Assembly: GCA_021414245.1 (NCBI GenBank)
Contig: JAIOOU010000015.1
Coordinates: forward strand, 372,001 to 436,000
Direction: 5' to 3'
From: Chloroflexota bacterium
GTDB taxonomy: Bacteria > Chloroflexota > Anaerolineae > Anaerolineales > Villigracilaceae
DNA: 64,000 bases
The position numbers and the translations under genes are program-made. The notes beneath the pieces were generated by a model. That model saw only the letters and a program-made list of their open reading frames with translations. It made no database searches and was not told the DNA's origin. This document shows, piece by piece, positions 1-64,000 of the stretch. Every line of letters begins with the position of its first letter. The stretch's first letter is position 1.

Positions 1-2751
1 AGTCGTGCCTTTCGCCGCTTCACTCTCAACCCAGATCCTGCCTCCGTGAAACTCAATAATGCGTTTCACCAAAGCAAGACCGATCCCCGTTCCTTCACTA
101 TCGGGGTCCAGTTTGTTGAACATTCCGAAAATACGGTCGTGATATTGCGGGTCAATGCCCATGCCATTATCGCGGACAAAGAAAACAGGCATGCCTGATC
201 CATCGGAGCCGTTCATGCCGATCTGAATGACCGGATTCTTCTGATCGCCGATATATTTGGCGGCGTTGTCGAGCAGGTTTTGCAATACCTCCAGCAGGCG
301 CATCCTGTCTCCGTAGACAGAGGGCAGGCCCGGCTGAATTTGAACCGTGGTTTCGTGTCGCTGAATGCGTCCATGAACGATTTCCTGGGCCTCCCGGATC
401 AAGTCCTCGAATGGTATTTCCTGGGGCTGACTGATCATCCTGCCAACGCGGGAAAGCTCCAGAACATCCTTAAGCAGACTATCCATTCGATCCGTGGCGG
501 CACTGACCCGCTGCATGTCCCTGCGAAACCCGTCCATATCCCCCTGGTTGGCATATCGTTCCATATAGCCCAGGAAACCCCGAATGGTGACCAGAGGGGA
601 ACGAAGATCATGGGATACGGTGTAGGTAAATCTTTCCAGTTCCGCATTTTTCGATTCAAGTTCGTTGATCAATTTCTGCCTGAGGGAAAGCTCAGCCTGC
701 AATTCGGTAAACAAGCGTGCGTTCTCGAGTGCAATGGCCACCTGGTCGGCATAGCTCAGGGCCAGTTCCGCATCCCTTGCAGAAAACTGGCCGATCCGAT
801 AGCCGTCCAGCGCAATAATACCGATGATTCTGCCCTTGACCTTCAATGGAATGGCCATCCAGGCACGAATGTTATTGTGTGGAATGTCATTGAAGGATGG
901 GATGGAAAACTGAATATCCTCATAAAGAACATAGGGGACTTTCCCGAGAATGACAGGGTATGCGGGTTCGTTCTCATCGACCCGGAAATTTTTTTGTTCG
1001 TTTTCCTTACCCCCCCGCTCGCTGACAATTTCCAGGATATCCCCGTTCAACAGCTGAACGGAAGCGCTGTCAAAGGGAAGGACCTGCTTGAGCTGTTCCA
1101 GGATGCGTTCGATCGCTTCGGATTGCTCCAGAGTGGCCGCCACGATCGCCACACTCTTCCGAAGCGTCTCGGACTCAGCATTCCTGACCTCAAGTTCGTT
1201 GATCAAGGCCTTGCGCTTCTGAAGCTCACTCTGCAGGGTTGCATCGACCTGCTGGCGTTTGATGGCGGCGCCCAGGAGGTTTGCAGTAATCACCAGGCCG
1301 TCGATTTCCGCATTGGACCATTCACGGGTCCGCGCCATATCATCAATGCCGATGGTTCCCCACCACCTGTCATCGATATAGATCGGCACATCCAGCAGGG
1401 CATAAATGCCGCGTAAAGCCAGCTCATACATATCCTCCCGCGAGGCATGACCGGCATCCCCAACATAGGGAACGGCCCGGTTCACGCTGTTATTCCAGCT
1501 CTCCATATAATCCACTTCCAGGGGCCTATCCCTGTATTTGGGATTCATCAGGTCGCTGGGAATCCCCGGGGCGGACCATTCATATTTAATGCTCATGAGA
1601 ATCGAGTTGTCCGCGGCGAGACTGTTCTCAAAAATATAAACATGACTTGCATTGACCGCTTTTCCAAGGCGTTCGAGAAGCTGATTAACCTCCTTATGCC
1701 AGATGTCCGGCGTCCAGGTGGGCACCTTCAGGAATAGACTGGCGGCATTGGCGACAATTTCCAAAATGGCCTCCCGTTGGAGCAGGTCTTTTTCCACCTG
1801 TTTGCCATCCGTAATATCCTGCACCGCGCCATAGATCCCGGCCAGACGATGTTCTTTTTCATCCCAATCCGGATGACCATAAGCACGCACCCAGCGGACA
1901 TTTCCATCCTTCCTGACCAGCCTGACCTCCGTGACGACTTTTTGATTGGCATGCAGATGTTCCATGTCATCGGCGTCCTGCTGGAGGTCATTCGGATGGA
2001 GAATGGCGGTCCAACCGCCGCGCTCAATATATTCTTCGGCCGTATATCCGGTGATCGTCTCAAATGCCCCGCTGATCCATTGGTCAGCGATCGTCCCATC
2101 GGGACCATAACGGATCGAAAAGACATAGTCGGACATGACCGAGGCGATCAGGCGGTAGCGTTCTCCGTTTGACCGTGCGGAGGAAGCCGCCTTTGAAAGG
2201 TTATCCAGGGTAACCCGCAGGGGTGCCACGGTAAAGAACAGGTTTATGCAAAGGATCACCCATACAGAAACGGGCGGAAAGGTAAATAACTGCGGAAATT
2301 GCACTCCTGCCGCCCCGGCAAGAATCAATCCGAGGCCCGTCAGGAGACTTAATCCCGCGTAATAAAGCGCTCCGCGCGCGCCAAAAATAATTCCCGCAAT
2401 CACCGTTCCGGAAACAAAGAAAATAATATCCAGGCTGCGGATGCCTCCGGAGATTACGGTCATATAGACTGTAGCTCCCCAAAGCGCTGAAAGGGTCAAG
2501 ACACCACTCTCTTTTATATGTCCGCGCCAGTTCAGGATCATTCCCAGCAATACCATCAGCAGGGAAAAAACCAGGATCAGGGCGCTGTTTATTTTTTCGG
2601 GAAATACAAACAAAATTCCAAAAGAGCCAACAACCATGATCACCCAGCCCATATTAATGTGCAGGGCATGCAGCGCGCGGGCACGCAGTTTTTTCTCTTC
2701 ATCTCCCGCAAATTCAGGCGCCTTGAAGACGGCGGTAATTTTATGCCACAT
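1..2751 (-). CDS. Membrane sensor histidine kinase (PAS-GAF-GAF-HisKA-HATPase), 3' end cut by window
   Basis: The frame is open from the left edge to an ATG at 2751, directly after the TGA of the upstream kinase. It gives 917 codons and lacks only the last few residues. About six hydrophobic segments lie in residues 30-190, then a PAS domain (about 205-320), one GAF with a W..WGTIGID core (about 340-495), a second GAF (about 535-690), HisKA with the phospho-acceptor in YTVSHDLRSP (His about 712), and an HATPase with N-box, DNGMGI and GTGIGLALVKRI. It should sense a signal at or in the membrane and phosphorylate a response regulator, but no regulator is nearby. Its HisKA-HATPase and second GAF closely resemble the adjacent kinase, so the pair arose by duplication with exchanged sensory domains. 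The signal is unknown. Confidence 0.93.
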   Translation of the reverse strand, partial: MWHKITAVFKAPEFAGDEEKKLRARALHALHINMGWVIMVVGSFGILFVFPEKINSALILVFSLLMVLLGMILNWRGHIKESGVLTLSALWGATVYMTVISGGIRSLDIIFFVSGTVIAGIIFGARGALYYAGLSLLTGLGLILAGAAGVQFPQLFTFPPVSVWVILCINLFFTVAPLRVTLDNLSKAASSARSNGERYRLIASVMSDYVFSIRYGPDGTIADQWISGAFETITGYTAEEYIERGGWTAILHPNDLQQDADDMEHLHANQKVVTEVRLVRKDGNVRWVRAYGHPDWDEKEHRLAGIYGAVQDITDGKQVEKDLLQREAILEIVANAASLFLKVPTWTPDIWHKEVNQLLERLGKAVNASHVYIFENSLAADNSILMSIKYEWSAPGIPSDLMNPKYRDRPLEVDYMESWNNSVNRAVPYVGDAGHASREDMYELALRGIYALLDVPIYIDDRWWGTIGIDDMARTREWSNAEIDGLVITANLLGAAIKRQQVDATLQSELQKRKALINELEVRNAESETLRKSVAIVAATLEQSEAIERILEQLKQVLPFDSASVQLLNGDILEIVSERGGKENEQKNFRVDENEPAYPVILGKVPYVLYEDIQFSIPSFNDIPHNNIRAWMAIPLKVKGRIIGIIALDGYRIGQFSARDAELALSYADQVAIALENARLFTELQAELSLRQKLINELESKNAELERFTYTVSHDLRSPLVTIRGFLGYMERYANQGDMDGFRRDMQRVSAATDRMDSLLKDVLELSRVGRMISQPQEIPFEDLIREAQEIVHGRIQRHETTVQIQPGLPSVYGDRMRLLEVLQNLLDNAAKYIGDQKNPVIQIGMNGSDGSGMPVFFVRDNGMGIDPQYHDRIFGMFNKLDPDSEGTGIGLALVKRIIEFHGGRIWVESEAAKGTT

Positions 2752-5424
2752 TCATGAAACTCCGGGAGTTCCTGGTCCGGCCGCCTTTGGCAGAGTGAAG
2801 TAAAAAGTTGACCCTTTTCCAACTTCACTTTCAACCCAGATCCTGCCGCCATGCACCTCGATAATTCTCTTTACCAGGGCCAGTCCAACGCCGGTTCCTT
2901 CACTTTTGGGATCCAGTTTGTCAAAGAGACCGAAGATGCGCTCGTGGTGTTCAAGCGGAATACCCAACCCATTGTCTTTGATGTAGACCAGCCCCTGCCC
3001 ATCCTGCTCCCCTTGCTGACCGATCTCGATCAAGGGGGAGGTTTGTGGACCCATGTATTTGGCGGCGTTATCGATCAGGTTTTGCAGGACTTCCAGCAGT
3101 CGCTGGCGATCTCCATAAAGGGCTGGCAGGTCCGGCTGCGTTTGAACCGTCACCCCGCGGGCCTCAAGCCGTCCATGGACGAGGTCCAGGGCATCCCGGA
3201 CCAGATCCGCAAAGGGCACATTTTCCGGCGGATTGACGATGCGCCCGATGCGGGACAGTTCCAGCAATTCCTTAAGCAGCAAATGCATTTTATCGACAGC
3301 ATCCTGGATGCGCTGGATATCCAGTGTGACCCGCTCGGTATTCCCGGAGGCGGCGTCCCCTTTCAAATAGCCAAGAAATCCATTGATCGTGACCAGCGGG
3401 GATTTCAGATCATGCGATACGGTATAGGTAAAGCGCTCCAATTCCGCATTCTTTGATTCCAATTCCCGGATGAGTTTTTCGCGGGTGAACAATTCATTTT
3501 GAAGCTCGGCAAACAGGCTGGCGTTTTCCAGCGCGATCGCAACCTGGTTGGCAAAAGTCACAGCCAGCCCGGCATGATGTTCGTTGAACTGATGAGTCCG
3601 GTAACCGTCGAGGGCGATCAACCCGATGATCCTGCCGCGGGTTTTGAGCGGGATCGCCAGCCAGGAATTGATGATGTTGTGGGGCGGATCCTTGAAATCA
3701 AGCAGTTCCTCCTGCACATTATGATTGAGAATGTATGAAACCTCGCCGCGAATGACGGGCATGGCCGAATTAATTCCGTCAATCGGCATTTCCATATCCT
3801 CCATGGGAGGCAGGTTACGGCCAGCGATCAGTTTTTGCATGTTTCCTTCCAGCCGCCAGATGGAGGCGCTGTCAAAGGGAACCACCCGCCCGATCTGGTC
3901 GAGGATATGCTCGATGATCTCCGTAAACTCAAAGGTGCCCGCGATGCTGGCAAAGCTTTCACGCAGGGTCTCGGATTCGGCATTTTTGGCGGCAAGTTCG
4001 CGGATTAACTGCTCGCGCTCGAGCTCCGACTGCTTGCGTTTGGTGATATCACGCTGAATGCCGAAGAAACCGGCAATCCGTTTGTGCTCATCATGCAGGC
4101 AGACGTACTCTCCCTCAAACCAGGCCGGGGTGCCATCCCCCCTGCGCTCGTGGGTCTCGGTGCGCAGATGACCGCTGTCAAACAGCTGTCTTCTTAACTG
4201 AAGACCCTGCCGGGGATCGTGCGCGAACACGTCACTGGATGTGAGGCTGAGGAATTTCTCGCGGCTGATGCCATATTGTTCCAGCATGGCATTATTAACA
4301 TCCGTGAAGCGCTGATGGGTGAAGATATGCAGAAGCGTTTCCTCCTTGTCAATCGAGTCGTCCCATTGTTGGGGTGCATCAAAGATGCTGAAGAAAAAGC
4401 CATCCAAAGACTGGTTGAAAAAAGCCTCGAGACGCTGCCGGTTTTGGTGCAATGCCGTCTCGGCCAGTTTGCGCTCCGTGATATCCTCGATGGTGCCTTC
4501 ATAATAAAGGACCCTGCCGGATTCATCGCGAATTGCCCGGGCGTTCATGGAGGTCCAGAAGGTTGATCTGTCCTTGCGGTACTCCCGGGCCTCATATTCC
4601 CTGATCTCTTCGCCCGCATCAAGCCGGCGGAGCAAGTCAGCCCGTGAGGTGGGATCAATATAGATCTGGCTGGCAACATCCGTGATCGTGCCGACCATGT
4701 CTTCCGGGGAGTCATATCCATACATGCGCGCCATGGCCGGATTCACGCTTACCATCCGGCCTTCCGGGCTGCTTTGAAAGATGCCGTCTATCGCATTTTC
4801 AAAGATATGACGGTATTTGTTTTCAGCCAGTCTGCGTTCCTGAAGCTCCTTTTGCAGCTGCAAATTGCTTTGAAAGAAAGACTCGGCCAACATCCGGACC
4901 ATGACAGCGGTCAGGGCCAGAAGGATCGCAACAGTATAAAAATCCCCCGGCACACTGCGAATTAATGTCGCAGGGGTGTAGGCCCCGGACAGCTCTCCAA
5001 ACACCAGCCAGGCGGCGCAAAGAATGCTGAAGAGGGTCAATATGGCCATGATCCGCTTTCGGGTCACCAGGCTGGCAATGATCAGAACCGCCGGGAATGC
5101 CAGGTTGGCAATATGATGAATCCCCAGACCGAGGGTCGAGATGATCGTCACCAAAGTCATGGACATGATCGCCAGAAAAACGGCGGCCCATTCAAAATAA
5201 TCACGGCGGATCAATACCATCGCGATCAGCAGCATGGGAATCCCCGCTGAAATGATCAGGGCGTAGGAATATCCCCCGTTAAAAAGAACAATGACGATGG
5301 AAAAGATCAGGGTCGCAAGGATCAAATAAACAAAGACATTAAAAATCCTGGCAACCCCATGCACATCCCCGTAGAAATTCAGCGGGTGGGAATTGGTTTT
5401 CTGGTCGTGGGGCGGCTTGGTCAT
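2752..5424 (-). CDS. Membrane sensor histidine kinase (PAS-PAS-GAF-HisKA-HATPase)
   Basis: 890 residues. The N-terminus has about six membrane segments (residues 30-185). A first PAS (about 205-325) ends in EDITERK and a second (about 330-470) ends in QRDITKRK. A GAF domain (about 490-640), HisKA with YTVSHDLKSP (His about 671) and a complete HATPase with DNGLGIP and GTGVGLALVKRI follow. It is a complete sensor kinase acting at the cytoplasmic membrane. The stop codon abuts the start of the second kinase with no gap, so the two are co-transcribed and probably translationally coupled. No response regulator or output gene follows in the window. Partners and ligand cannot be deduced. The 126 bases upstream hold the likely promoter. 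Confidence 0.94.
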   Translation of the reverse strand: MTKPPHDQKTNSHPLNFYGDVHGVARIFNVFVYLILATLIFSIVIVLFNGGYSYALIISAGIPMLLIAMVLIRRDYFEWAAVFLAIMSMTLVTIISTLGLGIHHIANLAFPAVLIIASLVTRKRIMAILTLFSILCAAWLVFGELSGAYTPATLIRSVPGDFYTVAILLALTAVMVRMLAESFFQSNLQLQKELQERRLAENKYRHIFENAIDGIFQSSPEGRMVSVNPAMARMYGYDSPEDMVGTITDVASQIYIDPTSRADLLRRLDAGEEIREYEAREYRKDRSTFWTSMNARAIRDESGRVLYYEGTIEDITERKLAETALHQNRQRLEAFFNQSLDGFFFSIFDAPQQWDDSIDKEETLLHIFTHQRFTDVNNAMLEQYGISREKFLSLTSSDVFAHDPRQGLQLRRQLFDSGHLRTETHERRGDGTPAWFEGEYVCLHDEHKRIAGFFGIQRDITKRKQSELEREQLIRELAAKNAESETLRESFASIAGTFEFTEIIEHILDQIGRVVPFDSASIWRLEGNMQKLIAGRNLPPMEDMEMPIDGINSAMPVIRGEVSYILNHNVQEELLDFKDPPHNIINSWLAIPLKTRGRIIGLIALDGYRTHQFNEHHAGLAVTFANQVAIALENASLFAELQNELFTREKLIRELESKNAELERFTYTVSHDLKSPLVTINGFLGYLKGDAASGNTERVTLDIQRIQDAVDKMHLLLKELLELSRIGRIVNPPENVPFADLVRDALDLVHGRLEARGVTVQTQPDLPALYGDRQRLLEVLQNLIDNAAKYMGPQTSPLIEIGQQGEQDGQGLVYIKDNGLGIPLEHHERIFGLFDKLDPKSEGTGVGLALVKRIIEVHGGRIWVESEVGKGSTFYFTLPKAAGPGTPGVS

Positions 5425-5550
5425 TTCCGGTTCCTTAATATGGCGGCAATTTAACCATATTTATTTAAAGATTGTACCCGTGCGGCCGCCGTTATCATAT
5501 GCAGGAGCAGGCCGGTAATAAGTCCGCCCTCGCCGCCGGCAGACCTGTCC

Positions 5551-6717
5551 CTAGGAGGGTCTGGATTTTATCCGGGTATTAAGAATGCTGATAAAAAAAC
5601 TGGCGAAGAATATTTGGATTCCGAGCGTGAACATGACCGCTCCGGGAATGACCAGCCGCATGGACAGGGAAGGGTCAATCGGGCCAAATCGATTCTCCCC
5701 CCAATAGACCAGGGCGCCAATCGAGCTAATAAAACCCAGCGCGATCATCCCCAAGCTGATGATCAATCCCTTTTCGAGACCCAGCGGACGGGCAGGTCTT
5801 CCAGAGTCGTCTTCCTGCGGCAGCAGGCCGGTATTGACTCCGAAAATACGGGTAAATACCGAGAAGAGAATGGATTGAACTCCCATGATGATAAACAGGG
5901 AGGCATACATAAGGGTATTGATATCCAGGATCACATTTCCAACGTGCAGCGGCCCCGGGAGCAGGATGGCCGAGGTCAGTGCGCCAAAAATCACCAAAAA
6001 GATTCCGGGGTAAAAGAACAACCAGCGCGGGCTGTAAAGCAGGAGAAACTTTAAGTGACGCCACCCGTCAGACCAGGTGCGCAAATGCGGCGGACGGGTC
6101 CGCCCATCCGGAAAAAGGATCGTCGGCACTTCAACGATCTTCAATTTCCGCATGGCGGCCTTGACCGCCATCTCGCTTGCAAACTCCATGCCGGTGGTCT
6201 GTAAATTCAAGGAAAGAATGGCCTGTTTGCGAAGACCCCTTAACCCGCAATGAAAATCACCGATCTTGTTATTGAAAAAAAGCCTGGCCAGCCAGCTCAG
6301 GACGGGATTTCCAAGATAGCGGTGCAGAAACGGCATGGCATTCGGCATGATACCGCCCTGAAAACGGTTCCCCATCACAAGATCCGCCCCCTCCCGCAAG
6401 GCATCCACAAAGGGCTGCAGGTTGGTGAAATCATAACTGTCATCCGCATCGCCCATGATGATGAATTCATTTTGTGCGGCCTGGATGCCGCCCATTAATG
6501 CGCTGCCATATCCCCTTTGCGGGACAGGCACAACCCTTGCACCCGCCCTTAAGGCAATATCCTGCGAGCCGTCCGTGCTGCCATTATCCGCAACAAGGAT
6601 CTCCCCTGGAATGGAGGCGCGTTCCAAAAAGGAACGCGCCTTGTGAATGCAGGTTTCAAGAGTTTCGGCCTCATTGAGACACGGCATGATGATGGAGAGT
6701 CTGATTTGCGGTTCCAT
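5551..6717 (-). CDS. Family 2 glycosyltransferase, DPM1-like, with C-terminal membrane helices
   Basis: 388 residues from the ATG at 6717. The N-terminal GT-A domain starts with LSIIMPCLNEAETL, has VADNGSTDGS and the metal/nucleotide-binding GDADDSYDF, and matches the dolichyl/undecaprenyl-phosphate sugar transferase group. Four hydrophobic segments fill the last 160 residues. Such enzymes move a sugar from a nucleotide donor to a lipid carrier for later use by polytopic GT-C transferases, several of which are in this window (30878, 39851, 44927). A TACAAT hexamer sits exactly six bases before the ATG and there is no ribosome site, so the message is probably leaderless. The sugar and acceptor cannot be told from sequence. 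Confidence 0.9.
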   Translation of the reverse strand: MEPQIRLSIIMPCLNEAETLETCIHKARSFLERASIPGEILVADNGSTDGSQDIALRAGARVVPVPQRGYGSALMGGIQAAQNEFIIMGDADDSYDFTNLQPFVDALREGADLVMGNRFQGGIMPNAMPFLHRYLGNPVLSWLARLFFNNKIGDFHCGLRGLRKQAILSLNLQTTGMEFASEMAVKAAMRKLKIVEVPTILFPDGRTRPPHLRTWSDGWRHLKFLLLYSPRWLFFYPGIFLVIFGALTSAILLPGPLHVGNVILDINTLMYASLFIIMGVQSILFSVFTRIFGVNTGLLPQEDDSGRPARPLGLEKGLIISLGMIALGFISSIGALVYWGENRFGPIDPSLSMRLVIPGAVMFTLGIQIFFASFFISILNTRIKSRPS

Positions 6718-6817
6718 GAACAAATTGTAGCAGAAAACATCCTGGCAGGGTTTTTATGCCGGGCGGGCCGGAGCCCTGCGAGATCCACTTTTACATGGGA
6801 GATTGGTACAGGCATGA

Positions 6818-6851
6818 AAAGTGGACGTTCCTTGAAAGGAACGTCCACTTT
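6818..6851 (-). terminator. Rho-independent terminator
   Basis: A near-perfect 16-bp stem around GTGGACGTTCC, followed by T residues on the minus strand, lies just downstream of the membrane protein gene ending at 6904. Confidence 0.8.
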
Positions 6852-6903
6852 GAACTTAAGTTTATTCGCGGCGACCCGGTACATGCAAACAGGGATATCC
6901 TTT

Positions 6904-7395
6904 TTAAAACGGTTTGAAGATCATCAACCACAGGACAACGGCGGGAATCCCGTAGCCGACGACTGCCCATTGAACCGGATTGATATTTTTGAGCAGTGCG
7001 GCCACTTCATCGGGGCTGGAAGGAGGTTCCGGGGGGAATTCCTTCGAACCTTTCATGTAGGGCAGGCCCACCAGGCGGCGTAATTGCTTGATCTGTTTCT
7101 CATTGACCAGACCCATCCAGACCACAACAAACAATATTAATACGATCGAGAGCCAGATCCAGACCCTGTTCCAGATGTGGATGATGAAAGGCATGATCAG
7201 GCCGGTCAGGCCCATGACCAGGAAGGAGAACATGTACAACGGAAAGGTGGAAACGGACAGGTCCAGCATGGCGCGAATGCGGACGTAATCCGTCTCCCTG
7301 CGGACCCTGAAGACCATCGCCGCGGCGGCGCCGTGAGCCAGGAAGAAGGTGATCGCCGATAAAACGTGCAGAAAAACAAGCCAGCGGATAATCAT
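6904..7395 (-). CDS. Small four-helix membrane protein, DUF2269/CopD-like
   Basis: 163 residues from the ATG at 7395, chosen because GGAGAG lies about seven bases upstream. A longer frame exists to 7617 but it overlaps the preceding lipoprotein gene and has out-of-frame composition. The start MIIRWLVFLHVLSAITFFLA and three further hydrophobic stretches give four membrane spans, with a conserved-looking His in the first helix (LHVLSA) and another in FLAHGAAA. This layout is typical of DUF2269-type integral membrane proteins of unknown role. A short cytoplasmic stretch carries KEFPPEPPSSPDE. It follows the lipoprotein gene by 46 bases and probably shares its transcript. Function unknown. Confidence 0.8.
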   Translation of the reverse strand: MIIRWLVFLHVLSAITFFLAHGAAAAMVFRVRRETDYVRIRAMLDLSVSTFPLYMFSFLVMGLTGLIMPFIIHIWNRVWIWLSIVLILFVVVWMGLVNEKQIKQLRRLVGLPYMKGSKEFPPEPPSSPDEVAALLKNINPVQWAVVGYGIPAVVLWLMIFKPF

Positions 7396-7441
7396 GTATT
7401 TCTCTCCTTCACCAATAAATTTCATTAAACAACACAAAAGA

Positions 7442-9088
7442 TCACGGGGTCGGGAAGGTCTCAATACCCCAGACATTTTCCAGCAGGACCGTTCTCGCCC
7501 CGGTGGCGGGATTGTAACGGACAAGATCGGAATTGGCAGTGTCTGTATTAACGAACCAGCAAACCAGAGACCCGTCTTCGAGGAGGTCGGGGCAGTCCGT
7601 GATCTGGAGGTTGACATCCTCCCAATTCAGGGCGGCCGATGTTTTGAAGTCATACACGTAATAGAAACTTCGATAAACAGCATGTTTCGTGCCCGGCACC
7701 GAGGCGTTCAAATTCACAAGGATGCCGTCATCCAGGAACGTAATGGTTGCAAGATAATCCTCGAGTTCCGGGTCGAGCGGCATCTCAAAAAGCGGACGAT
7801 CCGCAACCGCATCGTAGATAAAAAACGAAGTTTTGTCGATGGTTTGCATGAGGATATACCGTCCATCGGCAGAGACATCCTTCGTAAAGACGCCTTCGAC
7901 ATAGAGCCCCACAAGGCGCGCCTGCCCATCGGGTGTCATGCGAAAAAGAGGGATATCCCCCCCTTCCAGGCCGGGATAAGTCTTCACAATGGCGGGGACA
8001 TTTGAAAGCCCGACATAAGGCGGCCCTGCAAACAACAAACTTTGATCGGGCAGGACCTGGCGGACTTCAACATAGGATGTGGAACCTTCGATGGCCCACG
8101 GCAGGCTATAGGTCAGTGCGGCATCGTTCCCAAACGGCGCAACCACATTCATCTCACAGGCATCCAGGCAATTCCAGGCATATACAAGAATCCTGCCATC
8201 CCTCAAGGGACTTGCCATGCGTGTTTTATCGGTGAAATCGATTTGGTTTCCATTGACATCCAGAATGATGTTTTCATTTCTTGGATACCAGAGATCGCCC
8301 CCGGGAGAGGCATATATCCTGTCGGGCGGGCCCTCGCTGACATGGACCGTTCGGGCCGCGCCGGTGGCCAGGTCCAACTCACGGATCTCGATCTTCCGGG
8401 AATCCGCAATGCCGTTCAGGTAACGCAGGAAGCGGCCATCCTGCGAGATGTGAAACCAGTGCCTGTCCCCGCTGCCATCAAACGGGTTGCGGTTGGCCTG
8501 TTGATCGATCAGGGTTGCGGTTAACGATCTTAGATCCACGAAGTACACAGGGCCTGCATTTACCGCGCCAACCACCTCGCTTTGAGCAGCGTCCCAGGTT
8601 ACATAGGTGAAGACGGCGGAATCAGCATATGCAGCCACCACCGCGCGCCCCGGTTGTGAATAATCCGTGTTGAAAGGAAAAGGCTCGGAAGGAAGTTTGA
8701 TCTTTTGCATTCCATCCGGGGTAAGCAGATACAGGCGCAGGGTATCGTTTGAGTCGAGGAAGAGCAGGGCGCGTTCATGGTCGAGGGAGACGGCGATGGG
8801 AATCAGATCATCCGCCAAATCCAGAGCCTCCGTCTCGCGCCGCTCCCCAAGCTGATTCACCCCGATCACTTTTTTCGTATCCCGGTCAAAGCCCCAATAC
8901 CAGCGCGCGGGAGGCGGCACGGGTGTGGGAGGCTGAACGGGTTCGGCGGTGGCAGGGTTTGCGTCTACAGGCTGGGACGTGACAGTTGATTCGGCCTGTT
9001 CGATGGGTGACGGGCTCGTGACAGCCGGACTCGCACAGGCGCTCAGGAACATGACCATTGCCAACAGCGTGGGGATGATTCGTTTCAT
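7442..9088 (-). CDS. Secreted lipoprotein with WD/beta-propeller-like body
   Basis: 548 residues. The N-terminus is a lipoprotein signal, with a positively charged start, a hydrophobic stretch and lipobox LSAC (Cys about 18). A Ser/Thr/Pro linker to about residue 60 follows. The body contains many short repeats ending in patterns such as DGRFLRYLN, DGRYILMQ and DGQARLVGLY, typical of the blades of a TolB/WD40-like propeller. No catalytic motif is visible, so it is probably a surface-anchored binding or scaffold protein. A good ribosome site (GGAGG) precedes the ATG. No confident family name can be given. Confidence 0.85.
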   Translation of the reverse strand: MKRIIPTLLAMVMFLSACASPAVTSPSPIEQAESTVTSQPVDANPATAEPVQPPTPVPPPARWYWGFDRDTKKVIGVNQLGERRETEALDLADDLIPIAVSLDHERALLFLDSNDTLRLYLLTPDGMQKIKLPSEPFPFNTDYSQPGRAVVAAYADSAVFTYVTWDAAQSEVVGAVNAGPVYFVDLRSLTATLIDQQANRNPFDGSGDRHWFHISQDGRFLRYLNGIADSRKIEIRELDLATGAARTVHVSEGPPDRIYASPGGDLWYPRNENIILDVNGNQIDFTDKTRMASPLRDGRILVYAWNCLDACEMNVVAPFGNDAALTYSLPWAIEGSTSYVEVRQVLPDQSLLFAGPPYVGLSNVPAIVKTYPGLEGGDIPLFRMTPDGQARLVGLYVEGVFTKDVSADGRYILMQTIDKTSFFIYDAVADRPLFEMPLDPELEDYLATITFLDDGILVNLNASVPGTKHAVYRSFYYVYDFKTSAALNWEDVNLQITDCPDLLEDGSLVCWFVNTDTANSDLVRYNPATGARTVLLENVWGIETFPTP

Positions 9089-9117
9089 GTTTCCTCCGTG
9101 GGAAAGTAAAACAAAAA

Positions 9118-9138
9118 GGGCGACCCAATGGGTCGCCC
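9118..9138 (-). terminator. Rho-independent terminator of ettA
   Basis: GGGCGACCC, a three-base loop and GGGTCGCCC, followed on the minus strand by a T-rich tract, nine bases past the ettA stop. Confidence 0.85.
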
Positions 9139-9146
9139 CTACGACA

Positions 9147-10817
<1,671 letters not shown>

Positions 10818-10850
10818 AGTGATTTGGGTTCTTTCGTTTGAGTTGGCTGG

Positions 10851-10928
10851 TTACTGTTTGTTGTGAGCGCTGCGCGCGATGCGTCCCACTTTATTCATGG
10901 AGTAGATTACGAGCGATTCATTTGCCAT
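10851..10928 (-). CDS. 25-residue mini-ORF duplicating the EttA N-terminus
   Basis: It encodes MANESLVIYSMNKVGRIARS followed by five residues and TAA, ending 33 bases before the ettA ATG. Residues 3-17 are identical to EttA residues 3-17, yet ten of those fifteen codons differ synonymously. AAAGAGAAAG lies just upstream of the ATG as a weak ribosome site. The sequence shows either the surviving head of a diverged second ettA or a leader ORF whose peptide has been kept. It is unlikely to be a recent tandem duplication because the bases have diverged while the residues have not. Translation is unproven. Confidence 0.5.
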   Translation of the reverse strand: MANESLVIYSMNKVGRIARSAHNKQ

Positions 10929-11234
10929 TGTTGCTTTCTCTTTGGTTCAAACCGTGGATTTATTCGTTTCCGGAAACGAAAGCGGAACGAATAGGGGTGG
11001 CAGGTGAGGAGGACGAAGGATTCATGTGCCATAACGGGGTGATTTTACCTTATGATTGACCGCGAAGGGCACGAAGGGAGGGGAGTAACTTCTCTTTATT
11101 AAAACAAATACACAAATTATTCCAAACATCCTGTTCGGGATAATTTGTTGTTAGCTCCTGAATAGGCTTGAAAGCTCTTTGGATAATTACAGATCACGAA
11201 AGGTGTTGTTTTTCAAAGACAATACAATAAACGA
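10929..11234. other. Intergenic region between ettA and the McrB/DUF2357 island
   Basis: About 300 bases with no supported gene. GC drops from left to right at the edge of the AT-rich defence genes. One degenerate copy of the ACCGCGAAG repeat lies at 11062-11085. No clear terminator for the DUF2357 gene was found. Confidence 0.5.
11062..11085. repeat. Copy of dispersed ACCGCGAAG repeat
   Basis: ACCGCGAAGGGCACGAAG here resembles the sequences at 52180-52216 and 56771-56845. All three are intergenic. Confidence 0.5.
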
Positions 11235-13523
11235 TCAGTTAACTCTTACTTTCATCAATTCTGTCATAGTGACCGCGAACGGCAAGGATGAAGCATAGCC
11301 AGGCTTATAACCTTCAAGTTTTCTAATATCCCAAACAAGGCCGTCAAATTCTTTATTGCCAGTTTTGGTAATTGTGTATACTAAATAATACTCATGAGAC
11401 GGGTTTTCATATCCCATAGCAGCCATTTCAAGCTTTGAGAACACCCTGGGACCACGATCTTTAATTCTCCACAAGTATCCTGTTTTCAATTCATCTCTAA
11501 GATGAATTAACACATATTCTGCGCCGGCCACTTCCGGGGTGAGACGCAACGACCCTCGATCAGAGTCCATGCGAAAATTATAGAGACCTCTTTCTTTAAT
11601 CCATTCATATCTTCCGCTATTCTCACAATAACCAATCAAAACACTAGTTTCCGATGGCGGTCTTACCCTGCCGCCCTCATTAGATTCAGGAAGCGGCTCT
11701 CTAATCTCAAAATCAGGCCTGTTTTTATAAATATCATAAACATGATAAGTAAGTCTTTCCTGTTGGGATGAACGATTAACGAAATGTTCGACTACGTCCT
11801 TTACAAAATTCTTTAGAGCTTCAGTTCCATCATTTGCTTTGGATGGACGGACCGGAAAAGCACCTAACCCGGGAATCAACTCATGAAAACCTTTCGCGAT
11901 GTAATCATCAGTACCGGGATACAGAACATATGCACCAACAGTCCTCCTAACTGCATCCTTGTATGCGTGCATTTTAAGCAGGTCAGCTCTTTTGTAAACA
12001 CCTTTATTTTGATCAAGTTTTTCTACATCCAGATCTTCTTCTGCCGACGAAGTATCAACCCCGAAGAGATCGGTTATTCCTGTCACCTTGTACTTAGCAT
12101 CGAAATGAATATGCAGAATCAATTCCTGACTTTCCGCTTCTGCCTCCGAAAACTCATAGGGCCATATCGTCAAGGTGTAATCCGGGCGCATATTTTTTGA
12201 CCAGCTACCGGCAGAGGGGTATTCCTTATTTCCCGAAAAAGTCCTGTTATAACTGAATTTAATAGCAAGTTTCCTTGAGCCTCTATCGTATATTCCCCTT
12301 AGTGCAAAAAATTTACCAGACTTTAATTTCAGGCCAAGCCCATCGGAGGTAGATTCTATCAAGCTTTCCACTTCCACAGGCGCGAAATTGAAAATAGTAC
12401 CAAAGAGCTCCAACAGCTTAAAAAACGACCAGTATTCATATAAGGTGGCCACATCTCTTTTTCCCGCCTTATATACATCATCACCACCATGCCACATCAA
12501 TTTTGAAGCCAGATCAAACATTAACCAAGACTTGAGTATCTCTCGATATCCTTCCTTCCTCTGTAAAACCGGACTATTAAGAGATAGGGTAGCAGGCTGT
12601 GATATTTGTTTGAAAATCTGGTGATCAAGAATATTATCTAGTCTTTCTTCCAGCTGCCGTGCTTCCCGGCATTCACGGCTTATAGAATCCATTTTGTTTT
12701 TTACATCTGAGCAGAAAATTCTGTAAACAGAAAGAACGTGTTTAATAAACTGGTTCTCAACAGTATCCGGCGAATCATGCTTTTCTCTTACGACAACTTT
12801 TGCAGGCACAGTATCCAGCACAGAATGCATATAATGATTTTCCGGGAGTGGAATCCTGTTTGATCCCGAGGCAATCTGGCGCATAATTGAGTTGTTTATA
12901 CGCACGCCCTTGGTTATATTGGTCTTACCCTCACGATCGGCCCATCGGGTTACAGGAGCGTTAAGTATGCGGTGCACAGCTTCTAAAAATTCAGAAGTAT
13001 CAATAACCGATTTTATAAACGCAAATTGTTGATACAGGGTGTTTGAATTGCTGGAGTAATTCTGAGAAAGATACTGGGTTACAGGAGATGTATACTGCAT
13101 AAGCAGGTCGGTGCATCTCTCGGCTATATCTTCCAGCATTGTTCGATAGTCATCGCGATAAGAACTTTTTACAGAACGCACCTCAAGATCAATATAGCCG
13201 CAGATGTTTCCGGTTGCAGTTTCAACCACCTCGACGGACAGGGTTCCTGTATAAATACCCGGGGCAATACGACCGCCTGACGAGTTGGAGTTTTTAAAAC
13301 GCCGCACAACTCCGGGAATTTCAACGAGCTGATATCCTTTATCGATACTATATTCATAATTACAGCTTTCCTGTAATTGAACATTAGCTTCACCAAACTC
13401 AGCTGCCTCAGCTTCACTAATTTCAATAAGAGACTGTTCACCGGATTCCGGATAAAGTATTACTTTAACAGCCTTCAAATTGCGCGACTCAAGAGGTGAG
13501 ACAAACAAAGAAACAGATTTCAT
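11235..13523 (-). CDS. DUF2357 nuclease, McrC-like partner of McrB
   Basis: 762 residues. The N-terminal ~115 residues are beta-rich, a helical central part follows, and a PD-(D/E)xK nuclease core has RPDYTL (Pro447-Asp448) and HFDAKYK (Asp475, Lys477), followed by LLKMHAYKDAV (about 515-525), the usual helix of this fold. This is the DUF2357 family, which accompanies McrB-like AAA+ motors and supplies the cutting subunit. The final ~150 residues (about 610-762) form a separate beta-rich domain with LWRIKDRGPRVFSK, which could be a base-recognition module (inference only). The gene starts nine bases after the McrB stop, so the two form an operon. Codon use and base composition are AT-rich against both flanks, a sign of transfer. 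Confidence 0.88.
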   Translation of the reverse strand: MKSVSLFVSPLESRNLKAVKVILYPESGEQSLIEISEAEAAEFGEANVQLQESCNYEYSIDKGYQLVEIPGVVRRFKNSNSSGGRIAPGIYTGTLSVEVVETATGNICGYIDLEVRSVKSSYRDDYRTMLEDIAERCTDLLMQYTSPVTQYLSQNYSSNSNTLYQQFAFIKSVIDTSEFLEAVHRILNAPVTRWADREGKTNITKGVRINNSIMRQIASGSNRIPLPENHYMHSVLDTVPAKVVVREKHDSPDTVENQFIKHVLSVYRIFCSDVKNKMDSISRECREARQLEERLDNILDHQIFKQISQPATLSLNSPVLQRKEGYREILKSWLMFDLASKLMWHGGDDVYKAGKRDVATLYEYWSFFKLLELFGTIFNFAPVEVESLIESTSDGLGLKLKSGKFFALRGIYDRGSRKLAIKFSYNRTFSGNKEYPSAGSWSKNMRPDYTLTIWPYEFSEAEAESQELILHIHFDAKYKVTGITDLFGVDTSSAEEDLDVEKLDQNKGVYKRADLLKMHAYKDAVRRTVGAYVLYPGTDDYIAKGFHELIPGLGAFPVRPSKANDGTEALKNFVKDVVEHFVNRSSQQERLTYHVYDIYKNRPDFEIREPLPESNEGGRVRPPSETSVLIGYCENSGRYEWIKERGLYNFRMDSDRGSLRLTPEVAGAEYVLIHLRDELKTGYLWRIKDRGPRVFSKLEMAAMGYENPSHEYYLVYTITKTGNKEFDGLVWDIRKLEGYKPGYASSLPFAVTMTELMKVRVN

Positions 13524-13532
13524 GCTCAGCCT

Positions 13533-15329
13533 TTAGGCCTCAGCAAAACTTGTAAATCCATCCTGAACAACTCGTTTGTACATTCTTGTAATTTTTTCTA
13601 GAGAGATTGGAAAACGAACTACATCTTCATTTACAGGTTCGCCTGCTTCACTCTTTAGAACATCTTCTATATTTACTGTCGAGTCTTCCCTAAGACATAG
13701 AGCAGCAAGAGTTTTTAGTACCGGCTCCAACTTTCTACGGGACCCGTGAACTTTCGGCAATAGTTTTTGAATAATAGCCGCATCAGTTATTTCTTCAACA
13801 GACCATTCCACATCATTTTCCAGAAGCATGGTAACAACACTTGCAAACCTGAATATTTCTGAAGCCGTTCTGTAACCAAATTCCGCGTCGGTTTTTTTAA
13901 GTTCGTTGAAAAATTTCATCAAAGTTCCATTCAACGCCTCGGCTTTATCATAGACGTCAGCTTTTTTAACGGCTTTTTCTACAAAATCAGCAGCCATTCC
14001 CGCCCCTTGGCCCGTCAATTTTTCTAAATCAGGTTTCACAGGATTCTGGAGGAAATCGCTCATCTCTTCTTTGGTTACACGGAATTCAAGAACCCCCGCT
14101 CTATCAAGCACTTTGGGACTGAACATATATGTCGTCTCATCGATATTAACAGTTCCGATAACAAACAGGTTTCCAGGTAATTTTATTTTGTCCGGAATAC
14201 CTTCTTTCCATTCACCATTTTCTTTCCAGATATCGCTATCTGGATGGAGAGGTATTTCTTCATTTGATTCCATTGCGCTTAAGAAGTCAGCAAAATATCT
14301 TTCTACATGACTAAGATTCATCTCATCTAAAATCAGGAAATAAGGCTTGTTAGAGTTTTCAGGCTTCGAAGCTTCAATCAATAAATCCAGAGCACCGTTT
14401 TCCGGCTTTATATATTTTCCAGGCTCAAGTGCATTTGGATATCCTAAAAGAGGTTCTCTGTTGGTCCAGTCAGCGCCAACAGGGATCATGCAGATTTGTT
14501 TATTTTCTGCGCAGATCCAGCGGGAAAACGCCTGAGCCAATTTGGTTTTTCCTGAACCGGAAAGACCGGTAAGAATTACAAAAGGTTTTGCACACAGTAA
14601 GCAAACAAAACGAACAAAGAGGGATTGGCTAAATTTTAGTCCTGAAGATTCCATAATCTCTTCGAAGCGGTTTACGTTAAACATTTTATCTTCAGAAATA
14701 GGCATATTACCCTCTCTATTAGACTGGACTTTATTAGTATTAGACTCCTCAAAACTTTTTGCACATTTTTGATATTCTCTTAATATGAACTCCAAATCTG
14801 AAGTAAGCTTTTCATCTTCGAGATCTGAAATTTTATATTTTTTGTAAAACATATTAGTTTCTTCATACAACTTACCTTTACTATTACTTTTATAGGGTTG
14901 AGTTTTAACAAGGCTATTTTTAGGTAATTTTCCTTTTTCAAACCCCTCAAGCCCTGCTATTCTTGAAAAAACAAATCTTTCGTACTTGTTTTGTATATCT
15001 TCTTCTTGGGTGGTAGATCCTTGATTCAAAGTTAAAAAAATATCTTTAAAATCATCGCTTATTAAGTAGACAACGTAAAAACCATTTGTAGCTCCAGAAG
15101 ATACTCTGTCGTCGAAAACGCCAATCCATGGGTAGTAGGTGGTATTTCCTTGACCTATAGAACCTTTTACAGAAAGATTGGTAAACGATTTAATCTTGAG
15201 GAACTCTTCAATCTGTTGAGGAATAGCATCAACAAGCAGCTTATAGCTTTTTAAGTCTTTGCTTAGATGCTTATCTACTTCGGTTTGATATGCTTTACTA
15301 AATTCCTTTAGGCTATTTGACAAAGACAT
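13533..15329 (-). CDS. McrB-like AAA+ motor with MrcB N-terminal domain
   Basis: 598 residues from the ATG at 15329, chosen because GAGGTG lies six bases upstream. A start seven codons earlier lacks this site. Using the longer frame's numbering, residues 10-200 carry the MrcB-type N-terminal domain (DUF3578) with YYPWIGVFDD, a domain that in relatives reads modified DNA. The AAA_5 domain has Walker A GLSGSGKT (262-269), Walker B YFLILDEMN (about 337-345) and the McrB-type sensor VNIDET (401-406). It would translocate or remodel DNA with the DUF2357 nuclease as a type IV restriction-like defence. Like its partner it is AT-rich. Substrate modification is unknown. Confidence 0.9.
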   Translation of the reverse strand: MSLSNSLKEFSKAYQTEVDKHLSKDLKSYKLLVDAIPQQIEEFLKIKSFTNLSVKGSIGQGNTTYYPWIGVFDDRVSSGATNGFYVVYLISDDFKDIFLTLNQGSTTQEEDIQNKYERFVFSRIAGLEGFEKGKLPKNSLVKTQPYKSNSKGKLYEETNMFYKKYKISDLEDEKLTSDLEFILREYQKCAKSFEESNTNKVQSNREGNMPISEDKMFNVNRFEEIMESSGLKFSQSLFVRFVCLLCAKPFVILTGLSGSGKTKLAQAFSRWICAENKQICMIPVGADWTNREPLLGYPNALEPGKYIKPENGALDLLIEASKPENSNKPYFLILDEMNLSHVERYFADFLSAMESNEEIPLHPDSDIWKENGEWKEGIPDKIKLPGNLFVIGTVNIDETTYMFSPKVLDRAGVLEFRVTKEEMSDFLQNPVKPDLEKLTGQGAGMAADFVEKAVKKADVYDKAEALNGTLMKFFNELKKTDAEFGYRTASEIFRFASVVTMLLENDVEWSVEEITDAAIIQKLLPKVHGSRRKLEPVLKTLAALCLREDSTVNIEDVLKSEAGEPVNEDVVRFPISLEKITRMYKRVVQDGFTSFAEA

Positions 15330-15600
15330 ACACACCTCACTTAGTAACATGTCGTAACTTTACAGATTAAGAAGATAAATCATTAAAATTAAGTCTACCA
15401 TAAAGAGTTTCATGTTTGACAAGTTAAGAAATCAAGCCTGAGACACTATGTATTGCATGGTGCATATGTGAGAACACGAGTTGAAACATCCTGAAAAAGT
15501 GGCTGCAAAGCTAAAAATCAATTCGAAAAATGATAGCGGGTCAGACCAGCGCTCCCGGAACCGGTCCGCTTGCGCGCAAACCTCCGCAAGATCGGCGCTC

Positions 15601-15628
15601 TTGACAAAACCAGGGACGTGCATATAAT
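15601..15628 (+). promoter_or_regulatory. Promoter of the membrane protein gene
   Basis: TTGACA at 15601-15606 and TATAAT at 15623-15628, 16 bases apart. The -10 lies inside the left arm of the operator palindrome, so a bound repressor would block it. Confidence 0.8.
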
Positions 15629-15667
15629 GTGACTGGTCAGTCATATGACTGACCAGTCACATTATAT
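15622..15667. promoter_or_regulatory. TetR-type operator, 46-bp perfect palindrome
   Basis: The palindrome is centred on CATATG at 15642-15647, with arms built on TGACTGGTCAGTCA. All 23 base pairs match. It overlaps the -10 and start of transcription of a gene pair that includes a TetR regulator, the usual autoregulatory layout. Confidence 0.85.
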
Positions 15668-15678
15668 TGGAGGTAAAA

Positions 15679-16194
15679 ATGGAGTTTTTCAACGATTTTC
15701 TGGCCTGGGCCTGGGCGCGTCACCACAACATCTTGAGCTGGTACATCCGCCCCATGTTCATCATCCCCTTTATTTATTTCGCCTACCGGCGCAGTTGGAA
15801 GGGCATGGCCGTCACCCTGCTGGCACTGCTGACCAGCATGTTCTGGTTCCCGGCCCCCGCAAGCGTCGACCCGATGGTCAGCCAGTTCCTGGAAGCCGAG
15901 AGGGAATTCATCCTCGGGCCCTTAAGCGCGCAAAAGATATTCTTCTGGCTGACCGTGCCGCTCTTCTTCGTCCTGCTGGCCCTGGCATTCTGGAAGCGTT
16001 CATGGGGTTGGGGCGTGGCGGTCATCAACATTGCGGCGCTCGGCAAGGTGGCCTGGAGCGTGGTCGAAGGCGGCCAATCCGGCTGGGCCGTGCTGGTGCC
16101 GGCCGTGATCGGGATGATCGTGTGTGACCTGGCGGTCTACCTTGGGGTGCGGTATCTGCATGCCAGAAAACCCCGGCCCGCCGCCGCGGGTTAA
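15679..16194 (+). CDS. Membrane protein of unknown function, TetR-regulated
   Basis: 171 residues. The ATG at 15679 is preceded by TTGGAGG at six bases. A TTG four codons upstream lies inside the ribosome site and is rejected. Four to five hydrophobic segments are seen, the first two around residues 22-55 (MFIIPFIYF, MAVTLLALLTSMFWF), the others near 90-110 and 120-160, and the C-terminus is basic. No catalytic motif or known transporter signature was recognised. Because the TetR gene follows by 32 bases and the palindrome covers the promoter, this protein is probably the target of that regulator, for example a membrane response to a small lipophilic compound (inference). Confidence 0.8.
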   Translation: MEFFNDFLAWAWARHHNILSWYIRPMFIIPFIYFAYRRSWKGMAVTLLALLTSMFWFPAPASVDPMVSQFLEAEREFILGPLSAQKIFFWLTVPLFFVLLALAFWKRSWGWGVAVINIAALGKVAWSVVEGGQSGWAVLVPAVIGMIVCDLAVYLGVRYLHARKPRPAAAG

Positions 16195-16226
16195 CCCCAT
16201 CCGGCAGGTAAGTTTATAATCCAGCC

Positions 16227-16856
16227 ATGCCAAAACCAACCTTCCTGAACCTGCCCCGGGAAAAACAAAATGCATTCCTCGAGGTGGCCCTGCCCGAGTT
16301 CGCAGACAACGATTACAACAGCGCCTCGGTCTCGAGGATCGTTGAAAGGGCCGGCATTGCGAAGGGCAGTGTCTATCAATATTTCGAAGACAAGCAGGAC
16401 CTGTTCATGTACCTGGTGGAGGTCTCCAACCAGTCCATGCTGGAGTTCGTCAAACAGACCCCGCCGCCGGCCCCGTCCGCGGATTTCTTTACAATGCTGC
16501 GCTGGCAGATGTCGGCCACCATCCAGGCCTCCCTGAAACATCCCGTTCATGCGAAGCTGCTGCGCAGGGCCTATTCCGCGCCGCTGCCGTTTCAGGATGC
16601 GATCTTTGAAAATGCGCGCAGGATCCGCGAGGAGCATTTTCAGGCCATGATCCAGCAGGCACAGGCCTCCGGTCAACTGGCCCCCGGCCTGGATGTGCAG
16701 GTTGCCAGCTTCATGGTGCAGGGCATGCTCAACGAACTGGGTCCCTTTCTGCAATCCAGGTTCGGAGAACAAACGGACGACTGGGCGCAGCGGCCCGAAG
16801 TGCATGCGGTGTTCGATCAGGTGATCACGATCCTGAAAAACGGGTTGGGAAAATAA
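16227..16856 (+). CDS. TetR/AcrR family transcriptional regulator
   Basis: 209 residues. The helix-turn-helix lies in residues about 28-50 (SVSRIVERAGIAKGSVYQYF followed by EDKQDLF), the hallmark of the family, and the rest is an alpha-helical ligand domain ending ILKNGLGK. It would bind the palindrome at 15622 and repress the preceding membrane protein gene and itself. A second promoter is likely: TATAAT at 16215-16220 lies exactly six bases before the ATG, with no ribosome site, which suggests a leaderless transcript for the regulator alone. The inducer is unknown. Confidence 0.92.
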   Translation: MPKPTFLNLPREKQNAFLEVALPEFADNDYNSASVSRIVERAGIAKGSVYQYFEDKQDLFMYLVEVSNQSMLEFVKQTPPPAPSADFFTMLRWQMSATIQASLKHPVHAKLLRRAYSAPLPFQDAIFENARRIREEHFQAMIQQAQASGQLAPGLDVQVASFMVQGMLNELGPFLQSRFGEQTDDWAQRPEVHAVFDQVITILKNGLGK

Positions 16857-16876
16857 ATGCGAATCCCACCAAACAT

Positions 16877-16910
16877 AAAGCGGGCGGACCCTTTCAGGTC
16901 CGCCCGCTTT
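16877..16910. terminator. Bidirectional terminator, inside direct repeat copy A
   Basis: A 14-bp perfect stem (AAAGCGGGCGGACC and its complement) with a six-base loop after the tetR gene. The same hairpin recurs at 17902. Confidence 0.85.
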
Positions 16911-16995
16911 GATATACCTGCTAAAAGGGGATCAACTCGACCAGTGGGTCAAACCAGCGCTCCGAGAACAGGTCCACCTGCGAGATGGACGGGTC
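16877..16995. repeat. 119-bp direct repeat, copy A (relic of DUF3592 gene 3' end)
   Basis: It matches 17902-18020 with nine mismatches. Read on the minus strand it encodes the last residues of the DUF3592 protein (DLFSERWFDPLVELIPF, stop) plus its terminator. The AbrB/PIN module sits between the two copies. Confidence 0.9.
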
Positions 16996-17033
16996 CGCGG
17001 TAGAGAAGAAAATAAGAGAATCAAGATTCATGC

Positions 17034-17039
17034 TATAAT
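17034..17039 (+). promoter_or_regulatory. -10 element of the abrB-pin operon
   Basis: TATAAT, immediately followed by CTTACTGGTAAG, a near-palindrome that could be the antitoxin operator. No good -35 is seen. Confidence 0.5.
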
Positions 17040-17063
17040 CTTACTGGTAAGAAGGAGCAGAAT

Positions 17064-17327
17064 ATGGAAACATTAGCCACCACCCGTATGTCATCGAAGG
17101 GGCAGATCGTCATCCCTGAGTCCATTCGCAAGCAGTTGAACCTTCAGGAAGGCGCACAATTTATCGTTGTTGGAGATGGCGATGTGGTTGTGTTGAAAGT
17201 GGTCAACCTGCCTGATATGAGCCAGTTCGATGAGTTGATCAAGCAGGCGCGTCAACAAGCAAGGGAAGCTGGACTGACGGAGGGGGATGTCTCGTCCGCT
17301 GTGGCGAAGGCGCGGGGAAAAAAATGA
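17064..17327 (+). CDS. AbrB/SpoVT-fold antitoxin
   Basis: 87 residues. Residues 5-50 form the swapped-hairpin AbrB DNA-binding fold, with TTRMSSKGQIVIPESIRKQL and LQEGAQF. The C-terminal helix is charged and typical of the part that wraps the toxin. AAGGAGCAG stands before the ATG. The stop overlaps the PIN start (ATGA), as in toxin-antitoxin operons. It should bind its own promoter, possibly at the CTTACTGGTAAG element, and neutralise the PIN protein by direct contact. Confidence 0.9.
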   Translation: METLATTRMSSKGQIVIPESIRKQLNLQEGAQFIVVGDGDVVVLKVVNLPDMSQFDELIKQARQQAREAGLTEGDVSSAVAKARGKK

Positions 17328-17752
17328 AGATCGTTCTGGACTTGAAAGTTGTGATGGATACGAATGTATTTGTCTCCGGGGTCTTCTTCAAAGGTCCACC
17401 ATATGAGATATTGAAAGCCTGGCAGGAGGGCAAGTTTGAACTGGTTGTTTCGCAGGAAATATTGGATGAGTATCGCAGGGTCGGTCAGATATTGTCCGCG
17501 GAACGCCCCAAGGTGGACTTGACTCCGATACTGACGTTTATGATCGAACACGCCAAAGTCTATCAGCCCGTGGAACTTGAGGAATCGATCTGCGAAGACC
17601 CTGACGATGATAAATTCTTTGCCTGTGCCCTGGCAAGCGGCAGTCAGGTTATTGTCAGCGGAGACAAGCATTTGTTGAAAGTCTCTGGTTATCAGGGGAT
17701 TGAAGTTTTGAAGCCGCGCGAGTTTGTGGATCGATATTTGGTGGAAGAATAG
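17324..17752 (+). CDS. PIN-domain toxin (putative ribonuclease)
   Basis: 142 residues, PIN family of the TIGR00305 type. The acidic active site is visible: VMDTNVF (Asp12), a Glu in SQEILDEY, DPDDDKFFACAL (about 88-100) and SGDKHLL (Asp about 112). PIN toxins cut RNA in the cytoplasm with Mg2+ or Mn2+. Overlap with the antitoxin by four bases supports coupling. It lies between two 119-bp direct repeats, so the pair may have moved as a unit. The RNA target cannot be inferred. Confidence 0.9.
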   Translation: MKIVLDLKVVMDTNVFVSGVFFKGPPYEILKAWQEGKFELVVSQEILDEYRRVGQILSAERPKVDLTPILTFMIEHAKVYQPVELEESICEDPDDDKFFACALASGSQVIVSGDKHLLKVSGYQGIEVLKPREFVDRYLVEE

Positions 17753-17756
17753 ATCC

Positions 17757-17882
17757 ATGCAGGCGGGAACAGAGAAAGCCAGCGAAATGAAGAAAGCGGG
17801 GTGGAGGGAGAAGGTGCTGAACGAGATGCGGCTGGGGATAGTCCGCGTGTGGGAACTCCCGGAAAAGTTTTGGCAGAACTGA
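17757..17882 (+). CDS. Possible 41-residue ORF after the PIN gene
   Basis: An ATG five bases after the PIN stop opens a 41-codon frame beginning MQAGTEKASEMKKAGWREKV and ending LPEKFWQN. The composition is protein-like (amphipathic, Lys/Glu/Trp), but there is no clear ribosome site and no recognised family. It lies inside the repeat-bounded segment. It may be an accessory peptide or the remnant of a longer gene. Confidence 0.3.
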   Translation: MQAGTEKASEMKKAGWREKVLNEMRLGIVRVWELPEKFWQN

Positions 17883-17901
17883 AAAATCTATTGGATAGAA
17901 C

Positions 17902-17934
17902 AAAGCAGGCGGACCCATACAGGTCCGCCCGCTT
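17902..17934. terminator. Bidirectional terminator, inside direct repeat copy B
   Basis: The GCAGGCGGACC / GGTCCGCCCGC stem ends the DUF3592 gene (minus strand) and the toxin operon (plus strand). Confidence 0.85.
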
Positions 17935-18020
17935 GGATATACCTGCTAAAAGGGGATCAACTCGATCAGCGGGTCAAACCAGCGCTCCGAGAACAGGTCC
18001 ACCTGCGAGATGCTTGGGTC
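17902..18020. repeat. 119-bp direct repeat, copy B (intact 3' end of DUF3592 gene)
   Basis: Second copy of the sequence at 16877-16995, offset 1025 bases. It includes the real 3' end of the DUF3592 gene. Confidence 0.9.
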
Positions 18021-18389
18021 ATTAGGGTCGTAGATCACATTGATCGAATCACCCATGCCGTAGCCGCCGATGAACTTCTGGTTGCGCACCGAATATGTGC
18101 GGCCGTCCACGCTGTACTCCACGGTCAGCCGGTAATAGGTCACATCACTTGGGTCATTGTCATTAGTGTCGCTCGGCTCCGCCTCAGTGACCGTGCCGGG
18201 GACGATCACGCCCACCTTGCGCAGGTGCAGGCTTTTGTTTAGATACAGGCTGTCATCCAGCGCGAGGGGCAGCATGAAGACCACCAGGCTGCAGCTCAGG
18301 CACACGAAGATCAACAAAAAAGCCAGCCAGCGGATCGGTCCGCTTTTGGGGAGTACGATCACTCTCGGGTTGTTGTTCGGGTTGTCCAT
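17946..18389 (-). CDS. DUF3592-like membrane protein
   Basis: 147 residues. One long hydrophobic helix (about 20-45, WLAFLLIFVCLSCSLVVFML) is followed by an extracytoplasmic beta domain with VPGTVTEAE, YYRLTVEYSVDGRTY and GDSINVIYDPNDPSISQV, the pattern of DUF3592 proteins. Their function is unknown. GGAGG lies before the ATG and a TATAAT at 18422-18427 (minus strand) gives a normal leader. Its 3' end is duplicated at 16877-16995 and a more diverged piece lies at 15536-15576, so this locus has been a site of repeated rearrangement. Confidence 0.8.
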   Translation of the reverse strand: MDNPNNNPRVIVLPKSGPIRWLAFLLIFVCLSCSLVVFMLPLALDDSLYLNKSLHLRKVGVIVPGTVTEAEPSDTNDNDPSDVTYYRLTVEYSVDGRTYSVRNQKFIGGYGMGDSINVIYDPNDPSISQVDLFSERWFDPLIELIPF

Positions 18390-18447
18390 TTGCCGCCTCC
18401 AAACCTGTAAGAAGATGCCGAATTATACCTGTCGTCCCACGCGGTGT

Positions 18448-19431
18448 TCATGGGCAATCCTGGGATGTCTTCCCGACCGGCAGGCCCAGCGCTTCATAGA
18501 CGGGCACGCCGTCCCAGTCCGCGGGGATGGGCAGGCCCAATGCGAACGCGGCGGTGGCGGCCGTGTCCATGGTGTGCACACGCGTCTGCAATTGACCCAC
18601 GTACAGGCCAGGCCCGGAGGCGATCCACGGAATGGTCATATCCTCGGGCAGGCTGGAACCGTGAATGGTGCCATGCCCGCCGTGGTCGGAGGTCACGATC
18701 AGCAGGGTCTCGCCGCGCAATCCGCGCGCATCCAACGCAGACAGCAGTTCGCCCAGGGCTTCGTCCGCGCGAAAGACCACGCTCAACTGTTCGGGCGAGA
18801 GCCAGCCGTAGACATGTCCCATGTCGTCGGTGGTGGCAAAGTGGATGAAGAGCACGACAAAGTCCGCGGGGAAATCCGCCAGCAGGTTCTGCATCAGCAC
18901 TTTGTCCCGGTCATTGACCCACACGAAGGCATCCAGGCTGGAAGCATCGGTCACCTGCTGCAGTTTTTCCTTGCCTGTGTAGATCAGCGTGCGCAGGCCG
19001 GCCGCATGCGCCAGGTCGAACAGGTCCACGCCCTGCGCGATCCCGTTTTCGGGCAGGTAATCGTTCCAGTCCACGCCGTGTTTGGCGGGGCACAGCCCGG
19101 TCAACATGGAGGCGTGCGCGGGCAGGGTGGCGCTCGGGTGTACGGTTTGGGCGCTGAGTGTATAAGCGCCGGTCTTCATCAGGGCCAGCAGGTTCGGCAT
19201 GGGCGCGGCTTGAATCGCATCCGGGCGCAGCCCGTCAATGCTCAGGATGATCACGCGCCGGATGGCTGGCCCCGGGGTGGATGTAAAAGTTGGGGGAGGA
19301 GTAAAGGTCAGTGTGGGGGCGGGCGCGGCCGTCAGAGTCGCAGTGGCTGTGGGGATCGGAGCCGCCATCTGACAGGCAGCCAGCAGCAGGCAGACCCAGG
19401 CCGAACCCATAAAATGACGGTGGATTTTCAT
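18448..19431 (-). CDS. Lipoprotein of the alkaline phosphatase / type I phosphodiesterase family
   Basis: 327 residues from the ATG at 19431, where a lipoprotein signal begins (hydrophobic CLLLAACQ, lipobox LAAC). A frame 57 codons longer exists but begins with non-signal sequence. A Thr/Pro linker precedes the metallohydrolase domain: IILSIDGLRPD (metal Asp), HPSATLPAHASMLTGL (nucleophile Thr or Ser), FATTDDMGH and VTSDHGGHG (metal ligands). The family cleaves phosphodiesters, pyrophosphates or phosphomonoesters outside the cell. The C-terminus TMDTAATAAFALGLPIP is also typical. The substrate is unknown. Confidence 0.88.
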   Translation of the reverse strand: MKIHRHFMGSAWVCLLLAACQMAAPIPTATATLTAAPAPTLTFTPPPTFTSTPGPAIRRVIILSIDGLRPDAIQAAPMPNLLALMKTGAYTLSAQTVHPSATLPAHASMLTGLCPAKHGVDWNDYLPENGIAQGVDLFDLAHAAGLRTLIYTGKEKLQQVTDASSLDAFVWVNDRDKVLMQNLLADFPADFVVLFIHFATTDDMGHVYGWLSPEQLSVVFRADEALGELLSALDARGLRGETLLIVTSDHGGHGTIHGSSLPEDMTIPWIASGPGLYVGQLQTRVHTMDTAATAAFALGLPIPADWDGVPVYEALGLPVGKTSQDCP

Positions 19432-19598
19432 CGCCCCCGATTGTAACGCAGGGGACCGGTCACCCCCAGCGCTGGCATGCGCCTGTAGCGGGGGCAAATC
19501 GAAGAAAGTACGTAGGATGTACATAGGATGTACGTTCGCATCTGCCGCACGGGTCCGCAGACCAGCCCCCATATCTTGCCGTCCTGCCTGGGCATTTT

Positions 19599-20132
19599 TC
19601 AAATTGCAAGTTTCTTCCTGAAGGAATTAAATTCCTTCTCTTTTTCCTCCACCCTGGACCAGCGTTTTATTTCCTTCAGATCCACCTGCCGGTTTTTGGC
19701 AACCAAAACAGCCTGCTCCAATCCCTGCAAGTCGTTCCAGAAATAGTATGCGCACAACCTGTCTTTGACACAGTCTGTGGGGGAGAGCACCCGCAAAGTC
19801 CCTGTTGAGAGTTGGAATTCACTAATCTCTTTCACAGGCTCTTCACCAACAGAGAGTGGCCCATCGGGGAATTCGATAAAGAAAGTCGTTTCGGGATGGA
19901 TGAAGTAGCGTCCCTGCTCATGGAAACCGAGTCTTTCCATCACGGCTTTGATCTTGCTTCGCCGTGAAAAACTTGTGTTGATCAGGTCAAGGTCTTTTGA
20001 AACGTATTTGTTGCTACTGTAAAACGAAACAGCGCTCCCGCCTGATAGCACAACTTGAATTCCCTCTTCTTGTAATGAATCTTGAACATATGCCGCCAGT
20101 TCCACCTGACTCATGCTCTTGATCTTTTTCAT
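19599..20132 (-). CDS. Nucleotidyltransferase-fold protein (AbiEii-like toxin candidate)
   Basis: 177 residues. LSGGSAVSFYSSNKYVSKDLD carries the G-G-S nucleotide loop and D-x-D-type acidic pair (KDLDLI) of minimal nucleotidyltransferases, and DCVKDRLCAYYFW follows as in AbiEii-like and DUF6036-like proteins. Such enzymes in toxin pairs add nucleotides to tRNA or protein. Its start overlaps the stop of the winged-helix gene by four bases (ATGA), which fits an antitoxin-toxin operon. The family assignment is from motif reading only and a housekeeping transferase remains possible. Confidence 0.72.
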   Translation of the reverse strand: MKKIKSMSQVELAAYVQDSLQEEGIQVVLSGGSAVSFYSSNKYVSKDLDLINTSFSRRSKIKAVMERLGFHEQGRYFIHPETTFFIEFPDGPLSVGEEPVKEISEFQLSTGTLRVLSPTDCVKDRLCAYYFWNDLQGLEQAVLVAKNRQVDLKEIKRWSRVEEKEKEFNSFRKKLAI

Positions 20133-20458
20133 AATGTTTTCCCCTTTGCCCGTGGACGGCGGCGATTCATCTTTAATTCCTCCTGTTCCTTGGCTGGATA
20201 GAATGAAAGCGCCTTTTCAAGCAAGGCTTTCAACTCCGTCAAGAATGGGTAGCGCGGATTGAATTCATACGGTCGTGTCCGCCCGATTGTGCGACTGACC
20301 AAGACGCCGCCTTTCTCGAACTTGTCCAATTGCATTTGAATCGGCTTCAAGTCTGTGCCATAAAAACTGGTGATCTGACGCGCATACCCTTCATCGCGTG
20401 TGAAGATATATAGCAAGACTCTTTCCGCGTTTTTTGAGCCCAGAAGCACTTCGATCAT
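20129..20458 (-). CDS. Winged-helix transcriptional regulator, cognate of the nucleotidyltransferase
   Basis: 109 residues. The fold reads as a winged helix: VLLYIFTRDEGYARQITSFY, IQMQLDKFEKGGVLVSRTIG (recognition helix and wing), then a basic tail rich in Arg/Lys. AGGAG lies seven bases before the ATG. A perfect inverted repeat (ATGACGTT, five bases, AACGTCAT) lies at 20491-20511, about 33 bases upstream, and is the likely operator for autorepression. With the overlapping nucleotidyltransferase it forms a toxin-antitoxin-like pair of the wHTH/NTase type. Confidence 0.75.
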   Translation of the reverse strand: MIEVLLGSKNAERVLLYIFTRDEGYARQITSFYGTDLKPIQMQLDKFEKGGVLVSRTIGRTRPYEFNPRYPFLTELKALLEKALSFYPAKEQEELKMNRRRPRAKGKTL

Positions 20459-20490
20459 GAAATATCTCCTGACTTCTAATTGATGTCATA

Positions 20491-20511
20491 TGACGTTTAA
20501 TTAACGTCATT
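20491..20511. promoter_or_regulatory. Probable operator of the wHTH/NTase pair
   Basis: Inverted repeat with 8-bp perfect arms ATGACGTT / AACGTCAT. A further TGATGTCAT sits at 20482-20490. Confidence 0.6.
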
Positions 20512-20596
20512 ATATCATGATTGGCTAGGATCACAGCATTAAACGACACGGGCTTGTGATTAGCGAAAATCAGCGATCCAAATGATCTAGTTTTAC

Positions 20597-20625
20597 TTGA
20601 CTACAGAACATATGTTCTGTATAAT
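20597..20625 (+). promoter_or_regulatory. Promoter with LexA-type SOS box in the spacer
   Basis: TTGACT at 20597-20602 and TATAAT at 20620-20625 are 17 bases apart. The spacer is filled by the perfect 18-bp palindrome ACAGAACATATGTTCTGT (20603-20620), matching the GAAC-N4-GTTC LexA box of Bacillus-type bacteria. Confidence 0.8.
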
Positions 20626-20665
20626 TTCAGGCACCAAAAGGGGCTGCGTTTAAAAGGAGATTTAT

Positions 20666-20956
20666 ATGCCACACTATGATAAACCTTACTCACGAAAATG
20701 GTTTCGAGCATTGGAAGCTTTTGACCCAAGTAAAGCAGAAATAACAAGATTAGCTCTCCTGCGCGCGGGAGGAAACTTAGATGTATGTCAGATTTGTGGG
20801 GATAGTCCAGCTGCAGATTATCAATTAATTGGGGACATGGAACCAGACGCTGTCGCTGTTGCGCGTTTGTGTGACTATTGCCTTAACTTGAAAATTGCTA
20901 TTCATAAGGAAAAATTTATTCCATATAAACCAGCCAACTTGGATAGCCATTTGTGA
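20666..20956 (+). CDS. Small zinc-ribbon protein under a LexA-type box
   Basis: 96 residues. Two CxxC pairs, Cys41-Cys44 (DVCQICGD) and Cys69-Cys72 (LCDYCL), should hold one zinc ion. The spacing resembles the zinc knuckle of HNH-like proteins, but no HNH catalytic His-Asn pair is present. AAGGAGA lies seven bases before the ATG. The promoter carries a GAAC-N4-GTTC palindrome, so expression is probably induced by DNA damage. The gene and its downstream neighbour are AT-rich compared with flanking genes, a sign of transfer. No family was recognised. Confidence 0.75.
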   Translation: MPHYDKPYSRKWFRALEAFDPSKAEITRLALLRAGGNLDVCQICGDSPAADYQLIGDMEPDAVAVARLCDYCLNLKIAIHKEKFIPYKPANLDSHL

Positions 20957-20975
20957 TTTTTCCTGCGACACAATT

Positions 20976-21716
20976 ATGAAAAACGCACCTCAAACAACCA
21001 AAGTTGTAATAAGGGTTAAATTAAATATACCCACATATATACGAGACAATCAATTACCCGAGCTTATGGCTCACGTCGAAGATGTAATAACCACAATTGA
21101 TGGTCTTTACACACAAATGTCTATGGTTTCAATGGGGGAAGCCAAGGAAGCATATATTTATGATGAAGCGGCGCTATCTTTTCTGGAAGAGTATTACTAT
21201 ACTGCTGCAAATAAATTATCACTTGACAGGAATCAGGATGAACAATCCATCGTTGCCTTTGATCAATACCCTTTTACTTCACTGGCAAACCCTTTACTGG
21301 AATTTAGCAGAATCATTTTATTAAAATATCCAAATTCACCACCCCCTCTTGCTTTGTCAGCGATAAAAACGGGGTCAATTGTTGTCGACCTGCTGGGGAT
21401 TGGTAAAATTCTGGATTTTATTGAACATATTGTTAAACAACTTCAGTGGGAGTCAAAACATCAGAGAGAAATGGCAGATTCCGGAAAACGAACGGCTTTT
21501 CTTGAAGAGCAACTTTTGAATCAAAAATTGATCGCATCAATGGTAGATAATGAAGAAAAGAAATTAATAACAGCTAACCGAAAGATAGAACTTATTCGTA
21601 ATATTCAGGAACTAGACTTACCACAACGTCAAAAACGAAAACTTGTCAGATCGATTATTGATAAAGCTGATTTAGTGAGCGCTATGGCAGAGATTAGAGT
21701 AATAAGAAAACGGTAA
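20976..21716 (+). CDS. Unknown protein, second gene of the LexA-box unit
   Basis: 246 residues from the ATG at 20976, 20 bases after the zinc-ribbon stop. An upstream in-frame start at 20895 would overlap the previous gene. The N-terminal ~130 residues are mixed alpha/beta. The core PLALSAIKTGSIVVDLLGIG followed by a hydrophobic helix (LDFIEHIVKQL) and a long charged coiled coil (about 165-230) resembles a widespread bacterial family with a G-S-(I/P) strand, membrane-like helix and coiled coil, whose role is unknown. Co-transcription with the zinc-ribbon gene under an SOS-type operator suggests a damage-inducible effector (inference). Confidence 0.7.
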   Translation: MKNAPQTTKVVIRVKLNIPTYIRDNQLPELMAHVEDVITTIDGLYTQMSMVSMGEAKEAYIYDEAALSFLEEYYYTAANKLSLDRNQDEQSIVAFDQYPFTSLANPLLEFSRIILLKYPNSPPPLALSAIKTGSIVVDLLGIGKILDFIEHIVKQLQWESKHQREMADSGKRTAFLEEQLLNQKLIASMVDNEEKKLITANRKIELIRNIQELDLPQRQKRKLVRSIIDKADLVSAMAEIRVIRKR

Positions 21717-21746
21717 TATCTTCTGATGCTTATCACCGATCGTTAT

Positions 21747-21835
21747 ATTGTCATAAATTCGCACTGGTCATTGAGGTGGATGGAAATATTGATGACTTGT
21801 CCACGGCGGTCTGGAAAATCAAAGAATTGCTTTGA
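21747..21835 (+). pseudogene. Possible C-terminal gene remnant
   Basis: A short frame without a start reads HKFALVIEVDGNIDDLSTAV and WKIKELL before TGA, followed at once by a strong terminator. It looks like the tail of a degraded gene rather than random sequence. The family was not identified. Confidence 0.3.
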
Positions 21836-21841
21836 TATAAC

Positions 21842-21870
21842 AAAAAACTCCGGGAATTTCGGAGTTTTTT
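21842..21870. terminator. Rho-independent terminator
   Basis: AAAAAACTCCG, a seven-base loop and CGGAGTTTTTT. It ends the LexA-box unit and works in either direction. Confidence 0.9.
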
Positions 21871-21946
21871 GTTATTCAGTTTTTCTTGTTCATATAGATC
21901 GCGCAGTTATTGCCCCCCATTGAAAAACTTCCAATTCACCTTCTTC

Positions 21947-23611
21947 CTAGCGGACCCGCGCGGGGAACCAGTGACGCAGGGTCTTCAGCCGCAGCAAGCT
22001 TGCGGCTCCCGCGATCAGGCCGCCGAAGAACACGAACAGGAAAGGCAGCCCGGCAAAAATGGTTTCGGAGAGGATACCGTATTTCAGGAAAAGGCCGGCC
22101 ATCTGGTCTCCCAGCACAGCCTGCCAAAGGGACAAAGCCAGCAGGACGAACGGTCCCATCAGGAATTTGATGGGTGAGGCGAACCAGCCGCGCCGCTCGC
22201 CCAGGTCACGCACCATGAGCCAGATCAATCCGCCCGAAAGCGCCACACACAGCGACTGCAGCGAAAGCACGCGCAGCACAGCGGCGAGCTCGCGTTCGAA
22301 CAGCAGGCCGATATTCAGGTGGGCCAGTTCGAGCAGGTAGGAGAGGAAGGCGCCCAGGCCCACCATGCCGATGATGATCAGATAATCCAGCAGCACCAGC
22401 ACGATGTTGGGCATGGCCGCCTGTGCGCCGGTGGTGGGCCGCACACCCAAAGCCGCCAGCATTTTCGCGGGCTGCGGCAGCAGCTGGGCAATGGCCTCCA
22501 GGTTGCGCACACCTTTACGGAAGTCGATCCACTGCATGCGCGAGAGCTTGTCCGAGATCTTCGTGCGCTGCACCAGGATGGGATACACCACCTGTTTTTC
22601 CGGGTCGGCTTCGGTGTCGGTCTTGAAGCGCGAGAGCAGCACCAGCACCTCCCCAGCTGAAGCGAGACCGTCGGCAGGGGTGTGGCCGTATTTGACCAGT
22701 TCCTGCGCCAGATCGCGCGCGATCAAAGCGTCCTGCGCGGCATGGTCAATATAAAAACGGACCGGCTCCGGATCTGGAATGTTGGGGTGATGAATGTTGG
22801 CGAATTTCGGCAGGCCCGCCTCGGGCCGGCCCCAGCGCTGCATCGCAGACGAACGCAGCACAAACAGCAACAGGATCGAGATCAACGGAATGAAATAGAT
22901 CTGCAGGAACAGGATCATCAGGATCGCGTTGTACAGTGAAAAGACATGCACATAATCGAAATCGGTCTCCGGCTTGTAAAAGCCGAGCTCCATCGACAAG
23001 CCGAAGGTGAAAAACAACGCGATGGTCAGGGTCCACAGCGCGGTCTGGGTCTGCGACAGATTGAAATTGCGTTTGAAGATCCGTCCCGGCAGGGGCAGCA
23101 GCACCCACGGGATCAGAAAGGTCCAGAAGGCGAACAGCGAATATACGGCCGTGATCAGGCTGAGTCCCGTCGCGAACCAGACCGCCAGCGGGGCCTTGAA
23201 CCCGGATTGGGGCGCGGGTCGTTTCATCGGGGAGGCTGATGCGATGCGCGCCAGCAGTTTCTTCAGGGCCGGCGGATACCCGCCCCGAAAATCCACCCAT
23301 TCCAGCCCGGCCAGTTCGGGCGGCAGGGGCACGGCCTGAAAGATCAACAGGATGATGCGTTTTTTTTGTTCAAGGAAATGCCGCCATTCCAACTCCACAC
23401 TGCGCGATGACATCGATTCAGGCGAGACCACCAACAGGAGGAGGTCCGCTTCCGCGAGTCCGTTGTGAATCTGTTCCAGCCACGGGCGGCCCGGGACCAG
23501 GCTGAGGTAATCCAGCCAGATCGGGAAACCCCGTTTCTGCAGTTGATGGGCAAGGTCGTCCACGAATCCAATGCACTGGCGCGAATAACTCATGAAGATG
23601 TTCGGGGCCAT
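21947..23611 (-). CDS. Membrane TIR-domain protein with a second, degenerate TIR
   Basis: 554 residues. The first TIR domain (1-125) starts PNIFMSYSR and has VVSPESMSSRSVELEW, with the candidate NADase glutamate at 73 or 75. Four hydrophobic helices follow (about 140-255). A second TIR-like segment (about 284-380) keeps RFYIDHAAQD, VLVLLSRF and VVYPILV but has no glutamate at the catalytic place. A second bundle of four to five helices ends the protein (about 405-550). GGAGG precedes the ATG, with TATAAT further up. TIR domains in bacteria cleave NAD or make cyclic ADP-ribose signals, often in phage defence. Membrane anchoring suggests a sensor or pore role here. Confidence 0.85.
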   Translation of the reverse strand: MAPNIFMSYSRQCIGFVDDLAHQLQKRGFPIWLDYLSLVPGRPWLEQIHNGLAEADLLLLVVSPESMSSRSVELEWRHFLEQKKRIILLIFQAVPLPPELAGLEWVDFRGGYPPALKKLLARIASASPMKRPAPQSGFKAPLAVWFATGLSLITAVYSLFAFWTFLIPWVLLPLPGRIFKRNFNLSQTQTALWTLTIALFFTFGLSMELGFYKPETDFDYVHVFSLYNAILMILFLQIYFIPLISILLLFVLRSSAMQRWGRPEAGLPKFANIHHPNIPDPEPVRFYIDHAAQDALIARDLAQELVKYGHTPADGLASAGEVLVLLSRFKTDTEADPEKQVVYPILVQRTKISDKLSRMQWIDFRKGVRNLEAIAQLLPQPAKMLAALGVRPTTGAQAAMPNIVLVLLDYLIIIGMVGLGAFLSYLLELAHLNIGLLFERELAAVLRVLSLQSLCVALSGGLIWLMVRDLGERRGWFASPIKFLMGPFVLLALSLWQAVLGDQMAGLFLKYGILSETIFAGLPFLFVFFGGLIAGAASLLRLKTLRHWFPARVR

Positions 23612-23699
23612 CGAAACCTCCGCCTGCGGGATGAATTAATTTTCGCCATTATACGAGAAAAGAAATGATTGTCCATTGCGAATGCGCAAGTGGGAATCA

Positions 23700-23729
23700 A
23701 AAATGCCCTGAAAGGGATCAGGGCATTTT
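23700..23729 (-). terminator. Rho-independent terminator
   Basis: AAAATGCCCTGA / TCAGGGCATTTT stem, 20 bases past the stop of the lipoprotein gene at 23749. Confidence 0.85.
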
Positions 23730-23748
23730 CAGGAATGAAGTTGCCGGG

Positions 23749-24510
23749 CTAACAGTTGATCTTATAGAAACCCACGGCATTCATGCCCTTCAGGTTCATG
23801 CCGTCGATATAGAGCTCGATCCTGTATTTGCCGTCGTTGACCGGCGGGGTGAAGGAGTCTGAGACGCTCTTGGTGCCGGCGCCTTTAAAGGTCACGCTGT
23901 GATCCGTGAAGGCACCGGTCTGTTGATCCTCGAAGTGCCAGGTCAGTTTGACCGGCCCGTTCACGGTGATGTCCGCGCTGATGGTGACCGGCTGGATCGG
24001 TCCCATGCAGCCGCCGACATTGATCGTATCCGGGTTAATATAGATCTCGACCGAGGTCACCACGCCGGAGGAGGGACCCGCGGGCACGGCGGAAGTGGGC
24101 GGCAGGGGCGGCGCCGGCACCACTGCCAGGCTGTTTATATCTCCGGAGACGGTTACGTAGCTGGCCGAGACCCAGCAGAAGCTTCCCGGCAAGCTGATGT
24201 TCTTGACATACAACCAGGTCCCATCCGCGCTGCGCCCGACGATCTCGGCGGTCTGTCCCGGATTTAAGATCATGACCACCGGCCAGACCGTGCCCGGGCC
24301 GGAGCGGCAGTTCAGCGCGCCGCTGTTGGGCGCGGCCAACGGGACCGTGGAGCCGGCCTGTGTGGCGGCCACGGGCGTATCTGTGACGGAATTCGAAGTG
24401 GGTGAGGCCACTTCGGGTTGCTTCACCTCCTGGGCGCCGGCGGCCGGCAGATTACAGGAAATGATCAGAAGCAGGGCAAATGCAAAATAAACAAACCTAC
24501 GGTTTTTCAT
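23749..24510 (-). CDS. SH3-domain lipoprotein, paralogue of 33213
   Basis: 253 residues from the ATG at 24510 (GGAGG at five bases). The lipoprotein signal ends in lipobox LIISC followed by NLP. A Thr/Val/Ala linker leads to a bacterial SH3-like domain (about 65-125) with LNCRSGPGTVW and a second Cys in FCWVSASYV, probably a disulfide-bonded variant. The C-terminal beta domain has GCMGPIQPVTI, WHFEDQQTG and SFTPP. The gene at 33213 has the same order and motifs. The same SH3 module is the outer domain of the TIR protein at 27940. It is probably a surface protein that binds a wall or extracellular ligand, with unknown function. Confidence 0.85.
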   Translation of the reverse strand: MKNRRFVYFAFALLLIISCNLPAAGAQEVKQPEVASPTSNSVTDTPVAATQAGSTVPLAAPNSGALNCRSGPGTVWPVVMILNPGQTAEIVGRSADGTWLYVKNISLPGSFCWVSASYVTVSGDINSLAVVPAPPLPPTSAVPAGPSSGVVTSVEIYINPDTINVGGCMGPIQPVTISADITVNGPVKLTWHFEDQQTGAFTDHSVTFKGAGTKSVSDSFTPPVNDGKYRIELYIDGMNLKGMNAVGFYKINC

Positions 24511-24709
24511 GGGGCCTCCATATGGAATGACACCCTTATGGTACCTCACCGTCTAATATTTACAATAGCCCTTTTGGTTTTTCAAACCATCCCGGCTTGG
24601 GGGGAAAGGGTGATATGTGAAACTCGCGCGGGGGATGAACGGCACTTATGCGCGCCCGGCTTCCGTGCTATCGTTTGCAGGCTTGAAATCTCGCATTCAG
24701 GGAGTCACG

Positions 24710-26131
24710 ATGTTCCAAACATTTGAACAGGCACAACACTTCATCGCCGCGCAGGGCATCCAGGTCGTGGACCTGAAATTCTGCGACCTGTGGGGTCGCT
24801 GGCATCACCTCACCATTCCGGCCAATCAATTCGAAACGAAACTGATGGAGGAGGGCATCGGCTTCGACGGTTCCTCGGTGGGCTTGAAGTCGGTCAAATC
24901 CGGCGACATGGTCATGGTCCCGGACCTGACGACCGCTTTCGTCGATCCATTTTGGGAAACGCCGACCTTAAGTTTTATATGCCGCACGCTGGAAGCAGAT
25001 ACGCACGAGATCTTCGCCAACGACCCGCGCAACATCGCCATTCGCGCCGAGGAATACATGAAGTCCACCGGCCTGGCCGACGAAAGCCGCTGGGGGCCCG
25101 AGTTCGAGTTCTACATCTTTGACAACGTCCGCTATGAGAACGGGGTCAACAGTGCGGGGTACACCATCGAAAGCCGCGAAGCCGACTGGAACAGTCACAG
25201 CGGCGGGCACGGACATTACATCCCGCTGCACGGCGGCTATCACGCCATCCCGCCCAAGGACCAGTTGTACAAGATGCGCACCCGCATCATGCAGAATCTG
25301 GAACGGATGGGGGTGCCGGTCAAGTATCACCATCACGAGGTGGGCGGACCCGGTCAGTGCGAGATCGAAACCCCCATGATGGGGCTGCTGCGGGCCGGGG
25401 ACGCGACCATGATCATCAAGTACGTCACCAAGATGACGGCGCATGAGAACGAACAGACGGTCACCTTCATGCCCAAGCCGCTCTTCGGCGAAGCCGGCAG
25501 CGGCATGCACTTTCATCAGCATTTGTTCCGGGGCGGGAAAAATGTCTTTTACGACGCGGCAGGCTACGGGTGTCTGAGCCGCGAGGCGCTTTACTACATC
25601 GGCGGCCTGCTCACGCACGGTCCCGCCCTGCTGGCACTGACCAATCCCTCCACCAATTCCTATCGCCGCCTGGTGCCCGGTTATGAAGCGCCGGTCAATG
25701 CCTTCTTCTCGATCGGCAACCGCAGCGCGGCGGTGCGCATCCCGAAATATGCCACCCAGCCGGACAGCGCGCGGATGGAATTCCGCCCCCCCGATGCGAC
25801 CGGCAACGTGTATCTGATGCTGGCCGCCCAGTTAATGGCCGGCCTGGATGGGATCAGGAAGCGGATCGACCCCACCGCAGCCGGCTTCGGTCCGATCGAC
25901 GAAAACATCTTCGCCTGGAGCGACGAACAGCGCGGGCGCATCAAACCCCTGCCTTCCTCGCTGAATGAAGCCCTGCGCGCACTCGAAGCCGACCCTGCCT
26001 TCCTGACCGAGGGCGGCGTGTTCAGCGCGGAAATGATCGCGCAATGGATCGAACACAAGCGCAATTCCGAATATTATGCCGTGCGCAACCGGCCGCATCC
26101 CTACGAGATGAGCCTGTATTTCGATGTGTAG
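24710..26131 (+). CDS. glnA: Glutamine synthetase, type I
   Basis: 473 residues from the ATG at 24710, preceded by GGGAG. Upstream in-frame starts add a non-conserved stretch. Family motifs are in order: DLKFCDLWGRWHHLTIP, GFDGSSV, GPEFEFYIFD (metal Glu), HHHEVGGPGQCEIE, the ATP loop MPKPLFGEAGSGMHFHQHL, and NPSTNSYRRLVPGYEAPVNA followed by RSAAVRIP. It makes glutamine from glutamate, ammonia and ATP in the cytoplasm. The segment at the usual adenylylation site (NIFAWSDEQ) has no tyrosine, so control by adenylylation is not expected. It is a single gene with no nif or amt neighbours. Confidence 0.97.
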   Translation: MFQTFEQAQHFIAAQGIQVVDLKFCDLWGRWHHLTIPANQFETKLMEEGIGFDGSSVGLKSVKSGDMVMVPDLTTAFVDPFWETPTLSFICRTLEADTHEIFANDPRNIAIRAEEYMKSTGLADESRWGPEFEFYIFDNVRYENGVNSAGYTIESREADWNSHSGGHGHYIPLHGGYHAIPPKDQLYKMRTRIMQNLERMGVPVKYHHHEVGGPGQCEIETPMMGLLRAGDATMIIKYVTKMTAHENEQTVTFMPKPLFGEAGSGMHFHQHLFRGGKNVFYDAAGYGCLSREALYYIGGLLTHGPALLALTNPSTNSYRRLVPGYEAPVNAFFSIGNRSAAVRIPKYATQPDSARMEFRPPDATGNVYLMLAAQLMAGLDGIRKRIDPTAAGFGPIDENIFAWSDEQRGRIKPLPSSLNEALRALEADPAFLTEGGVFSAEMIAQWIEHKRNSEYYAVRNRPHPYEMSLYFDV

Positions 26132-26140
26132 AATCAAAAA

Positions 26141-26170
26141 GGCGGGGCCTGTGCAATCACAGGTCCCGCC
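26141..26170 (-). terminator. Rho-independent terminator
   Basis: GGCGGGACCTGTG stem with a four-base loop and T-run on the minus strand, 34 bases past the stop of the gene at 26204. It also lies just after glnA. Confidence 0.8.
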
Positions 26171-26203
26171 CAACTCCTCCCTACCGATAAAATACCGTTA
26201 AAT

Positions 26204-26626
26204 CTACAGCACCGCGATCTGTGTCGGATCGGCAGGGTTGTATTTGATCCTGATCTTGTCGCCGGCACGCGGCACGGCAATGCGCGAGACCATGGCCTGT
26301 CCGCTGGTTTCGAACTGGGTGCCCATTGAAGTGGCGACCTTCAGGTGCAGCATGACGACCGGGTTGTTATTGATCGTGGCGCCGGTATCCTGCACGCCGG
26401 TCACTTCCGCGGCGGCTTCCAGCCCGTTCTGCGCCACCCATTGCGACTGGTTCACTCCGTCAATGGCGGCATTTCCCTTTTCAAGGGTGGTGTTCATCTT
26501 GTCCACAAAATCCTGGCCCATGAAACCCTTGGTCAGGGCGCCCATCACGCCTTTGTTTAAAACATTATCCGCCTTTTCGAGGGCCTTTTTGGGATCGTCT
26601 TCCTGTTTTTTGCCGAAATTGAACAT
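26204..26626 (-). CDS. Conserved hypothetical protein with C-terminal beta domain
   Basis: 140 residues from the ATG at 26626 (AAGGAG at eight bases). A longer frame to 26698 has no ribosome site. The N-terminal half is charged and helical (FGKKQEDDPKKALEKADNVL). The C-terminal half reads TGVQDTGATINNNPVVMLHL and GDKIRIKYNPADPTQIAVL, the pattern of a small DUF3592-like beta barrel that ends in a K/R-Y-(D/N)-P-x-(D/N)-P-x-x-V motif. It has no signal peptide and is probably cytoplasmic. Function unknown. Confidence 0.75.
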   Translation of the reverse strand: MFNFGKKQEDDPKKALEKADNVLNKGVMGALTKGFMGQDFVDKMNTTLEKGNAAIDGVNQSQWVAQNGLEAAAEVTGVQDTGATINNNPVVMLHLKVATSMGTQFETSGQAMVSRIAVPRAGDKIRIKYNPADPTQIAVL

Positions 26627-26732
26627 GTCTTTTTTCTCCTTGTTAAAATTTGCGATGCACACATCATACAGTACCGGGGGGATTTCCCCCATTCCCAAAG
26701 GTCCTATTCACGGCATCCCACACAAGTACTGG

Positions 26733-26773
26733 ATAAAAAATCATCACAGCTTAATGTTGTGATGATTTTTTAT
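26733..26773. terminator. Bidirectional terminator
   Basis: ATAAAAAATCATCACA and its exact complement flank a short loop, 27 bases past the desaturase stop. Confidence 0.9.
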
Positions 26774-26799
26774 CGCGTGCTGAAACCCCAATCTCAAGA

Positions 26800-27813
26800 T
26801 CATGCGTGCGCCGCGCGGGCCGGCTTCAAGGCCTCCCACCCCGCAAGCCGGCGGTTGGCCTCATCGTATACCCTCCACTTCAGGCACTTGAAACTGGAAA
26901 ACATCGTCAGCGGTTGGATGTGAAAAACAGGGTTCTCGCGGTAGGCCTTCGGCAGGTTGTAATTGGGAATCTTCGAACCCAGGTGATGGATGTGGTGGAA
27001 ACCGATGTTGCCGCTGAACCACTGCAGGATCGCAGGCAGTTGATAGAAGGAACTGCCCTGCATGCTGGCTTTGAAATAATCCCATTGGGCATGCCGCTCC
27101 CAATACACGCCTTCATAGTTGTGCTGGACGTAAAACAGCCAGATGCCCGCGCTGGTCCCAAAGAACAACACCAGCAGCTGTGTGATCAAATAGGCCCGCC
27201 AGCCGAAGGTGAATCCCATCAGGGGGACGATCACAGCCAGGGCCAGGTTCGTCCACCACACGCTGGCGATCTCGCGTTTTCCGACCCTAGGCGGAATGCG
27301 TTCCCCGATCACGAACACCAGCAGCGGGCCGATCAAAAACAGGGAGAGCGGGTTGCGCATGACGCGGTAGCCGGTTTTCCTCCACCAGGGGGCATCCAGG
27401 TATTCCTGCACGGTCATGGTGTACACATCGCCCACGCCGCGCCGGTCAAGGTCGCCGGAGGTGGCGTGATGAATGGCGTGCTCATGCTTCCAGCGGTAAT
27501 AAGGCGTAAAAGCCAGCAGACCGGTCACGATCCCCAGCAGGTCATTGGCCTTTTGGGATTTAAAGAACGAGCCGTGCCCGCAATCGTGAAAGATGATGAA
27601 GGCCCGGACCATAAATCCGGCCGTCAGGATCGAGAGCGGCAGGGTCAGCCAGAGCGAGATTTCCGTACTGCGCATCGAGAGATAGAACAGGGTGAAAAAC
27701 GGGATCAGCGTGTTGATGATCTGCCAGACGCTGCGAGACAGATCGGGGTGGGCGTAGCGGGCCACAATCTTCTGCCAGGAGACTTTCCCCTCGGGGCTTG
27801 TCGTTAAATTCAT
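26800..27813 (-). CDS. Membrane fatty acid desaturase
   Basis: 337 residues from the ATG at 27813, with GGAAGGAG at six bases. The three histidine boxes of the acyl-lipid desaturase superfamily are present: HDCGH (about 83), HEHAIHH (about 115) and HHIHH (about 275). These bind the di-iron centre. Four to five membrane helices surround them. It introduces a double bond into membrane fatty acyl chains and needs O2 and an electron donor, so an oxygen-exposed life at least part of the time is implied. No ferredoxin or regulator lies beside it. Regiospecificity cannot be told. Confidence 0.93.
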   Translation of the reverse strand: MNLTTSPEGKVSWQKIVARYAHPDLSRSVWQIINTLIPFFTLFYLSMRSTEISLWLTLPLSILTAGFMVRAFIIFHDCGHGSFFKSQKANDLLGIVTGLLAFTPYYRWKHEHAIHHATSGDLDRRGVGDVYTMTVQEYLDAPWWRKTGYRVMRNPLSLFLIGPLLVFVIGERIPPRVGKREIASVWWTNLALAVIVPLMGFTFGWRAYLITQLLVLFFGTSAGIWLFYVQHNYEGVYWERHAQWDYFKASMQGSSFYQLPAILQWFSGNIGFHHIHHLGSKIPNYNLPKAYRENPVFHIQPLTMFSSFKCLKWRVYDEANRRLAGWEALKPARAAHA

Positions 27814-27882
27814 TCGAACTCCTTCCGGATTCATTGTACAACGTTTGGCACGCCGCTAAATTAAAGGAAACTTATGCGAACG

Positions 27883-27911
27883 TTGACTGATGCAGGCTAT
27901 TCCCGTATCAT
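27883..27911 (+). promoter_or_regulatory. Promoter of the TIR-SH3 gene
   Basis: TTGACT at 27883-27888 and TATCAT at 27906-27911, 17 bases apart, about 28 bases before the ATG. Confidence 0.7.
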
Positions 27912-27939
27912 AGCGCCAGCCTGAACCCGTGGAGTATTC

Positions 27940-29493
27940 ATGGAACAAATCTTTATCAGTTATTCAAGGCGTAATCTCGAAACCGTCAATCAATTTGCGG
28001 GGGCGCTGGAAAAAGCCGGCGTTAACCTCTGGATCGACCGCGAGGAGATCAAGGCCGGCAATTCCTGGCGGGTGCAGATCGTGCAGGCCATCGACACCTG
28101 CAACGCCTTCGTGCTGATGCTCTCGGGCGATTCGGCCCTTTCCCCCAACGTCCACAAGGAGGTCATCCTGGCCGCGGAGTCGGGCCGCCCGATCTTCGTT
28201 GTCATGCTCGAGCCGGTCAAACCGCCGGCCGAGATCCGCTACCAGCTGGCCGGCCTGCAATACGTGGATGTTCAGGCGCTCGGCTTCGACAAGGCCGTTC
28301 AGCAGCTGCTTGCCGCCCTGCAGGAATATCTAAAAAAAAAGAAGGCTGAACGTTCGCGCGATCAGGCTGAACTGGTCATTCAGGGCATAACCCTTTCCGA
28401 TTTTGGCGCCGAGAAGCAGGAACAACTCCTGGCCTTCATCTCGAACCTGGCCGGCGCGGACCGTTCGCAACTAAAGATTCGGAATTTGACGGCCGGCAGT
28501 GTGCATGTCTTCATGCAAATGCCGGTCGGGACCGCCTTTGCATTAAAGACCCTGGCATTGAACCGCGACCGCCGTTTCCGGCAATTGGGCATCAGCGCCC
28601 TGCGCCTGGCCGGCGACCCAAGCTTCATCCAGATCAGTCTGGGCGTATTCACCGCCGCCGCAACCCTCGGCTTCCTTCACAGCCTGTGGATCAGAACGCC
28701 ATCCTTTCTTTCCATGACTCTCGGAGTCGTGACCGGCAAACTGCTGACTCTTTTTGCGCTACTGGCGCTTGTGACCGGCCTGGCCTTTTTCGCATCCTCC
28801 CGGACCCCGAACCTGCCCCTGCCTTCTTCAACTTCCACTCTGACGATCACCCCGCCCCCCTCTGCCACTGAGACCCGGACTCCCACAACCACGGCTTCCC
28901 CCACCGAGACGCCCACACCGGTCTACCAGGTCCTATCCGCCGTCGTGACCCAGCACATCGCCTGCCGCTACGGACCCGGCGACCTGTATTTGATCGAGTT
29001 CGGCCTGATCGAAGGCAATAAGATGAAGGTCACCGGCCGGGATGTCAACTCGGGCTGGGGCTATGCACAAGTGGACGGGTATGAGAATCCATGCTGGGTT
29101 AATTTCAAATACATCAAGCTGGACGGCGAGGTCTCGAGCCTGGAACCGGTCTATCCCGGAAAGGTCGGTCCTCCGCTCTCCTTCCTGTGGCCCATGCCTT
29201 CGAACGTCACTGCGGTTCGAACCAAGGAAGGCAATCAGGTCGCAATCTATTGGGATGAATACCTGCTGCCTCTGGGCGAACGCGAAAGCGCGGACAGCCC
29301 GCGCTATCTGGCGGAGCTTTGGCTGTGCAAGGACGGTGTGTTGACCTTTGGCACCTTCGGCATGATGCAGAACAACCTGCTGGTCACCGATGAAGCGGGC
29401 TGTTTGGAACCTTCGCACGGTGTCATCTATCTTGCTGAAAAACATGGGTACGCCGGTCCGGTGGAGATCCCGTGGCCGCCGCATACACCATGA
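27940..29493 (+). CDS. TIR-domain receptor with outer SH3 domain
   Basis: 517 residues. The TIR domain (1-130) starts QIFISYSRR and carries SPNVHKEV with the candidate catalytic Glu74. A small adaptor-like domain (about 145-205) has LKIRNLTAGSVHVFMQM, similar to effector-associated or TRADD-N-like domains of conflict proteins. Two hydrophobic segments (about 228-290) and a Thr/Pro-rich linker (about 290-330) lead to an SH3-like domain with ACRYGPGDLYL and CWVNFKYI, then a C-terminal beta region (about 400-517). GTGGAG precedes the ATG. The order suggests an outside ligand domain controlling an inside NAD-consuming TIR. This reading is inference, but each domain is seen directly. Confidence 0.88.
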   Translation: MEQIFISYSRRNLETVNQFAGALEKAGVNLWIDREEIKAGNSWRVQIVQAIDTCNAFVLMLSGDSALSPNVHKEVILAAESGRPIFVVMLEPVKPPAEIRYQLAGLQYVDVQALGFDKAVQQLLAALQEYLKKKKAERSRDQAELVIQGITLSDFGAEKQEQLLAFISNLAGADRSQLKIRNLTAGSVHVFMQMPVGTAFALKTLALNRDRRFRQLGISALRLAGDPSFIQISLGVFTAAATLGFLHSLWIRTPSFLSMTLGVVTGKLLTLFALLALVTGLAFFASSRTPNLPLPSSTSTLTITPPPSATETRTPTTTASPTETPTPVYQVLSAVVTQHIACRYGPGDLYLIEFGLIEGNKMKVTGRDVNSGWGYAQVDGYENPCWVNFKYIKLDGEVSSLEPVYPGKVGPPLSFLWPMPSNVTAVRTKEGNQVAIYWDEYLLPLGERESADSPRYLAELWLCKDGVLTFGTFGMMQNNLLVTDEAGCLEPSHGVIYLAEKHGYAGPVEIPWPPHTP

Positions 29494-29557
29494 TACCGGT
29501 CACTGCCGGAGATCGAACATGTCCCATTCCGGGTTCAATCCGGGAATGTGTTAATAT

Positions 29558-29589
29558 AAAAATGCCGGGAGTTGTCTCCCGGCATTTTT
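29558..29589. terminator. Bidirectional terminator
   Basis: AAAAATGCCGGGAG, TTGT loop and CTCCCGGCATTTTT between the convergent TIR-SH3 and methyltransferase genes. Confidence 0.95.
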
Positions 29590-29602
29590 ATATTTCAGAG
29601 AT

Positions 29603-30250
29603 TTATTTTTCTGCCGTTGCCCACATGTTCAGCATAAATTCAAAGTAACCAAATTTTACCTGCCGCATCTTGAAGCCAGCCTGGCCGAAATACCAGCCGA
29701 TCAAAGGCAGGGTATAGGCATAGGCATGTTCATCGATTTCCTCGGCACTGACCAGGTGCATGCGTGCCATCAAATGCAGGAGGCCATCGGACCAGGCAGC
29801 CGGGGTGGTCATGATCACCCGTCCGCCGGGTTGGAGCACCCGGAAAATCTCCCGGAACAAAATTGCCATGCTGTCCGGGTTAAGGTGTTCCACCACGGCC
29901 AGCAGGGTGACAATATTAAAGTAACTGTCCTCAAAGGGCAGGGAGGGTTCCTGATTCAAGTTGAGCGAATAGCCTTCGATTTTCAGGCTTGCAGCAACAT
30001 CATTGGGGATCGGCAGCTGGTCAATGGCAACTTTTTTTTCAAATTCCGTGCGCGATAGAAAATAGGGAAACGTTCCACACCCAATATCCAATATCCGGCC
30101 GGAACGCAACTGCGCGGGGATCAACCGGTTTGCTGTTTGGGCCCGCTGGCGGGCAAGAAAAGGCTCAAGGTATCCCTTGCCGCGTGTGAAATGACCCCCG
30201 GCAGTGGAGGCGGTGATTTGTCCGGCGTTTTGGGTGTTTTTCGGGTCCAT
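29603..30250 (-). CDS. Class I SAM-dependent methyltransferase
   Basis: 215 residues. Motif I ILDIGCGTFPYF (SAM loop), acidic VAIDQLPIP, motif IV VTLLAVVEHL and post-motif VLQPGGRVIMTTP are all present, the standard order of the methyltransf_11 group. It acts in the cytoplasm on an unknown acceptor. It sits downstream of a glycosyltransferase and a hypothetical gene on the same strand, so a role in glycan or lipid modification is possible. No specific enzyme name can be given. Confidence 0.9.
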   Translation of the reverse strand: MDPKNTQNAGQITASTAGGHFTRGKGYLEPFLARQRAQTANRLIPAQLRSGRILDIGCGTFPYFLSRTEFEKKVAIDQLPIPNDVAASLKIEGYSLNLNQEPSLPFEDSYFNIVTLLAVVEHLNPDSMAILFREIFRVLQPGGRVIMTTPAAWSDGLLHLMARMHLVSAEEIDEHAYAYTLPLIGWYFGQAGFKMRQVKFGYFEFMLNMWATAEK

Positions 30251-30426
30251 AGAATTTGATCCATTCAGTCTCGCCGCAGATTCATGTCAGCCGCGACAGG
30301 ATGGCGAAAGAGGTCACAGCCAGTTTCCATTTTACCTTGAAGTCCGCCAGCCCCGCCTTTTGGCGGCATCATTTTCCATTTGGCAACGATTTACAAATCG
30401 AACCTGCCGGCGCTGGAAACAAACAC

Positions 30427-30906
30427 CTACGGGGTCCCGCTCACTTCGATCTCGTTCATCTTTATCGATACCTGAACTTCATCGCCATATTGGATGCCCG
30501 CTATCGGCATTGCGATCACTTCCAATAACGAGGGGTCCTGAAAATGGCGCAATTTTGTCTCTGGGTGCGGATAATATACCCAGCCGCCATATTCAACGGT
30601 TTTGCAGGTCACCGTGCAGCTTGAAAACGAGAAATCCTCGGGCGGATGCAGATCGGTCCATCGAACCTGCCGGAAGGTGAATTCCGCTTTAATGATCCTG
30701 AATGCAAGCGGGCGAATATCGATATTCAAGGTGCCGTTGAAATAGCCGTCCAGATCGAGTCCGCATGACTTGAAGATCGGCCGCTGCCTGTCCAATGCAC
30801 CATAGGGATAATCTTTTGACGGCCCGGATGCGACCCGATATCCCCGGATAATCGTGCCGCGTACCAGGAACCTGGGATCAGGATCCTGGTTGGACATTGT
30901 TTTCAT
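30427..30906 (-). CDS. Hypothetical protein, possibly DUF120/riboflavin-kinase-like fold
   Basis: 159 residues. ATG at 30906 or 30897, both inside the end of the upstream glycosyltransferase gene, so the genes overlap by 20-29 bases and are coupled. LVRGTIIRGYRVASG, DLDGYFNGTLNIDIRP and FSFSSCTVTC recall the beta-barrel and GTLN motif of archaeal CTP-dependent riboflavin kinases, but this is a motif impression only. No signal peptide is seen. Function unknown. Confidence 0.7.
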   Translation of the reverse strand: MKTMSNQDPDPRFLVRGTIIRGYRVASGPSKDYPYGALDRQRPIFKSCGLDLDGYFNGTLNIDIRPLAFRIIKAEFTFRQVRWTDLHPPEDFSFSSCTVTCKTVEYGGWVYYPHPETKLRHFQDPSLLEVIAMPIAGIQYGDEVQVSIKMNEIEVSGTP

Positions 30907-33079
30907 TATGATTGCTGAGGAAAGTCCACCCGCCTTGAATGAGGGTGGCGATCCAGCATATGCCGATGATCTGCAGGGGGATCCATCCAGCCAGGGTATA
31001 TCGCCAATGGGACAAGCCCATGATATTGGGGATGAAGATACGCGTACTTGTGATCAAAATAAGGGTGAACCAGGTCAGGCCCGGGGAGCGGTACAGGCTG
31101 AAGATCATCGCAACCAGGCAGAAATACACCCATGCCTGGAAATAAGGGTCATACCCTGCCTGAATATATTCATAGGCCTTTCTTTGTGCCAGGATCAAGG
31201 CTGGCATGCCGGCCTGTTCGTCATCAAAATAGCCCATCTTGTATGTTGGATGGTCCTCTGCCGGCAGGGGCAGTGACAGCATTGCGGTCGTTTCCGGCTG
31301 CAGCCCGGCCCTGATCTTTATCAACAGCAGCTTGTAACTGAGCTGCCAGTCCTTCTTTAACGAGTCCTGAGTTGCCTGCCCAAACAGCTTCATGATCTGC
31401 CTGGTTGTATACCCCGCCTTGCTCAAACCCGGATAGATCTCATTGGCAGTGGCCACCCCGCTTTTATCGGTGACAACGATCGGGTACCGTTCGATGGCAG
31501 CCTCGATCTTTTGCACTGCGGGCGAATTTGGGTCGCTAAAGGCCAGCCTGCTTGCATCGCCAAAATAAACCCAGCCATCATAGAACACTTCAGCCACATA
31601 ATTGCTCAGCCCAAAGTAACCATAGACTCTCTGGTTATGGGCTGACCACCCGAGGAGCGGCACGGCCGCAATCAAAAACGCAAAGGCAATCCCAGCCAGA
31701 CCGCGGAACGGGTTGGCAAACCCCTTCATTTTCCAGCGCCAGAGATAAGCCGCCAAAAGAAGCGCGGGGCCAATTAATAACAGGCTGATATTTTCGGAAC
31801 GCAGGAGCGTGGCAAAGGAAGCCGCGGCCAGGGCGGCGATTACCCAACCCAATTCGAGGGTTTCCAATGCCGAGATCAACCAGGTACAGAATAAAAGCAC
31901 AAAGAACAAATTCGGCAGGTCCGACATCAGGAAGTTCGAATAAAAGAAAAGGTCGGGCGAGAGCGCAGTCGCAAGTCCGCAAACAAGGGCGACCCGTTGA
32001 TTTTTGGCCAGCTGCCAGGCGAGCCGATAACCAGCCGGCACACAGGCCATGGCGAACAGGTGCAGGAGTATTTTAATTCCCCAGGGATTGCGTCCAAACA
32101 AAAGCAGAATCGGTGCAAACAAAAAGGTTGTTCCGGGTCCGCGGATCATGGAAACCCCGTCCAGATTCCCGAACTCCAGCCAATGCAAAGCCCCCTGCAG
32201 ATAGGTGGGGCTGTCCGCATCGATCAGCAGGGGCACAGCCAGCGCGTTCAGGAGATGCAAAACCCCTGAAATAATCAGCAGGATCATGATATTCCGGCGA
32301 TGGTCAGGGAACCTGGTCGTCTGGAGTTCATGCGGGGCGGTTTGTCCCATCTCCTGCAGAAATAAAAGGAACAGGAGCAGGCTGCAAACCGCAAGCACAT
32401 CCGCCGCCACCAAGGCAGGGATGAATATCCAGTTCGGGATCCCGCGATAGGAGTGTATTGAAAATCTGGAAATCGTCTGCCGGTTTTCAGGGCTGTTCAA
32501 ATTTACTTCAGCCTGCTCTTTGTCAAGGGACAATCGGACCGTCCCCGCCCCGGGCGATGCAAAGAACAACAACGCGACAGGCGCATTAATTTCAGTTCGA
32601 AAAGAAACCACCAGTGGCCGGGAGTTGGCGGCGGCAACAAGCAGGCCGTTTTCCATATACCAGCCGGCATCCTTCGCACTTTTTTTATCCGGCGGCAGGA
32701 TATTCCCGTTGGCTTTGATCTCAACCAGCTCAATTTTTTGGCTTTCCGAGACAACGGGCGTGATCGTCAGGGTGTGAAAGGTTTTGGGAACCCTGTAATT
32801 ACCCCAGGTGATCGCGAATCCGATCAGCAAGGCAGGGACGATGAACCACAACAGATGTTTCGTACGGACCCGGTTGAAAAAGGGCTGAACACGCACCGCA
32901 ACCGGAAACAGGATCCAGGTCAGAACCGGTACACATACCGCCCATAATGCAAGGATGACGAGGCCAGATTTCTCCCACAATCGAAGGAAATGGTGCCCGA
33001 AACTGAAAAAATATATGTTTCCGAAAATAAAAGCCGGAAGTATTTTTTTGTACTTCCAGGGAAGTTGCGCCGCGCTCAT
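30878..33079 (-). CDS. Polytopic GT-C glycosyltransferase (ArnT/PMT-like)
   Basis: 733 residues with about 12 hydrophobic helices. After an N-terminal membrane pair and a beta insert (about 105-225) comes the PMT_2-like core: SGVLHLLNALAVPLLIDADS with the acidic first outer loop, ASFATLLRSENISLLLIGPA, and later GLSHWRYTLAGWIPLQ. These enzymes use a polyprenyl-phosphate sugar as donor and glycosylate lipid or protein outside the membrane. Donor synthesis could come from the DPM1-like enzyme at 5551. The N-terminal insert is unusual for the family and may bind the acceptor. It heads a short operon with the hypothetical gene at 30427. Confidence 0.87.
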   Translation of the reverse strand: MSAAQLPWKYKKILPAFIFGNIYFFSFGHHFLRLWEKSGLVILALWAVCVPVLTWILFPVAVRVQPFFNRVRTKHLLWFIVPALLIGFAITWGNYRVPKTFHTLTITPVVSESQKIELVEIKANGNILPPDKKSAKDAGWYMENGLLVAAANSRPLVVSFRTEINAPVALLFFASPGAGTVRLSLDKEQAEVNLNSPENRQTISRFSIHSYRGIPNWIFIPALVAADVLAVCSLLLFLLFLQEMGQTAPHELQTTRFPDHRRNIMILLIISGVLHLLNALAVPLLIDADSPTYLQGALHWLEFGNLDGVSMIRGPGTTFLFAPILLLFGRNPWGIKILLHLFAMACVPAGYRLAWQLAKNQRVALVCGLATALSPDLFFYSNFLMSDLPNLFFVLLFCTWLISALETLELGWVIAALAAASFATLLRSENISLLLIGPALLLAAYLWRWKMKGFANPFRGLAGIAFAFLIAAVPLLGWSAHNQRVYGYFGLSNYVAEVFYDGWVYFGDASRLAFSDPNSPAVQKIEAAIERYPIVVTDKSGVATANEIYPGLSKAGYTTRQIMKLFGQATQDSLKKDWQLSYKLLLIKIRAGLQPETTAMLSLPLPAEDHPTYKMGYFDDEQAGMPALILAQRKAYEYIQAGYDPYFQAWVYFCLVAMIFSLYRSPGLTWFTLILITSTRIFIPNIMGLSHWRYTLAGWIPLQIIGICWIATLIQGGWTFLSNHNENNVQPGS

Positions 33080-33166
33080 GGTTGTGTTTGATGTGCTCCT
33101 GTTTTTATGCCGGATTTGTCAGTGATTTTACCTTATGACAACAGGCTGTCCGGCCATGGAAATCAA

Positions 33167-33193
33167 AACGGCGGCCCGAATCGGGCCGCCGTT
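33167..33193 (-). terminator. Rho-independent terminator
   Basis: CGGCGGCCCG / CGGGCCGCCG stem with T-run on the minus strand, 20 bases past the SH3 lipoprotein stop. Confidence 0.85.
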
Positions 33194-33212
33194 GGAAGTG
33201 CATGTTCGCGGT

Positions 33213-33968
33213 CTACGGGCAATTGACCTTGTATTTCGTTTCAGCCACCTTGTCATTGGGGCTGATGACGACAAGTTTGACCCAATAATTTCCGCCGCTG
33301 GCCGAGGGAGTAAAGCTGGTCTCCACCGTCCTGGAGTCAGCGCCCTTGAAATTGATCTGCTCGGTGGGTTTCTTGCCGCCCTGTTCGGTCTCAAAATAAT
33401 ATTTAACCAGGGTCGGGCCATTGGTATCGATCGTGCCTTTAAGCGTGATCGGCTGGACCGGTCCCATGCAGCCTGGCAGGTTAATTTCCTTCGGATCCGC
33501 CTTGACCGTGACACCGGTAACCGAGGCATACGGGGAATTCACGACCGGAAGATTGAGCAGGTTGCCGGCAGTCAGCGTCACACTGGCAGCCACCCAGCAG
33601 GGTTTGCCCGGATCGTTCTGGGTGATCACAAACCACCAGGATGCATCCGCATTCTTGCCTTGAATGGTGGCTGTCTGGCCGACGAGCAGCGAGCCCACGG
33701 TGGCCCATTCCGTTCCGGGTCCAAAACGGCAATTGACTCCCTTGTCCGAAGGCCAGGCGATCGGAATGGTGGGTGTTGGGGTAAGGGTGGGTAGCGGTGT
33801 ATCGGTGGGCAGGGAAGTCAGGGTTGGAATGGGAGTATCCAGTGGCTGCGCGGATGTTTCCGTGGCGGCCGGGACATCCGGTGACTGGGCACCGCCGCCT
33901 GCCGGGAGGTTGCATGCCAGGATCGCGAACCATAATACAAAACTTGCGGTCAAAATACGCTTCTTCAT
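33213..33968 (-). CDS. SH3-domain lipoprotein, paralogue of 23749
   Basis: 251 residues. The lipoprotein signal has lipobox LAC followed by NLPAGGG. A Pro/Thr linker (about 30-70) leads to the SH3-like domain with VNCRFGPGTEW and a partner Cys in PCWVAASV, and a beta domain with GCMGPVQPITLKG, NFKGADSRTVETSFTPSASG. Residue order and motifs match the lipoprotein at 23749 almost step for step, so they are diverged duplicates. It is anchored on the outer face of the membrane. Function unknown. Confidence 0.85.
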   Translation of the reverse strand: MKKRILTASFVLWFAILACNLPAGGGAQSPDVPAATETSAQPLDTPIPTLTSLPTDTPLPTLTPTPTIPIAWPSDKGVNCRFGPGTEWATVGSLLVGQTATIQGKNADASWWFVITQNDPGKPCWVAASVTLTAGNLLNLPVVNSPYASVTGVTVKADPKEINLPGCMGPVQPITLKGTIDTNGPTLVKYYFETEQGGKKPTEQINFKGADSRTVETSFTPSASGGNYWVKLVVISPNDKVAETKYKVNCP

Positions 33969-34175
33969 AATAAAGTTTCTCCTTCTTGATGATTGGTCCC
34001 ATCATACAGGCAGAAGGGCAATGTCACAATGGCCCATTGGTTAGAAAACTCCGCAAGGACGGGCAGGCGGAAGGTCAGGAGGGATGCGATGGATGGATCA
34101 GGAAAATCAATGTCGCTTTAATCCTCCCAGTCAATTTCCAGGATAGACTTCCATGTGAGCGGGTTGTTTAAATAA

Positions 34176-34210
34176 AGCCGGCCCCGACTTTGTTGCATCA
34201 GGGCCGGGCT
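34176..34210 (-). terminator. Probable terminator
   Basis: GC-rich imperfect stem AGCCGGCCC / GGGCCGGGCT with a T-rich minus-strand side, just after the peptidase gene. Confidence 0.6.
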
Positions 34211-34216
34211 GTTCGT

Positions 34217-35383
34217 TTATTTGGCGTATAAATCCAAAAACTCATCCCAGCCTGTCTGCAGGGCAAAATCCAGCTTTGTACGATAGTAGGTGTAATTTGC
34301 GTCCTTGCCTGCCGCACTGGAGACATAATAGATCGTAATGCCGTGCGCATCCGAATAGGCGTTGACATGATGCTCGTTCAACACCACGCCGGCCACCGCA
34401 TTCATCACCGCCTGGCTCTTCGATTTGATGGCCGCATCGCTGACATTGCGATTGATCTCATACGCCATATCGTACAGGTCCTTGTCCATTGGGGCCTGCC
34501 AGAAATCCTGGGTGGCGCCGAAGGCGCGGTCGTATTTTTTGCGGTTGGCTGCAAGACCGTTTTTCATGGCAACGGACCATTGGTCGACCGCGGTGACAAG
34601 GGCATCGAAACGGCTGTCCACGGCAACAGCGGACCAGGTTTTGTCATTGCTGGCGCTCTGGCTGGTGGCAACGGCCACCTGATCGGCGGTCATGTTCGGG
34701 TTGGCCGCCAGCTGTGCCAGGACCACATCGTATTCCACACCATCCCAACCCACGTATTCCTGTGAACTGGACACTGCGGTCGCGTGCCCGTGCCAGGCAT
34801 AATCCACTTCCATGGAGGCCATGTTGCAGCCATCGTATCCAACCACATCGATAAATCCCAGCGAGGGGATGGCGGCCTTTAATTCATCGAGATCCAGGGT
34901 GTCGGCATTCGTGTCATCCTGCATCACATAGCCCGGATGCCAGTTCCAGCCATGACCCCAGAAATAAAGCGCATAATGGTCGGCGGGGTAATTCGCCCTG
35001 GTCCATGAGACAAAATCGATCAGGGTTTGCCTGTCGCCCATGTTGCGTTCGCCCCAATCCGCAACGGCGCTGGCGGCATCCGCCTTCATTCCGGTCGTGA
35101 CATGAAAAAGTTTCGTGGTCTGCCAGTCCCCATAACTGGTGTCGTAGCCGGGCCCGCGATCCGCAAGCGCCACCACCTGAACGTTTGTACTCGACCCGGT
35201 GGGCGCGAGCTCCAATTCAATATCCTTTACAACATAGTCCTCGAGATTGTTATCCCCGGAAATATAAACCATCACGGTCCATTTGGCCTGCGGGGCGGGA
35301 GCGGCGGCGGCCGTTCCGGATATCAACGTCACGAAAACAAGCAGGATTCCAACGATCATTGAAAAACGTGTCGACTTGCGCAT
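34217..35383 (-). CDS. Secreted clostripain-family (C11) cysteine peptidase
   Basis: 388 residues from the ATG at 35383, with AGGAG at five bases. A Sec signal peptide (about 1-30, ending SGTAAAA) is followed by the C11 core: WTVMVYISGDNNLE, ALYFWGHGWNWHPG with the catalytic His (about 144) and VVGYDGCNMASMEV with the catalytic Cys (about 186). Clostripains cut after Arg or Lys and often self-process. The C-terminus is complete. It acts outside the cell on proteins or peptides. There are no neighbouring inhibitors or export genes. Confidence 0.93.
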   Translation of the reverse strand: MRKSTRFSMIVGILLVFVTLISGTAAAAPAPQAKWTVMVYISGDNNLEDYVVKDIELELAPTGSSTNVQVVALADRGPGYDTSYGDWQTTKLFHVTTGMKADAASAVADWGERNMGDRQTLIDFVSWTRANYPADHYALYFWGHGWNWHPGYVMQDDTNADTLDLDELKAAIPSLGFIDVVGYDGCNMASMEVDYAWHGHATAVSSSQEYVGWDGVEYDVVLAQLAANPNMTADQVAVATSQSASNDKTWSAVAVDSRFDALVTAVDQWSVAMKNGLAANRKKYDRAFGATQDFWQAPMDKDLYDMAYEINRNVSDAAIKSKSQAVMNAVAGVVLNEHHVNAYSDAHGITIYYVSSAAGKDANYTYYRTKLDFALQTGWDEFLDLYAK

Positions 35384-35562
35384 GGCTTCTCCTATTGGCG
35401 AATGGGATGGATTTGCGTTCAAGTGCAGACCGGCTTAAAAAGTGGCTGACGTACGAGAATCAGTGTAGCATTTTGCGAAAGTGAATTCAACCTTGCAACC
35501 TTAATAAATCGCGGTCAACAATTTATGACATTCGTCCATTATCAAGGACATCCGGAACCTGT

Positions 35563-36315
35563 ATGATATTGAATATGAAACCCATCACCCACGATCAGCT
35601 CATTAATGAAGTATTGCACCACACCCAAACGGACCCGCACAAGCGGGCCTCGGGTCTCTCGGACTTTATCCTGGGAGCCCAGGATGGGCTGGTCAACGTC
35701 CTCGGCGTGGTTCTGGGCATCGCTGCGGCCACCAATGATGCCCGCATCGTACTGGTGGCGGGTCTTGCCACCACCTTTGCTGAATCCATCTCGATGGGCG
35801 CCGTGGCATACACCACCACCCTGGCCGATGCGGATTTGTATCAAAGTGAGCAGGAGCGCGAATACCGTCATCTGATCGAGGCACCCAACCTGGAGATCAA
35901 AGAGATCCGCGATATATATCAAAGCAAGGGTTTCGAAGGGGAATTACTCGAGCGGATCGTGGAAACCATCACGGCCAACCGGGATGTGTGGGTGGCCGTA
36001 ATGATGGCCGAGGAACATCAACTCGCGCCGATCGACCGCCAGTCCGCTATACGCGCCGCCCTGCTGGTGGGTTTCTCCGCAGTGGTTGGCTCATTGGTGC
36101 CTTTATTCCCCTTTGTATTCTGGTCGGTATCCACCAGCATGTGGCTTTCGGTATTGGTGACTGCGTTGATGCTTTTCGGGATCGGCGCCTACAAGGCCCG
36201 TGTCACTGTTGGCAAACCTTTAAAGAGCGGATTTGAAATGGCCTTGATTGGCACGATCAGCGCCCTGGCGGGCTATCTGGTCGGGTACCTGCTCAAGGTC
36301 CCCCCCGTTCCATAA
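35563..36315 (+). CDS. VIT1/CCC1 family membrane protein (iron/manganese transporter-like)
   Basis: 250 residues; a start four codons later (35575) is equally possible. The family pattern is clear: ASGLSDFILGAQDGLVNVLG, an amphipathic charged middle (about 85-150, metal-binding-domain-like) and three C-terminal helices. Relatives move Fe2+ or Mn2+ out of the cytoplasm in exchange for protons. The middle domain has several Glu residues (EREYRHLIE, NLEIKEI, MMAEEHQL) that could bind metal. It is a single-gene unit. Confidence 0.88.
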   Translation: MILNMKPITHDQLINEVLHHTQTDPHKRASGLSDFILGAQDGLVNVLGVVLGIAAATNDARIVLVAGLATTFAESISMGAVAYTTTLADADLYQSEQEREYRHLIEAPNLEIKEIRDIYQSKGFEGELLERIVETITANRDVWVAVMMAEEHQLAPIDRQSAIRAALLVGFSAVVGSLVPLFPFVFWSVSTSMWLSVLVTALMLFGIGAYKARVTVGKPLKSGFEMALIGTISALAGYLVGYLLKVPPVP

Positions 36316-36332
36316 TCAATCCTGCATAAAAT

Positions 36333-38411
36333 TTACCGGCTGAGAACCACCCGGTTGCGCCCGCTTTTTTTCGCCAGGTAGGCCGCCTCGTCTGCAGACT
36401 TAATCAGCGCATCCCGTTTTGTGCCGTGCTGTGGAAAGGTCGCCACACCGAGCGAGATCGTCAACCTGCCAATCTCCTGTCCCTGATAATCCAATGTCAA
36501 TTCGGATACCTCCTGGCGGAGGGCCTGCGCCCGCTGCTCGGCAATTTCAATCGGGGTGTCCGGAAGGATGATGATAAATTCCTCGCCACCGTACCGGCAG
36601 GCAATATCACTTTCGCGAATGCAGGCCAGAACAACGGCGGACATGGCGCGCAGGACGAGGTCACCGGCATCGTGACCATAGGTATCATTAAAGTTTTTAA
36701 AATGATCGATGTCAAACAGAATCAGGCTCAATTCACCCCGGCTGCGTTCGATGCGGTTGATCTCGCGGGGCAGGGTTTCATCCAGGTAACGACGGTTGAA
36801 CAGCCCGGTCAGTGAATCGCGGATCGAGAGGATGTGCAATTTTTCGCGCAGGCGCAGATTCCCGAGGGCCAGCGCAAGGCTGTATGCGATATCCTCAACA
36901 AATCTCTGTTCCTCCTCGACAATCTTCATATCCCGCTCCAGGTCCCAGAAAATATAAAGGTTTCCAAGACTCTCATTCTGGGCGGACAATGGCACGCACA
37001 GGGAATGCACCGGCACATCCCCGCCAGCGTGGGCGCAAACCGGATTCGGGATTCCAACTCCAAAGCGATAGGCCTTGCCACGCCTCAACGCCCAGCAATC
37101 CCCCGTTGTAAAACCCTCCTTCGGCAGGGCCGCTTCCCCCCATGCAGAAACCGGCTCCAGCAAGTTCAATGAATTCATGAGATACAGCGCGCCACTGCTT
37201 TCCGGAAACAACATTTTCAGGTGGGTGGAAACGATCTGGCTGGCCTCCTGCACATTTCGGCTGGCCTGCAGCAAATCGGTCATCTCAGCGATCAGCTCCC
37301 GCCGGGAGTTGTATTTTTCAAGATGCGCCTTCTCGTAGTTGAGATTTTCATTGGCCTCCTGCAATTGCAGTGTGCGGCTTTCGACACGCCGCTCCAATTC
37401 CGCATTCAGCTTGAGAATCTCCTGCTCCGCCAGCTTGCGGTCGGAAAGTTCCTTTTGCTGCGCCTGGTATAACCTGGCATTTTCAATCGCAATGGTGGCC
37501 TGAATTGCCACACCGTCCAGCAGTTCCAGATGTTCCCGGGTATATGTGTTGTATTCATAGCTGATCGCGGAAACGACACCGATCACCTTGTTCAGTCTGA
37601 CCAGCGGGGAATAAATAAAGGAGCGGTAATGAGTGGAATAGTCGCCTGTTAAACTACGGTTCGGGTTTTTAATGATCTCCTCAAATTCCTGCTCGGTAAG
37701 ATTCACCAGCAGGGATTTTCCGGTTTTCAGGACCTCATCCGATTTCATATCCTCCGAGATCTCCCTCTCCGGCTCCGGCCAGTTCCGTCCATTATCGTAA
37801 ACGAGGGGAAATGAAACGATGTTCGTTTCGGGATCATACAGGAGCACAATGAAGGCATCCACCGGCAAAATCTGCTGGACCTGTTCCCGAATAAGGTTCA
37901 AGACACTGTTCACATCCCCCAAGGTCGTGATCGCACGGCCGATATCGTTCAGCATGGCGAGTTGATCGGCGGTGTGCAGCATTTGTTTTTCAAGCTTTTT
38001 CCGTTCCGTGATGTCAAGGTTTACACCGATGTATCCATCGAAAAGCGCCTCATTCCTGATGGGCGCGATAATGGTCATGAAATCCCGCAATTCCCCCTGG
38101 ATCTCCCTGCTGGTCTCCTCGTAAACAGTCTCCCCATCCAGGGCGCGCTGATTCAAGGCTTTCCATCTCTCAATCAACTCTGCAGGCTGGCCGAGTTCAT
38201 CCGGGGTTTTTCCGATGATGTCTCCGCCAATTCGGAGGGACTCTCCGCTTTGCAGGAGATAACGCTGATCCCTGTCACTGATCCACATGTCAAAGGGAAC
38301 GCTTTCGATGATGGTGCGCAATTTTGACCCGCTGTCGGAAAGGACATGATCTGCACGGCGCCGCCCTGCATCCGCGCGTCTGATTTGAAAGAACCTGAAC
38401 AACTTTTGCAT
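36333..38411 (-). CDS. Diguanylate cyclase with PAS and two GAF domains
   Basis: 692 residues from the ATG at 38411. A start 41 codons earlier lacks a ribosome site and adds unlikely sequence. Domains: PAS (about 30-145, ending NLDITERKK), GAF (about 155-320), coiled coil, GAF-like (about 385-530) and a C-terminal GGDEF domain (about 530-690). The active site is YGGEEFI, and RESD lies exactly five residues before it, the inhibitory I-site where product c-di-GMP binds. It makes c-di-GMP from two GTP in the cytoplasm under control of its sensory domains. No EAL or HD-GYP domain is attached. Confidence 0.93.
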   Translation of the reverse strand: MQKLFRFFQIRRADAGRRRADHVLSDSGSKLRTIIESVPFDMWISDRDQRYLLQSGESLRIGGDIIGKTPDELGQPAELIERWKALNQRALDGETVYEETSREIQGELRDFMTIIAPIRNEALFDGYIGVNLDITERKKLEKQMLHTADQLAMLNDIGRAITTLGDVNSVLNLIREQVQQILPVDAFIVLLYDPETNIVSFPLVYDNGRNWPEPEREISEDMKSDEVLKTGKSLLVNLTEQEFEEIIKNPNRSLTGDYSTHYRSFIYSPLVRLNKVIGVVSAISYEYNTYTREHLELLDGVAIQATIAIENARLYQAQQKELSDRKLAEQEILKLNAELERRVESRTLQLQEANENLNYEKAHLEKYNSRRELIAEMTDLLQASRNVQEASQIVSTHLKMLFPESSGALYLMNSLNLLEPVSAWGEAALPKEGFTTGDCWALRRGKAYRFGVGIPNPVCAHAGGDVPVHSLCVPLSAQNESLGNLYIFWDLERDMKIVEEEQRFVEDIAYSLALALGNLRLREKLHILSIRDSLTGLFNRRYLDETLPREINRIERSRGELSLILFDIDHFKNFNDTYGHDAGDLVLRAMSAVVLACIRESDIACRYGGEEFIIILPDTPIEIAEQRAQALRQEVSELTLDYQGQEIGRLTISLGVATFPQHGTKRDALIKSADEAAYLAKKSGRNRVVLSR

Positions 38412-38617
38412 GTTTCCATCTCCATCGGCCACAGCAACCATTAAAAGACGTTGAAGAATTATAACTTCAAGACCCTTTCCGATGTCGCTCGAATCCTTTT
38501 TTGCCGGATATAAATGCACAAGTGCCTTGTACATGTTTCAACAAAGACTCATGACATAATCAATGATGGCGGCATCATGAACAACTTAAACCTTTCAAAA
38601 TCATAAAGATAAAGGGT

Positions 38618-38645
38618 TTGATTCCCGTTTTATTAATGATAAGAT
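38618..38645 (+). promoter_or_regulatory. Possible promoter of the DUF4332 gene
   Basis: TTGATT at 38618-38623 and TAAGAT at 38640-38645, 16 bases apart. Confidence 0.45.
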
Positions 38646-38674
38646 ATTAAAGTAATTCAAAAAGGAGAATACAT

Positions 38675-39079
38675 ATGTCAACAATCATGGATATTGAAGG
38701 GATCGGAGCTGCCTATGCAGCCAAATTACGCAAGGCCGGGGTTCGTTCCACCAGTGCGCTTTTGAAAATGGGCGGCACCAAAAAGGGACGCCAGGAACTT
38801 GCAAAAGCGACCGGTTTCTCCGCGGGCACCATTCTTGAATGGGTCAACCGCGCGGACCTGTTTCGTGTAAGCGGCATCGGAGCGCAATATTCCGATCTGC
38901 TTGAAGCGGCAGGCGTGGACACGGTGGTGGAACTTGCCAACCGCAAACCCGAGGCCCTGCACGAGAGCATGGCAAAGGTGAATGCAAAGAAAAACCTTGT
39001 CAATCAGATGCCTGGACTGAGCAATGTAAAGGCCTGGGTCAAGAGCGCAAAATCTTTGAAACGGGCTGTTGAATACTAA
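38675..39079 (+). CDS. DUF4332 helix-hairpin-helix protein
   Basis: 134 residues with AAAAAGGAG before the ATG. Two tandem helix-hairpin-helix units are visible, MDIEGIGAAYAAKLRKAGV at the start and FRVSGIGAQYSDLLEAAGV in the middle, the layout of DUF4332. Such folds bind DNA without sequence preference or act as protein interaction modules. The protein is basic and soluble. It is a monocistronic unit closed by a terminator. The exact role is unknown. Confidence 0.9.
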   Translation: MSTIMDIEGIGAAYAAKLRKAGVRSTSALLKMGGTKKGRQELAKATGFSAGTILEWVNRADLFRVSGIGAQYSDLLEAAGVDTVVELANRKPEALHESMAKVNAKKNLVNQMPGLSNVKAWVKSAKSLKRAVEY

Positions 39080-39090
39080 TCGAGTCACAA

Positions 39091-39128
39091 TAAAAGGCCC
39101 CTGATGCTTTTGGCATCGGGGCCTTTTA
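39091..39128. terminator. Bidirectional terminator
   Basis: TAAAAGGCCCCTGATGC / GCATCGGGGCCTTTTA between two convergent genes. It overlaps the stop of the cyclase-family gene. Confidence 0.9.
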
Positions 39129-39791
39129 TTTAATCCTCGCAAATGCGCGGACCGGGAAGGTACCAGCCCCTTTGAATTTGGGCGGGACGGCGTTAAAGGT
39201 GAAACCCTGTTCCGGGATACTGGAAAGATTACACAAATGCTCCACGATCAGGATATCCCCGCGCAGCAAGGTGGAGTGCACGGGTCTGGTATTGCCGCGT
39301 GTGTCGTCAATATTGTGGGAATCAATCCCAACAAGTTTTACACCGCACTGTTTCAGGTGGACGGCAGCATCCTCCGTCAGGAAGGGGTGGTTTTCATAAT
39401 ACCGGTCCGTTGCCCAATGTTCATCCCAACTGGTGCGGATCAACACTGCCCGTCCGCGAAGTTCCCTGCCCTTGAAAGCCTCCGCCGTGACAGCCAGACC
39501 CTTGCGGTAATCCGCATGTACGACAACCCCTTCGAGGTCTGCAAAACTTTCAATGCCCACCTCGGAAAGGTCCCTGCCGTCCTCGTACCTGTGAAAGGGG
39601 CAATCCACATAGGTACCTGTATTGGTCACCATTTCGATTTTCCCGATCTGAAATTCCGTGCCCGGGGCATAGCGTTCGCGCGAGGCCTCACGGCTAAGAT
39701 AGTCGCAAATAATGGGGGCGGGCAGGCCCTTGTAGGTGACCAGTCCCTCGTAAATGACATGGCTGAGATCAATATAAGTTGATTTGCTCAT
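39126..39791 (-). CDS. Cyclase-family metal hydrolase (kynurenine formamidase-like fold)
   Basis: 221 residues of the PF04199 cyclase fold. The usual metal motif HxGTHxDxPxH appears as N57-T-G-T-Y61-V-D63-C-P-F-H67, so the first and second His are replaced by Asn and Tyr while Asp and the last His remain. Other family features are kept, such as RAVLIRTSWDEHW and VGIDSHNIDD. A subfamily with this substitution may use a different metal set or have lost the formamidase reaction. The cytoplasmic substrate is unknown. Confidence 0.85.
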   Translation of the reverse strand: MSKSTYIDLSHVIYEGLVTYKGLPAPIICDYLSREASRERYAPGTEFQIGKIEMVTNTGTYVDCPFHRYEDGRDLSEVGIESFADLEGVVVHADYRKGLAVTAEAFKGRELRGRAVLIRTSWDEHWATDRYYENHPFLTEDAAVHLKQCGVKLVGIDSHNIDDTRGNTRPVHSTLLRGDILIVEHLCNLSSIPEQGFTFNAVPPKFKGAGTFPVRAFARIK

Positions 39792-39850
39792 GGCGGCTCC
39801 AATTCCTTCGTATTGTCATTTTTTATTAACCTCAATCTACCAATTTCCCT

Positions 39851-42337
39851 TCACGGGCAGACAGGCGGGGAAGAAGTCTGCTGAAGAATGAGTTCCTCCC
39901 GGCTTTCGGTCTGTAGCCACACTGCCCAGGCGGAAATATATTTCCCATGATCGCATCCGATCACTGCAACCCTGGATGCATGTGGAAAAAACGCGGGTGG
40001 TTTTTCATCAGGCAGGATGACCTGCAAATCCTCGTCATTGATCAGCCAGAAGTGCAGAAATCTAAAGTCCTCCGGCATGTCAGAGAGGTAAATGCCTCCA
40101 TCCGGTTTGAAAAAACGGGGATACAGTGCAATGCCGGAGACAAGCACCGCATTTTTTTGATCAAGGAAATTTGCTAGCTGGTCAGGCGTCAGGATATTTC
40201 GCTGCACAAGGGCTGTTTTGACCGCATCCGTTAAACCGTCGAGATTCTGACGGGGAATTATTCTTTCCGCCAAAGGGACCGAAAGACCCAAAAGGAGCAG
40301 CGATAAAAATACCAGGGGAGAAACAGGCACCCTGCCCGCCGGCGGGTCATTGTCCACGGCCACAACAGGATCAGGCGTCAGGAATGAACCGATCCTGGAA
40401 GGCAGGTAGGAAAGCGCAATGCAAAAATATACAAGCATGATCCAGTCAACCGGAAGGGCAAACCTCCAACCGGATGTGCGGGCGATCGCATTTCCGAACT
40501 GATAAACAACAAAGACCAAAACCGGAAATGAACCGGGCAGTTTTCCCGCCCGCCAGGCGAGCGCCATTCCAAATGAAAGAATGGCGAGATTGACGATCAG
40601 GGAGAGCAGACTGCCCGCATTCATGGACCCATCCCAAACATTCCAGAAGGGAAGCCGGCCGACCAGATCCCCGGGCGAGTCTGTGGAATACAGCGGAGCA
40701 AGATAAACTGCGCTCAAGGCAAGGCCATGCATAAAATGGTTTGATATGAAAAAGGCCACATCCCCGGGATGTTCAAAAATAAAGGTTTTTATGTTTGAAG
40801 AGAGCCGGTCCGAAAAAGCCGCAGCTGTCTCGCCCGGTTCCGGCTGCGGATAGTCCGTGGGGTTTGGTGAGTAATTCCGTGCCATCAGGGCCTTTTCGCC
40901 CTGATCCCCCAAGCCAAATCTGCCGGTCAAATTCCAATTTCGCCAACCCCAGGGCAGAATCACCAGGACGAACCCCAACAGGACAAGAGCCGCGTTCTCG
41001 AACTGAATTTTCTTTAACTTTGAGGGCAGTAGGGCCAATAGCAGAATTAAGGGCAGCAGGATCAGGGACTGGGCCCGGATCAGCGCGGTCACCCCCAACA
41101 TTGCGCCGGCGATCAGGAGCAACCATGCATCCCGTTTCGATTTCGCGAACAGGAGGGTGCAGACATATACAAAGATCACAATCCCCAGGGTGGCCGCCAG
41201 ATCGCTCATGATCAATTTGGCGTGGGACACAACGATCTTTCCCGACAGATCGATCGCATTGGTTTCACGCAAAATTTCAAGACCGCCTGCCAGAAAGCCT
41301 GCCAGGCGATTTGAAAGCCTGGCAGTTATCAAGTAGATAAAACAGGGAATCAACGCAAGCAACAGGATTTGGATCGAGACAGTTCCTTCATAGGAAGTCC
41401 CGCCGACCTTGTGAAACAGGGCGACCAGGCCCACATACAACGGTCTGCGGACCTGGACTTCCGTGAATCCCATCCCGGAGATCAGGTGATACGACATCCT
41501 GTCAAAAAGGACGGCGTCGGAGTAGGGATAATATTCGTAATTCGGAGCGGACACCGCCGGGGCGAAATGGGACGGGTGCATGGGTTGATTCGACCAAAGA
41601 ACCACGGCCAGAATCCACAGGAATAGAAAGGTAAGAACATCCAACACCGGCAGGAGACGGGAGGAATCGCCCTTGAACCTTGACCCAATGATATAAACAA
41701 TAAAAGACAGCAAAAAACCGATTGACAGAACAAGGTTTAACTGCACAAAGGTCAGCGGGGTTCCGGCCGGCCCCCAATTCAGTCCAACTTGATCGAATGT
41801 AAAGCCGATCTTCGTAATGGAAATGAAAACCGCCAGCAGGGCAAATACACCTGCAATCAACAAGGAGGTTCTCAAAACCGCCCGAATGGAATGATCCTTC
41901 CGCATGGCAAGATGAGGCCACAGGAAAATGAAACTCAACTGCAGGCATACCAGCGACCCAAGCAGGAATAACGGAGCAAGCCGTGTATAGATCGCCTCGC
42001 TGAAATGGGAAATCCATATTTCCCTGTAAAGAAACGCCAGCCAGGAGGTCAGGCAAACGGTAAAAAACAGAAAAGGAATAAAAAGGCCGGCTTTCAGCCC
42101 TTGTATTCCTTCAGTCAACTTCGCAGTCTGTTCGGGGGAATGGAACTTAAAAAAAACGAAACCATTGGCGTAAATGACCGCCAGAATTCCGGCCAGAGAG
42201 ACCAGACGAAACGGGGATAAATTCAGGAGGTTCCCACCGGCACCGCCCGGGAGTGAGGCCAAATGGATAAATGCCATGCCTCCACTAAAAGCCGTCAGGA
42301 TTGAAAAAAAACGAATCGTTTTTCGCATGACATTCAA
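39851..42337 (-). CDS. Large polytopic GT-C type glycosyltransferase
   Basis: 828 residues with 12 or more hydrophobic helices. The middle shows an outer-loop acidic start (SDAVLFDRMSYHLISGMGF) and a PMT_2-like run (AGAMLGVTALIRAQSLILL). A C-terminal soluble domain (about 690-828) has MPEDFRFLHFWLINDEDLQV. ATG at 42337 or three codons later. It should transfer a sugar from a lipid carrier at the outer face of the membrane. It stands alone, with neighbours unrelated to cell-wall synthesis. Acceptor unknown. Confidence 0.82.
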   Translation of the reverse strand: MNVMRKTIRFFSILTAFSGGMAFIHLASLPGGAGGNLLNLSPFRLVSLAGILAVIYANGFVFFKFHSPEQTAKLTEGIQGLKAGLFIPFLFFTVCLTSWLAFLYREIWISHFSEAIYTRLAPLFLLGSLVCLQLSFIFLWPHLAMRKDHSIRAVLRTSLLIAGVFALLAVFISITKIGFTFDQVGLNWGPAGTPLTFVQLNLVLSIGFLLSFIVYIIGSRFKGDSSRLLPVLDVLTFLFLWILAVVLWSNQPMHPSHFAPAVSAPNYEYYPYSDAVLFDRMSYHLISGMGFTEVQVRRPLYVGLVALFHKVGGTSYEGTVSIQILLLALIPCFIYLITARLSNRLAGFLAGGLEILRETNAIDLSGKIVVSHAKLIMSDLAATLGIVIFVYVCTLLFAKSKRDAWLLLIAGAMLGVTALIRAQSLILLPLILLLALLPSKLKKIQFENAALVLLGFVLVILPWGWRNWNLTGRFGLGDQGEKALMARNYSPNPTDYPQPEPGETAAAFSDRLSSNIKTFIFEHPGDVAFFISNHFMHGLALSAVYLAPLYSTDSPGDLVGRLPFWNVWDGSMNAGSLLSLIVNLAILSFGMALAWRAGKLPGSFPVLVFVVYQFGNAIARTSGWRFALPVDWIMLVYFCIALSYLPSRIGSFLTPDPVVAVDNDPPAGRVPVSPLVFLSLLLLGLSVPLAERIIPRQNLDGLTDAVKTALVQRNILTPDQLANFLDQKNAVLVSGIALYPRFFKPDGGIYLSDMPEDFRFLHFWLINDEDLQVILPDEKPPAFFPHASRVAVIGCDHGKYISAWAVWLQTESREELILQQTSSPPVCP

Positions 42338-42415
42338 ATCCCGCCGCCATGCGCAAAGTCGATTTTGAAATCAAAATTCCCGCATTTGGTCATGGAGTGT
42401 GATCCCTGTTCCAAT

Positions 42416-44419
42416 TTATCCCTGCAGCGCTTCCCACTCCGCCATGACCGCGTCCATTTCCTTTTGTATCGTGTCATAATCCCTGGCGAGCTTGATCACG
42501 GCGCCGGCATCCTTGGGTGGATGCGCCAGCTGTTCACCGATCTCACCCAGCTGGGCCTCAAACGCGGCGATCTTTTTTTCCAGCTCCAGCTTCTTCGCGG
42601 TCTTCTTCTTATCTTCCTTCGTACCTGGAGACTTTGCCTTTGGAGTCTCCTTCCTTTTCGCCTCCTCCCGCTCGGCTTGAACCGCTGCGCGGCGGGCCAG
42701 GTCCTTTTCGCGTTCCTCCTTCAATTGGGAGTAGATACCCTTGAAGATGATCAGATGGGATTCGTCCGTGTCGATCTCCCAAATCTGGGTGGCGATGGCG
42801 TCCACGAGATAACGGTCATGCGTGACGAGCAGGATCGTGCCTTCGTAATCATCCAGCACGGCCTCCAGGATTTCCTGCGAAGGGATATCCAAATGGTTGG
42901 TGGGTTCATCCAATAATAGAAGGTTGGTATCCTGCAGGGCCAGCTTGGCCAGCGCGAGACGTCCGCGCTCGCCGCCGGAGAGCATGGATACCATCTTAAA
43001 GGCATCATCGCCGGAGAAGAGATATTTGCCGAGATATTCGCGCGCCTTCTGCGGCAGCCAGCCGGTCGTATGCATGATCTCGTCGATCACGCTTTTTTTC
43101 GGGTCAAGACTTTCGTGAGCCTGGGCGAAATAGCCAATGTGCAGACTCTCCCCAAGGGTCACCTGGCCCTCCAACGGCGGGATCTGACCGAGGATCGTTT
43201 TGAGAAAGGTCGATTTACCGGCGCCGTTCGGTCCAATTAAGGCGGCACAGTCGCCGCGTCGCAAGTCAATGTTTGGGGAGGAAAACAGGAATTTATCGGA
43301 GAATCCCACTTTGAGATTTTCGGTGCGGATGACCATGTCACCGGAGCGGGCGGCCTGGGCAAGGCGCAAATGCAGGTTGGGCAGCTGGCGCACCGGGGAT
43401 TGCAAGGCATTGATGCGGCGGCCGGCTTCCTCCACACTGAGAATGGAAGTGGTGACGGAAATTTCGCCAGCGGTCTCGCTCCATTTTTGTTTGAGCGCGG
43501 CTTCCATGCCGATCTGTTCAATGGCCTGAATGATGCGCGAGAGACGCTTGAGCTTGCCCTTGGCCTGCAACACATTTTGCCCGGCCACATTTTTGCGGAT
43601 GTATTCCATTTCCTTCTGCAGCTTTTCCTTTTCGCTGTCGAAGACTTCCTGACGGCGGGCCATGCGTTCCGCACGCTGCTTGAGATAGGCGCTGTAATTG
43701 CCGCGATAGAATTCGGTGGCACCCGGAAACATTTCCAAAATGGCATTGCTGGCCTTGTCCAGAAAGAAACGGTCATGTGAAATGATGATGGCCGCGCCCT
43801 CCCATTGACTCAAATATCCTTCGAGCCATTCGACGGCGGCAATGTCCAGGTGATTGGTCGGCTCATCGAGCAAGAGCAGGTCCGGGTCCTCGAGCAGGAG
43901 GCGCGCCAAAAATCCGCGTGTGCGCTGCCCGCCGGAAAGATGATCCAGATCAAGTTGATAATCGGATTCGCTGAATCCCAGCCCGGTCAACACCTGACGG
44001 ATCCGGGTGGTGTAGGTATAACCGCCGCGCCGTTCAAAATCCTCCTGCAGTTTGCCGTAGCGTTCCATCACTTCTTCAAGCTGATCCGGGTCGGACATCA
44101 AGCCTTCAAGGCGATGCAGTTCCTCCTGTTCGCCTTTGAAATGTTCGAAAACGGATTCGCAGGCCGACCAGATCGTGCCCGTCATTTTGAAATCCGCCTC
44201 CTGCGACAGGTATCCGATTCGGACTCCCCGTGTGCGGGATACTGTCCCTGAAGTGGGTTCATCCGCACCGACCAGGATGCGCATGAGCGAGGTCTTGCCG
44301 ATCCCGTTCGGACCGACAATAGCCATGCGCGCGCCTTTGGCGACAGTGAAGGATACCCCGCTGAAAATATCCGTGGGGCCGTATGATTTTGCCAGTGAAC
44401 TTACCGTAATGAGTGACAT
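42416..44419 (-). CDS. ABC-F family ATPase (Uup/YdiF-like)
   Basis: 667 residues. Two ABC domains: Walker A GPNGIGKTS (about 36-44), signature LSGGQRTRG, LLLDEPTNHLD; second Walker A GPNGAGKST (about 395), LSGGERGRLA, LLLDEPTNHLD. A charged linker (about 255-320) joins them and a Lys/Glu-rich coiled coil (about 575-667) ends the protein, as in Uup and YdiF. It acts on the ribosome; roles include rescue of stalled complexes or drug protection. It differs from EttA at 9147 in having no arm DAWNLDS and in having the coiled coil. Confidence 0.93.
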   Translation of the reverse strand: MSLITVSSLAKSYGPTDIFSGVSFTVAKGARMAIVGPNGIGKTSLMRILVGADEPTSGTVSRTRGVRIGYLSQEADFKMTGTIWSACESVFEHFKGEQEELHRLEGLMSDPDQLEEVMERYGKLQEDFERRGGYTYTTRIRQVLTGLGFSESDYQLDLDHLSGGQRTRGFLARLLLEDPDLLLLDEPTNHLDIAAVEWLEGYLSQWEGAAIIISHDRFFLDKASNAILEMFPGATEFYRGNYSAYLKQRAERMARRQEVFDSEKEKLQKEMEYIRKNVAGQNVLQAKGKLKRLSRIIQAIEQIGMEAALKQKWSETAGEISVTTSILSVEEAGRRINALQSPVRQLPNLHLRLAQAARSGDMVIRTENLKVGFSDKFLFSSPNIDLRRGDCAALIGPNGAGKSTFLKTILGQIPPLEGQVTLGESLHIGYFAQAHESLDPKKSVIDEIMHTTGWLPQKAREYLGKYLFSGDDAFKMVSMLSGGERGRLALAKLALQDTNLLLLDEPTNHLDIPSQEILEAVLDDYEGTILLVTHDRYLVDAIATQIWEIDTDESHLIIFKGIYSQLKEEREKDLARRAAVQAEREEAKRKETPKAKSPGTKEDKKKTAKKLELEKKIAAFEAQLGEIGEQLAHPPKDAGAVIKLARDYDTIQKEMDAVMAEWEALQG

Positions 44420-44484
44420 GTTGTTCCAATTTTCAGTTTTGAGCGCCTCGTATTATAAGCGAAAGGGATGGCTTGCAGCATTTA

Positions 44485-44581
44485 GAAGCTATCTCAAAAA
44501 TACCCTTGCTGGGCAAAAGTCCCAAATTTACAAGGGAAATCCGACAGTTTCAGGGACTTTAACCATTTTTGAGATGACTTC
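44485..44581. mobile_element. Possible 97-bp MITE with 17-bp inverted ends and TA flanks
   Basis: Left end GAAGCTATCTCAAAAAT and right end ATTTTTGAGATGACTTC are inverted with 15 of 17 matches. TA lies directly outside each end, as after Tc1/mariner or IS630-type insertion. The inside is AT-rich and has no ORF. Confidence 0.5.
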
Positions 44582-44659
44582 TAGTTATTTATTAATTGGT
44601 TTTGGAGGGTTAGAAAAAAACTTCCAAGTTTGTGGAAACTCGGAAGTCAGGCGGGCAAA

Positions 44660-44809
44660 TTAATTTTCAGGCGCAACAGGCGGAGGCGGGGTCTCCTTGG
44701 GCTTGTTGCTGTTCTTCTTGATCTCTTTTTGGCGATCCTTCTCGGCCTTCTTCTTCTTCTTTTCCAGTTCCTTTTTACGCTTTTCGTATTGGTAATTCAC
44801 TGCTGGCAT
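44660..44809 (-). CDS. 49-residue lysine-rich small protein
   Basis: AAGGA lies eight bases before the ATG. The protein begins MPAVNYQYEKRKKELEKKKK, continues with charged helix sequence and ends in a Pro-rich tail ETPPPPVAPEN. It is predicted to be a soluble, strongly basic, partly coiled peptide. Such small basic proteins are common in Chloroflexota genomes and could bind nucleic acid or ribosomes (inference). The ribosome site and clean stop support a real gene. Confidence 0.65.
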   Translation of the reverse strand: MPAVNYQYEKRKKELEKKKKKAEKDRQKEIKKNSNKPKETPPPPVAPEN

Positions 44810-44926
44810 TGGTTTGTCCTTCTGGAATTCAATTCCGGATAATAGGGGGGAAATTTCACGAAAGTTATATTAATCATTATAGCACCCAACCTCCGGGATT
44901 CCGCCCACCAGGAATTGGCGGCATCG

Positions 44927-46288
44927 TCAGGCGATCTGCCTGAGCCAGTGATCGATTCTTTCGAAGGCCGGGGCAGGCCCGGGTCCGGCAGCGAGGCGGT
45001 ATGTCAGCCAGAGAATCAGCAGGGGGGCCGAGAGTCTGGCGGCCGTGGACCAGGGATAGTAGTCAAAGGTCGGCATCAGGAAATAAACCAGATACGCAAA
45101 TCCAAAGATCCACCAATCCGCCCGTGACTCAAGTTTCATGAGGATCAAAAGAAACGGGAGAGCCAGGAAAATGCCGTGATGTTCCCAGACCAGGGGGGAA
45201 GCCAGGTTAAGCAAAAGCACCATGACCGGCATGGCATTCAGAGCCACCTCACCCTGCCCCTGAAAGAAGGTCCTTTCACGAATATTGCGGACCATGACAA
45301 AAAACGCAAAGCCCGCCACCATCAGCTTGACCGCATAAGCAAGGATGCGGGCGGCCAGCAAGGGAATGAAGTTGAGATTGTACAAGGCCAGGAAAATCGC
45401 ATCGATCGAACCTTCCCGGAAGCTGACATCACGCACACCGACAACCTCCTGGCTGTTGCGCAGGAAATCATAATAAGGCGAGATGCCGTCGGTCAGGACA
45501 GGGATCGCGCCCACAAGGAGCAGGCTGATCCCGAAATAGAAAAGCCAGCGCCAGTCACGCTGCAGCAAAAAAACAAATGCCAGGATGACTGGCGATATCT
45601 TTAGATGCACCGCCACAGCCAATGCCAGCGCGGACAGGAACCTGTGGCGCGGATACAGCACCACTGTCAGCAGCATAAAATTCAGCATGTGCAAATTCAC
45701 CTGGCCGTAGAACAGGGTTCGCAAAGCCGGGACGTTGACCAGCAGGAACAAGCTTGCGGTAAGGGCTGCTGTACGGGAGGAAAAACCATATTGTTTAAGA
45801 ACGGCGATCAGGAGGAAATAAAGGGCGGCAATGGAAACAATATTAAAGAGCCAGGAAGCCATCAGCAGACCCGGCTTGCCAAAATGAACGAAGGGTTCAA
45901 GCACCGCCGCCCAGAAAGGCGGATACAGATACCCCGCAGGCAATGGATTGTTTTTGTATAACTGCGTGGCCGCGTCAATATAGTATTCCAGGTCCCCGTA
46001 CACGATTCGTTCACGCAACAGATTGATATACACGAGGTTGACCAGCAAAAACCCCGCATAGACGGGAAGGGTTTCCCGATTCAAACGTTCCGTATACACA
46101 AGATAGATCGTCAGGCCAAACAACAACCAGACGATCAATGCAGAGGCAAGGTTTTGCCCAAGAATGGAATACGGCCCGGTGCGGATCAGTTTTTCGAACG
46201 CGCCAATGTGGTTCAGCCAGGCCGTGCTGGCAAGCAGAAAGCCGGTCAACGCGGACCATAAAATAAGTACGTTACGGTTGGTTTTCAA
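44927..46288 (-). CDS. GT87-like (DUF2029) membrane glycosyltransferase
   Basis: 453 residues with about ten hydrophobic helices. YGDLEYYIDAATQLY in the first outer loop, LPAGYLYPPFWAAVLEPF and LKISPVILAFVFLL are the signatures of the DUF2029/GT87 family, whose known members use polyprenyl-phosphate mannose or arabinose donors. It would add a sugar to a lipid-linked glycan outside the membrane. A good ribosome site (AAAGGAGGTCACC-type) precedes the ATG. It is one of four glycosyltransferases in the window but is not clustered with them. Confidence 0.88.
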   Translation of the reverse strand: MKTNRNVLILWSALTGFLLASTAWLNHIGAFEKLIRTGPYSILGQNLASALIVWLLFGLTIYLVYTERLNRETLPVYAGFLLVNLVYINLLRERIVYGDLEYYIDAATQLYKNNPLPAGYLYPPFWAAVLEPFVHFGKPGLLMASWLFNIVSIAALYFLLIAVLKQYGFSSRTAALTASLFLLVNVPALRTLFYGQVNLHMLNFMLLTVVLYPRHRFLSALALAVAVHLKISPVILAFVFLLQRDWRWLFYFGISLLLVGAIPVLTDGISPYYDFLRNSQEVVGVRDVSFREGSIDAIFLALYNLNFIPLLAARILAYAVKLMVAGFAFFVMVRNIRERTFFQGQGEVALNAMPVMVLLLNLASPLVWEHHGIFLALPFLLILMKLESRADWWIFGFAYLVYFLMPTFDYYPWSTAARLSAPLLILWLTYRLAAGPGPAPAFERIDHWLRQIA

Positions 46289-46321
46289 AGGAGGTCACCA
46301 GGCAAAGGTTGTCAATTTAAG

Positions 46322-46354
46322 AAAAAATCATTCCTGCTATAGGAATGATTTTTA
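46322..46354. terminator. Bidirectional terminator
   Basis: AAAAATCATTCCT / AGGAATGATTTTT hairpin between the TfoX-like gene end and the start region of the GT87 gene. Confidence 0.85.
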
Positions 46355-46383
46355 TTATACTGCCTAAAAATTGGAGGTTTGAA

Positions 46384-46734
46384 CTACTTCCTGCTCCCGC
46401 TCTTTTTGGCCGGTTTTTTCTTTTTAACCGGAAGCGGCAACTCTGCGGCGGTGATCCGGGCCAGTTCACTTAGCCATTTGCCATCCCTGATTTTTTCAGC
46501 GCTGATCAAAAAAGCCGGTTTGGCACCGGGATAGGGCGGGGTTTCCACCGTCTCCCCAATAAAGGACTTTCCGCCGGGAGTAGGCTTGATAAAGAGCTGA
46601 TCATCGCAAACCGAGGCGACCATTTTCCCGTCACAATAGATGCCGTACTCACCGAACATCTTTTTATAAGAGACTTCGCCGGCACCCAACATCCGGGCAA
46701 TCACAAAATCAACAGTACCCTGGCTTGAAGACAT
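46384..46734 (-). CDS. TfoX N-terminal domain protein
   Basis: 116 residues from the ATG at 46734, chosen by GGGAG eight bases upstream. A start six codons earlier has none. ARMLGAGEVSYKKMFGEYGIY, GKMVASVCDDQLFIKP and PPYPGAKPAFLI match the TfoX N-terminal domain. The competence regulator Sxy/TfoX has this domain fused to a second one that is absent here, so it is the single-domain form of unknown function. The tail is Lys-rich (PVKKKKPAKKSGSRK). It follows the PhzF gene by 18 bases. Confidence 0.9.
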   Translation of the reverse strand: MSSSQGTVDFVIARMLGAGEVSYKKMFGEYGIYCDGKMVASVCDDQLFIKPTPGGKSFIGETVETPPYPGAKPAFLISAEKIRDGKWLSELARITAAELPLPVKKKKPAKKSGSRK

Positions 46735-46752
46735 TGCATTTCTCCCATGCAT

Positions 46753-47589
46753 CTAATCAGAAATGTGACGCACTTCGCCGCTCACGGACACGCTTTCGCC
46801 GGTCTTCGAACTGTAACGGACCAGCAAACGAGACGGCATGCCCATGTCCTCGCCCTGCAGAATCATGAATGACTTTTTGCCCTGCCAATTAATATCACGC
46901 AGATATCCCGCCAAAGCGGCCGCGGCCGCACCCGTGGCGGGATCTTCATACACGCCGCCGGATGCAAAGGCGTTGCGGGAATGAAACACTTCATCGGATT
47001 CGCGCCATATCACGCTGATCGTGACCAGGTCCTCCTCGGCCATGAGTGCTTTTCCCATCTCAAATTCATACTTCATGTCTGCAAGTATTTTGCGTTCCGT
47101 GACCGCGATGACAAGATGTTTGGCACCCGCAAACGCAAAGCGGACCGGAAATTCGTAGTCAAGCTGATCCCGGTTCAGGTGGAAAGCCGCAAGAACTCGA
47201 TCCACATATTCCCGCGGTGCATCCTTTGACCAGGTCTCCGGAGATTGAAGCGTAGCTGCAAAATTTTCATCCGCGGATCTTTCCGCGCTTACGCTGATCT
47301 CGCTGTCATTTAAATACAGCTTGTAGGTCCCCTCGCCAAAACGCTCGCCCAAAGCGGCTCCGCTCGCAATGGTGGCGTGCCCGCAGAACGGCACTTCCCT
47401 CTCCGGCGCAAAATAACGGACCCGCCAGCCATCATCCTGTGGACTCAAAAAGGCCGTCTCGGAATATCCGACCTGTTTTGCGACCTTCAACATTTCCGCG
47501 GCTTCGGGCATTTTGTCGTTAAATACAACGCCGGCCGGGTTGCCGCCCTGACCTTGATGTGAGAATGCTGCAATTTTTAAGATGTTCAT
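46753..47589 (-). CDS. PhzF family isomerase-like protein
   Basis: 278 residues. The catalytic Glu is in YSETAFLSP (Glu44 region), with GNPAGVV at the N-terminus, FAPEREVPFCGHATIASGAAL and the mirrored C-terminal motif ASGGVYEDPATGAAAAALAGY. The fold is the PhzF/DapF two-domain isomerase. Phenazine genes are absent, so it probably works on another small metabolite, and the family name should not be taken as a pathway. It is likely co-transcribed with the TfoX-domain gene. Confidence 0.92.
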   Translation of the reverse strand: MNILKIAAFSHQGQGGNPAGVVFNDKMPEAAEMLKVAKQVGYSETAFLSPQDDGWRVRYFAPEREVPFCGHATIASGAALGERFGEGTYKLYLNDSEISVSAERSADENFAATLQSPETWSKDAPREYVDRVLAAFHLNRDQLDYEFPVRFAFAGAKHLVIAVTERKILADMKYEFEMGKALMAEEDLVTISVIWRESDEVFHSRNAFASGGVYEDPATGAAAAALAGYLRDINWQGKKSFMILQGEDMGMPSRLLVRYSSKTGESVSVSGEVRHISD

Positions 47590-47662
47590 TCTTATCCTTT
47601 GAGTAACGTTAATTCGTTTTTATCTCTTTTGATGCATTATAGACAGGTTCCGAATAAAACAA

Positions 47663-47684
47663 CAGACCGCTTGAATGCGGTCTG
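47663..47684 (-). terminator. Rho-independent terminator
   Basis: CAGACCGC / GCGGTCTG stem with a T-rich tail on the minus strand, after the membrane protein gene. Confidence 0.75.
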
Positions 47685-47715
47685 ATATATTTCCTACACT
47701 TCAATTTACGTCCTG

Positions 47716-48402
47716 CTATTGATAACCATAGGGCAGTTGCTTCTGGAATTTATCCACGTTTCCGGGTGCGATGAATAATTTTTCCATTCGCTTTGTGAAT
47801 CCCCTGGGATTCTTGGGGATGAGCAGCAGGCCGTCCCTGCATTCGGGCACGCGCGCAAAGCAGTCCCAGCCCAGATCCTTTTTGAATTCACAGCGTTCAA
47901 TGCGGGCGATCTCATCAAATCTCAGGAACGGGCGGTAATCCAGATGGCCCGGCGCAAAGTGGACCGCGATTCCGCTGGCCGTGATGACATAGGTGGTTGG
48001 GGCCCCGAAAAACAAATAATTCCGATAGAGCAGCGAAAATCCGGCAATCAGGATAAAGAGCTGCCATGCGGGCAATCCGACCCGTCCACTCAAAAAATAT
48101 GAAACCAATCCAGCAGCAGCAGCCATGATCGAAATATTTTGCACGGCCCTGGGCAGGGGCACGGGCGGGCGATCCACATAGAATTTTCCGCCGTTGGGGG
48201 CATATTCATCCCGCAGTGTGGATATCCAGGCTGCGTATTGCCATTGCAGCATGGCCAGACCGACCAACACAATCACCAGGAAGATGATCGACAGATTCGG
48301 CGGCCAGGTCCATAGAGCGACAAAAACGATCCATGCATACGGAAATTGTTTGATGTACAAACGGGGAAGGCCCAGTATGAACCGGTCCAGGAAGGATCTC
48401 AT
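47716..48402 (-). CDS. Membrane protein with C-terminal PH-like domain
   Basis: 228 residues from the ATG at 48402. Hydrophobic pairs lie near residues 20-60 and 95-135, then a soluble part with ITASGIAVHFAPGHLDYRPF and LRFDEIARIERCEFKKDLGW, resembling a bacterial PH-like (bPH2/YcxB-type) domain, and a tail with KNPRGFTKRMEKLFI. Function unknown. TATAAT lies six bases before the ATG with no ribosome site, so the message is probably leaderless. The divergent heme-sensor gene starts 104 bases away. Confidence 0.8.
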   Translation of the reverse strand: MRSFLDRFILGLPRLYIKQFPYAWIVFVALWTWPPNLSIIFLVIVLVGLAMLQWQYAAWISTLRDEYAPNGGKFYVDRPPVPLPRAVQNISIMAAAAGLVSYFLSGRVGLPAWQLFILIAGFSLLYRNYLFFGAPTTYVITASGIAVHFAPGHLDYRPFLRFDEIARIERCEFKKDLGWDCFARVPECRDGLLLIPKNPRGFTKRMEKLFIAPGNVDKFQKQLPYGYQ

Positions 48403-48505
48403 GGACCGATTATACAAGTAAAAATGGGACCACGCAGTTAACTAAAATGATTCCGCTGGTATACTCGAATTTGACCAAAACACTCTACTTTGATTGGAGG
48501 CTGCC

Positions 48506-49585
48506 TTGTCCCGATTAAGCCTGAGCACACGCTTTACTTTGATTCTGAGTGGAGTCTTTCTTGTGGGCATCACGATTGGCGGATTTGCCTACTGGCGTGC
48601 ACTGCAACAGCGCGCGCAGGAGGAAATTGCATCACAGGGATTGTTACTCATTGAAACGATGAATGCCGTCCGAGGCTACACCACCCAGCATGTCCGCCCG
48701 CTTCTTGTGGACGATCTATCCACCAGTCCGGAATTTATTTCGGAGACCGTTCCGGCTTTTTCTGCCCGTACAGTGTTCGAGAATTTCCGGGGGCAGGAGG
48801 ATTTTTCCACCTATCTTTACAAGGAAGCAGCGCTCAACCCCACCAATCCGAAGGACAAGGCGGATGATTTCGAATCCGATCTGCTTTCGCAACTATCCGT
48901 CGAAAACGCCAATGCTGAAATAAGCGGATTCCGGAATCTCGATGAGGGGAATCTCTTTTACATTGCCAGGCCATTGAAAATCGGAAATGAAAGCTGCCTG
49001 ACATGCCATAGTACACCGGATCAGGCTCCAGCAAGTCTGATCGCCACCTATGGAGATCAAGGCGGCTTCGGCTGGCAATTGGGACAGGTGATCGCCGTTC
49101 AAATCATTTACGTCCCCGCCCGGGAAGTATTTAATGCAGCCATCCGCAGTTTCACCCTGGTGATGGGTGTTTTCATAATTACTTTTGCGCTAGTCATTTT
49201 ATTGATCAATTCACTGCTCAAACGGTATGTGATCCAGCCCGTCTATGTGTTGAGCGGGCTCGCGGACAAGATCAGTGCGGATGAGAATTTTGCGACGGAA
49301 CTGGAAAGCGCAGCACTTCAATCCATCACCAAACGCTCCGATGAGTTGGGCAGCCTCGCGCAAGTGTTTAGGAAGATGGCAGCCGATATATCCGCCCGCA
49401 CCGGGATGCTCAAGAATCAGGTCAACCAGTTGATCATCAAAATCGACGAGCTGCGCCGTCACCAGCAGGTCGCAGACGTGGTGGAGAGTGAATTTTTCAA
49501 CGATCTTCAAAAGCGTGCCCGGGAACTTCGCAACAAGGAACAGGGTTCGGGCGGCAAGGAAAACAAGCCCGCCGACACCGAATAA
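48506..49585 (+). CDS. Tll0287-like (DUF3365) heme-binding sensor with HAMP
   Basis: 359 residues from a TTG at 48506, five bases after GGAGG. An in-frame TTG at 48494 lies inside the ribosome site. A transmembrane helix (about 10-32) precedes an outer Tll0287-like domain with RGYTTQHVRPLL and the heme motif CLTCHS (CxxCH, about 163). A second helix (about 212-235) and a HAMP domain (about 238-300) follow, then a coiled coil. There is no kinase, GGDEF or methyl-accepting domain, so it may pass its redox or gas signal to a partner. Promoter -10 TATACT lies at about 48459. Confidence 0.88.
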   Translation: MSRLSLSTRFTLILSGVFLVGITIGGFAYWRALQQRAQEEIASQGLLLIETMNAVRGYTTQHVRPLLVDDLSTSPEFISETVPAFSARTVFENFRGQEDFSTYLYKEAALNPTNPKDKADDFESDLLSQLSVENANAEISGFRNLDEGNLFYIARPLKIGNESCLTCHSTPDQAPASLIATYGDQGGFGWQLGQVIAVQIIYVPAREVFNAAIRSFTLVMGVFIITFALVILLINSLLKRYVIQPVYVLSGLADKISADENFATELESAALQSITKRSDELGSLAQVFRKMAADISARTGMLKNQVNQLIIKIDELRRHQQVADVVESEFFNDLQKRARELRNKEQGSGGKENKPADTE

Positions 49586-49622
49586 AACAAAGGACCGCGT
49601 AATGAACGCGGTCCTTTGTTTT
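49584..49622. terminator. Bidirectional terminator
   Basis: AAAACAAAGGACCGCGT, AATGA loop and its complement, between the convergent heme sensor and sdhB genes. Confidence 0.95.
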
Positions 49623-49639
49623 ATTCAATTGATTTCCTT

Positions 49640-50347
49640 CTAATCCAGCTTTCCTGTCACCATCGCCATCTTTACTTCGCCAATCGCCTTTGTGATCTTG
49701 ATGTCACGCGGGCAGGCCTCGGTGCAGTTATAGGCCGTGTGACAACGGGCCGTGCCATCGGTCTCGCTCAGGATATGCAGACGCTCGGACGCACCTTCAT
49801 CGCGGCTGTCGAAGATAAAGCGATGGGCGGCCACGATCGCGGCGGGACCGTAATACTGATCGTTGGCCCAGTAGGACGGGCATGAGGTGGTGCAGGCCGC
49901 GCACAAAATGCATTTGGTGGATTCATCGAAGCGTGCGCGTTGTTCGGGGCTTTGCAGCCGTTCCTTCCCATCTTCAGGCAGCGGGCTGTCGTTGATCAGA
50001 TAGGGAAGCATCTTCTTATAGTTATCGAAGAATGGGTCCATGTCCACGATCAGATCCTTCTTGACCTTCAATCCAAGCACAGGTTCCACTGTAATGTTCG
50101 AGCCCACATCGCGCACGAGAGTCTTGCAGGCCAGGTGATTGCGGCCGTTGATGCGCATCGCATCCGAACCGCATACCCCATGCGCACACGAGCGGCGGAA
50201 CGCCAGCGAACCGTCAGTCTTGCCCTTGACGTGTTCCAGCACGTCCAGCACGCGGTCGTTCTCGTCACCCTCCACCACATAGGTCTCGTAGTGGCCGCGG
50301 GTGTCCTTCTCGGGGTTGTAACGGAAAATTTTGATTGTGATTTCCAT
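49640..50347 (-). CDS. sdhB: Succinate dehydrogenase iron-sulfur subunit
   Basis: 235 residues. The plant-type ferredoxin domain has CAHGVCGSD, in which Asp replaces the third Cys of the [2Fe-2S] loop, as in E. coli SdhB, with the last ligand in HLACKTL. The C-terminal domain has CILCAACTTSCP for the [4Fe-4S] and CHTAYNCTEACP for the [3Fe-4S] cluster. It carries electrons from the FAD of SdhA to the membrane quinone site. It is the last gene of the sdhCDAB operon, 11 bases from sdhA. Confidence 0.97.
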   Translation of the reverse strand: MEITIKIFRYNPEKDTRGHYETYVVEGDENDRVLDVLEHVKGKTDGSLAFRRSCAHGVCGSDAMRINGRNHLACKTLVRDVGSNITVEPVLGLKVKKDLIVDMDPFFDNYKKMLPYLINDSPLPEDGKERLQSPEQRARFDESTKCILCAACTTSCPSYWANDQYYGPAAIVAAHRFIFDSRDEGASERLHILSETDGTARCHTAYNCTEACPRDIKITKAIGEVKMAMVTGKLD

Positions 50348-50358
50348 GATCGCCTCTA

Positions 50359-52152
50359 CTAATAAACTCTTGCCTTGGGTTGATGTTTGGTGATGACCAC
50401 CGGCTTGTATCCGATCTCAAGTTTGCCGTTTTTGTTCCACACCAGCGTATGCTTGAGCCAGTTCCTGTCATCGCGATCAGGGAAATCCTCACGCGAATGG
50501 CCGCCGCGGGATTCCTTGCGGTTCAACGCACTCAACGCAACCACTTCGGCGATATCGAGCAGGTTGCCAAATTCCCAGGCGTTCAACAATTCCGTGTTGA
50601 AGATCCTGCCCGTATCGCTCACGGTGATGTCCTTGAATCGTTTCTTCAATTCGCGAACTTTTTCGAGGGCGGATTGCATGTCCTTTTCATTTCGATAAAT
50701 GCCAACGTCTGCAAACATGACCTTCTTCATCTCGTTGGACAGGTCATACACATTTTCTTTTCCCGAACCCTTGCGCAGCGAGTCAAATTCGGACCGTGCA
50801 GCTGCTTCAGCGTCCCCGGGCAGTTTCTCAAACTTGGCGTTAAGCGCGTATTCCGCCGCCTTGAGTCCGGCATGCTTGCCGAAGACCACCAGGTCAAGCA
50901 GTGAATTCGTGCCGAGGCGATTGGCACCATGCACCGACACACAGGCGCATTCCCCTGCCGCGAACAGACCGGGGAACGCCGTGCCTTTATCGTCAATCAC
51001 CACTTCGCCGAATTTATTGGTGGGAATGCCGCCCATTGCGTAATGCGCTGTCGGCTGGATCGGCATCATCTGGGTCACAGGGTCCACGCCTAGATAAACG
51101 CGGCAGAAATCCACAATGTCGGGGATCTTCTGCAGGACCGTGTCACCGGTGATCAGCAGGGGGGAACCGTCCGGATTGGTGCGGCCGTCCTCCGCCGCAA
51201 ATTTATTAACCGTCTCGGGACGGATATCCAGATAAACAAAGTTTCTGCCGCCGATGCCGCGGCCTTCCTTGATTTCAGTATAGATCGCGCGCGAAACCAC
51301 ATCGCGGGAAGCTAGATCCTTTACGGTGGGTGCATACCTGGGCATGAAACGTTCGCCCTTGTCGTTGATCAAGACCGCGCCTTCACCGCGCGCGCCTTCG
51401 GTAATGAGGATACCCAACTTGTAAATACCGGTCGGGTGAAACTGGAAGAATTCCATATCCTCGAGCGGAATGCCATGCCGGAACAGGATGGCCGGTCCGT
51501 CGCCTGTGTAGGCATAGGCATTGGAGGTCACTTCAAAAATGCGGCCGTATCCGCCCGTGGCAAAGATGACGGACTTCGCATGGATGGTATGCAGATCGCC
51601 CGTGGAAAGTTCCACCGCCACCACACCCGCCGCCTTGCCATTGACCATGATGAAATCAAGCACCTGATATTCATCGAAAAAATTGACCTTGTTCTTCAAA
51701 CACTGCTGATACAACGTTTGCAGGATCATGTGACCCGTACGGTCCGCGGCGTGCGCGGCCCTTCTGACAGGTTTGCCGGTTTCATTGTTGGTGTGCCCGC
51801 CAAACGGTCGCTGGGAGATTCGGCCTTCGGGGGTGCGGTCAAACGGCAGCCCCATGTGTTCCAGTTCGAGCACCGCATCGATCGCTTCGTTCGTCATGAA
51901 CTCGATCGCATCCTGATCGCCCAGATAATCCGAGCCCTTGACCGTATCGTACATGTGCCATTCGGGCTTGTCTTCCTCGTAGTTGCCAAGTGCGGCGGAG
52001 ATGCCGCCCTGTGCCGCACCCGTGTGGGAGCGCGTGGGATACATTTTGCTGATGACCGCGGTCTTCGCCGTCTTGGAGGCATATAGCCCCGCCATGAGTC
52101 CCGCGCCGCCGCCGCCCACAACGACCACATCAAATTGATGAACTTGTGCCAT
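50359..52152 (-). CDS. sdhA: Succinate dehydrogenase flavoprotein subunit
   Basis: 597 residues. [16 protein letters not shown] binds [12 protein letters not shown] carries the covalent flavin His, [10 protein letters not shown] and the active-site [11 protein letters not shown] and PTAHYAMGG (substrate-binding His) are all present. It oxidises succinate to fumarate in the cytoplasm against the membrane. AGGAG precedes the ATG. Sequence type is that of aerobic SdhA, distinct from the second flavoprotein at 54884. Confidence 0.97.
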
Positions 52153-52179
52153 GAATTACTCCTGAGTACAAAGCCTGTT

Positions 52180-52216
52180 TACCGCGAAGAGCACGAAATT
52201 TCGCGAACTTCACGAT
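52180..52216. repeat. Copy of dispersed ACCGCGAAG repeat
   Basis: ACCGCGAAGAGCACGAAA and a partly inverted TTCGCGAACTTCACG lie between sdhA and sdhD. Confidence 0.5.
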
Positions 52217-52223
52217 GAATTAT

Positions 52224-52658
52224 TTATGCAGTCCAGATGACATACAAACCGATCGGTGCAATGATGAAATATGCGGCCAGATTCAAAATCCGGATCCATT
52301 TCCGCTGGGAAATTCCGCCAAGATAATCATCCAGAATGACGATCACCCCGTGCATGCCGTGGGAGGAGGCAGTCAGGAACATGCCGCTGGCCACCAGTCT
52401 CCAGAACACGGATTCCCATGGCGCAATATCCGCCACGTTCGTGTATGCGACATGGCCGGGGTTAGTGACCAGGGCCCAGCGCAGGACCTCGATGAAGGTC
52501 ATCTGGTTGCGGGCACCCATCACGAGCGCGCCGATCACACCGACAAGAATAAAGGCATACATGCCCAGCGCGGTCAGGCGGGTGAACAGCCACATGAAGG
52601 TCTCAAAACTCATGCCGCGTTTTGAAAGGGAAAGGGTTCTTGCTTTTGCCTGGGTCAT
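52224..52658 (-). CDS. sdhD: Succinate dehydrogenase membrane anchor
   Basis: 144 residues from the ATG at 52658, overlapping the sdhC stop by four bases (ATGA). The start at 52730 would run deep into sdhC and is rejected. Three hydrophobic helices; SSHGMHGVIVILDDYL holds the conserved His and Asp of the heme/quinone site typical of SdhD. It anchors the complex and forms the quinone pocket with SdhC. Confidence 0.9.
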   Translation of the reverse strand: MTQAKARTLSLSKRGMSFETFMWLFTRLTALGMYAFILVGVIGALVMGARNQMTFIEVLRWALVTNPGHVAYTNVADIAPWESVFWRLVASGMFLTASSHGMHGVIVILDDYLGGISQRKWIRILNLAAYFIIAPIGLYVIWTA

Positions 52659-53044
52659 GCGAGCCTCGCAATTGCAGTGGTGATGATGCTGACCACGGCA
52701 AAACCGTACAACACGATGAAAAGTATCCACTCGATCATGATGGCCCTGCGGTGATGCAGGATCAGGCCGGGGAACAGGTCAAGGATCGTGATGCGCATCC
52801 CATTGATCGCATGGAAAAGCACGCAAAAAATGAAGAAGGCCTGAAAGAACGGACTGACATACACGAAGTTGACGATATGTCCGATCTTCCAGCCCCTGCC
52901 CTCCAAAAATGTAGCGAGGATGTGCGTGGTAATGAAAATGGCCATCCCCATTCCGCCGATGCGATGCAGGATATAGGTCAGGAATGGACCCTGCCCCTTG
53001 TATCGCAGAGCGGTCTTCAGGCTTACGTTCCTATTCAAGCCCAT
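52655..53044 (-). CDS. sdhC: Succinate dehydrogenase cytochrome b subunit
   Basis: 129 residues, three membrane helices. YILHRIGGMGMAIFITTHIL and LFHAINGMRITILDLFP are the SdhC signatures, with His residues able to bind heme b. It is the first gene of the sdhCDAB operon. GGAGA lies before the ATG. Confidence 0.92.
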   Translation of the reverse strand: MGLNRNVSLKTALRYKGQGPFLTYILHRIGGMGMAIFITTHILATFLEGRGWKIGHIVNFVYVSPFFQAFFIFCVLFHAINGMRITILDLFPGLILHHRRAIMIEWILFIVLYGFAVVSIITTAIARLA

Positions 53045-53180
53045 TGAAATCTCCTGGATGAAATAATTTTGTTTGTATTTTCAAGCACAAGAAGCTATTT
53101 TACCCTTGTCGCAGTTGAAATGCCAGTTTTTATTTTTGAAGGGGTTTTCCAACCGCAAGTTGGCCGAATCATACAGAAAA

Positions 53181-53202
53181 GCCGCACCCATTCGGATGCG
53201 GC
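53181..53202 (-). terminator. Rho-independent terminator of the second complex
   Basis: GCCGCATCC / GGGTGCGGC stem followed by T residues on the minus strand, 16 bases past the frdB-like stop. Confidence 0.8.
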
Positions 53203-53217
53203 CTGATCATCATTTTC

Positions 53218-54051
53218 TCAAACTGTTCTCGGTGGAGGAGCGAACTCCTCGATCGCCTTGACCACATCAGCCAAAGGCATGATTTTCGCAACAGAGGATT
53301 TCTTTTTTCCGAAGCCGATGCTGTCCAGAACCAGCGTACGCTTGAGCAGTTGAATGGCAAAGGCCGGGTCGACACCCTTTGGGCAGGCCTGCGAGCAGGC
53401 GCCTGCCAGGTGGCATTGATAGGGTCCATGAAAAAGATCGATCGCCTCGAGACGGTCGTGCAGTCCGCAGTCGCGGTTGTCGGCGGAGTAGCGATACGCC
53501 TGAGCCAGGGCCTGCGGACCGAGGAACAGAGGGTCGGTGGCCACGGTGGGGCAGGCGGCCAGGCACAATCCACATTTGATGCAGTGTGTGAACTGGCTGA
53601 TCGATTCGCGTTCCTCCGGCGTTTGCAGGAACTCGCCGGTCGGGGCATTGATCTCGATCTGATCCAGCGAAATAATATAAGGTTTAACCGCCGCGTGTTT
53701 TTCGATCAACGGTTCAAGATCCGGCACCAGATCCTTGACGTTTTCATAATTGGGCAGCGGGGCAACAGTCACCACATCCGTGCCAAGATGCAGGACCTGG
53801 GTCTGACAGGCCAGCTGTGGGAGGTCATTAATGAACATGCCGCACGAACCACAGACTCCCATGCGGCAGGAGGAACGCCAGGCCAGAGTCGGTTCCTGCT
53901 CCGCCTTGAGTTGATGCAGCGCCTCCAACACGGTCATCCCGTCGTGGACGTGCAGCTTATATTCACCCCAATGCGGGGCAACATCCGAATCAGGATCAAA
54001 GCGGCGGACCTGGAAGGTAATTTCGCGCGGGGTTGTTTTCCTGTCACTCAT
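53218..54051 (-). CDS. Fumarate reductase/succinate dehydrogenase iron-sulfur subunit (second set)
   Basis: 277 residues from the ATG at 54051 (GGAGG at eight bases). CRMGVCGSCGMFI keeps all Cys of the [2Fe-2S] loop. CIKCGLCLAACP and CHLAGACSQACPKGVDP supply the [4Fe-4S] and [3Fe-4S] ligands and resemble FrdB more than the first SdhB. The C-terminal ~45 residues after the last cluster are an extension. It links the flavoprotein at 54884 with the two membrane anchors. Confidence 0.93.
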   Translation of the reverse strand: MSDRKTTPREITFQVRRFDPDSDVAPHWGEYKLHVHDGMTVLEALHQLKAEQEPTLAWRSSCRMGVCGSCGMFINDLPQLACQTQVLHLGTDVVTVAPLPNYENVKDLVPDLEPLIEKHAAVKPYIISLDQIEINAPTGEFLQTPEERESISQFTHCIKCGLCLAACPTVATDPLFLGPQALAQAYRYSADNRDCGLHDRLEAIDLFHGPYQCHLAGACSQACPKGVDPAFAIQLLKRTLVLDSIGFGKKKSSVAKIMPLADVVKAIEEFAPPPRTV

Positions 54052-54055
54052 AAAA

Positions 54056-54424
54056 TCATCCTCCGATCTTATAGCTGAACGTCCACCAAGTGACGTAGGT
54101 GCCGAATGCGAAAATGAACAGGCCGAATGTAATGATGCCGGCATCCACAACTTTTACAAGGACCGGGGTGAGCGGAAGTTCCCGAATGATCCCGCGCAGG
54201 CCGTATAACCCGTGATACAAAGCCGCGGCCAGCAGCAAAATATACAGCACGAGCTGTGTGACGCTCTTTCCGCGCTCGATCATGGTGCTGAACTCGCGCG
54301 CCTTGTCCACGCTCATGCCATAAAAAACAGGCGCATAATGCATGACGGCGAAGTGCATGCCAAGCAACACCGCGATGATCGGCAGGACCAGAATATGTAA
54401 AGACCATAAACGTGTTTCGCGCAT
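54056..54424 (-). CDS. Membrane anchor subunit of the second fumarate reductase/SDH complex
   Basis: 122 residues, three hydrophobic helices, with LGMHFAVMHYAPVFYG and AALYHGLYGLRGII providing candidate heme or quinone His residues. It lies four bases before the iron-sulfur gene and ten bases after the other anchor, so all are co-transcribed. Divergent sequence prevents saying whether it is the C or D subunit. Confidence 0.88.
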   Translation of the reverse strand: MRETRLWSLHILVLPIIAVLLGMHFAVMHYAPVFYGMSVDKAREFSTMIERGKSVTQLVLYILLLAAALYHGLYGLRGIIRELPLTPVLVKVVDAGIITFGLFIFAFGTYVTWWTFSYKIGG

Positions 54425-54434
54425 GGGGTATCTC

Positions 54435-54875
54435 CTAGGGGAAGAACAGGCTTGAACCGCCGAGAATGATGATCATCGCAGCCAGCCCCATGATGACAAA
54501 GGTCAACGGGCGGTGGCGTTTGATCGAAGTTGAATACGGATAGACGGGTTCCCTGGGTTTGCCCAGAAAGAATCCCAATTCGGTCACCAGCAGGCGCACA
54601 CCATTCATGGCATGGAAGACCGCCATGGCAAACAGCAGGTACTCGATGATCTTGAACGGCCAGGAAGCGAAGAGTGCCATCAGGCCCTGCCAGGCTTCCA
54701 CCCCGCGCATGCGGTTTGCCGTTTCAATAATGTGCAGGACCATGTAGGCGATCAGCCCAAGCCCCGAGACACGATGTCCAAGATATAAATAGCGCTCAAA
54801 GGTGTACCGTCCGGCGTATACCCAGCCTTTTATGCCGAGTCGATTGTTGTAGGCAGTTGGTTTATTTGAGTTCAT
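54435..54875 (-). CDS. Membrane anchor (cytochrome b-like) subunit of the second complex
   Basis: 146 residues from the ATG at 54875 (AGGAG). Three helices; RYLYLGHRVSGLGLIAYMVL, LHIIETANR and AVFHAMNGVRLLVTEL are SdhC-like signatures with candidate heme His. It stands between the flavoprotein and the second anchor, order A-C-D-B. Confidence 0.88.
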   Translation of the reverse strand: MNSNKPTAYNNRLGIKGWVYAGRYTFERYLYLGHRVSGLGLIAYMVLHIIETANRMRGVEAWQGLMALFASWPFKIIEYLLFAMAVFHAMNGVRLLVTELGFFLGKPREPVYPYSTSIKRHRPLTFVIMGLAAMIIILGGSSLFFP

Positions 54876-54883
54876 GGGTACTC

Positions 54884-56593
54884 CTAATATTTCCTCTCCA
54901 CGGGCTTCCACATGGAGATATCAACAGGGATGTAATCCAACTTCGGACCGGCAGGGGTGAAGTGTGCCATGGTGTGCTTCAACCAGTTCTCATCATCACG
55001 GACCTTGTAATCCCGCCGCGCATGCCCGCCGCGGGATTCTGTGCGGGTCAAGGCCCCAAGGGTGGCCACTTCGGCCACGTCAATCATGAATCCGGTTTCA
55101 ATGGCGCGCTCCAGGTCCGTGTTGTAGAGCAGGCTCTTGTCCTTCAACGAAATGAATTTATATCTTTCCTTCAACTCGCGGATCTTGTTAAGACCCGCCT
55201 GCATCTGCTCGCCGGTGCGGAAAACCCCCATGCTGGCATCCAGGGTTTTGCGTAACTCCCTGCGGATCTGGTAATGGTCTTCCGTGCCTTTGGATTGCAT
55301 CAGCGCATCGATCTTTGCCCATTCCTGCTCGGCGCCTTTGGGAATGTCCGCCACGGATGCATTCGCGCAATATCGCGCCGCCTCCTCCCCGGCCACCCGT
55401 CCCCAGACCAGGCATTCCGCAGTTGAGTTTGCACCAAGCCGGTTGGCACCGTGCAGGGATACGCAGGAGACTTCCCCCGCCGCCCAGACATTTTCAACCC
55501 CGGTGTGGCCTTTGATGTCGGTATGCACACCGCCCATGGTGTAATGCGCCACAGGACGGATCGGGATCGGTTTTTCGATCGGGTCAAGCCCGATGTGTTT
55601 GATGGTCACTTCACGGATGAGCGGCAGTCGCTCAAGAATTTTTTCCCTGCCGAGGTGGCGCAGATCCAAATGAATGTAATCCAGCCCGTCCGGTCCGGTA
55701 AAGCCGCGGCCCGCTTCGATCTCGGTCATCTCCGAGCGGGAGACCATGTCACGCGGGGCAAGTTCCATCTTGGACGGGGCATACGTCCCCATGAAGCGTT
55801 CGCCGGTGTTGTTGAGCAGGGTCCCGCCTTCGCCGCGGCAGGCTTCCGTCATCAAAATACCGCTGGGAATCAAACCTGTCGGGTGGAATTGAATGAACTC
55901 CATATCCTTGAGCGGGAGGCCCGCGCGATAAGCCATTGCAAGACCGTCACCGGTGACGGTTTCGGAGTAGGTGGTGAATCCAAAGATCTGGCCGGCTCCA
56001 CCGGTGGCGAGGATGAGCGCCTTGCCGCGGATCAAAACGTGACGGCCATGGATCATGTCGATCATGGACAGGCCCGCGAAGCGGTTGTTCTCAATAATGA
56101 TGGAGGTGACAAAACCCTCATCGTAACGATTGAGCTTTTTGGTGTGCTTCATCAAAGTGTCGTACAAGGTCTGCATTTCGAGGAATCCGGTCTTGTCAGC
56201 GGCAAAAACGGCCCGGGGGAACGTGTGCCCTCCAAACGGTCGTTGAGCGATGCGTCCGTCTTCGCGCCGGGACCAGGGAATGCCCCAGTGATCCAAATGT
56301 AAAATTTCCTTGGGCATTTCATGCACAAAGAAATCCACTACATTTTGATCGGACAAAAAGTCTGAACCTTTGACTGTGTCCCAGGCGTGCAGTTCATAGC
56401 TGTCGCCTTCGTCCTGCCGCATGACTGCGGCAGTCCCCCCTTCGGCCGCAACCGAGTGGGCGCGCATCAATTGAAGCTTTGAAACGAGTGCAATGTCCAG
56501 TTCCCCCTTGCTTTGCCGGGCGGCTTCCAGCGCGGCCCGCAGCCCCGCCAGTCCCGTGCCCAAAATGACCAGGTCGTGATTATATACATCCAT
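54884..56593 (-). CDS. Fumarate reductase-type flavoprotein subunit (second set)
   Basis: 569 residues. VILGTGLAGLRAALEAA (FAD), MRAHSVAAEGG with the flavin-linking His, WGIPWSRREDGRIAQRPFGG, GILMTEACRGEGG and PVAHYTMGGVHTD are in order. The pattern (DTVKGSDFLSDQNVVDFFVH, FAADKTGF) is closer to FrdA of E. coli than to the first SdhA here. The complex may work as a second succinate dehydrogenase or run in the fumarate reduction direction at low oxygen. A CRP-like palindrome lies 78 bases upstream. Confidence 0.94.
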   Translation of the reverse strand: MDVYNHDLVILGTGLAGLRAALEAARQSKGELDIALVSKLQLMRAHSVAAEGGTAAVMRQDEGDSYELHAWDTVKGSDFLSDQNVVDFFVHEMPKEILHLDHWGIPWSRREDGRIAQRPFGGHTFPRAVFAADKTGFLEMQTLYDTLMKHTKKLNRYDEGFVTSIIIENNRFAGLSMIDMIHGRHVLIRGKALILATGGAGQIFGFTTYSETVTGDGLAMAYRAGLPLKDMEFIQFHPTGLIPSGILMTEACRGEGGTLLNNTGERFMGTYAPSKMELAPRDMVSRSEMTEIEAGRGFTGPDGLDYIHLDLRHLGREKILERLPLIREVTIKHIGLDPIEKPIPIRPVAHYTMGGVHTDIKGHTGVENVWAAGEVSCVSLHGANRLGANSTAECLVWGRVAGEEAARYCANASVADIPKGAEQEWAKIDALMQSKGTEDHYQIRRELRKTLDASMGVFRTGEQMQAGLNKIRELKERYKFISLKDKSLLYNTDLERAIETGFMIDVAEVATLGALTRTESRGGHARRDYKVRDDENWLKHTMAHFTPAGPKLDYIPVDISMWKPVERKY

Positions 56594-56670
56594 GAGCCTT
56601 TATTCTCCTTGCAGAATAAATCAGGTGGTCAAACTGATATTTATTGTAGCCTTTATCCTCTTTTTACCTA

Positions 56671-56684
56671 GTGATAATTGTCAT
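56671..56684. promoter_or_regulatory. CRP-family-like site upstream of the second SDH/FRD operon
   Basis: GTGATAATTGTCAT fits GTGA-N6-TCAC with one mismatch. With its flank AGTGAYRATTGTCAY it matches the site at 58969. Confidence 0.5.
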
Positions 56685-56770
56685 GGAATGCGCGGAATGT
56701 AGTCACGGCAGTGGAATCAAAAAGGGCCGGGCTTTCACCATGACCCTGCTGTTTAAATGAAAAAAATTGA

Positions 56771-56845
56771 ACCGCGAAGCCCGCAAGGAACGCGAAGAAA
56801 ATCCTTCACTCTTTGCGAACTTCGCGCTCTTCGCGGTAAAAAGAC
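56771..56845. repeat. Palindromic ACCGCGAAG repeat element
   Basis: Begins ACCGCGAAG and ends CTTCGCGGT, with GCGAAG/CTTCGC motifs repeated inside. It can fold into a long hairpin. It lies between the second SDH operon and the DUF1304 gene. The whole 56594-56877 interval has no supported gene. Confidence 0.7.
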
Positions 56846-56877
56846 GGATGAGCAGCAACAAATTCTTTTTTATCGCC

Positions 56878-57225
56878 CTACGCCACCAGAAGAAGCACAA
56901 GCCCGATCAGGGCGGGCAGGGCTTGAATGAAGAAGATCCTCCTGCTGACTGTGGAGGCGCCGTAGACGCCTGCGATGATGACACAGCTTAGAAAGAAAAT
57001 CCTGACCGGCTCGTCTGCAAAGAGTCCCCAGACCAGACCGGCCGCAAGAAAACCGTTGTAAAGTCCCTGATTGGCCGCCAGTGTTTTGGACTGGGCCGCA
57101 AATTCCGCAGTGGTGCGGAAGGATTTCCGTCCGGCAGGCTTCTCCCACAGGAACATTTCCAGGATCATAAAGTAAAGATGCAAAAGTGCCACGATACCGA
57201 TAATGATATTTACGACGAGGTCCAT
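56878..57225 (-). CDS. DUF1304 membrane protein
   Basis: 115 residues, AAGGAG before the ATG. Four hydrophobic helices; LLHLYFMILEMFLWEKP, ANQGLYNGFLAAGLVWG and ASTVSRRIFFIQALPALIG are the DUF1304 signatures. Function is unknown; the family is small integral membrane proteins. It is a single-gene unit, closed by the palindromic repeat region downstream. Confidence 0.92.
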   Translation of the reverse strand: MDLVVNIIIGIVALLHLYFMILEMFLWEKPAGRKSFRTTAEFAAQSKTLAANQGLYNGFLAAGLVWGLFADEPVRIFFLSCVIIAGVYGASTVSRRIFFIQALPALIGLVLLLVA

Positions 57226-57281
57226 ATTTTCTCCTTGTAGTTTATGTCATCAGAAATACTTTATTACGATGATACCCCACA

Positions 57282-57320
57282 AAATAAAAGTCGGGACCGA
57301 ATCGGTCCCGACTTTTATTT
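57282..57320. terminator. Bidirectional terminator
   Basis: AAATAAAAGTCGGGACCGA and its complement form a 19-bp stem after icd. Confidence 0.95.
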
Positions 57321-57333
57321 CAACCAAACAACC

Positions 57334-58905
57334 TTATTTCTTTTTTCCGACTTTCTTGGCAGGTTTTTTTGCTGTGACCTTCTTCTTCGGCGCAGCTTTC
57401 TTTACAATTTTCTTAACTGACTTTTTGACTGCGGCTTTTTTCGAAACCACTTTCTTTGCAGCGGGCGCTTTTGCAGAAACAGTCCTGGGAGCCGGGATTT
57501 CCTTATCCATCCAGTTGATGATGGCATCGCCAAACTCGGAGCACTTGATCTCCTTCGCGCCGTCCATCAGGCGGGCGAAGTCATAGGTGACGGTCTTGGC
57601 GGCCACCGCGCCTTCCATGCCTTTCACGATCAGATCCGCAGCCTCCCCCCAGCCCAGGTAGCGCAGCATCATCTCGCCGGAGAGGATGACCGAACCGGGG
57701 TTCACCTTGTCCAGGTCCGCATATTTTGGTGCGGTGCCGTGGGTGGCCTCAAAGATGGCATGTCCGGTGACATAGTTAATGTTGGCGCCCGGGGCAATGC
57801 CAATCCCGCCGACCTGTGCAGCCAGCGCGTCGGAGAGGTAATCGCCGTTGAGATTGAGGGTGGCGATCACATCGTAATCCTTTGGGCGGATCAGGGTGAA
57901 CTGCAGGCTGACGTCCGCGATCGAGTCCTTGATCAGGAGCATGGACTTCCATTTGCCGTTACCGTGGGTGAACCACAACTTCAAGGCTTCTTCCACTTCG
58001 CCCTTGATATCATTCTGTTGGGCCGGGCTCATCATATCGAAGCCCGGGTCGATCATCTTGGCATTCTCTTCCACGCTCAGATCGGGTCTGGATTCCTTGT
58101 TACCTAGGATCCAGGTCTCGCGCTCGGTAACGATCTGTCCACGAAACTCACGTTTGGCGAGCGCGTAGCCCCAATCCTTGAAGGCGCCTTCGGTGAACTT
58201 CATGATGTTGCCCTTGTGGACGAAGTTTACGCTCTTGCGATGATTATCCAATGCCCACTGAATGGCAGCGCGGACCAGTCTTTCGGTGCCCTCCACGGAG
58301 ACCGGTTTGATGCCCAGTCCGGCTGTTTCAGGGAAACGCATCTTGGCATATTCCTTCGGGAAGGCTTCCTTGAAAAGCTCCTTGAACTTTTTGTTGTCTT
58401 CGGTGCCATAGGCAAATTCGATGCCTGTATAAATATCCTCGGTGTTCTCACGGAAGATGACCATGTCCACATGTTCGGGATGCTTCACAGGCGAAGGCAC
58501 GCCCGTGTACCAGCGCACCGGGCGCAGACAAACATACAGGTCCAGCAGCTTGCGCAGGGCCACATTCAAGGAACGAATGCCGCCGCCGATCGGAGTGGTC
58601 AACGGACCTTTGATGCCCACCAGAAATTCCTTGAAGGCTTCCACGGTCTCATCGGGCAGCCAGCTCTGGAACATCTTGAACGACTTCTCACCGGCGTACA
58701 CTTCCATCCAATGGATCCTGCGCTTGCCGCCGTAGGCTTTTTCCACCGCCGCATCCAGCACACGCTCCGAGGCGCGCCAGATGTCGCGGCCTGTCCCATC
58801 GCCTTCCACATAGGGAATGATCGGGTTATTGGGAACTTTCAGCTTTCCGTTTTCGATTGAAATCTTCGCCCCGCCTGCCGGGACAGTAACGTTTGTGTAT
58901 GTCAT
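57334..58905 (-). CDS. icd: NADP-dependent isocitrate dehydrogenase with lysine-rich tail
   Basis: 523 residues. The core (1-460) matches E. coli Icd: [19 protein letters not shown] (substrate Ser and Asn), [31 protein letters not shown], and [18 protein letters not shown] with Lys-Tyr and later Tyr and Arg (YDFARL) that select NADP. It converts isocitrate to 2-oxoglutarate. After MDKEIPAPR a tail of about 50 residues made of Lys, Ala, Val and Pro ([19 protein letters not shown]) resembles histone H1 tails and is absent from normal Icd. The first residues to about 25 are also extra. A CRP-like palindrome lies 64 bases upstream. Confidence 0.96.
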
Positions 58906-58938
58906 GCTGACCTCTTTTGTTTGTGAAAAGTTTTTCAG

Positions 58939-58944
58939 ATTATA
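58939..58944 (-). promoter_or_regulatory. -10 element of icd
   Basis: TATAAT on the minus strand, 34 bases before the ATG. The CRP-like site at 58969 is about where an activator would bind. Confidence 0.6.
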
Positions 58945-58968
58945 ACATGCGGACTTTTTCTTCCTTCA

Positions 58969-58982
58969 GTGACGATTGTCAC
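58969..58982. promoter_or_regulatory. CRP-family-like site upstream of icd
   Basis: GTGACGATTGTCAC, a perfect GTGA-N6-TCAC palindrome between the divergent icd and uracil permease promoters. Confidence 0.6.
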
Positions 58983-59041
58983 CCTTCGCGCTTCCTCTCT
59001 GACCCGAAACCTGTTCCAAGGCGATTGAAAATTTTCACACC

Positions 59042-59069
59042 TTGACACTCTTTAAAATCGGCGTAAAAT
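59042..59069 (+). promoter_or_regulatory. Promoter of the uracil permease leader
   Basis: TTGACA at 59042-59047 and TAAAAT at 59064-59069, 16 bases apart. Start of transcription is expected near 59076. Confidence 0.75.
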
Positions 59070-59079
59070 TCGGCTCAAT

Positions 59080-59151
59080 ATGTCCGAAAAACTTCGAGGC
59101 AAACCCCAGTTCCCCCAACATTGCTTTGGAACGAGTGTTTTTGTTTTGTGA
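59080..59151 (+). CDS. 23-residue leader peptide before the uracil permease attenuator
   Basis: ATG within a few bases of the predicted transcript start opens MSEKLRGKPQFPQHCFGTSV plus FVL and stops with TGA four bases before the terminator stem. The last codons lie in a U-rich run (GTTTTTGTTTTGTG). This matches the arrangement of the E. coli pyrBI leader, where UTP shortage slows polymerase in a U-rich stretch and lets a translating ribosome disrupt the terminator. No ribosome site precedes it, so initiation would be leaderless. Translation is inferred, not shown. Confidence 0.55.
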   Translation: MSEKLRGKPQFPQHCFGTSVFVL

Positions 59152-59155
59152 TTTG

Positions 59156-59185
59156 GAGAGTCGCTTTTAGCGGCTCTCTTTTTTT
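59156..59185 (+). terminator. Attenuator (leader terminator) of the uracil permease gene
   Basis: Stem GAGAGTCGC / GCGGCTCTC (nine pairs, one G-U), five-base loop, then seven T. No plus-strand gene lies upstream, so it can only act on the permease leader. Confidence 0.85.
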
Positions 59186-59221
59186 GTGCATGTGCCGTCC
59201 AACCAAAGAGAGGAGAATGAT

Positions 59222-60712
59222 ATGGCAACAAAAAGCAGCAAGCCTAAAAAAGCCGCTCCCGCAAAACGGGCCGCGGCCGCAAAGCCCCAGGCGAAGAGTC
59301 AGCCCGCGGTTCAGAAGCAGCTGGAGGCGAAGCAGGAGGCGCCCGTCAAGGTCATGGGATATCTTCCCGATGACACCCCGCCCATGGGCGCGATGTTAAG
59401 CCTGGGCTTCCAGCAATTCCTGACCATGTTCCCAGCCACCGTGCTGGTGGCCATCCTGACCAAGTTCGATGTCGGCATAACCCTGCTCGCATCCGGACTC
59501 GGCACCATCGTTGCATTGCTGGTTTCAAAACGCAAGATCCCGATGTACTACGGTTCGTCCTTTTCCTATATTGCCGTCATCATCACGGTCATGAGCAAAT
59601 TTGCACCGGACTGCTTCAACTCCACGGCGGTCTATTGCCCGGAAGGTGTGAAGATCGTGCAGGTCGGCATCATCCTGACTGCGGTCTTTGAGATCCTGGT
59701 CGGTTTACTCATCATGCGCATTGGCAAAACCGCACTGGACCGGGTGCTTCCGCCCATCGTGACTGGCTCAATGGCCATGGTCATCGGTATTGCGCTGGCC
59801 AATGCCGCCCTGGGAAATGCCGGCAACTGGGCAGCTCCTGAATTGGCGGCCACCACATGGACGGTGGCTTTCATCACGTTGATCGCAACCATTTTGTTCT
59901 CTGTGTATCTGCAAGGCAAGGGACTGATCGGCATGCTGCCGATCCTGCTGGGTGCGATTTTCGGCTATCTGGTCTCCATCCCGTTCGGGCTGGTGCACTT
60001 TGACAATGTCTACAGCGCGGGCTGGCTGGAAATGCCGAAATTCACCTTCCCGGCCTTCACCAATCCCGAAGCCTGGGGCATGGCTCTCAGCATTGCGCTG
60101 ATCTTCATTGCCACCGTTCCTGAATCCACGGCCCACCTGTACCAGATGAGCCTGTACATTGATGAGCTCGCCGCGGAAATGGGACGCAAGCCCTACAACA
60201 TCAAGGAACTGATCGGTCTTAACCTTGTAGCCGACGGTTCGGACGATATTGTGGTCGGTCTGCTGGGCGGTTCAGCCGGCACAAATTACGGCGAGAACAA
60301 TTCACTGATGGCCATCACGCGTAACTACTCCACGGCTGTGTTGATGACCGCCGGGGTGATGGCCGTTGTGCTGGGCTTCTTTGGAAAACTGGTGGCCCTG
60401 GTCAACACCATGCCGGCAGCCGTGGTCGGCGGACTGAGCATCTATCTGTTTGGTGTGATCGGCATGCAGGGCGTAGCCCTGATCCAATCCGAAAAGGTCA
60501 ATCTGTTCGACCCGAAGCAGCTGGCGGTGGGCGCCATCATCCTGATCTGCGGGATCGGCGGCAACCTGGCCCTGCCCAACGGCGTGTTCCCCTTCCACGT
60601 GCCTTATTTATTCCCCAACGGAATTCCCGCCATTGTGTTCGCAGCCATCCTCGGGATCCTGGTCAACACGATCTTCCTGATCTTCAAGGCTCCCGCAGTA
60701 CGCGGCGATTAA
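59222..60712 (+). CDS. Uracil permease (NCS2 family) with Lys/Ala-rich N-terminal tail
   Basis: 496 residues from the ATG at 59222 (GAGAGGAG before it). Residues 1-45 are Lys, Ala, Pro and Gln only (start MATKSSKPKKAAPAKRAAAA), an extension not found in normal NCS2 carriers. Twelve or more helices follow. The substrate signature in the later helices, GTNYGENNSLMAITRNYS, matches UraA (TYGENIGVMAITR) and points to uracil. It imports uracil with protons. The next gene is dihydroorotase, and the leader has an attenuator, so uptake is probably set by the pyrimidine pool. Confidence 0.9.
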   Translation: MATKSSKPKKAAPAKRAAAAKPQAKSQPAVQKQLEAKQEAPVKVMGYLPDDTPPMGAMLSLGFQQFLTMFPATVLVAILTKFDVGITLLASGLGTIVALLVSKRKIPMYYGSSFSYIAVIITVMSKFAPDCFNSTAVYCPEGVKIVQVGIILTAVFEILVGLLIMRIGKTALDRVLPPIVTGSMAMVIGIALANAALGNAGNWAAPELAATTWTVAFITLIATILFSVYLQGKGLIGMLPILLGAIFGYLVSIPFGLVHFDNVYSAGWLEMPKFTFPAFTNPEAWGMALSIALIFIATVPESTAHLYQMSLYIDELAAEMGRKPYNIKELIGLNLVADGSDDIVVGLLGGSAGTNYGENNSLMAITRNYSTAVLMTAGVMAVVLGFFGKLVALVNTMPAAVVGGLSIYLFGVIGMQGVALIQSEKVNLFDPKQLAVGAIILICGIGGNLALPNGVFPFHVPYLFPNGIPAIVFAAILGILVNTIFLIFKAPAVRGD

Positions 60713-60741
60713 GTAAGATAGAACATACTTATCGTATACTT

Positions 60742-60777
60742 GGGATTGGGAGCAGACTCTGTTCCCAATCCCTTTTT
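60742..60777 (+). terminator. Rho-independent terminator after the permease
   Basis: GGGATTGGGA / TCCCAATCCC stem followed by TTTTT. Read-through would be needed for co-transcription of the dihydroorotase gene. Confidence 0.9.
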
Positions 60778-60826
60778 CATGCCCGTATCTTCCTTAACCT
60801 GAAACCTGATCCTGGAATCCTGACAC

Positions 60827-61897
60827 ATGCTCAAACTCCCCGGCCTGATCGATCCGCACGTCCACTTGCGCGAACCCGGCGCAACCCACAAGGAAGATTT
60901 TGACTCCGGTACTTCCGCAGCTTTGGCCGGCGGGATCACAACTGTGCTGGCCATGCCGAATACCAAACCCCCGATTTTTGACGCGGACACCCTCGATCTG
61001 GCCCTGACAACTGCAAAACAAAAGGCCCGCTGTGATTATGGTCAATATCTTGGCGCCGGCCCGGATAACTCCAATTGGCAAAGGAACGCAAGTGCCTCCG
61101 CCAGGTCCGCCGGGTTGAAAATGTATCTTGATTCTACTTTTGGCGAACTCCGCCTCGATGACATGACTCTCTGGCAGCCGCACTTCGAAAACTGGCCAAA
61201 GAGCATGCCCATTGTGGCTCACAGTGAAAGCCGCAGCATGGCCGCAGCCATCCTATTTGCCGCCATGCATGACCGCCCGGTACACATTGCCCACATTTCA
61301 TTAAAAGAAGAAGTGCTGCTGATCAAAGCCGCAAAGGAACGCGGCATCAAGGTGACTTGTGAGGTATGCCCGCATCATTTATTCCTCTCCAAAGAGGATA
61401 TTCCCGCCATCAGTCACGGACATCCCGGGCGGGGAGAGGTCCGTCCGCGCCTGGCAACACCGCAGGATGTGGATAGCCTGTGGAAAAATCTGGATGTAAT
61501 CGACTGTTTTGCCACCGATCATGCGCCTCATACGATCGAAGAAAAGGATTCAGAGAATCCTCCGCCTGGTTTTCCAGGCTTGGAGACCATTCTGCCCTTG
61601 TTGTTGACCGCAGTTTCCGAATCCAGACTCACAATCCCCGATTTAATCGCAAAGATGTACACCAACCCGAAGAGAATCTTCAATCTACCGGATCAACCTG
61701 AGACCTGGGTCGAAGTGGACGAGAACGAAACTTATGAAATCAAGGCTGCTGAGCAATTCACGCGTTGTAATTGGACCCCTTTCGAGGGTTGGAAGGTGAA
61801 GGGCAGGGTCCGCAAAGTGGTCTTGCGGGGCAGGACGGCCTTCGAAGACGGGACCGTTCAGGTTGAAGCAGGCTATGGTCAAAATGTGAGAGGGTAA
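60827..61897 (+). CDS. pyrC: Dihydroorotase, CAD-like
   Basis: 356 residues. Metal site: [10 protein letters not shown] (His11, His13), Lys98 in [14 protein letters not shown], His in PIVAHSES and VHIAHIS, and Asp in [10 protein letters not shown]. Later motifs [33 protein letters not shown] and HWTPFEG-like [21 protein letters not shown] follow the DHOase domain of animal CAD protein nearly step for step. It closes carbamoyl aspartate to dihydroorotate in pyrimidine synthesis. It has no fused ATCase or CPSase. The last residues GYGQNVRG also match CAD. Confidence 0.95.
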
Positions 61898-61989
61898 ATC
61901 CTTTCATTGAACCAGCTTGGAAGCCGAAAGATGGTCATTTTTTAGGGTGCAAATTGAAGGGCTTATAAATTGCCTTATTGCTATCCGAA

Positions 61990-62440
61990 ATGCCTCGTTC
62001 TTTTGCCCATATTTGGGGGGTCTTGTTTAGACAACTATTTCTCAAAAGTCCCAAATCTGTGGATAACCGCCCTCAAACTGTGGAGAACTGCCCCCGCCTG
62101 TGGACAATAGGCACAATTGTTCGAAAAATGAACCGGCATGATTGTTTTTCATACCCCCATATATGGGGGGTAAAATTTTCAAAAACCAAGATATAGAAAA
62201 TTCAAAAAAGTGGCGATAATGACCAGGGCATGCGGTCATTAATGACCACCCCTGTGGATAACTTATCAGACACTCCTCCACAGTTGGAGATTGATCGAAA
62301 ATAGCGGCCAGCCGAAGGGGTGGGATGATCCGCACATACGTTCCCACGGGTGGGGTTGAATGTCTTTTGTCCACACTATCCACAGAGCCTACTACTATTA
62401 CGATTCCATATAAATATATATATACTACTTGAAACTGATA
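61990..62440. other. Candidate chromosomal replication origin (oriC)
   Basis: No gene lies in 61898-62506. Seven DnaA-box-like 9-mers: TGTGGATAA (62058), TGTGGAGAA (62079), TGTGGACAA (62099), TGTGGATAA (62253), TCCTCCACA (62274), TTGTCCACA (62367), CTATCCACA (62376). The first three are spaced 20-21 bases, two helical turns. After the last box come GAGCC, then TACTACTATTACGAT (62390-62404), DnaA-trio-like triplets, then an AT run to 62428. This is the order of a DnaA-trio unwinding system. Two CCCATAT(T/A)TGGGGGGT motifs and an AATGACC hairpin (62218-62240) also lie here. Confidence 0.75.
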
Positions 62441-62457
62441 AGTGAAAAAAGTACAAT
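62429..62457 (+). promoter_or_regulatory. Promoter of spoVS
   Basis: TTGAAA at 62429-62434 and TACAAT at 62452-62457, 17 bases apart. The -35 touches the AT-rich part of the candidate origin. Confidence 0.7.
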
Positions 62458-62506
62458 TCACTGAGAACAAGTCCGTTCCCTTCTTAGCCAACCTTGGGAG
62501 GTTGCC

Positions 62507-62767
62507 ATGGATATGATCAAAGTTTCAGCCAACTCCCGTACCTCTGCAGTCGCCGGGGCAATCGCGGGAGTGATCCGCGAGCATAAACGGGCGGAAGTGC
62601 AAGCCATAGGAGCTGGGGCTGTCAACCAAGCCGTCAAAGCGCTGGTCCTTGCCACCGGCTATCTGAAAAGCGACGGGATCGACGTGGTCTGTGTCCCGGA
62701 ATTCGCGGAGGTAACCATCGATGAAAAGGTGCGCACGGCGGTTAAATTGGTGATCGAACCTCGATAA
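62507..62767 (+). CDS. spoVS: SpoVS family protein
   Basis: 86 residues, the normal length, with GGGAGG before the ATG. IKVSANSRTSAVAGAIAGVI, AIGAGAVNQAVKALVLA and FAEVTIDEKVRTAVKLVIEP are the SpoVS signatures (Alba-like fold). In Bacillus it affects spore development and septation, and the family is also present in many bacteria that do not form spores, where it may bind nucleic acid. Here it sits next to the candidate origin. No other sporulation gene is in the window. Confidence 0.96.
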   Translation: MDMIKVSANSRTSAVAGAIAGVIREHKRAEVQAIGAGAVNQAVKALVLATGYLKSDGIDVVCVPEFAEVTIDEKVRTAVKLVIEPR

Positions 62768-62772
62768 TCATG

Positions 62773-62812
62773 AAAAAGAGAGGCTGCCTTGCACAAGGCA
62801 GCCTCTCTTTTT
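62773..62812 (+). terminator. Rho-independent terminator of spoVS
   Basis: AGAGAGGCTGCCTT, GCAC loop and AAGGCAGCCTCTCT, then T5. Confidence 0.95.
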
Positions 62813-62837
62813 ATTAGTCAGACAGGACAGGGTGGCG

Positions 62838-62843
62838 TATAAT
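62838..62843 (+). promoter_or_regulatory. -10 element of the lamin-tail protein gene
   Basis: TATAAT, 85 bases before the ATG. No convincing -35. Confidence 0.4.
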
Positions 62844-62927
62844 CTTCAAAATTGGACGCAACGCTTCAAACGGCCCCGCCGCCTGTCACCCATATCGGAC
62901 AGTGTCCACCCCAAAAAAAAACACCCC

Positions 62928-64000
62928 ATGAAATACTGGAAAAAGATCCCCCGTTTTGTTTCATTAATATGCCTGCTGGCAGGTCTTGCCACGCCGGTAT
63001 TTACAGATGAAACGGCCTCTGCTGCACCGATGCGGGCCAGCCTTCGGGATGTGATCATCAGTGAAGTTGCCTGGGGAGGAACTGCGGCAAATTCGGCAGA
63101 CGAATGGATCGAACTCTATAACACAACCAGCTCTGCAATTAATCTGGCCGGCTGGACCCTTGCCTCCAATGATTCCTCCCCGGATGAAACCCTTTCAGGC
63201 ACGATCCCCGCTTTCGGATATTTTTTACTTGAAGCGGATGATGACACCACCATTTCCGATATCGCCGCCGATTATATTTATACGGGCGGTTTAAGCAACT
63301 CAGGCGAAATCCTGACCTTGAAGGATAGTTCGTCGAATGTAATTGACACCGCGAACAACGACGGTACCACCGCCTGGAACTTTGGAACAGGGTCTCCCAA
63401 TTTTTATAGTATGGAAAGAATTGGTGTAGTTCCAGATGGCGTAGCTGCATGGGTTTCGAATGATGGCATAACCCGCAACGGTTTGGCTGCAGATGGAATT
63501 ACTTTTATTAATGGGACCCCTCGTAATTCAAAAATAGATCTAACCCTGTCCATGACGGTGAACAACGCAACTCCGAATCCAGGCGATATTCTGGATTTCA
63601 CGGTTACAGTCACCAATCAAGGGACCTATAGTGCAACGAATGTGTCGGTCACGGATGCACTGCCTGCAGCCGGGGTGATTAATCAAACTGCCACGCCAGG
63701 AACCGGTTCCTATGGTTCGGGAATATGGACAATCGGTACGCTTGCTAGTGGTGCAACTGCCACCATGCACGTCACAGCCCAGGTCACCACAGCTGGAGTA
63801 AAAACTAACCGTGCAGAAATATGGTCTGTCGACCAATTCGATCCCGACTCAACACCGGGAAACGGAGTTGTCACTGAGGATGATTATGCTCTGGCGAAGG
63901 CCGCCACTCCCTTGTCGACGGCATTGAATATCACCAATACTGTGAACAATTCGAATCCGAATGTCGGAACAAATGTTGTCTTTACGATCACGGTAAATAA
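62928..64000 (+). CDS. Secreted lamin-tail / DUF11 repeat protein, 3' end cut by window
   Basis: 357 codons are visible and the frame is open at the right edge. A signal peptide (about 1-32, hydrophobic FVSLICLLAGLATPVF) precedes a lamin-tail domain (about 40-200) with VIISEVAWGG, ADEWIELYN and LAGWTLAS. The first DUF11-type repeat (about 203-320) has NPGDILDFTVTVTNQG and GSGIWTIGTLASGA, and a second begins TNTVNNSNPNVGTNVVFTITV. Such proteins are large cell-surface or secreted adhesins with Ca-stabilised beta repeats. No ribosome site is seen before the ATG. The full length and C-terminal anchor are outside the window. Confidence 0.88.
   Translation, partial: MKYWKKIPRFVSLICLLAGLATPVFTDETASAAPMRASLRDVIISEVAWGGTAANSADEWIELYNTTSSAINLAGWTLASNDSSPDETLSGTIPAFGYFLLEADDDTTISDIAADYIYTGGLSNSGEILTLKDSSSNVIDTANNDGTTAWNFGTGSPNFYSMERIGVVPDGVAAWVSNDGITRNGLAADGITFINGTPRNSKIDLTLSMTVNNATPNPGDILDFTVTVTNQGTYSATNVSVTDALPAAGVINQTATPGTGSYGSGIWTIGTLASGATATMHVTAQVTTAGVKTNRAEIWSVDQFDPDSTPGNGVVTEDDYALAKAATPLSTALNITNTVNNSNPNVGTNVVFTITVN

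Follow-up and report, generated by a model that had tools for sequence, protein, structure and literature searches.

The window, the whole 64-kb stretch of DNA analysed here (C14:372001-436000), belongs to an Anaerolineales (Chloroflexota) bacterium whose genome comprises 3.87 Mb in 17 contigs, with contig C14 accounting for 465,607 bp. Between the stop of a pyrC-like gene at position 61897 and the start of spoVS at 62507 lies a gap of 609 bp, matching the gene-free interval of about 600 bases described in an earlier model-made note that drew on the letters alone (hereafter the sequence-only reading), which had proposed a replication origin at this place. One mechanical open reading frame overlaps the gap (62042-62491, minus strand, TTG start, 149 aa) and is read here as a chance frame, and Rfam gave no match in 61800-62900. 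A sigma-70-like promoter, likely that of spoVS, occupies the right part of the gap. The features of the locus are collected in Table 1. We also observed that CTATCCGAAAT, farther upstream than the inverted repeat TTGTTTAGACAA, is likewise kept in the genus alignment.

Table 1. Features of the pyrC-spoVS gap and of its flanking genes, in window coordinates.
Feature	Position	Strand	Basis or remark
pyrC-like gene	60827..61897	+	Pfam Amidohydro_1; left neighbour in genus; name pyrC from the sequence-only reading
Intergenic region with predicted oriC	61898..62506		gene-call borders
Upstream palindrome copy GCCCATATTTGGGG, 12/14	62005..62018		genus alignment, match scan
Conserved inverted repeat TTGTTTAGACAA	62023..62034		shortly 5' of first DnaA box; genus alignment
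DnaA-box triad TGTGGATAA-12-TGTGGAGAA-11-TGTGGACAA	62058..62107	+	boxes at 62058, 62079, 62099; relatives share spacing
Palindrome CCCCATATATGGGG	62155..62168		97 bp from triad start; also upstream of dnaA
Fourth direct DnaA box TGTGGATAA	62253..62261	+	aligned across genus
Inverted DnaA box TCCTCCACA, one mismatch	62274..62282	-	box scan and genus alignment
Possible third palindrome copy TCCCACGGGTGGGG, weak, 11/14	62342..62355		genus alignment, match scan
Inverted exact DnaA box TTGTCCACA, first of unwinding module	62367..62375	-	box scan and genus alignment
Inverted DnaA box CTATCCACA, one mismatch, tandem with 62367 box	62376..62384	-	box scan and genus alignment
GC spacer GAGC	62385..62388		sequence
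Four DnaA-trios, CTA CTA CTA TTA on the plus strand	62389..62400		sequence, genus alignment, motif scan
AT run ATATAAATATATATATA	62408..62424		sequence
Sigma-70-like promoter TTGAAA-17-TACAAT	62429..62457	+	just 3' of AT run
spoVS	62507..62767	+	sole spoVS match in genome

Five exact TGTGGANAA boxes lie in the gap, four on the plus strand (62058, 62079, 62099 and 62253) and one on the minus strand (62367), and two more inverted boxes carry one mismatch each (62274, 62376). The sequence-only reading had counted four direct and three inverted boxes; the direct ones all stand as exact matches, whereas the inverted ones reach three only if a mismatch is allowed in two of them. As expected of an oriC, the boxes cluster above chance. 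Shuffled sequence predicts 2.12 exact boxes for the 64-kb window, which holds 9 (a number reached by 1/100 shuffles), and five of the nine fall inside 318 bp, for which the expectation is ~0.01 from the shuffles and ~0.02 from the genome's own rate (211 exact boxes in 3.87 Mb).

The right half of the gap is ordered like a DnaA-trio unwinding module, with tandem boxes, a 13-bp spacer, CTACTACTATTA and an AT run. Its tail reads TTGTCCACA-CTATCCACA-GAGC-CTA-CTA-CTA-TTA-CGA and then enters the AT run, so the succession of boxes, short GC spacer, trios and AT run that had been proposed is present. The exact box and the first trio are separated by 13 bp (62376-62388). In its main text, a survey of trio systems gives 13 bp as the commonest spacing between box and trios, and a rule that asks for three or more trios, each with A in the middle, no farther than 16 bp from a DnaA box (PMC8287927); with its 13-bp spacer and four trios, the present module falls under this rule. 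The AT-rich unwinding element expected beside the boxes of an oriC adjoins them here: the AT-richest 50-bp stretch in the last 4 kb of the window begins at 62408, and the AT run is likely the first DNA to melt. As single-stranded DNA, the unwinding region showed no unusual fold (z 1.29).

Relatives share both the array of three direct boxes and the trios. A flexible-gap version of the three-box pattern was found in 127/150 family genomes and was missing from 23/150, and among the family matches listed most span exactly 50 bp. At least 119 stretches of GTDB genome contigs carry the array with its fixed 50-bp length; judged by record title, the 119 matches listed comprise 113 from Chloroflexota, 5 from other groups and 1 labelled 'bacterium', which suggests that the rigid array recurs mainly in Chloroflexota. 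One Anaerolineaceae contig holds two copies 2 kb apart (L061:488-2593). Pooling the genus, family and GTDB sets, which overlap, gave 164 loci with the window included, the GTDB part consisting of the matches listed. Among these 164, spoVS follows within 1.5 kb downstream in 86 and pyrC matches in 32, with many loci ending early. Within the genus set spoVS follows the array in 20/21 loci (L183 ends early) and pyrC precedes it in 17/21, so the order pyrC-oriC-spoVS, whose conservation the sequence-only reading had left to be checked, holds among close relatives.

In an alignment of the genus loci (n = 21) both tandem boxes and CCTACTAnTATTAC are almost invariant. A strict two-trio motif occurs at the same place in 20/20 evaluable genus loci (window included; L183 is too short) and in 16/23 evaluable family loci, with 7/23 lacking it, against shuffle expectations of 0.03 and 0.01. 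Among the GTDB matches listed, 58/114 loci carry it and 56/114 do not (shuffle expectation 0.15). Control stretches upstream gave 0/20 for the genus, 0/21 for the family and 1/109 among the GTDB matches listed. A stricter first expression, requiring at least four trios of which the first is CTA, was satisfied by 48/164 loci listed. In 14 Chloroflexia-type loci the strict motif is found in 2/14 and a one-trio form in 13/14. This set comprises 13 loci so classed by name and L125, whose array is nearly that of L102; two loci named Herpetosiphon (L078) and Chloroflexus (L144) were left out because in match position or in length of contig they coincide with genomes of the window's genus or family.

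Beyond boxes and trios, the palindrome CCCCATATATGGGG is tied to the array. Scored at 12/14 or better, it lies within 150 bp after the array in 21/21 genus loci, 23/24 family loci and 55/117 GTDB loci among the matches listed, while the interval 700-850 bp beyond the array, taken as a control, gave 0/20, 0/22 and 0/105 (genus, family and GTDB listed). It follows the array in 0/14 Chloroflexia-type loci and in 1/8 loci where dnaA adjoins the array. Offsets between array and palindrome cluster at 76, 86-87 and 97-98, in steps of about one helical turn; the value of 0.0001 obtained for this clustering assumes that distinct offsets are independent, an assumption that fails among relatives.

The palindrome also lies upstream of dnaA. 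In this genome a near-match at C6:144033 stands 332 bp before the gene, and such a copy, 229 to 384 bp ahead of the start codon, was found in 33/34 dnaA loci tested (30 of the genus, this one included, and 4 from other genera). Its score was reached in 0/100 shuffles at every locus except L200 (2/100). The one exception is G131 (L329), where an exact copy precedes the DnaA C-terminal domain by 1.4 kb, so the start of that gene was probably misread. By sequence reading, the gene directly upstream of dnaA here is histidine-kinase-like (C6:142227-143900; L028:8227-9900). Across 31 congeneric genomes, exact CCCCAYATRTGGGG is present in 19/31 and the exact 14-mer CCCATATATGGGGG in 29/31, with 0/31 for a reversed control. 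The 14-mer occupies 63 places, 23 at dnaA, 17 at oriC and 23 elsewhere; automatic classing had given 23, 15 and 25, and two places (G129:C329, G114:C261) were moved to oriC because spoVS and pyrC lie beside the palindrome. Fourteen of the 23 places elsewhere belong to G063 and G120. In these two genomes (G063:C1 and several contigs of G120) extra palindromes stand at other loci, several of them paired ~110-145 bp apart. The six remaining one-mismatch places in the present genome are all located within open frames 120 codons or longer, so we saw no third target of the palindrome.

A palindrome common to oriC and to the region upstream of dnaA suggests a putative factor that couples the two. We judge the case evenly balanced that, in Anaerolineales, one putative sequence-specific factor binds CCCCATATATGGGG at oriC and the copy ~330 bp upstream of dnaA and so times initiation in place of dnaA-oriC linkage. 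The offsets further suggest that its oriC site would keep helical phase with the DnaA array as part of the same coupling. We know of no factor that has this palindrome as its site. That the palindrome is instead a terminator hairpin or a chance repeat, and no protein site, we consider unlikely, although several observations lean that way: an exact copy in G141:C123 (L348) resembles a terminator stem, the dnaA copy starts 133 bp after the stop of the histidine-kinase-like frame, 23/63 exact 14-mer places are at neither oriC nor dnaA, 12/31 genomes lack exact CCCCAYATRTGGGG, and the Chloroflexia-type loci lack the palindrome after the array. On the other side, there is no T-run directly after it at either oriC or dnaA, a terminator scan called the adjoining minus-strand stem (62155-62135) rather than the palindrome itself, the reversed 14-mer pattern has no match in the 31 genomes, and the palindrome is kept at both sites throughout genus and family, at offsets from the array that step by about one helical turn.

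Since the genome is split into 17 contigs, we read GC skew contig by contig, on the whole of C14 and in samples of C6, the contig with the sole dnaA match. The cumulative minimum of all 465,607 bp of C14 lies at 436,607, 2.1 kb beyond the end of the gap, so that, on the contig scale, the skew switch expected of an oriC, and predicted for this site, is borne out about 2 kb away. Replication genes and parS, likewise expected near an origin, are close by, with dnaA distant: dnaN lies ~20 kb from the gap (C14:454,231-455,361), and a scan of C14 with the generally known parS consensus (up to 2 mismatches) returned only 457,218 (exact) and 457,937 (1 mismatch), ~23 kb off. Gene direction fits an origin as well: long mechanical open frames point away from the site in 167/272 cases on its left and 16/21 on its right.

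The location of dnaA on another contig agrees with the sequence-only reading, which had noted that it is not adjacent. We sampled C6 in twenty 20-kb stretches. Skew was positive in 17 of them, among these the dnaA stretch and its neighbour on either side, and slightly negative in three: the first (1-20,000; ~120 kb from dnaA), the last and one near 748 kb. One exact DnaA box lies in the 441 bp upstream of dnaA. A better origin beside dnaA would have spoken against the gap, and the dnaA locus showed neither a box cluster nor a skew switch to match those at the gap.

Two relatives give a wider view of skew. In G008, a single-contig congener, we read skew over a stretch of 400 kb and found the minimum 4.3 kb from the triad; two parS-like places are 29-30 kb from the triad, a third (2 mismatches) being 109 kb off. 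Sparse samples of the whole G008 chromosome showed no clear minimum; the best half-split, 0.5-0.6 Mb from the triad (0.0172 vs 0.0119 at the triad), is noisy and ambiguous. For G058 the best half-split at 3.68-3.78 Mb agrees roughly with the triad at 3.905 Mb (0.0258 vs 0.0167), again with noise. Taken as the origin position, dnaA scores below zero in the whole-chromosome samples of both genomes, where it would lie 1.8 Mb (G008) and 0.6 Mb (G058) from the array if the contigs are circular.

The gap is not the only place in the genome with paired boxes. A scan for two same-direction boxes 5-35 bp apart returned one other place, C14:59,281-59,470, and its reversed-pattern control gave 1 match. 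This second array, as a whole at C14:59281-59502 (L012:1501-1722), is outside the window and has all its boxes in one direction. It adjoins a neuB-like gene, runs into the end of an rmlD-like frame and is 375 kb from the origin, with negative skew on both sides. Similar flanks link 19/21 loci with such arrays (single linkage). Of 27 congeneric neuB loci, 18 have three or more boxes in the 700 bp before the gene, and none of the 27 has an opposite-strand box in that interval. Frequent spacings are near 21, 33, 44 and 65 bp, close to whole helical turns. The nine loci with fewer boxes include L376, which has no upstream sequence, and G116, with its array ~1.3 kb off. Our guess is that the neuB array is a candidate titration or reactivation site for DnaA, of the datA/DARS kind.

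In many bacteria oriC lies at dnaA, and DnaA-box clusters away from origins exist. On this general background the true origin could be at dnaA and the pyrC-spoVS gap a datA/DARS-like site, which we hold to be most improbable: upstream of dnaA there is the single exact box, sampled skew is positive on both its sides, dnaA scores below zero as origin in G008 and G058, and the neuB array fits the description of such a site better. We therefore set aside an origin linked to dnaA. It is just as hard to credit that the boxes form a DnaA-regulated spoVS promoter and no origin: the conserved TTGAAA-17-TACAAT between AT run and spoVS and the frequency of spoVS after the array would suit it, but not the nearby skew minimum, dnaN and parS, nor the two loci in which array and trio, with no spoVS, lie between dnaA and dnaN, and trios at fixed spacing are needless for a promoter. 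Promoter and origin may coexist in the gap.

We conclude that the gap is very probably the chromosomal oriC of this bacterium, located apart from dnaA, with a putative palindrome factor tying its firing to dnaA. The origin call is strong as judged from the letters and their comparison, that is, from the computed order of elements, box excess, contig skew minimum, nearness to dnaN and parS, and conservation. The origin proposed by the sequence-only reading thus gains support from the skew minimum, from dnaN and parS near by, from trios in 20/20 genus loci, and from array and trio together in L063 and L069.

Initiation itself, for which we infer DnaA binding, melting and helicase loading, would proceed on the model of the B. 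subtilis work. DnaA made from the distant dnaA gene would load at two places, the direct three-box array (62058-62107), with some two helical turns from box to box, and the inverted tandem pair (62367-62384). From the latter, a DnaA-ATP filament would grow across the 4-bp GC spacer onto the trios and stretch one of the strands, so that opening of the duplex extends into the AT run, where the helicase would be loaded and forks would depart both ways. Probable binding sites of the putative factor are the palindrome at 62155 (and the copy at 62005) and the copy upstream of dnaA, an arrangement that would tie origin firing to dnaA expression.

How dnaA and origin may have come apart is indicated by other Chloroflexota. 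In 8/119 GTDB loci listed, the array begins no more than 0.8 kb after the end of a dnaA match, and in two of them (L063, L069) dnaA, the array, a box core with CTACTAC and dnaN follow in this order; the strict trio motif is missing in 5/8 of the dnaA-linked loci, in the stretch tested. Excerpted text of PMC13289182 describes dnaA and dnaN of Ktedonobacteria as colocalized with parA/parB, with a major skew V at the predicted ori. Since L063 and L069 have array and trio flanked by dnaA and dnaN, it seems that the origin and dnaA came apart in Anaerolineales. The simplest reading would be an ancestral origin between dnaA and dnaN, from which dnaA moved in Anaerolineales while dnaN and parS stayed within ~25 kb, dnaN and parS having been placed in the present genome and parS also in G008. 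In the Pelolinea submarina chromosome (L142, NZ_AP018437.1; L359), the DnaA C-terminal domain is encoded at 1.5 kb and an array with spoVS lies at ~327 kb, and the numbering appears to start from dnaA. Longilinea arvoryzae is another cultured relative in whose record the array is present.

Titles and abstract openings of open-licence literature on DnaA-trios, on Chloroflexota or Anaerolineae origins and on spoVS with oriC contained no description of this origin, and the main text of PMC8287927 has no word beginning with 'Chloroflex'. Databases may contain predicted origins for single species. If our reading is right, a phylum with few described origins in the literature searched gains a defined, portable oriC, along with a case in which origin and initiator gene have parted while dnaN and parS remain. 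It would also be a caution for work on these genomes, where dnaA should not be assumed to mark base 1 or the origin, as Pelolinea submarina illustrates. The palindrome offers a short DNA bait for fishing out the putative replication regulator, and both its factor and the neuB array are best regarded as new leads.

Set against known systems, the neuB array is like datA and DARS of E. coli in having several DnaA boxes at a locus far from oriC, a likeness of layout. The predicted origin resembles the dnaA-dnaN origins of L063 and L069 in that an array is followed by a box core and CTACTAC. In those loci, and in Ktedonobacteria as far as excerpts describe them, dnaA and dnaN flank the origin; in the present genome a different contig carries dnaA, and dnaN and parS are still found at 20-23 kb. 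For B. subtilis, whose origin layout is used here in part as general knowledge, the comparison concerns the unwinding system of oriC (BUS: DnaA-box 6/7, spacer and trios) as excerpted descriptions give it. Both have tandem boxes with the better box farther from the trios, 13 bp from that box to the first trio, repeated CTA/TTA (on the other strand 3'-GAT-5' and 3'-AAT-5') and AT-rich DNA beyond. Unlike BUS, the present locus has a direct three-box array with a fixed 21/20 spacing ~270 bp before the tandem boxes, and a conserved palindrome, and it adjoins spoVS, away from dnaA.
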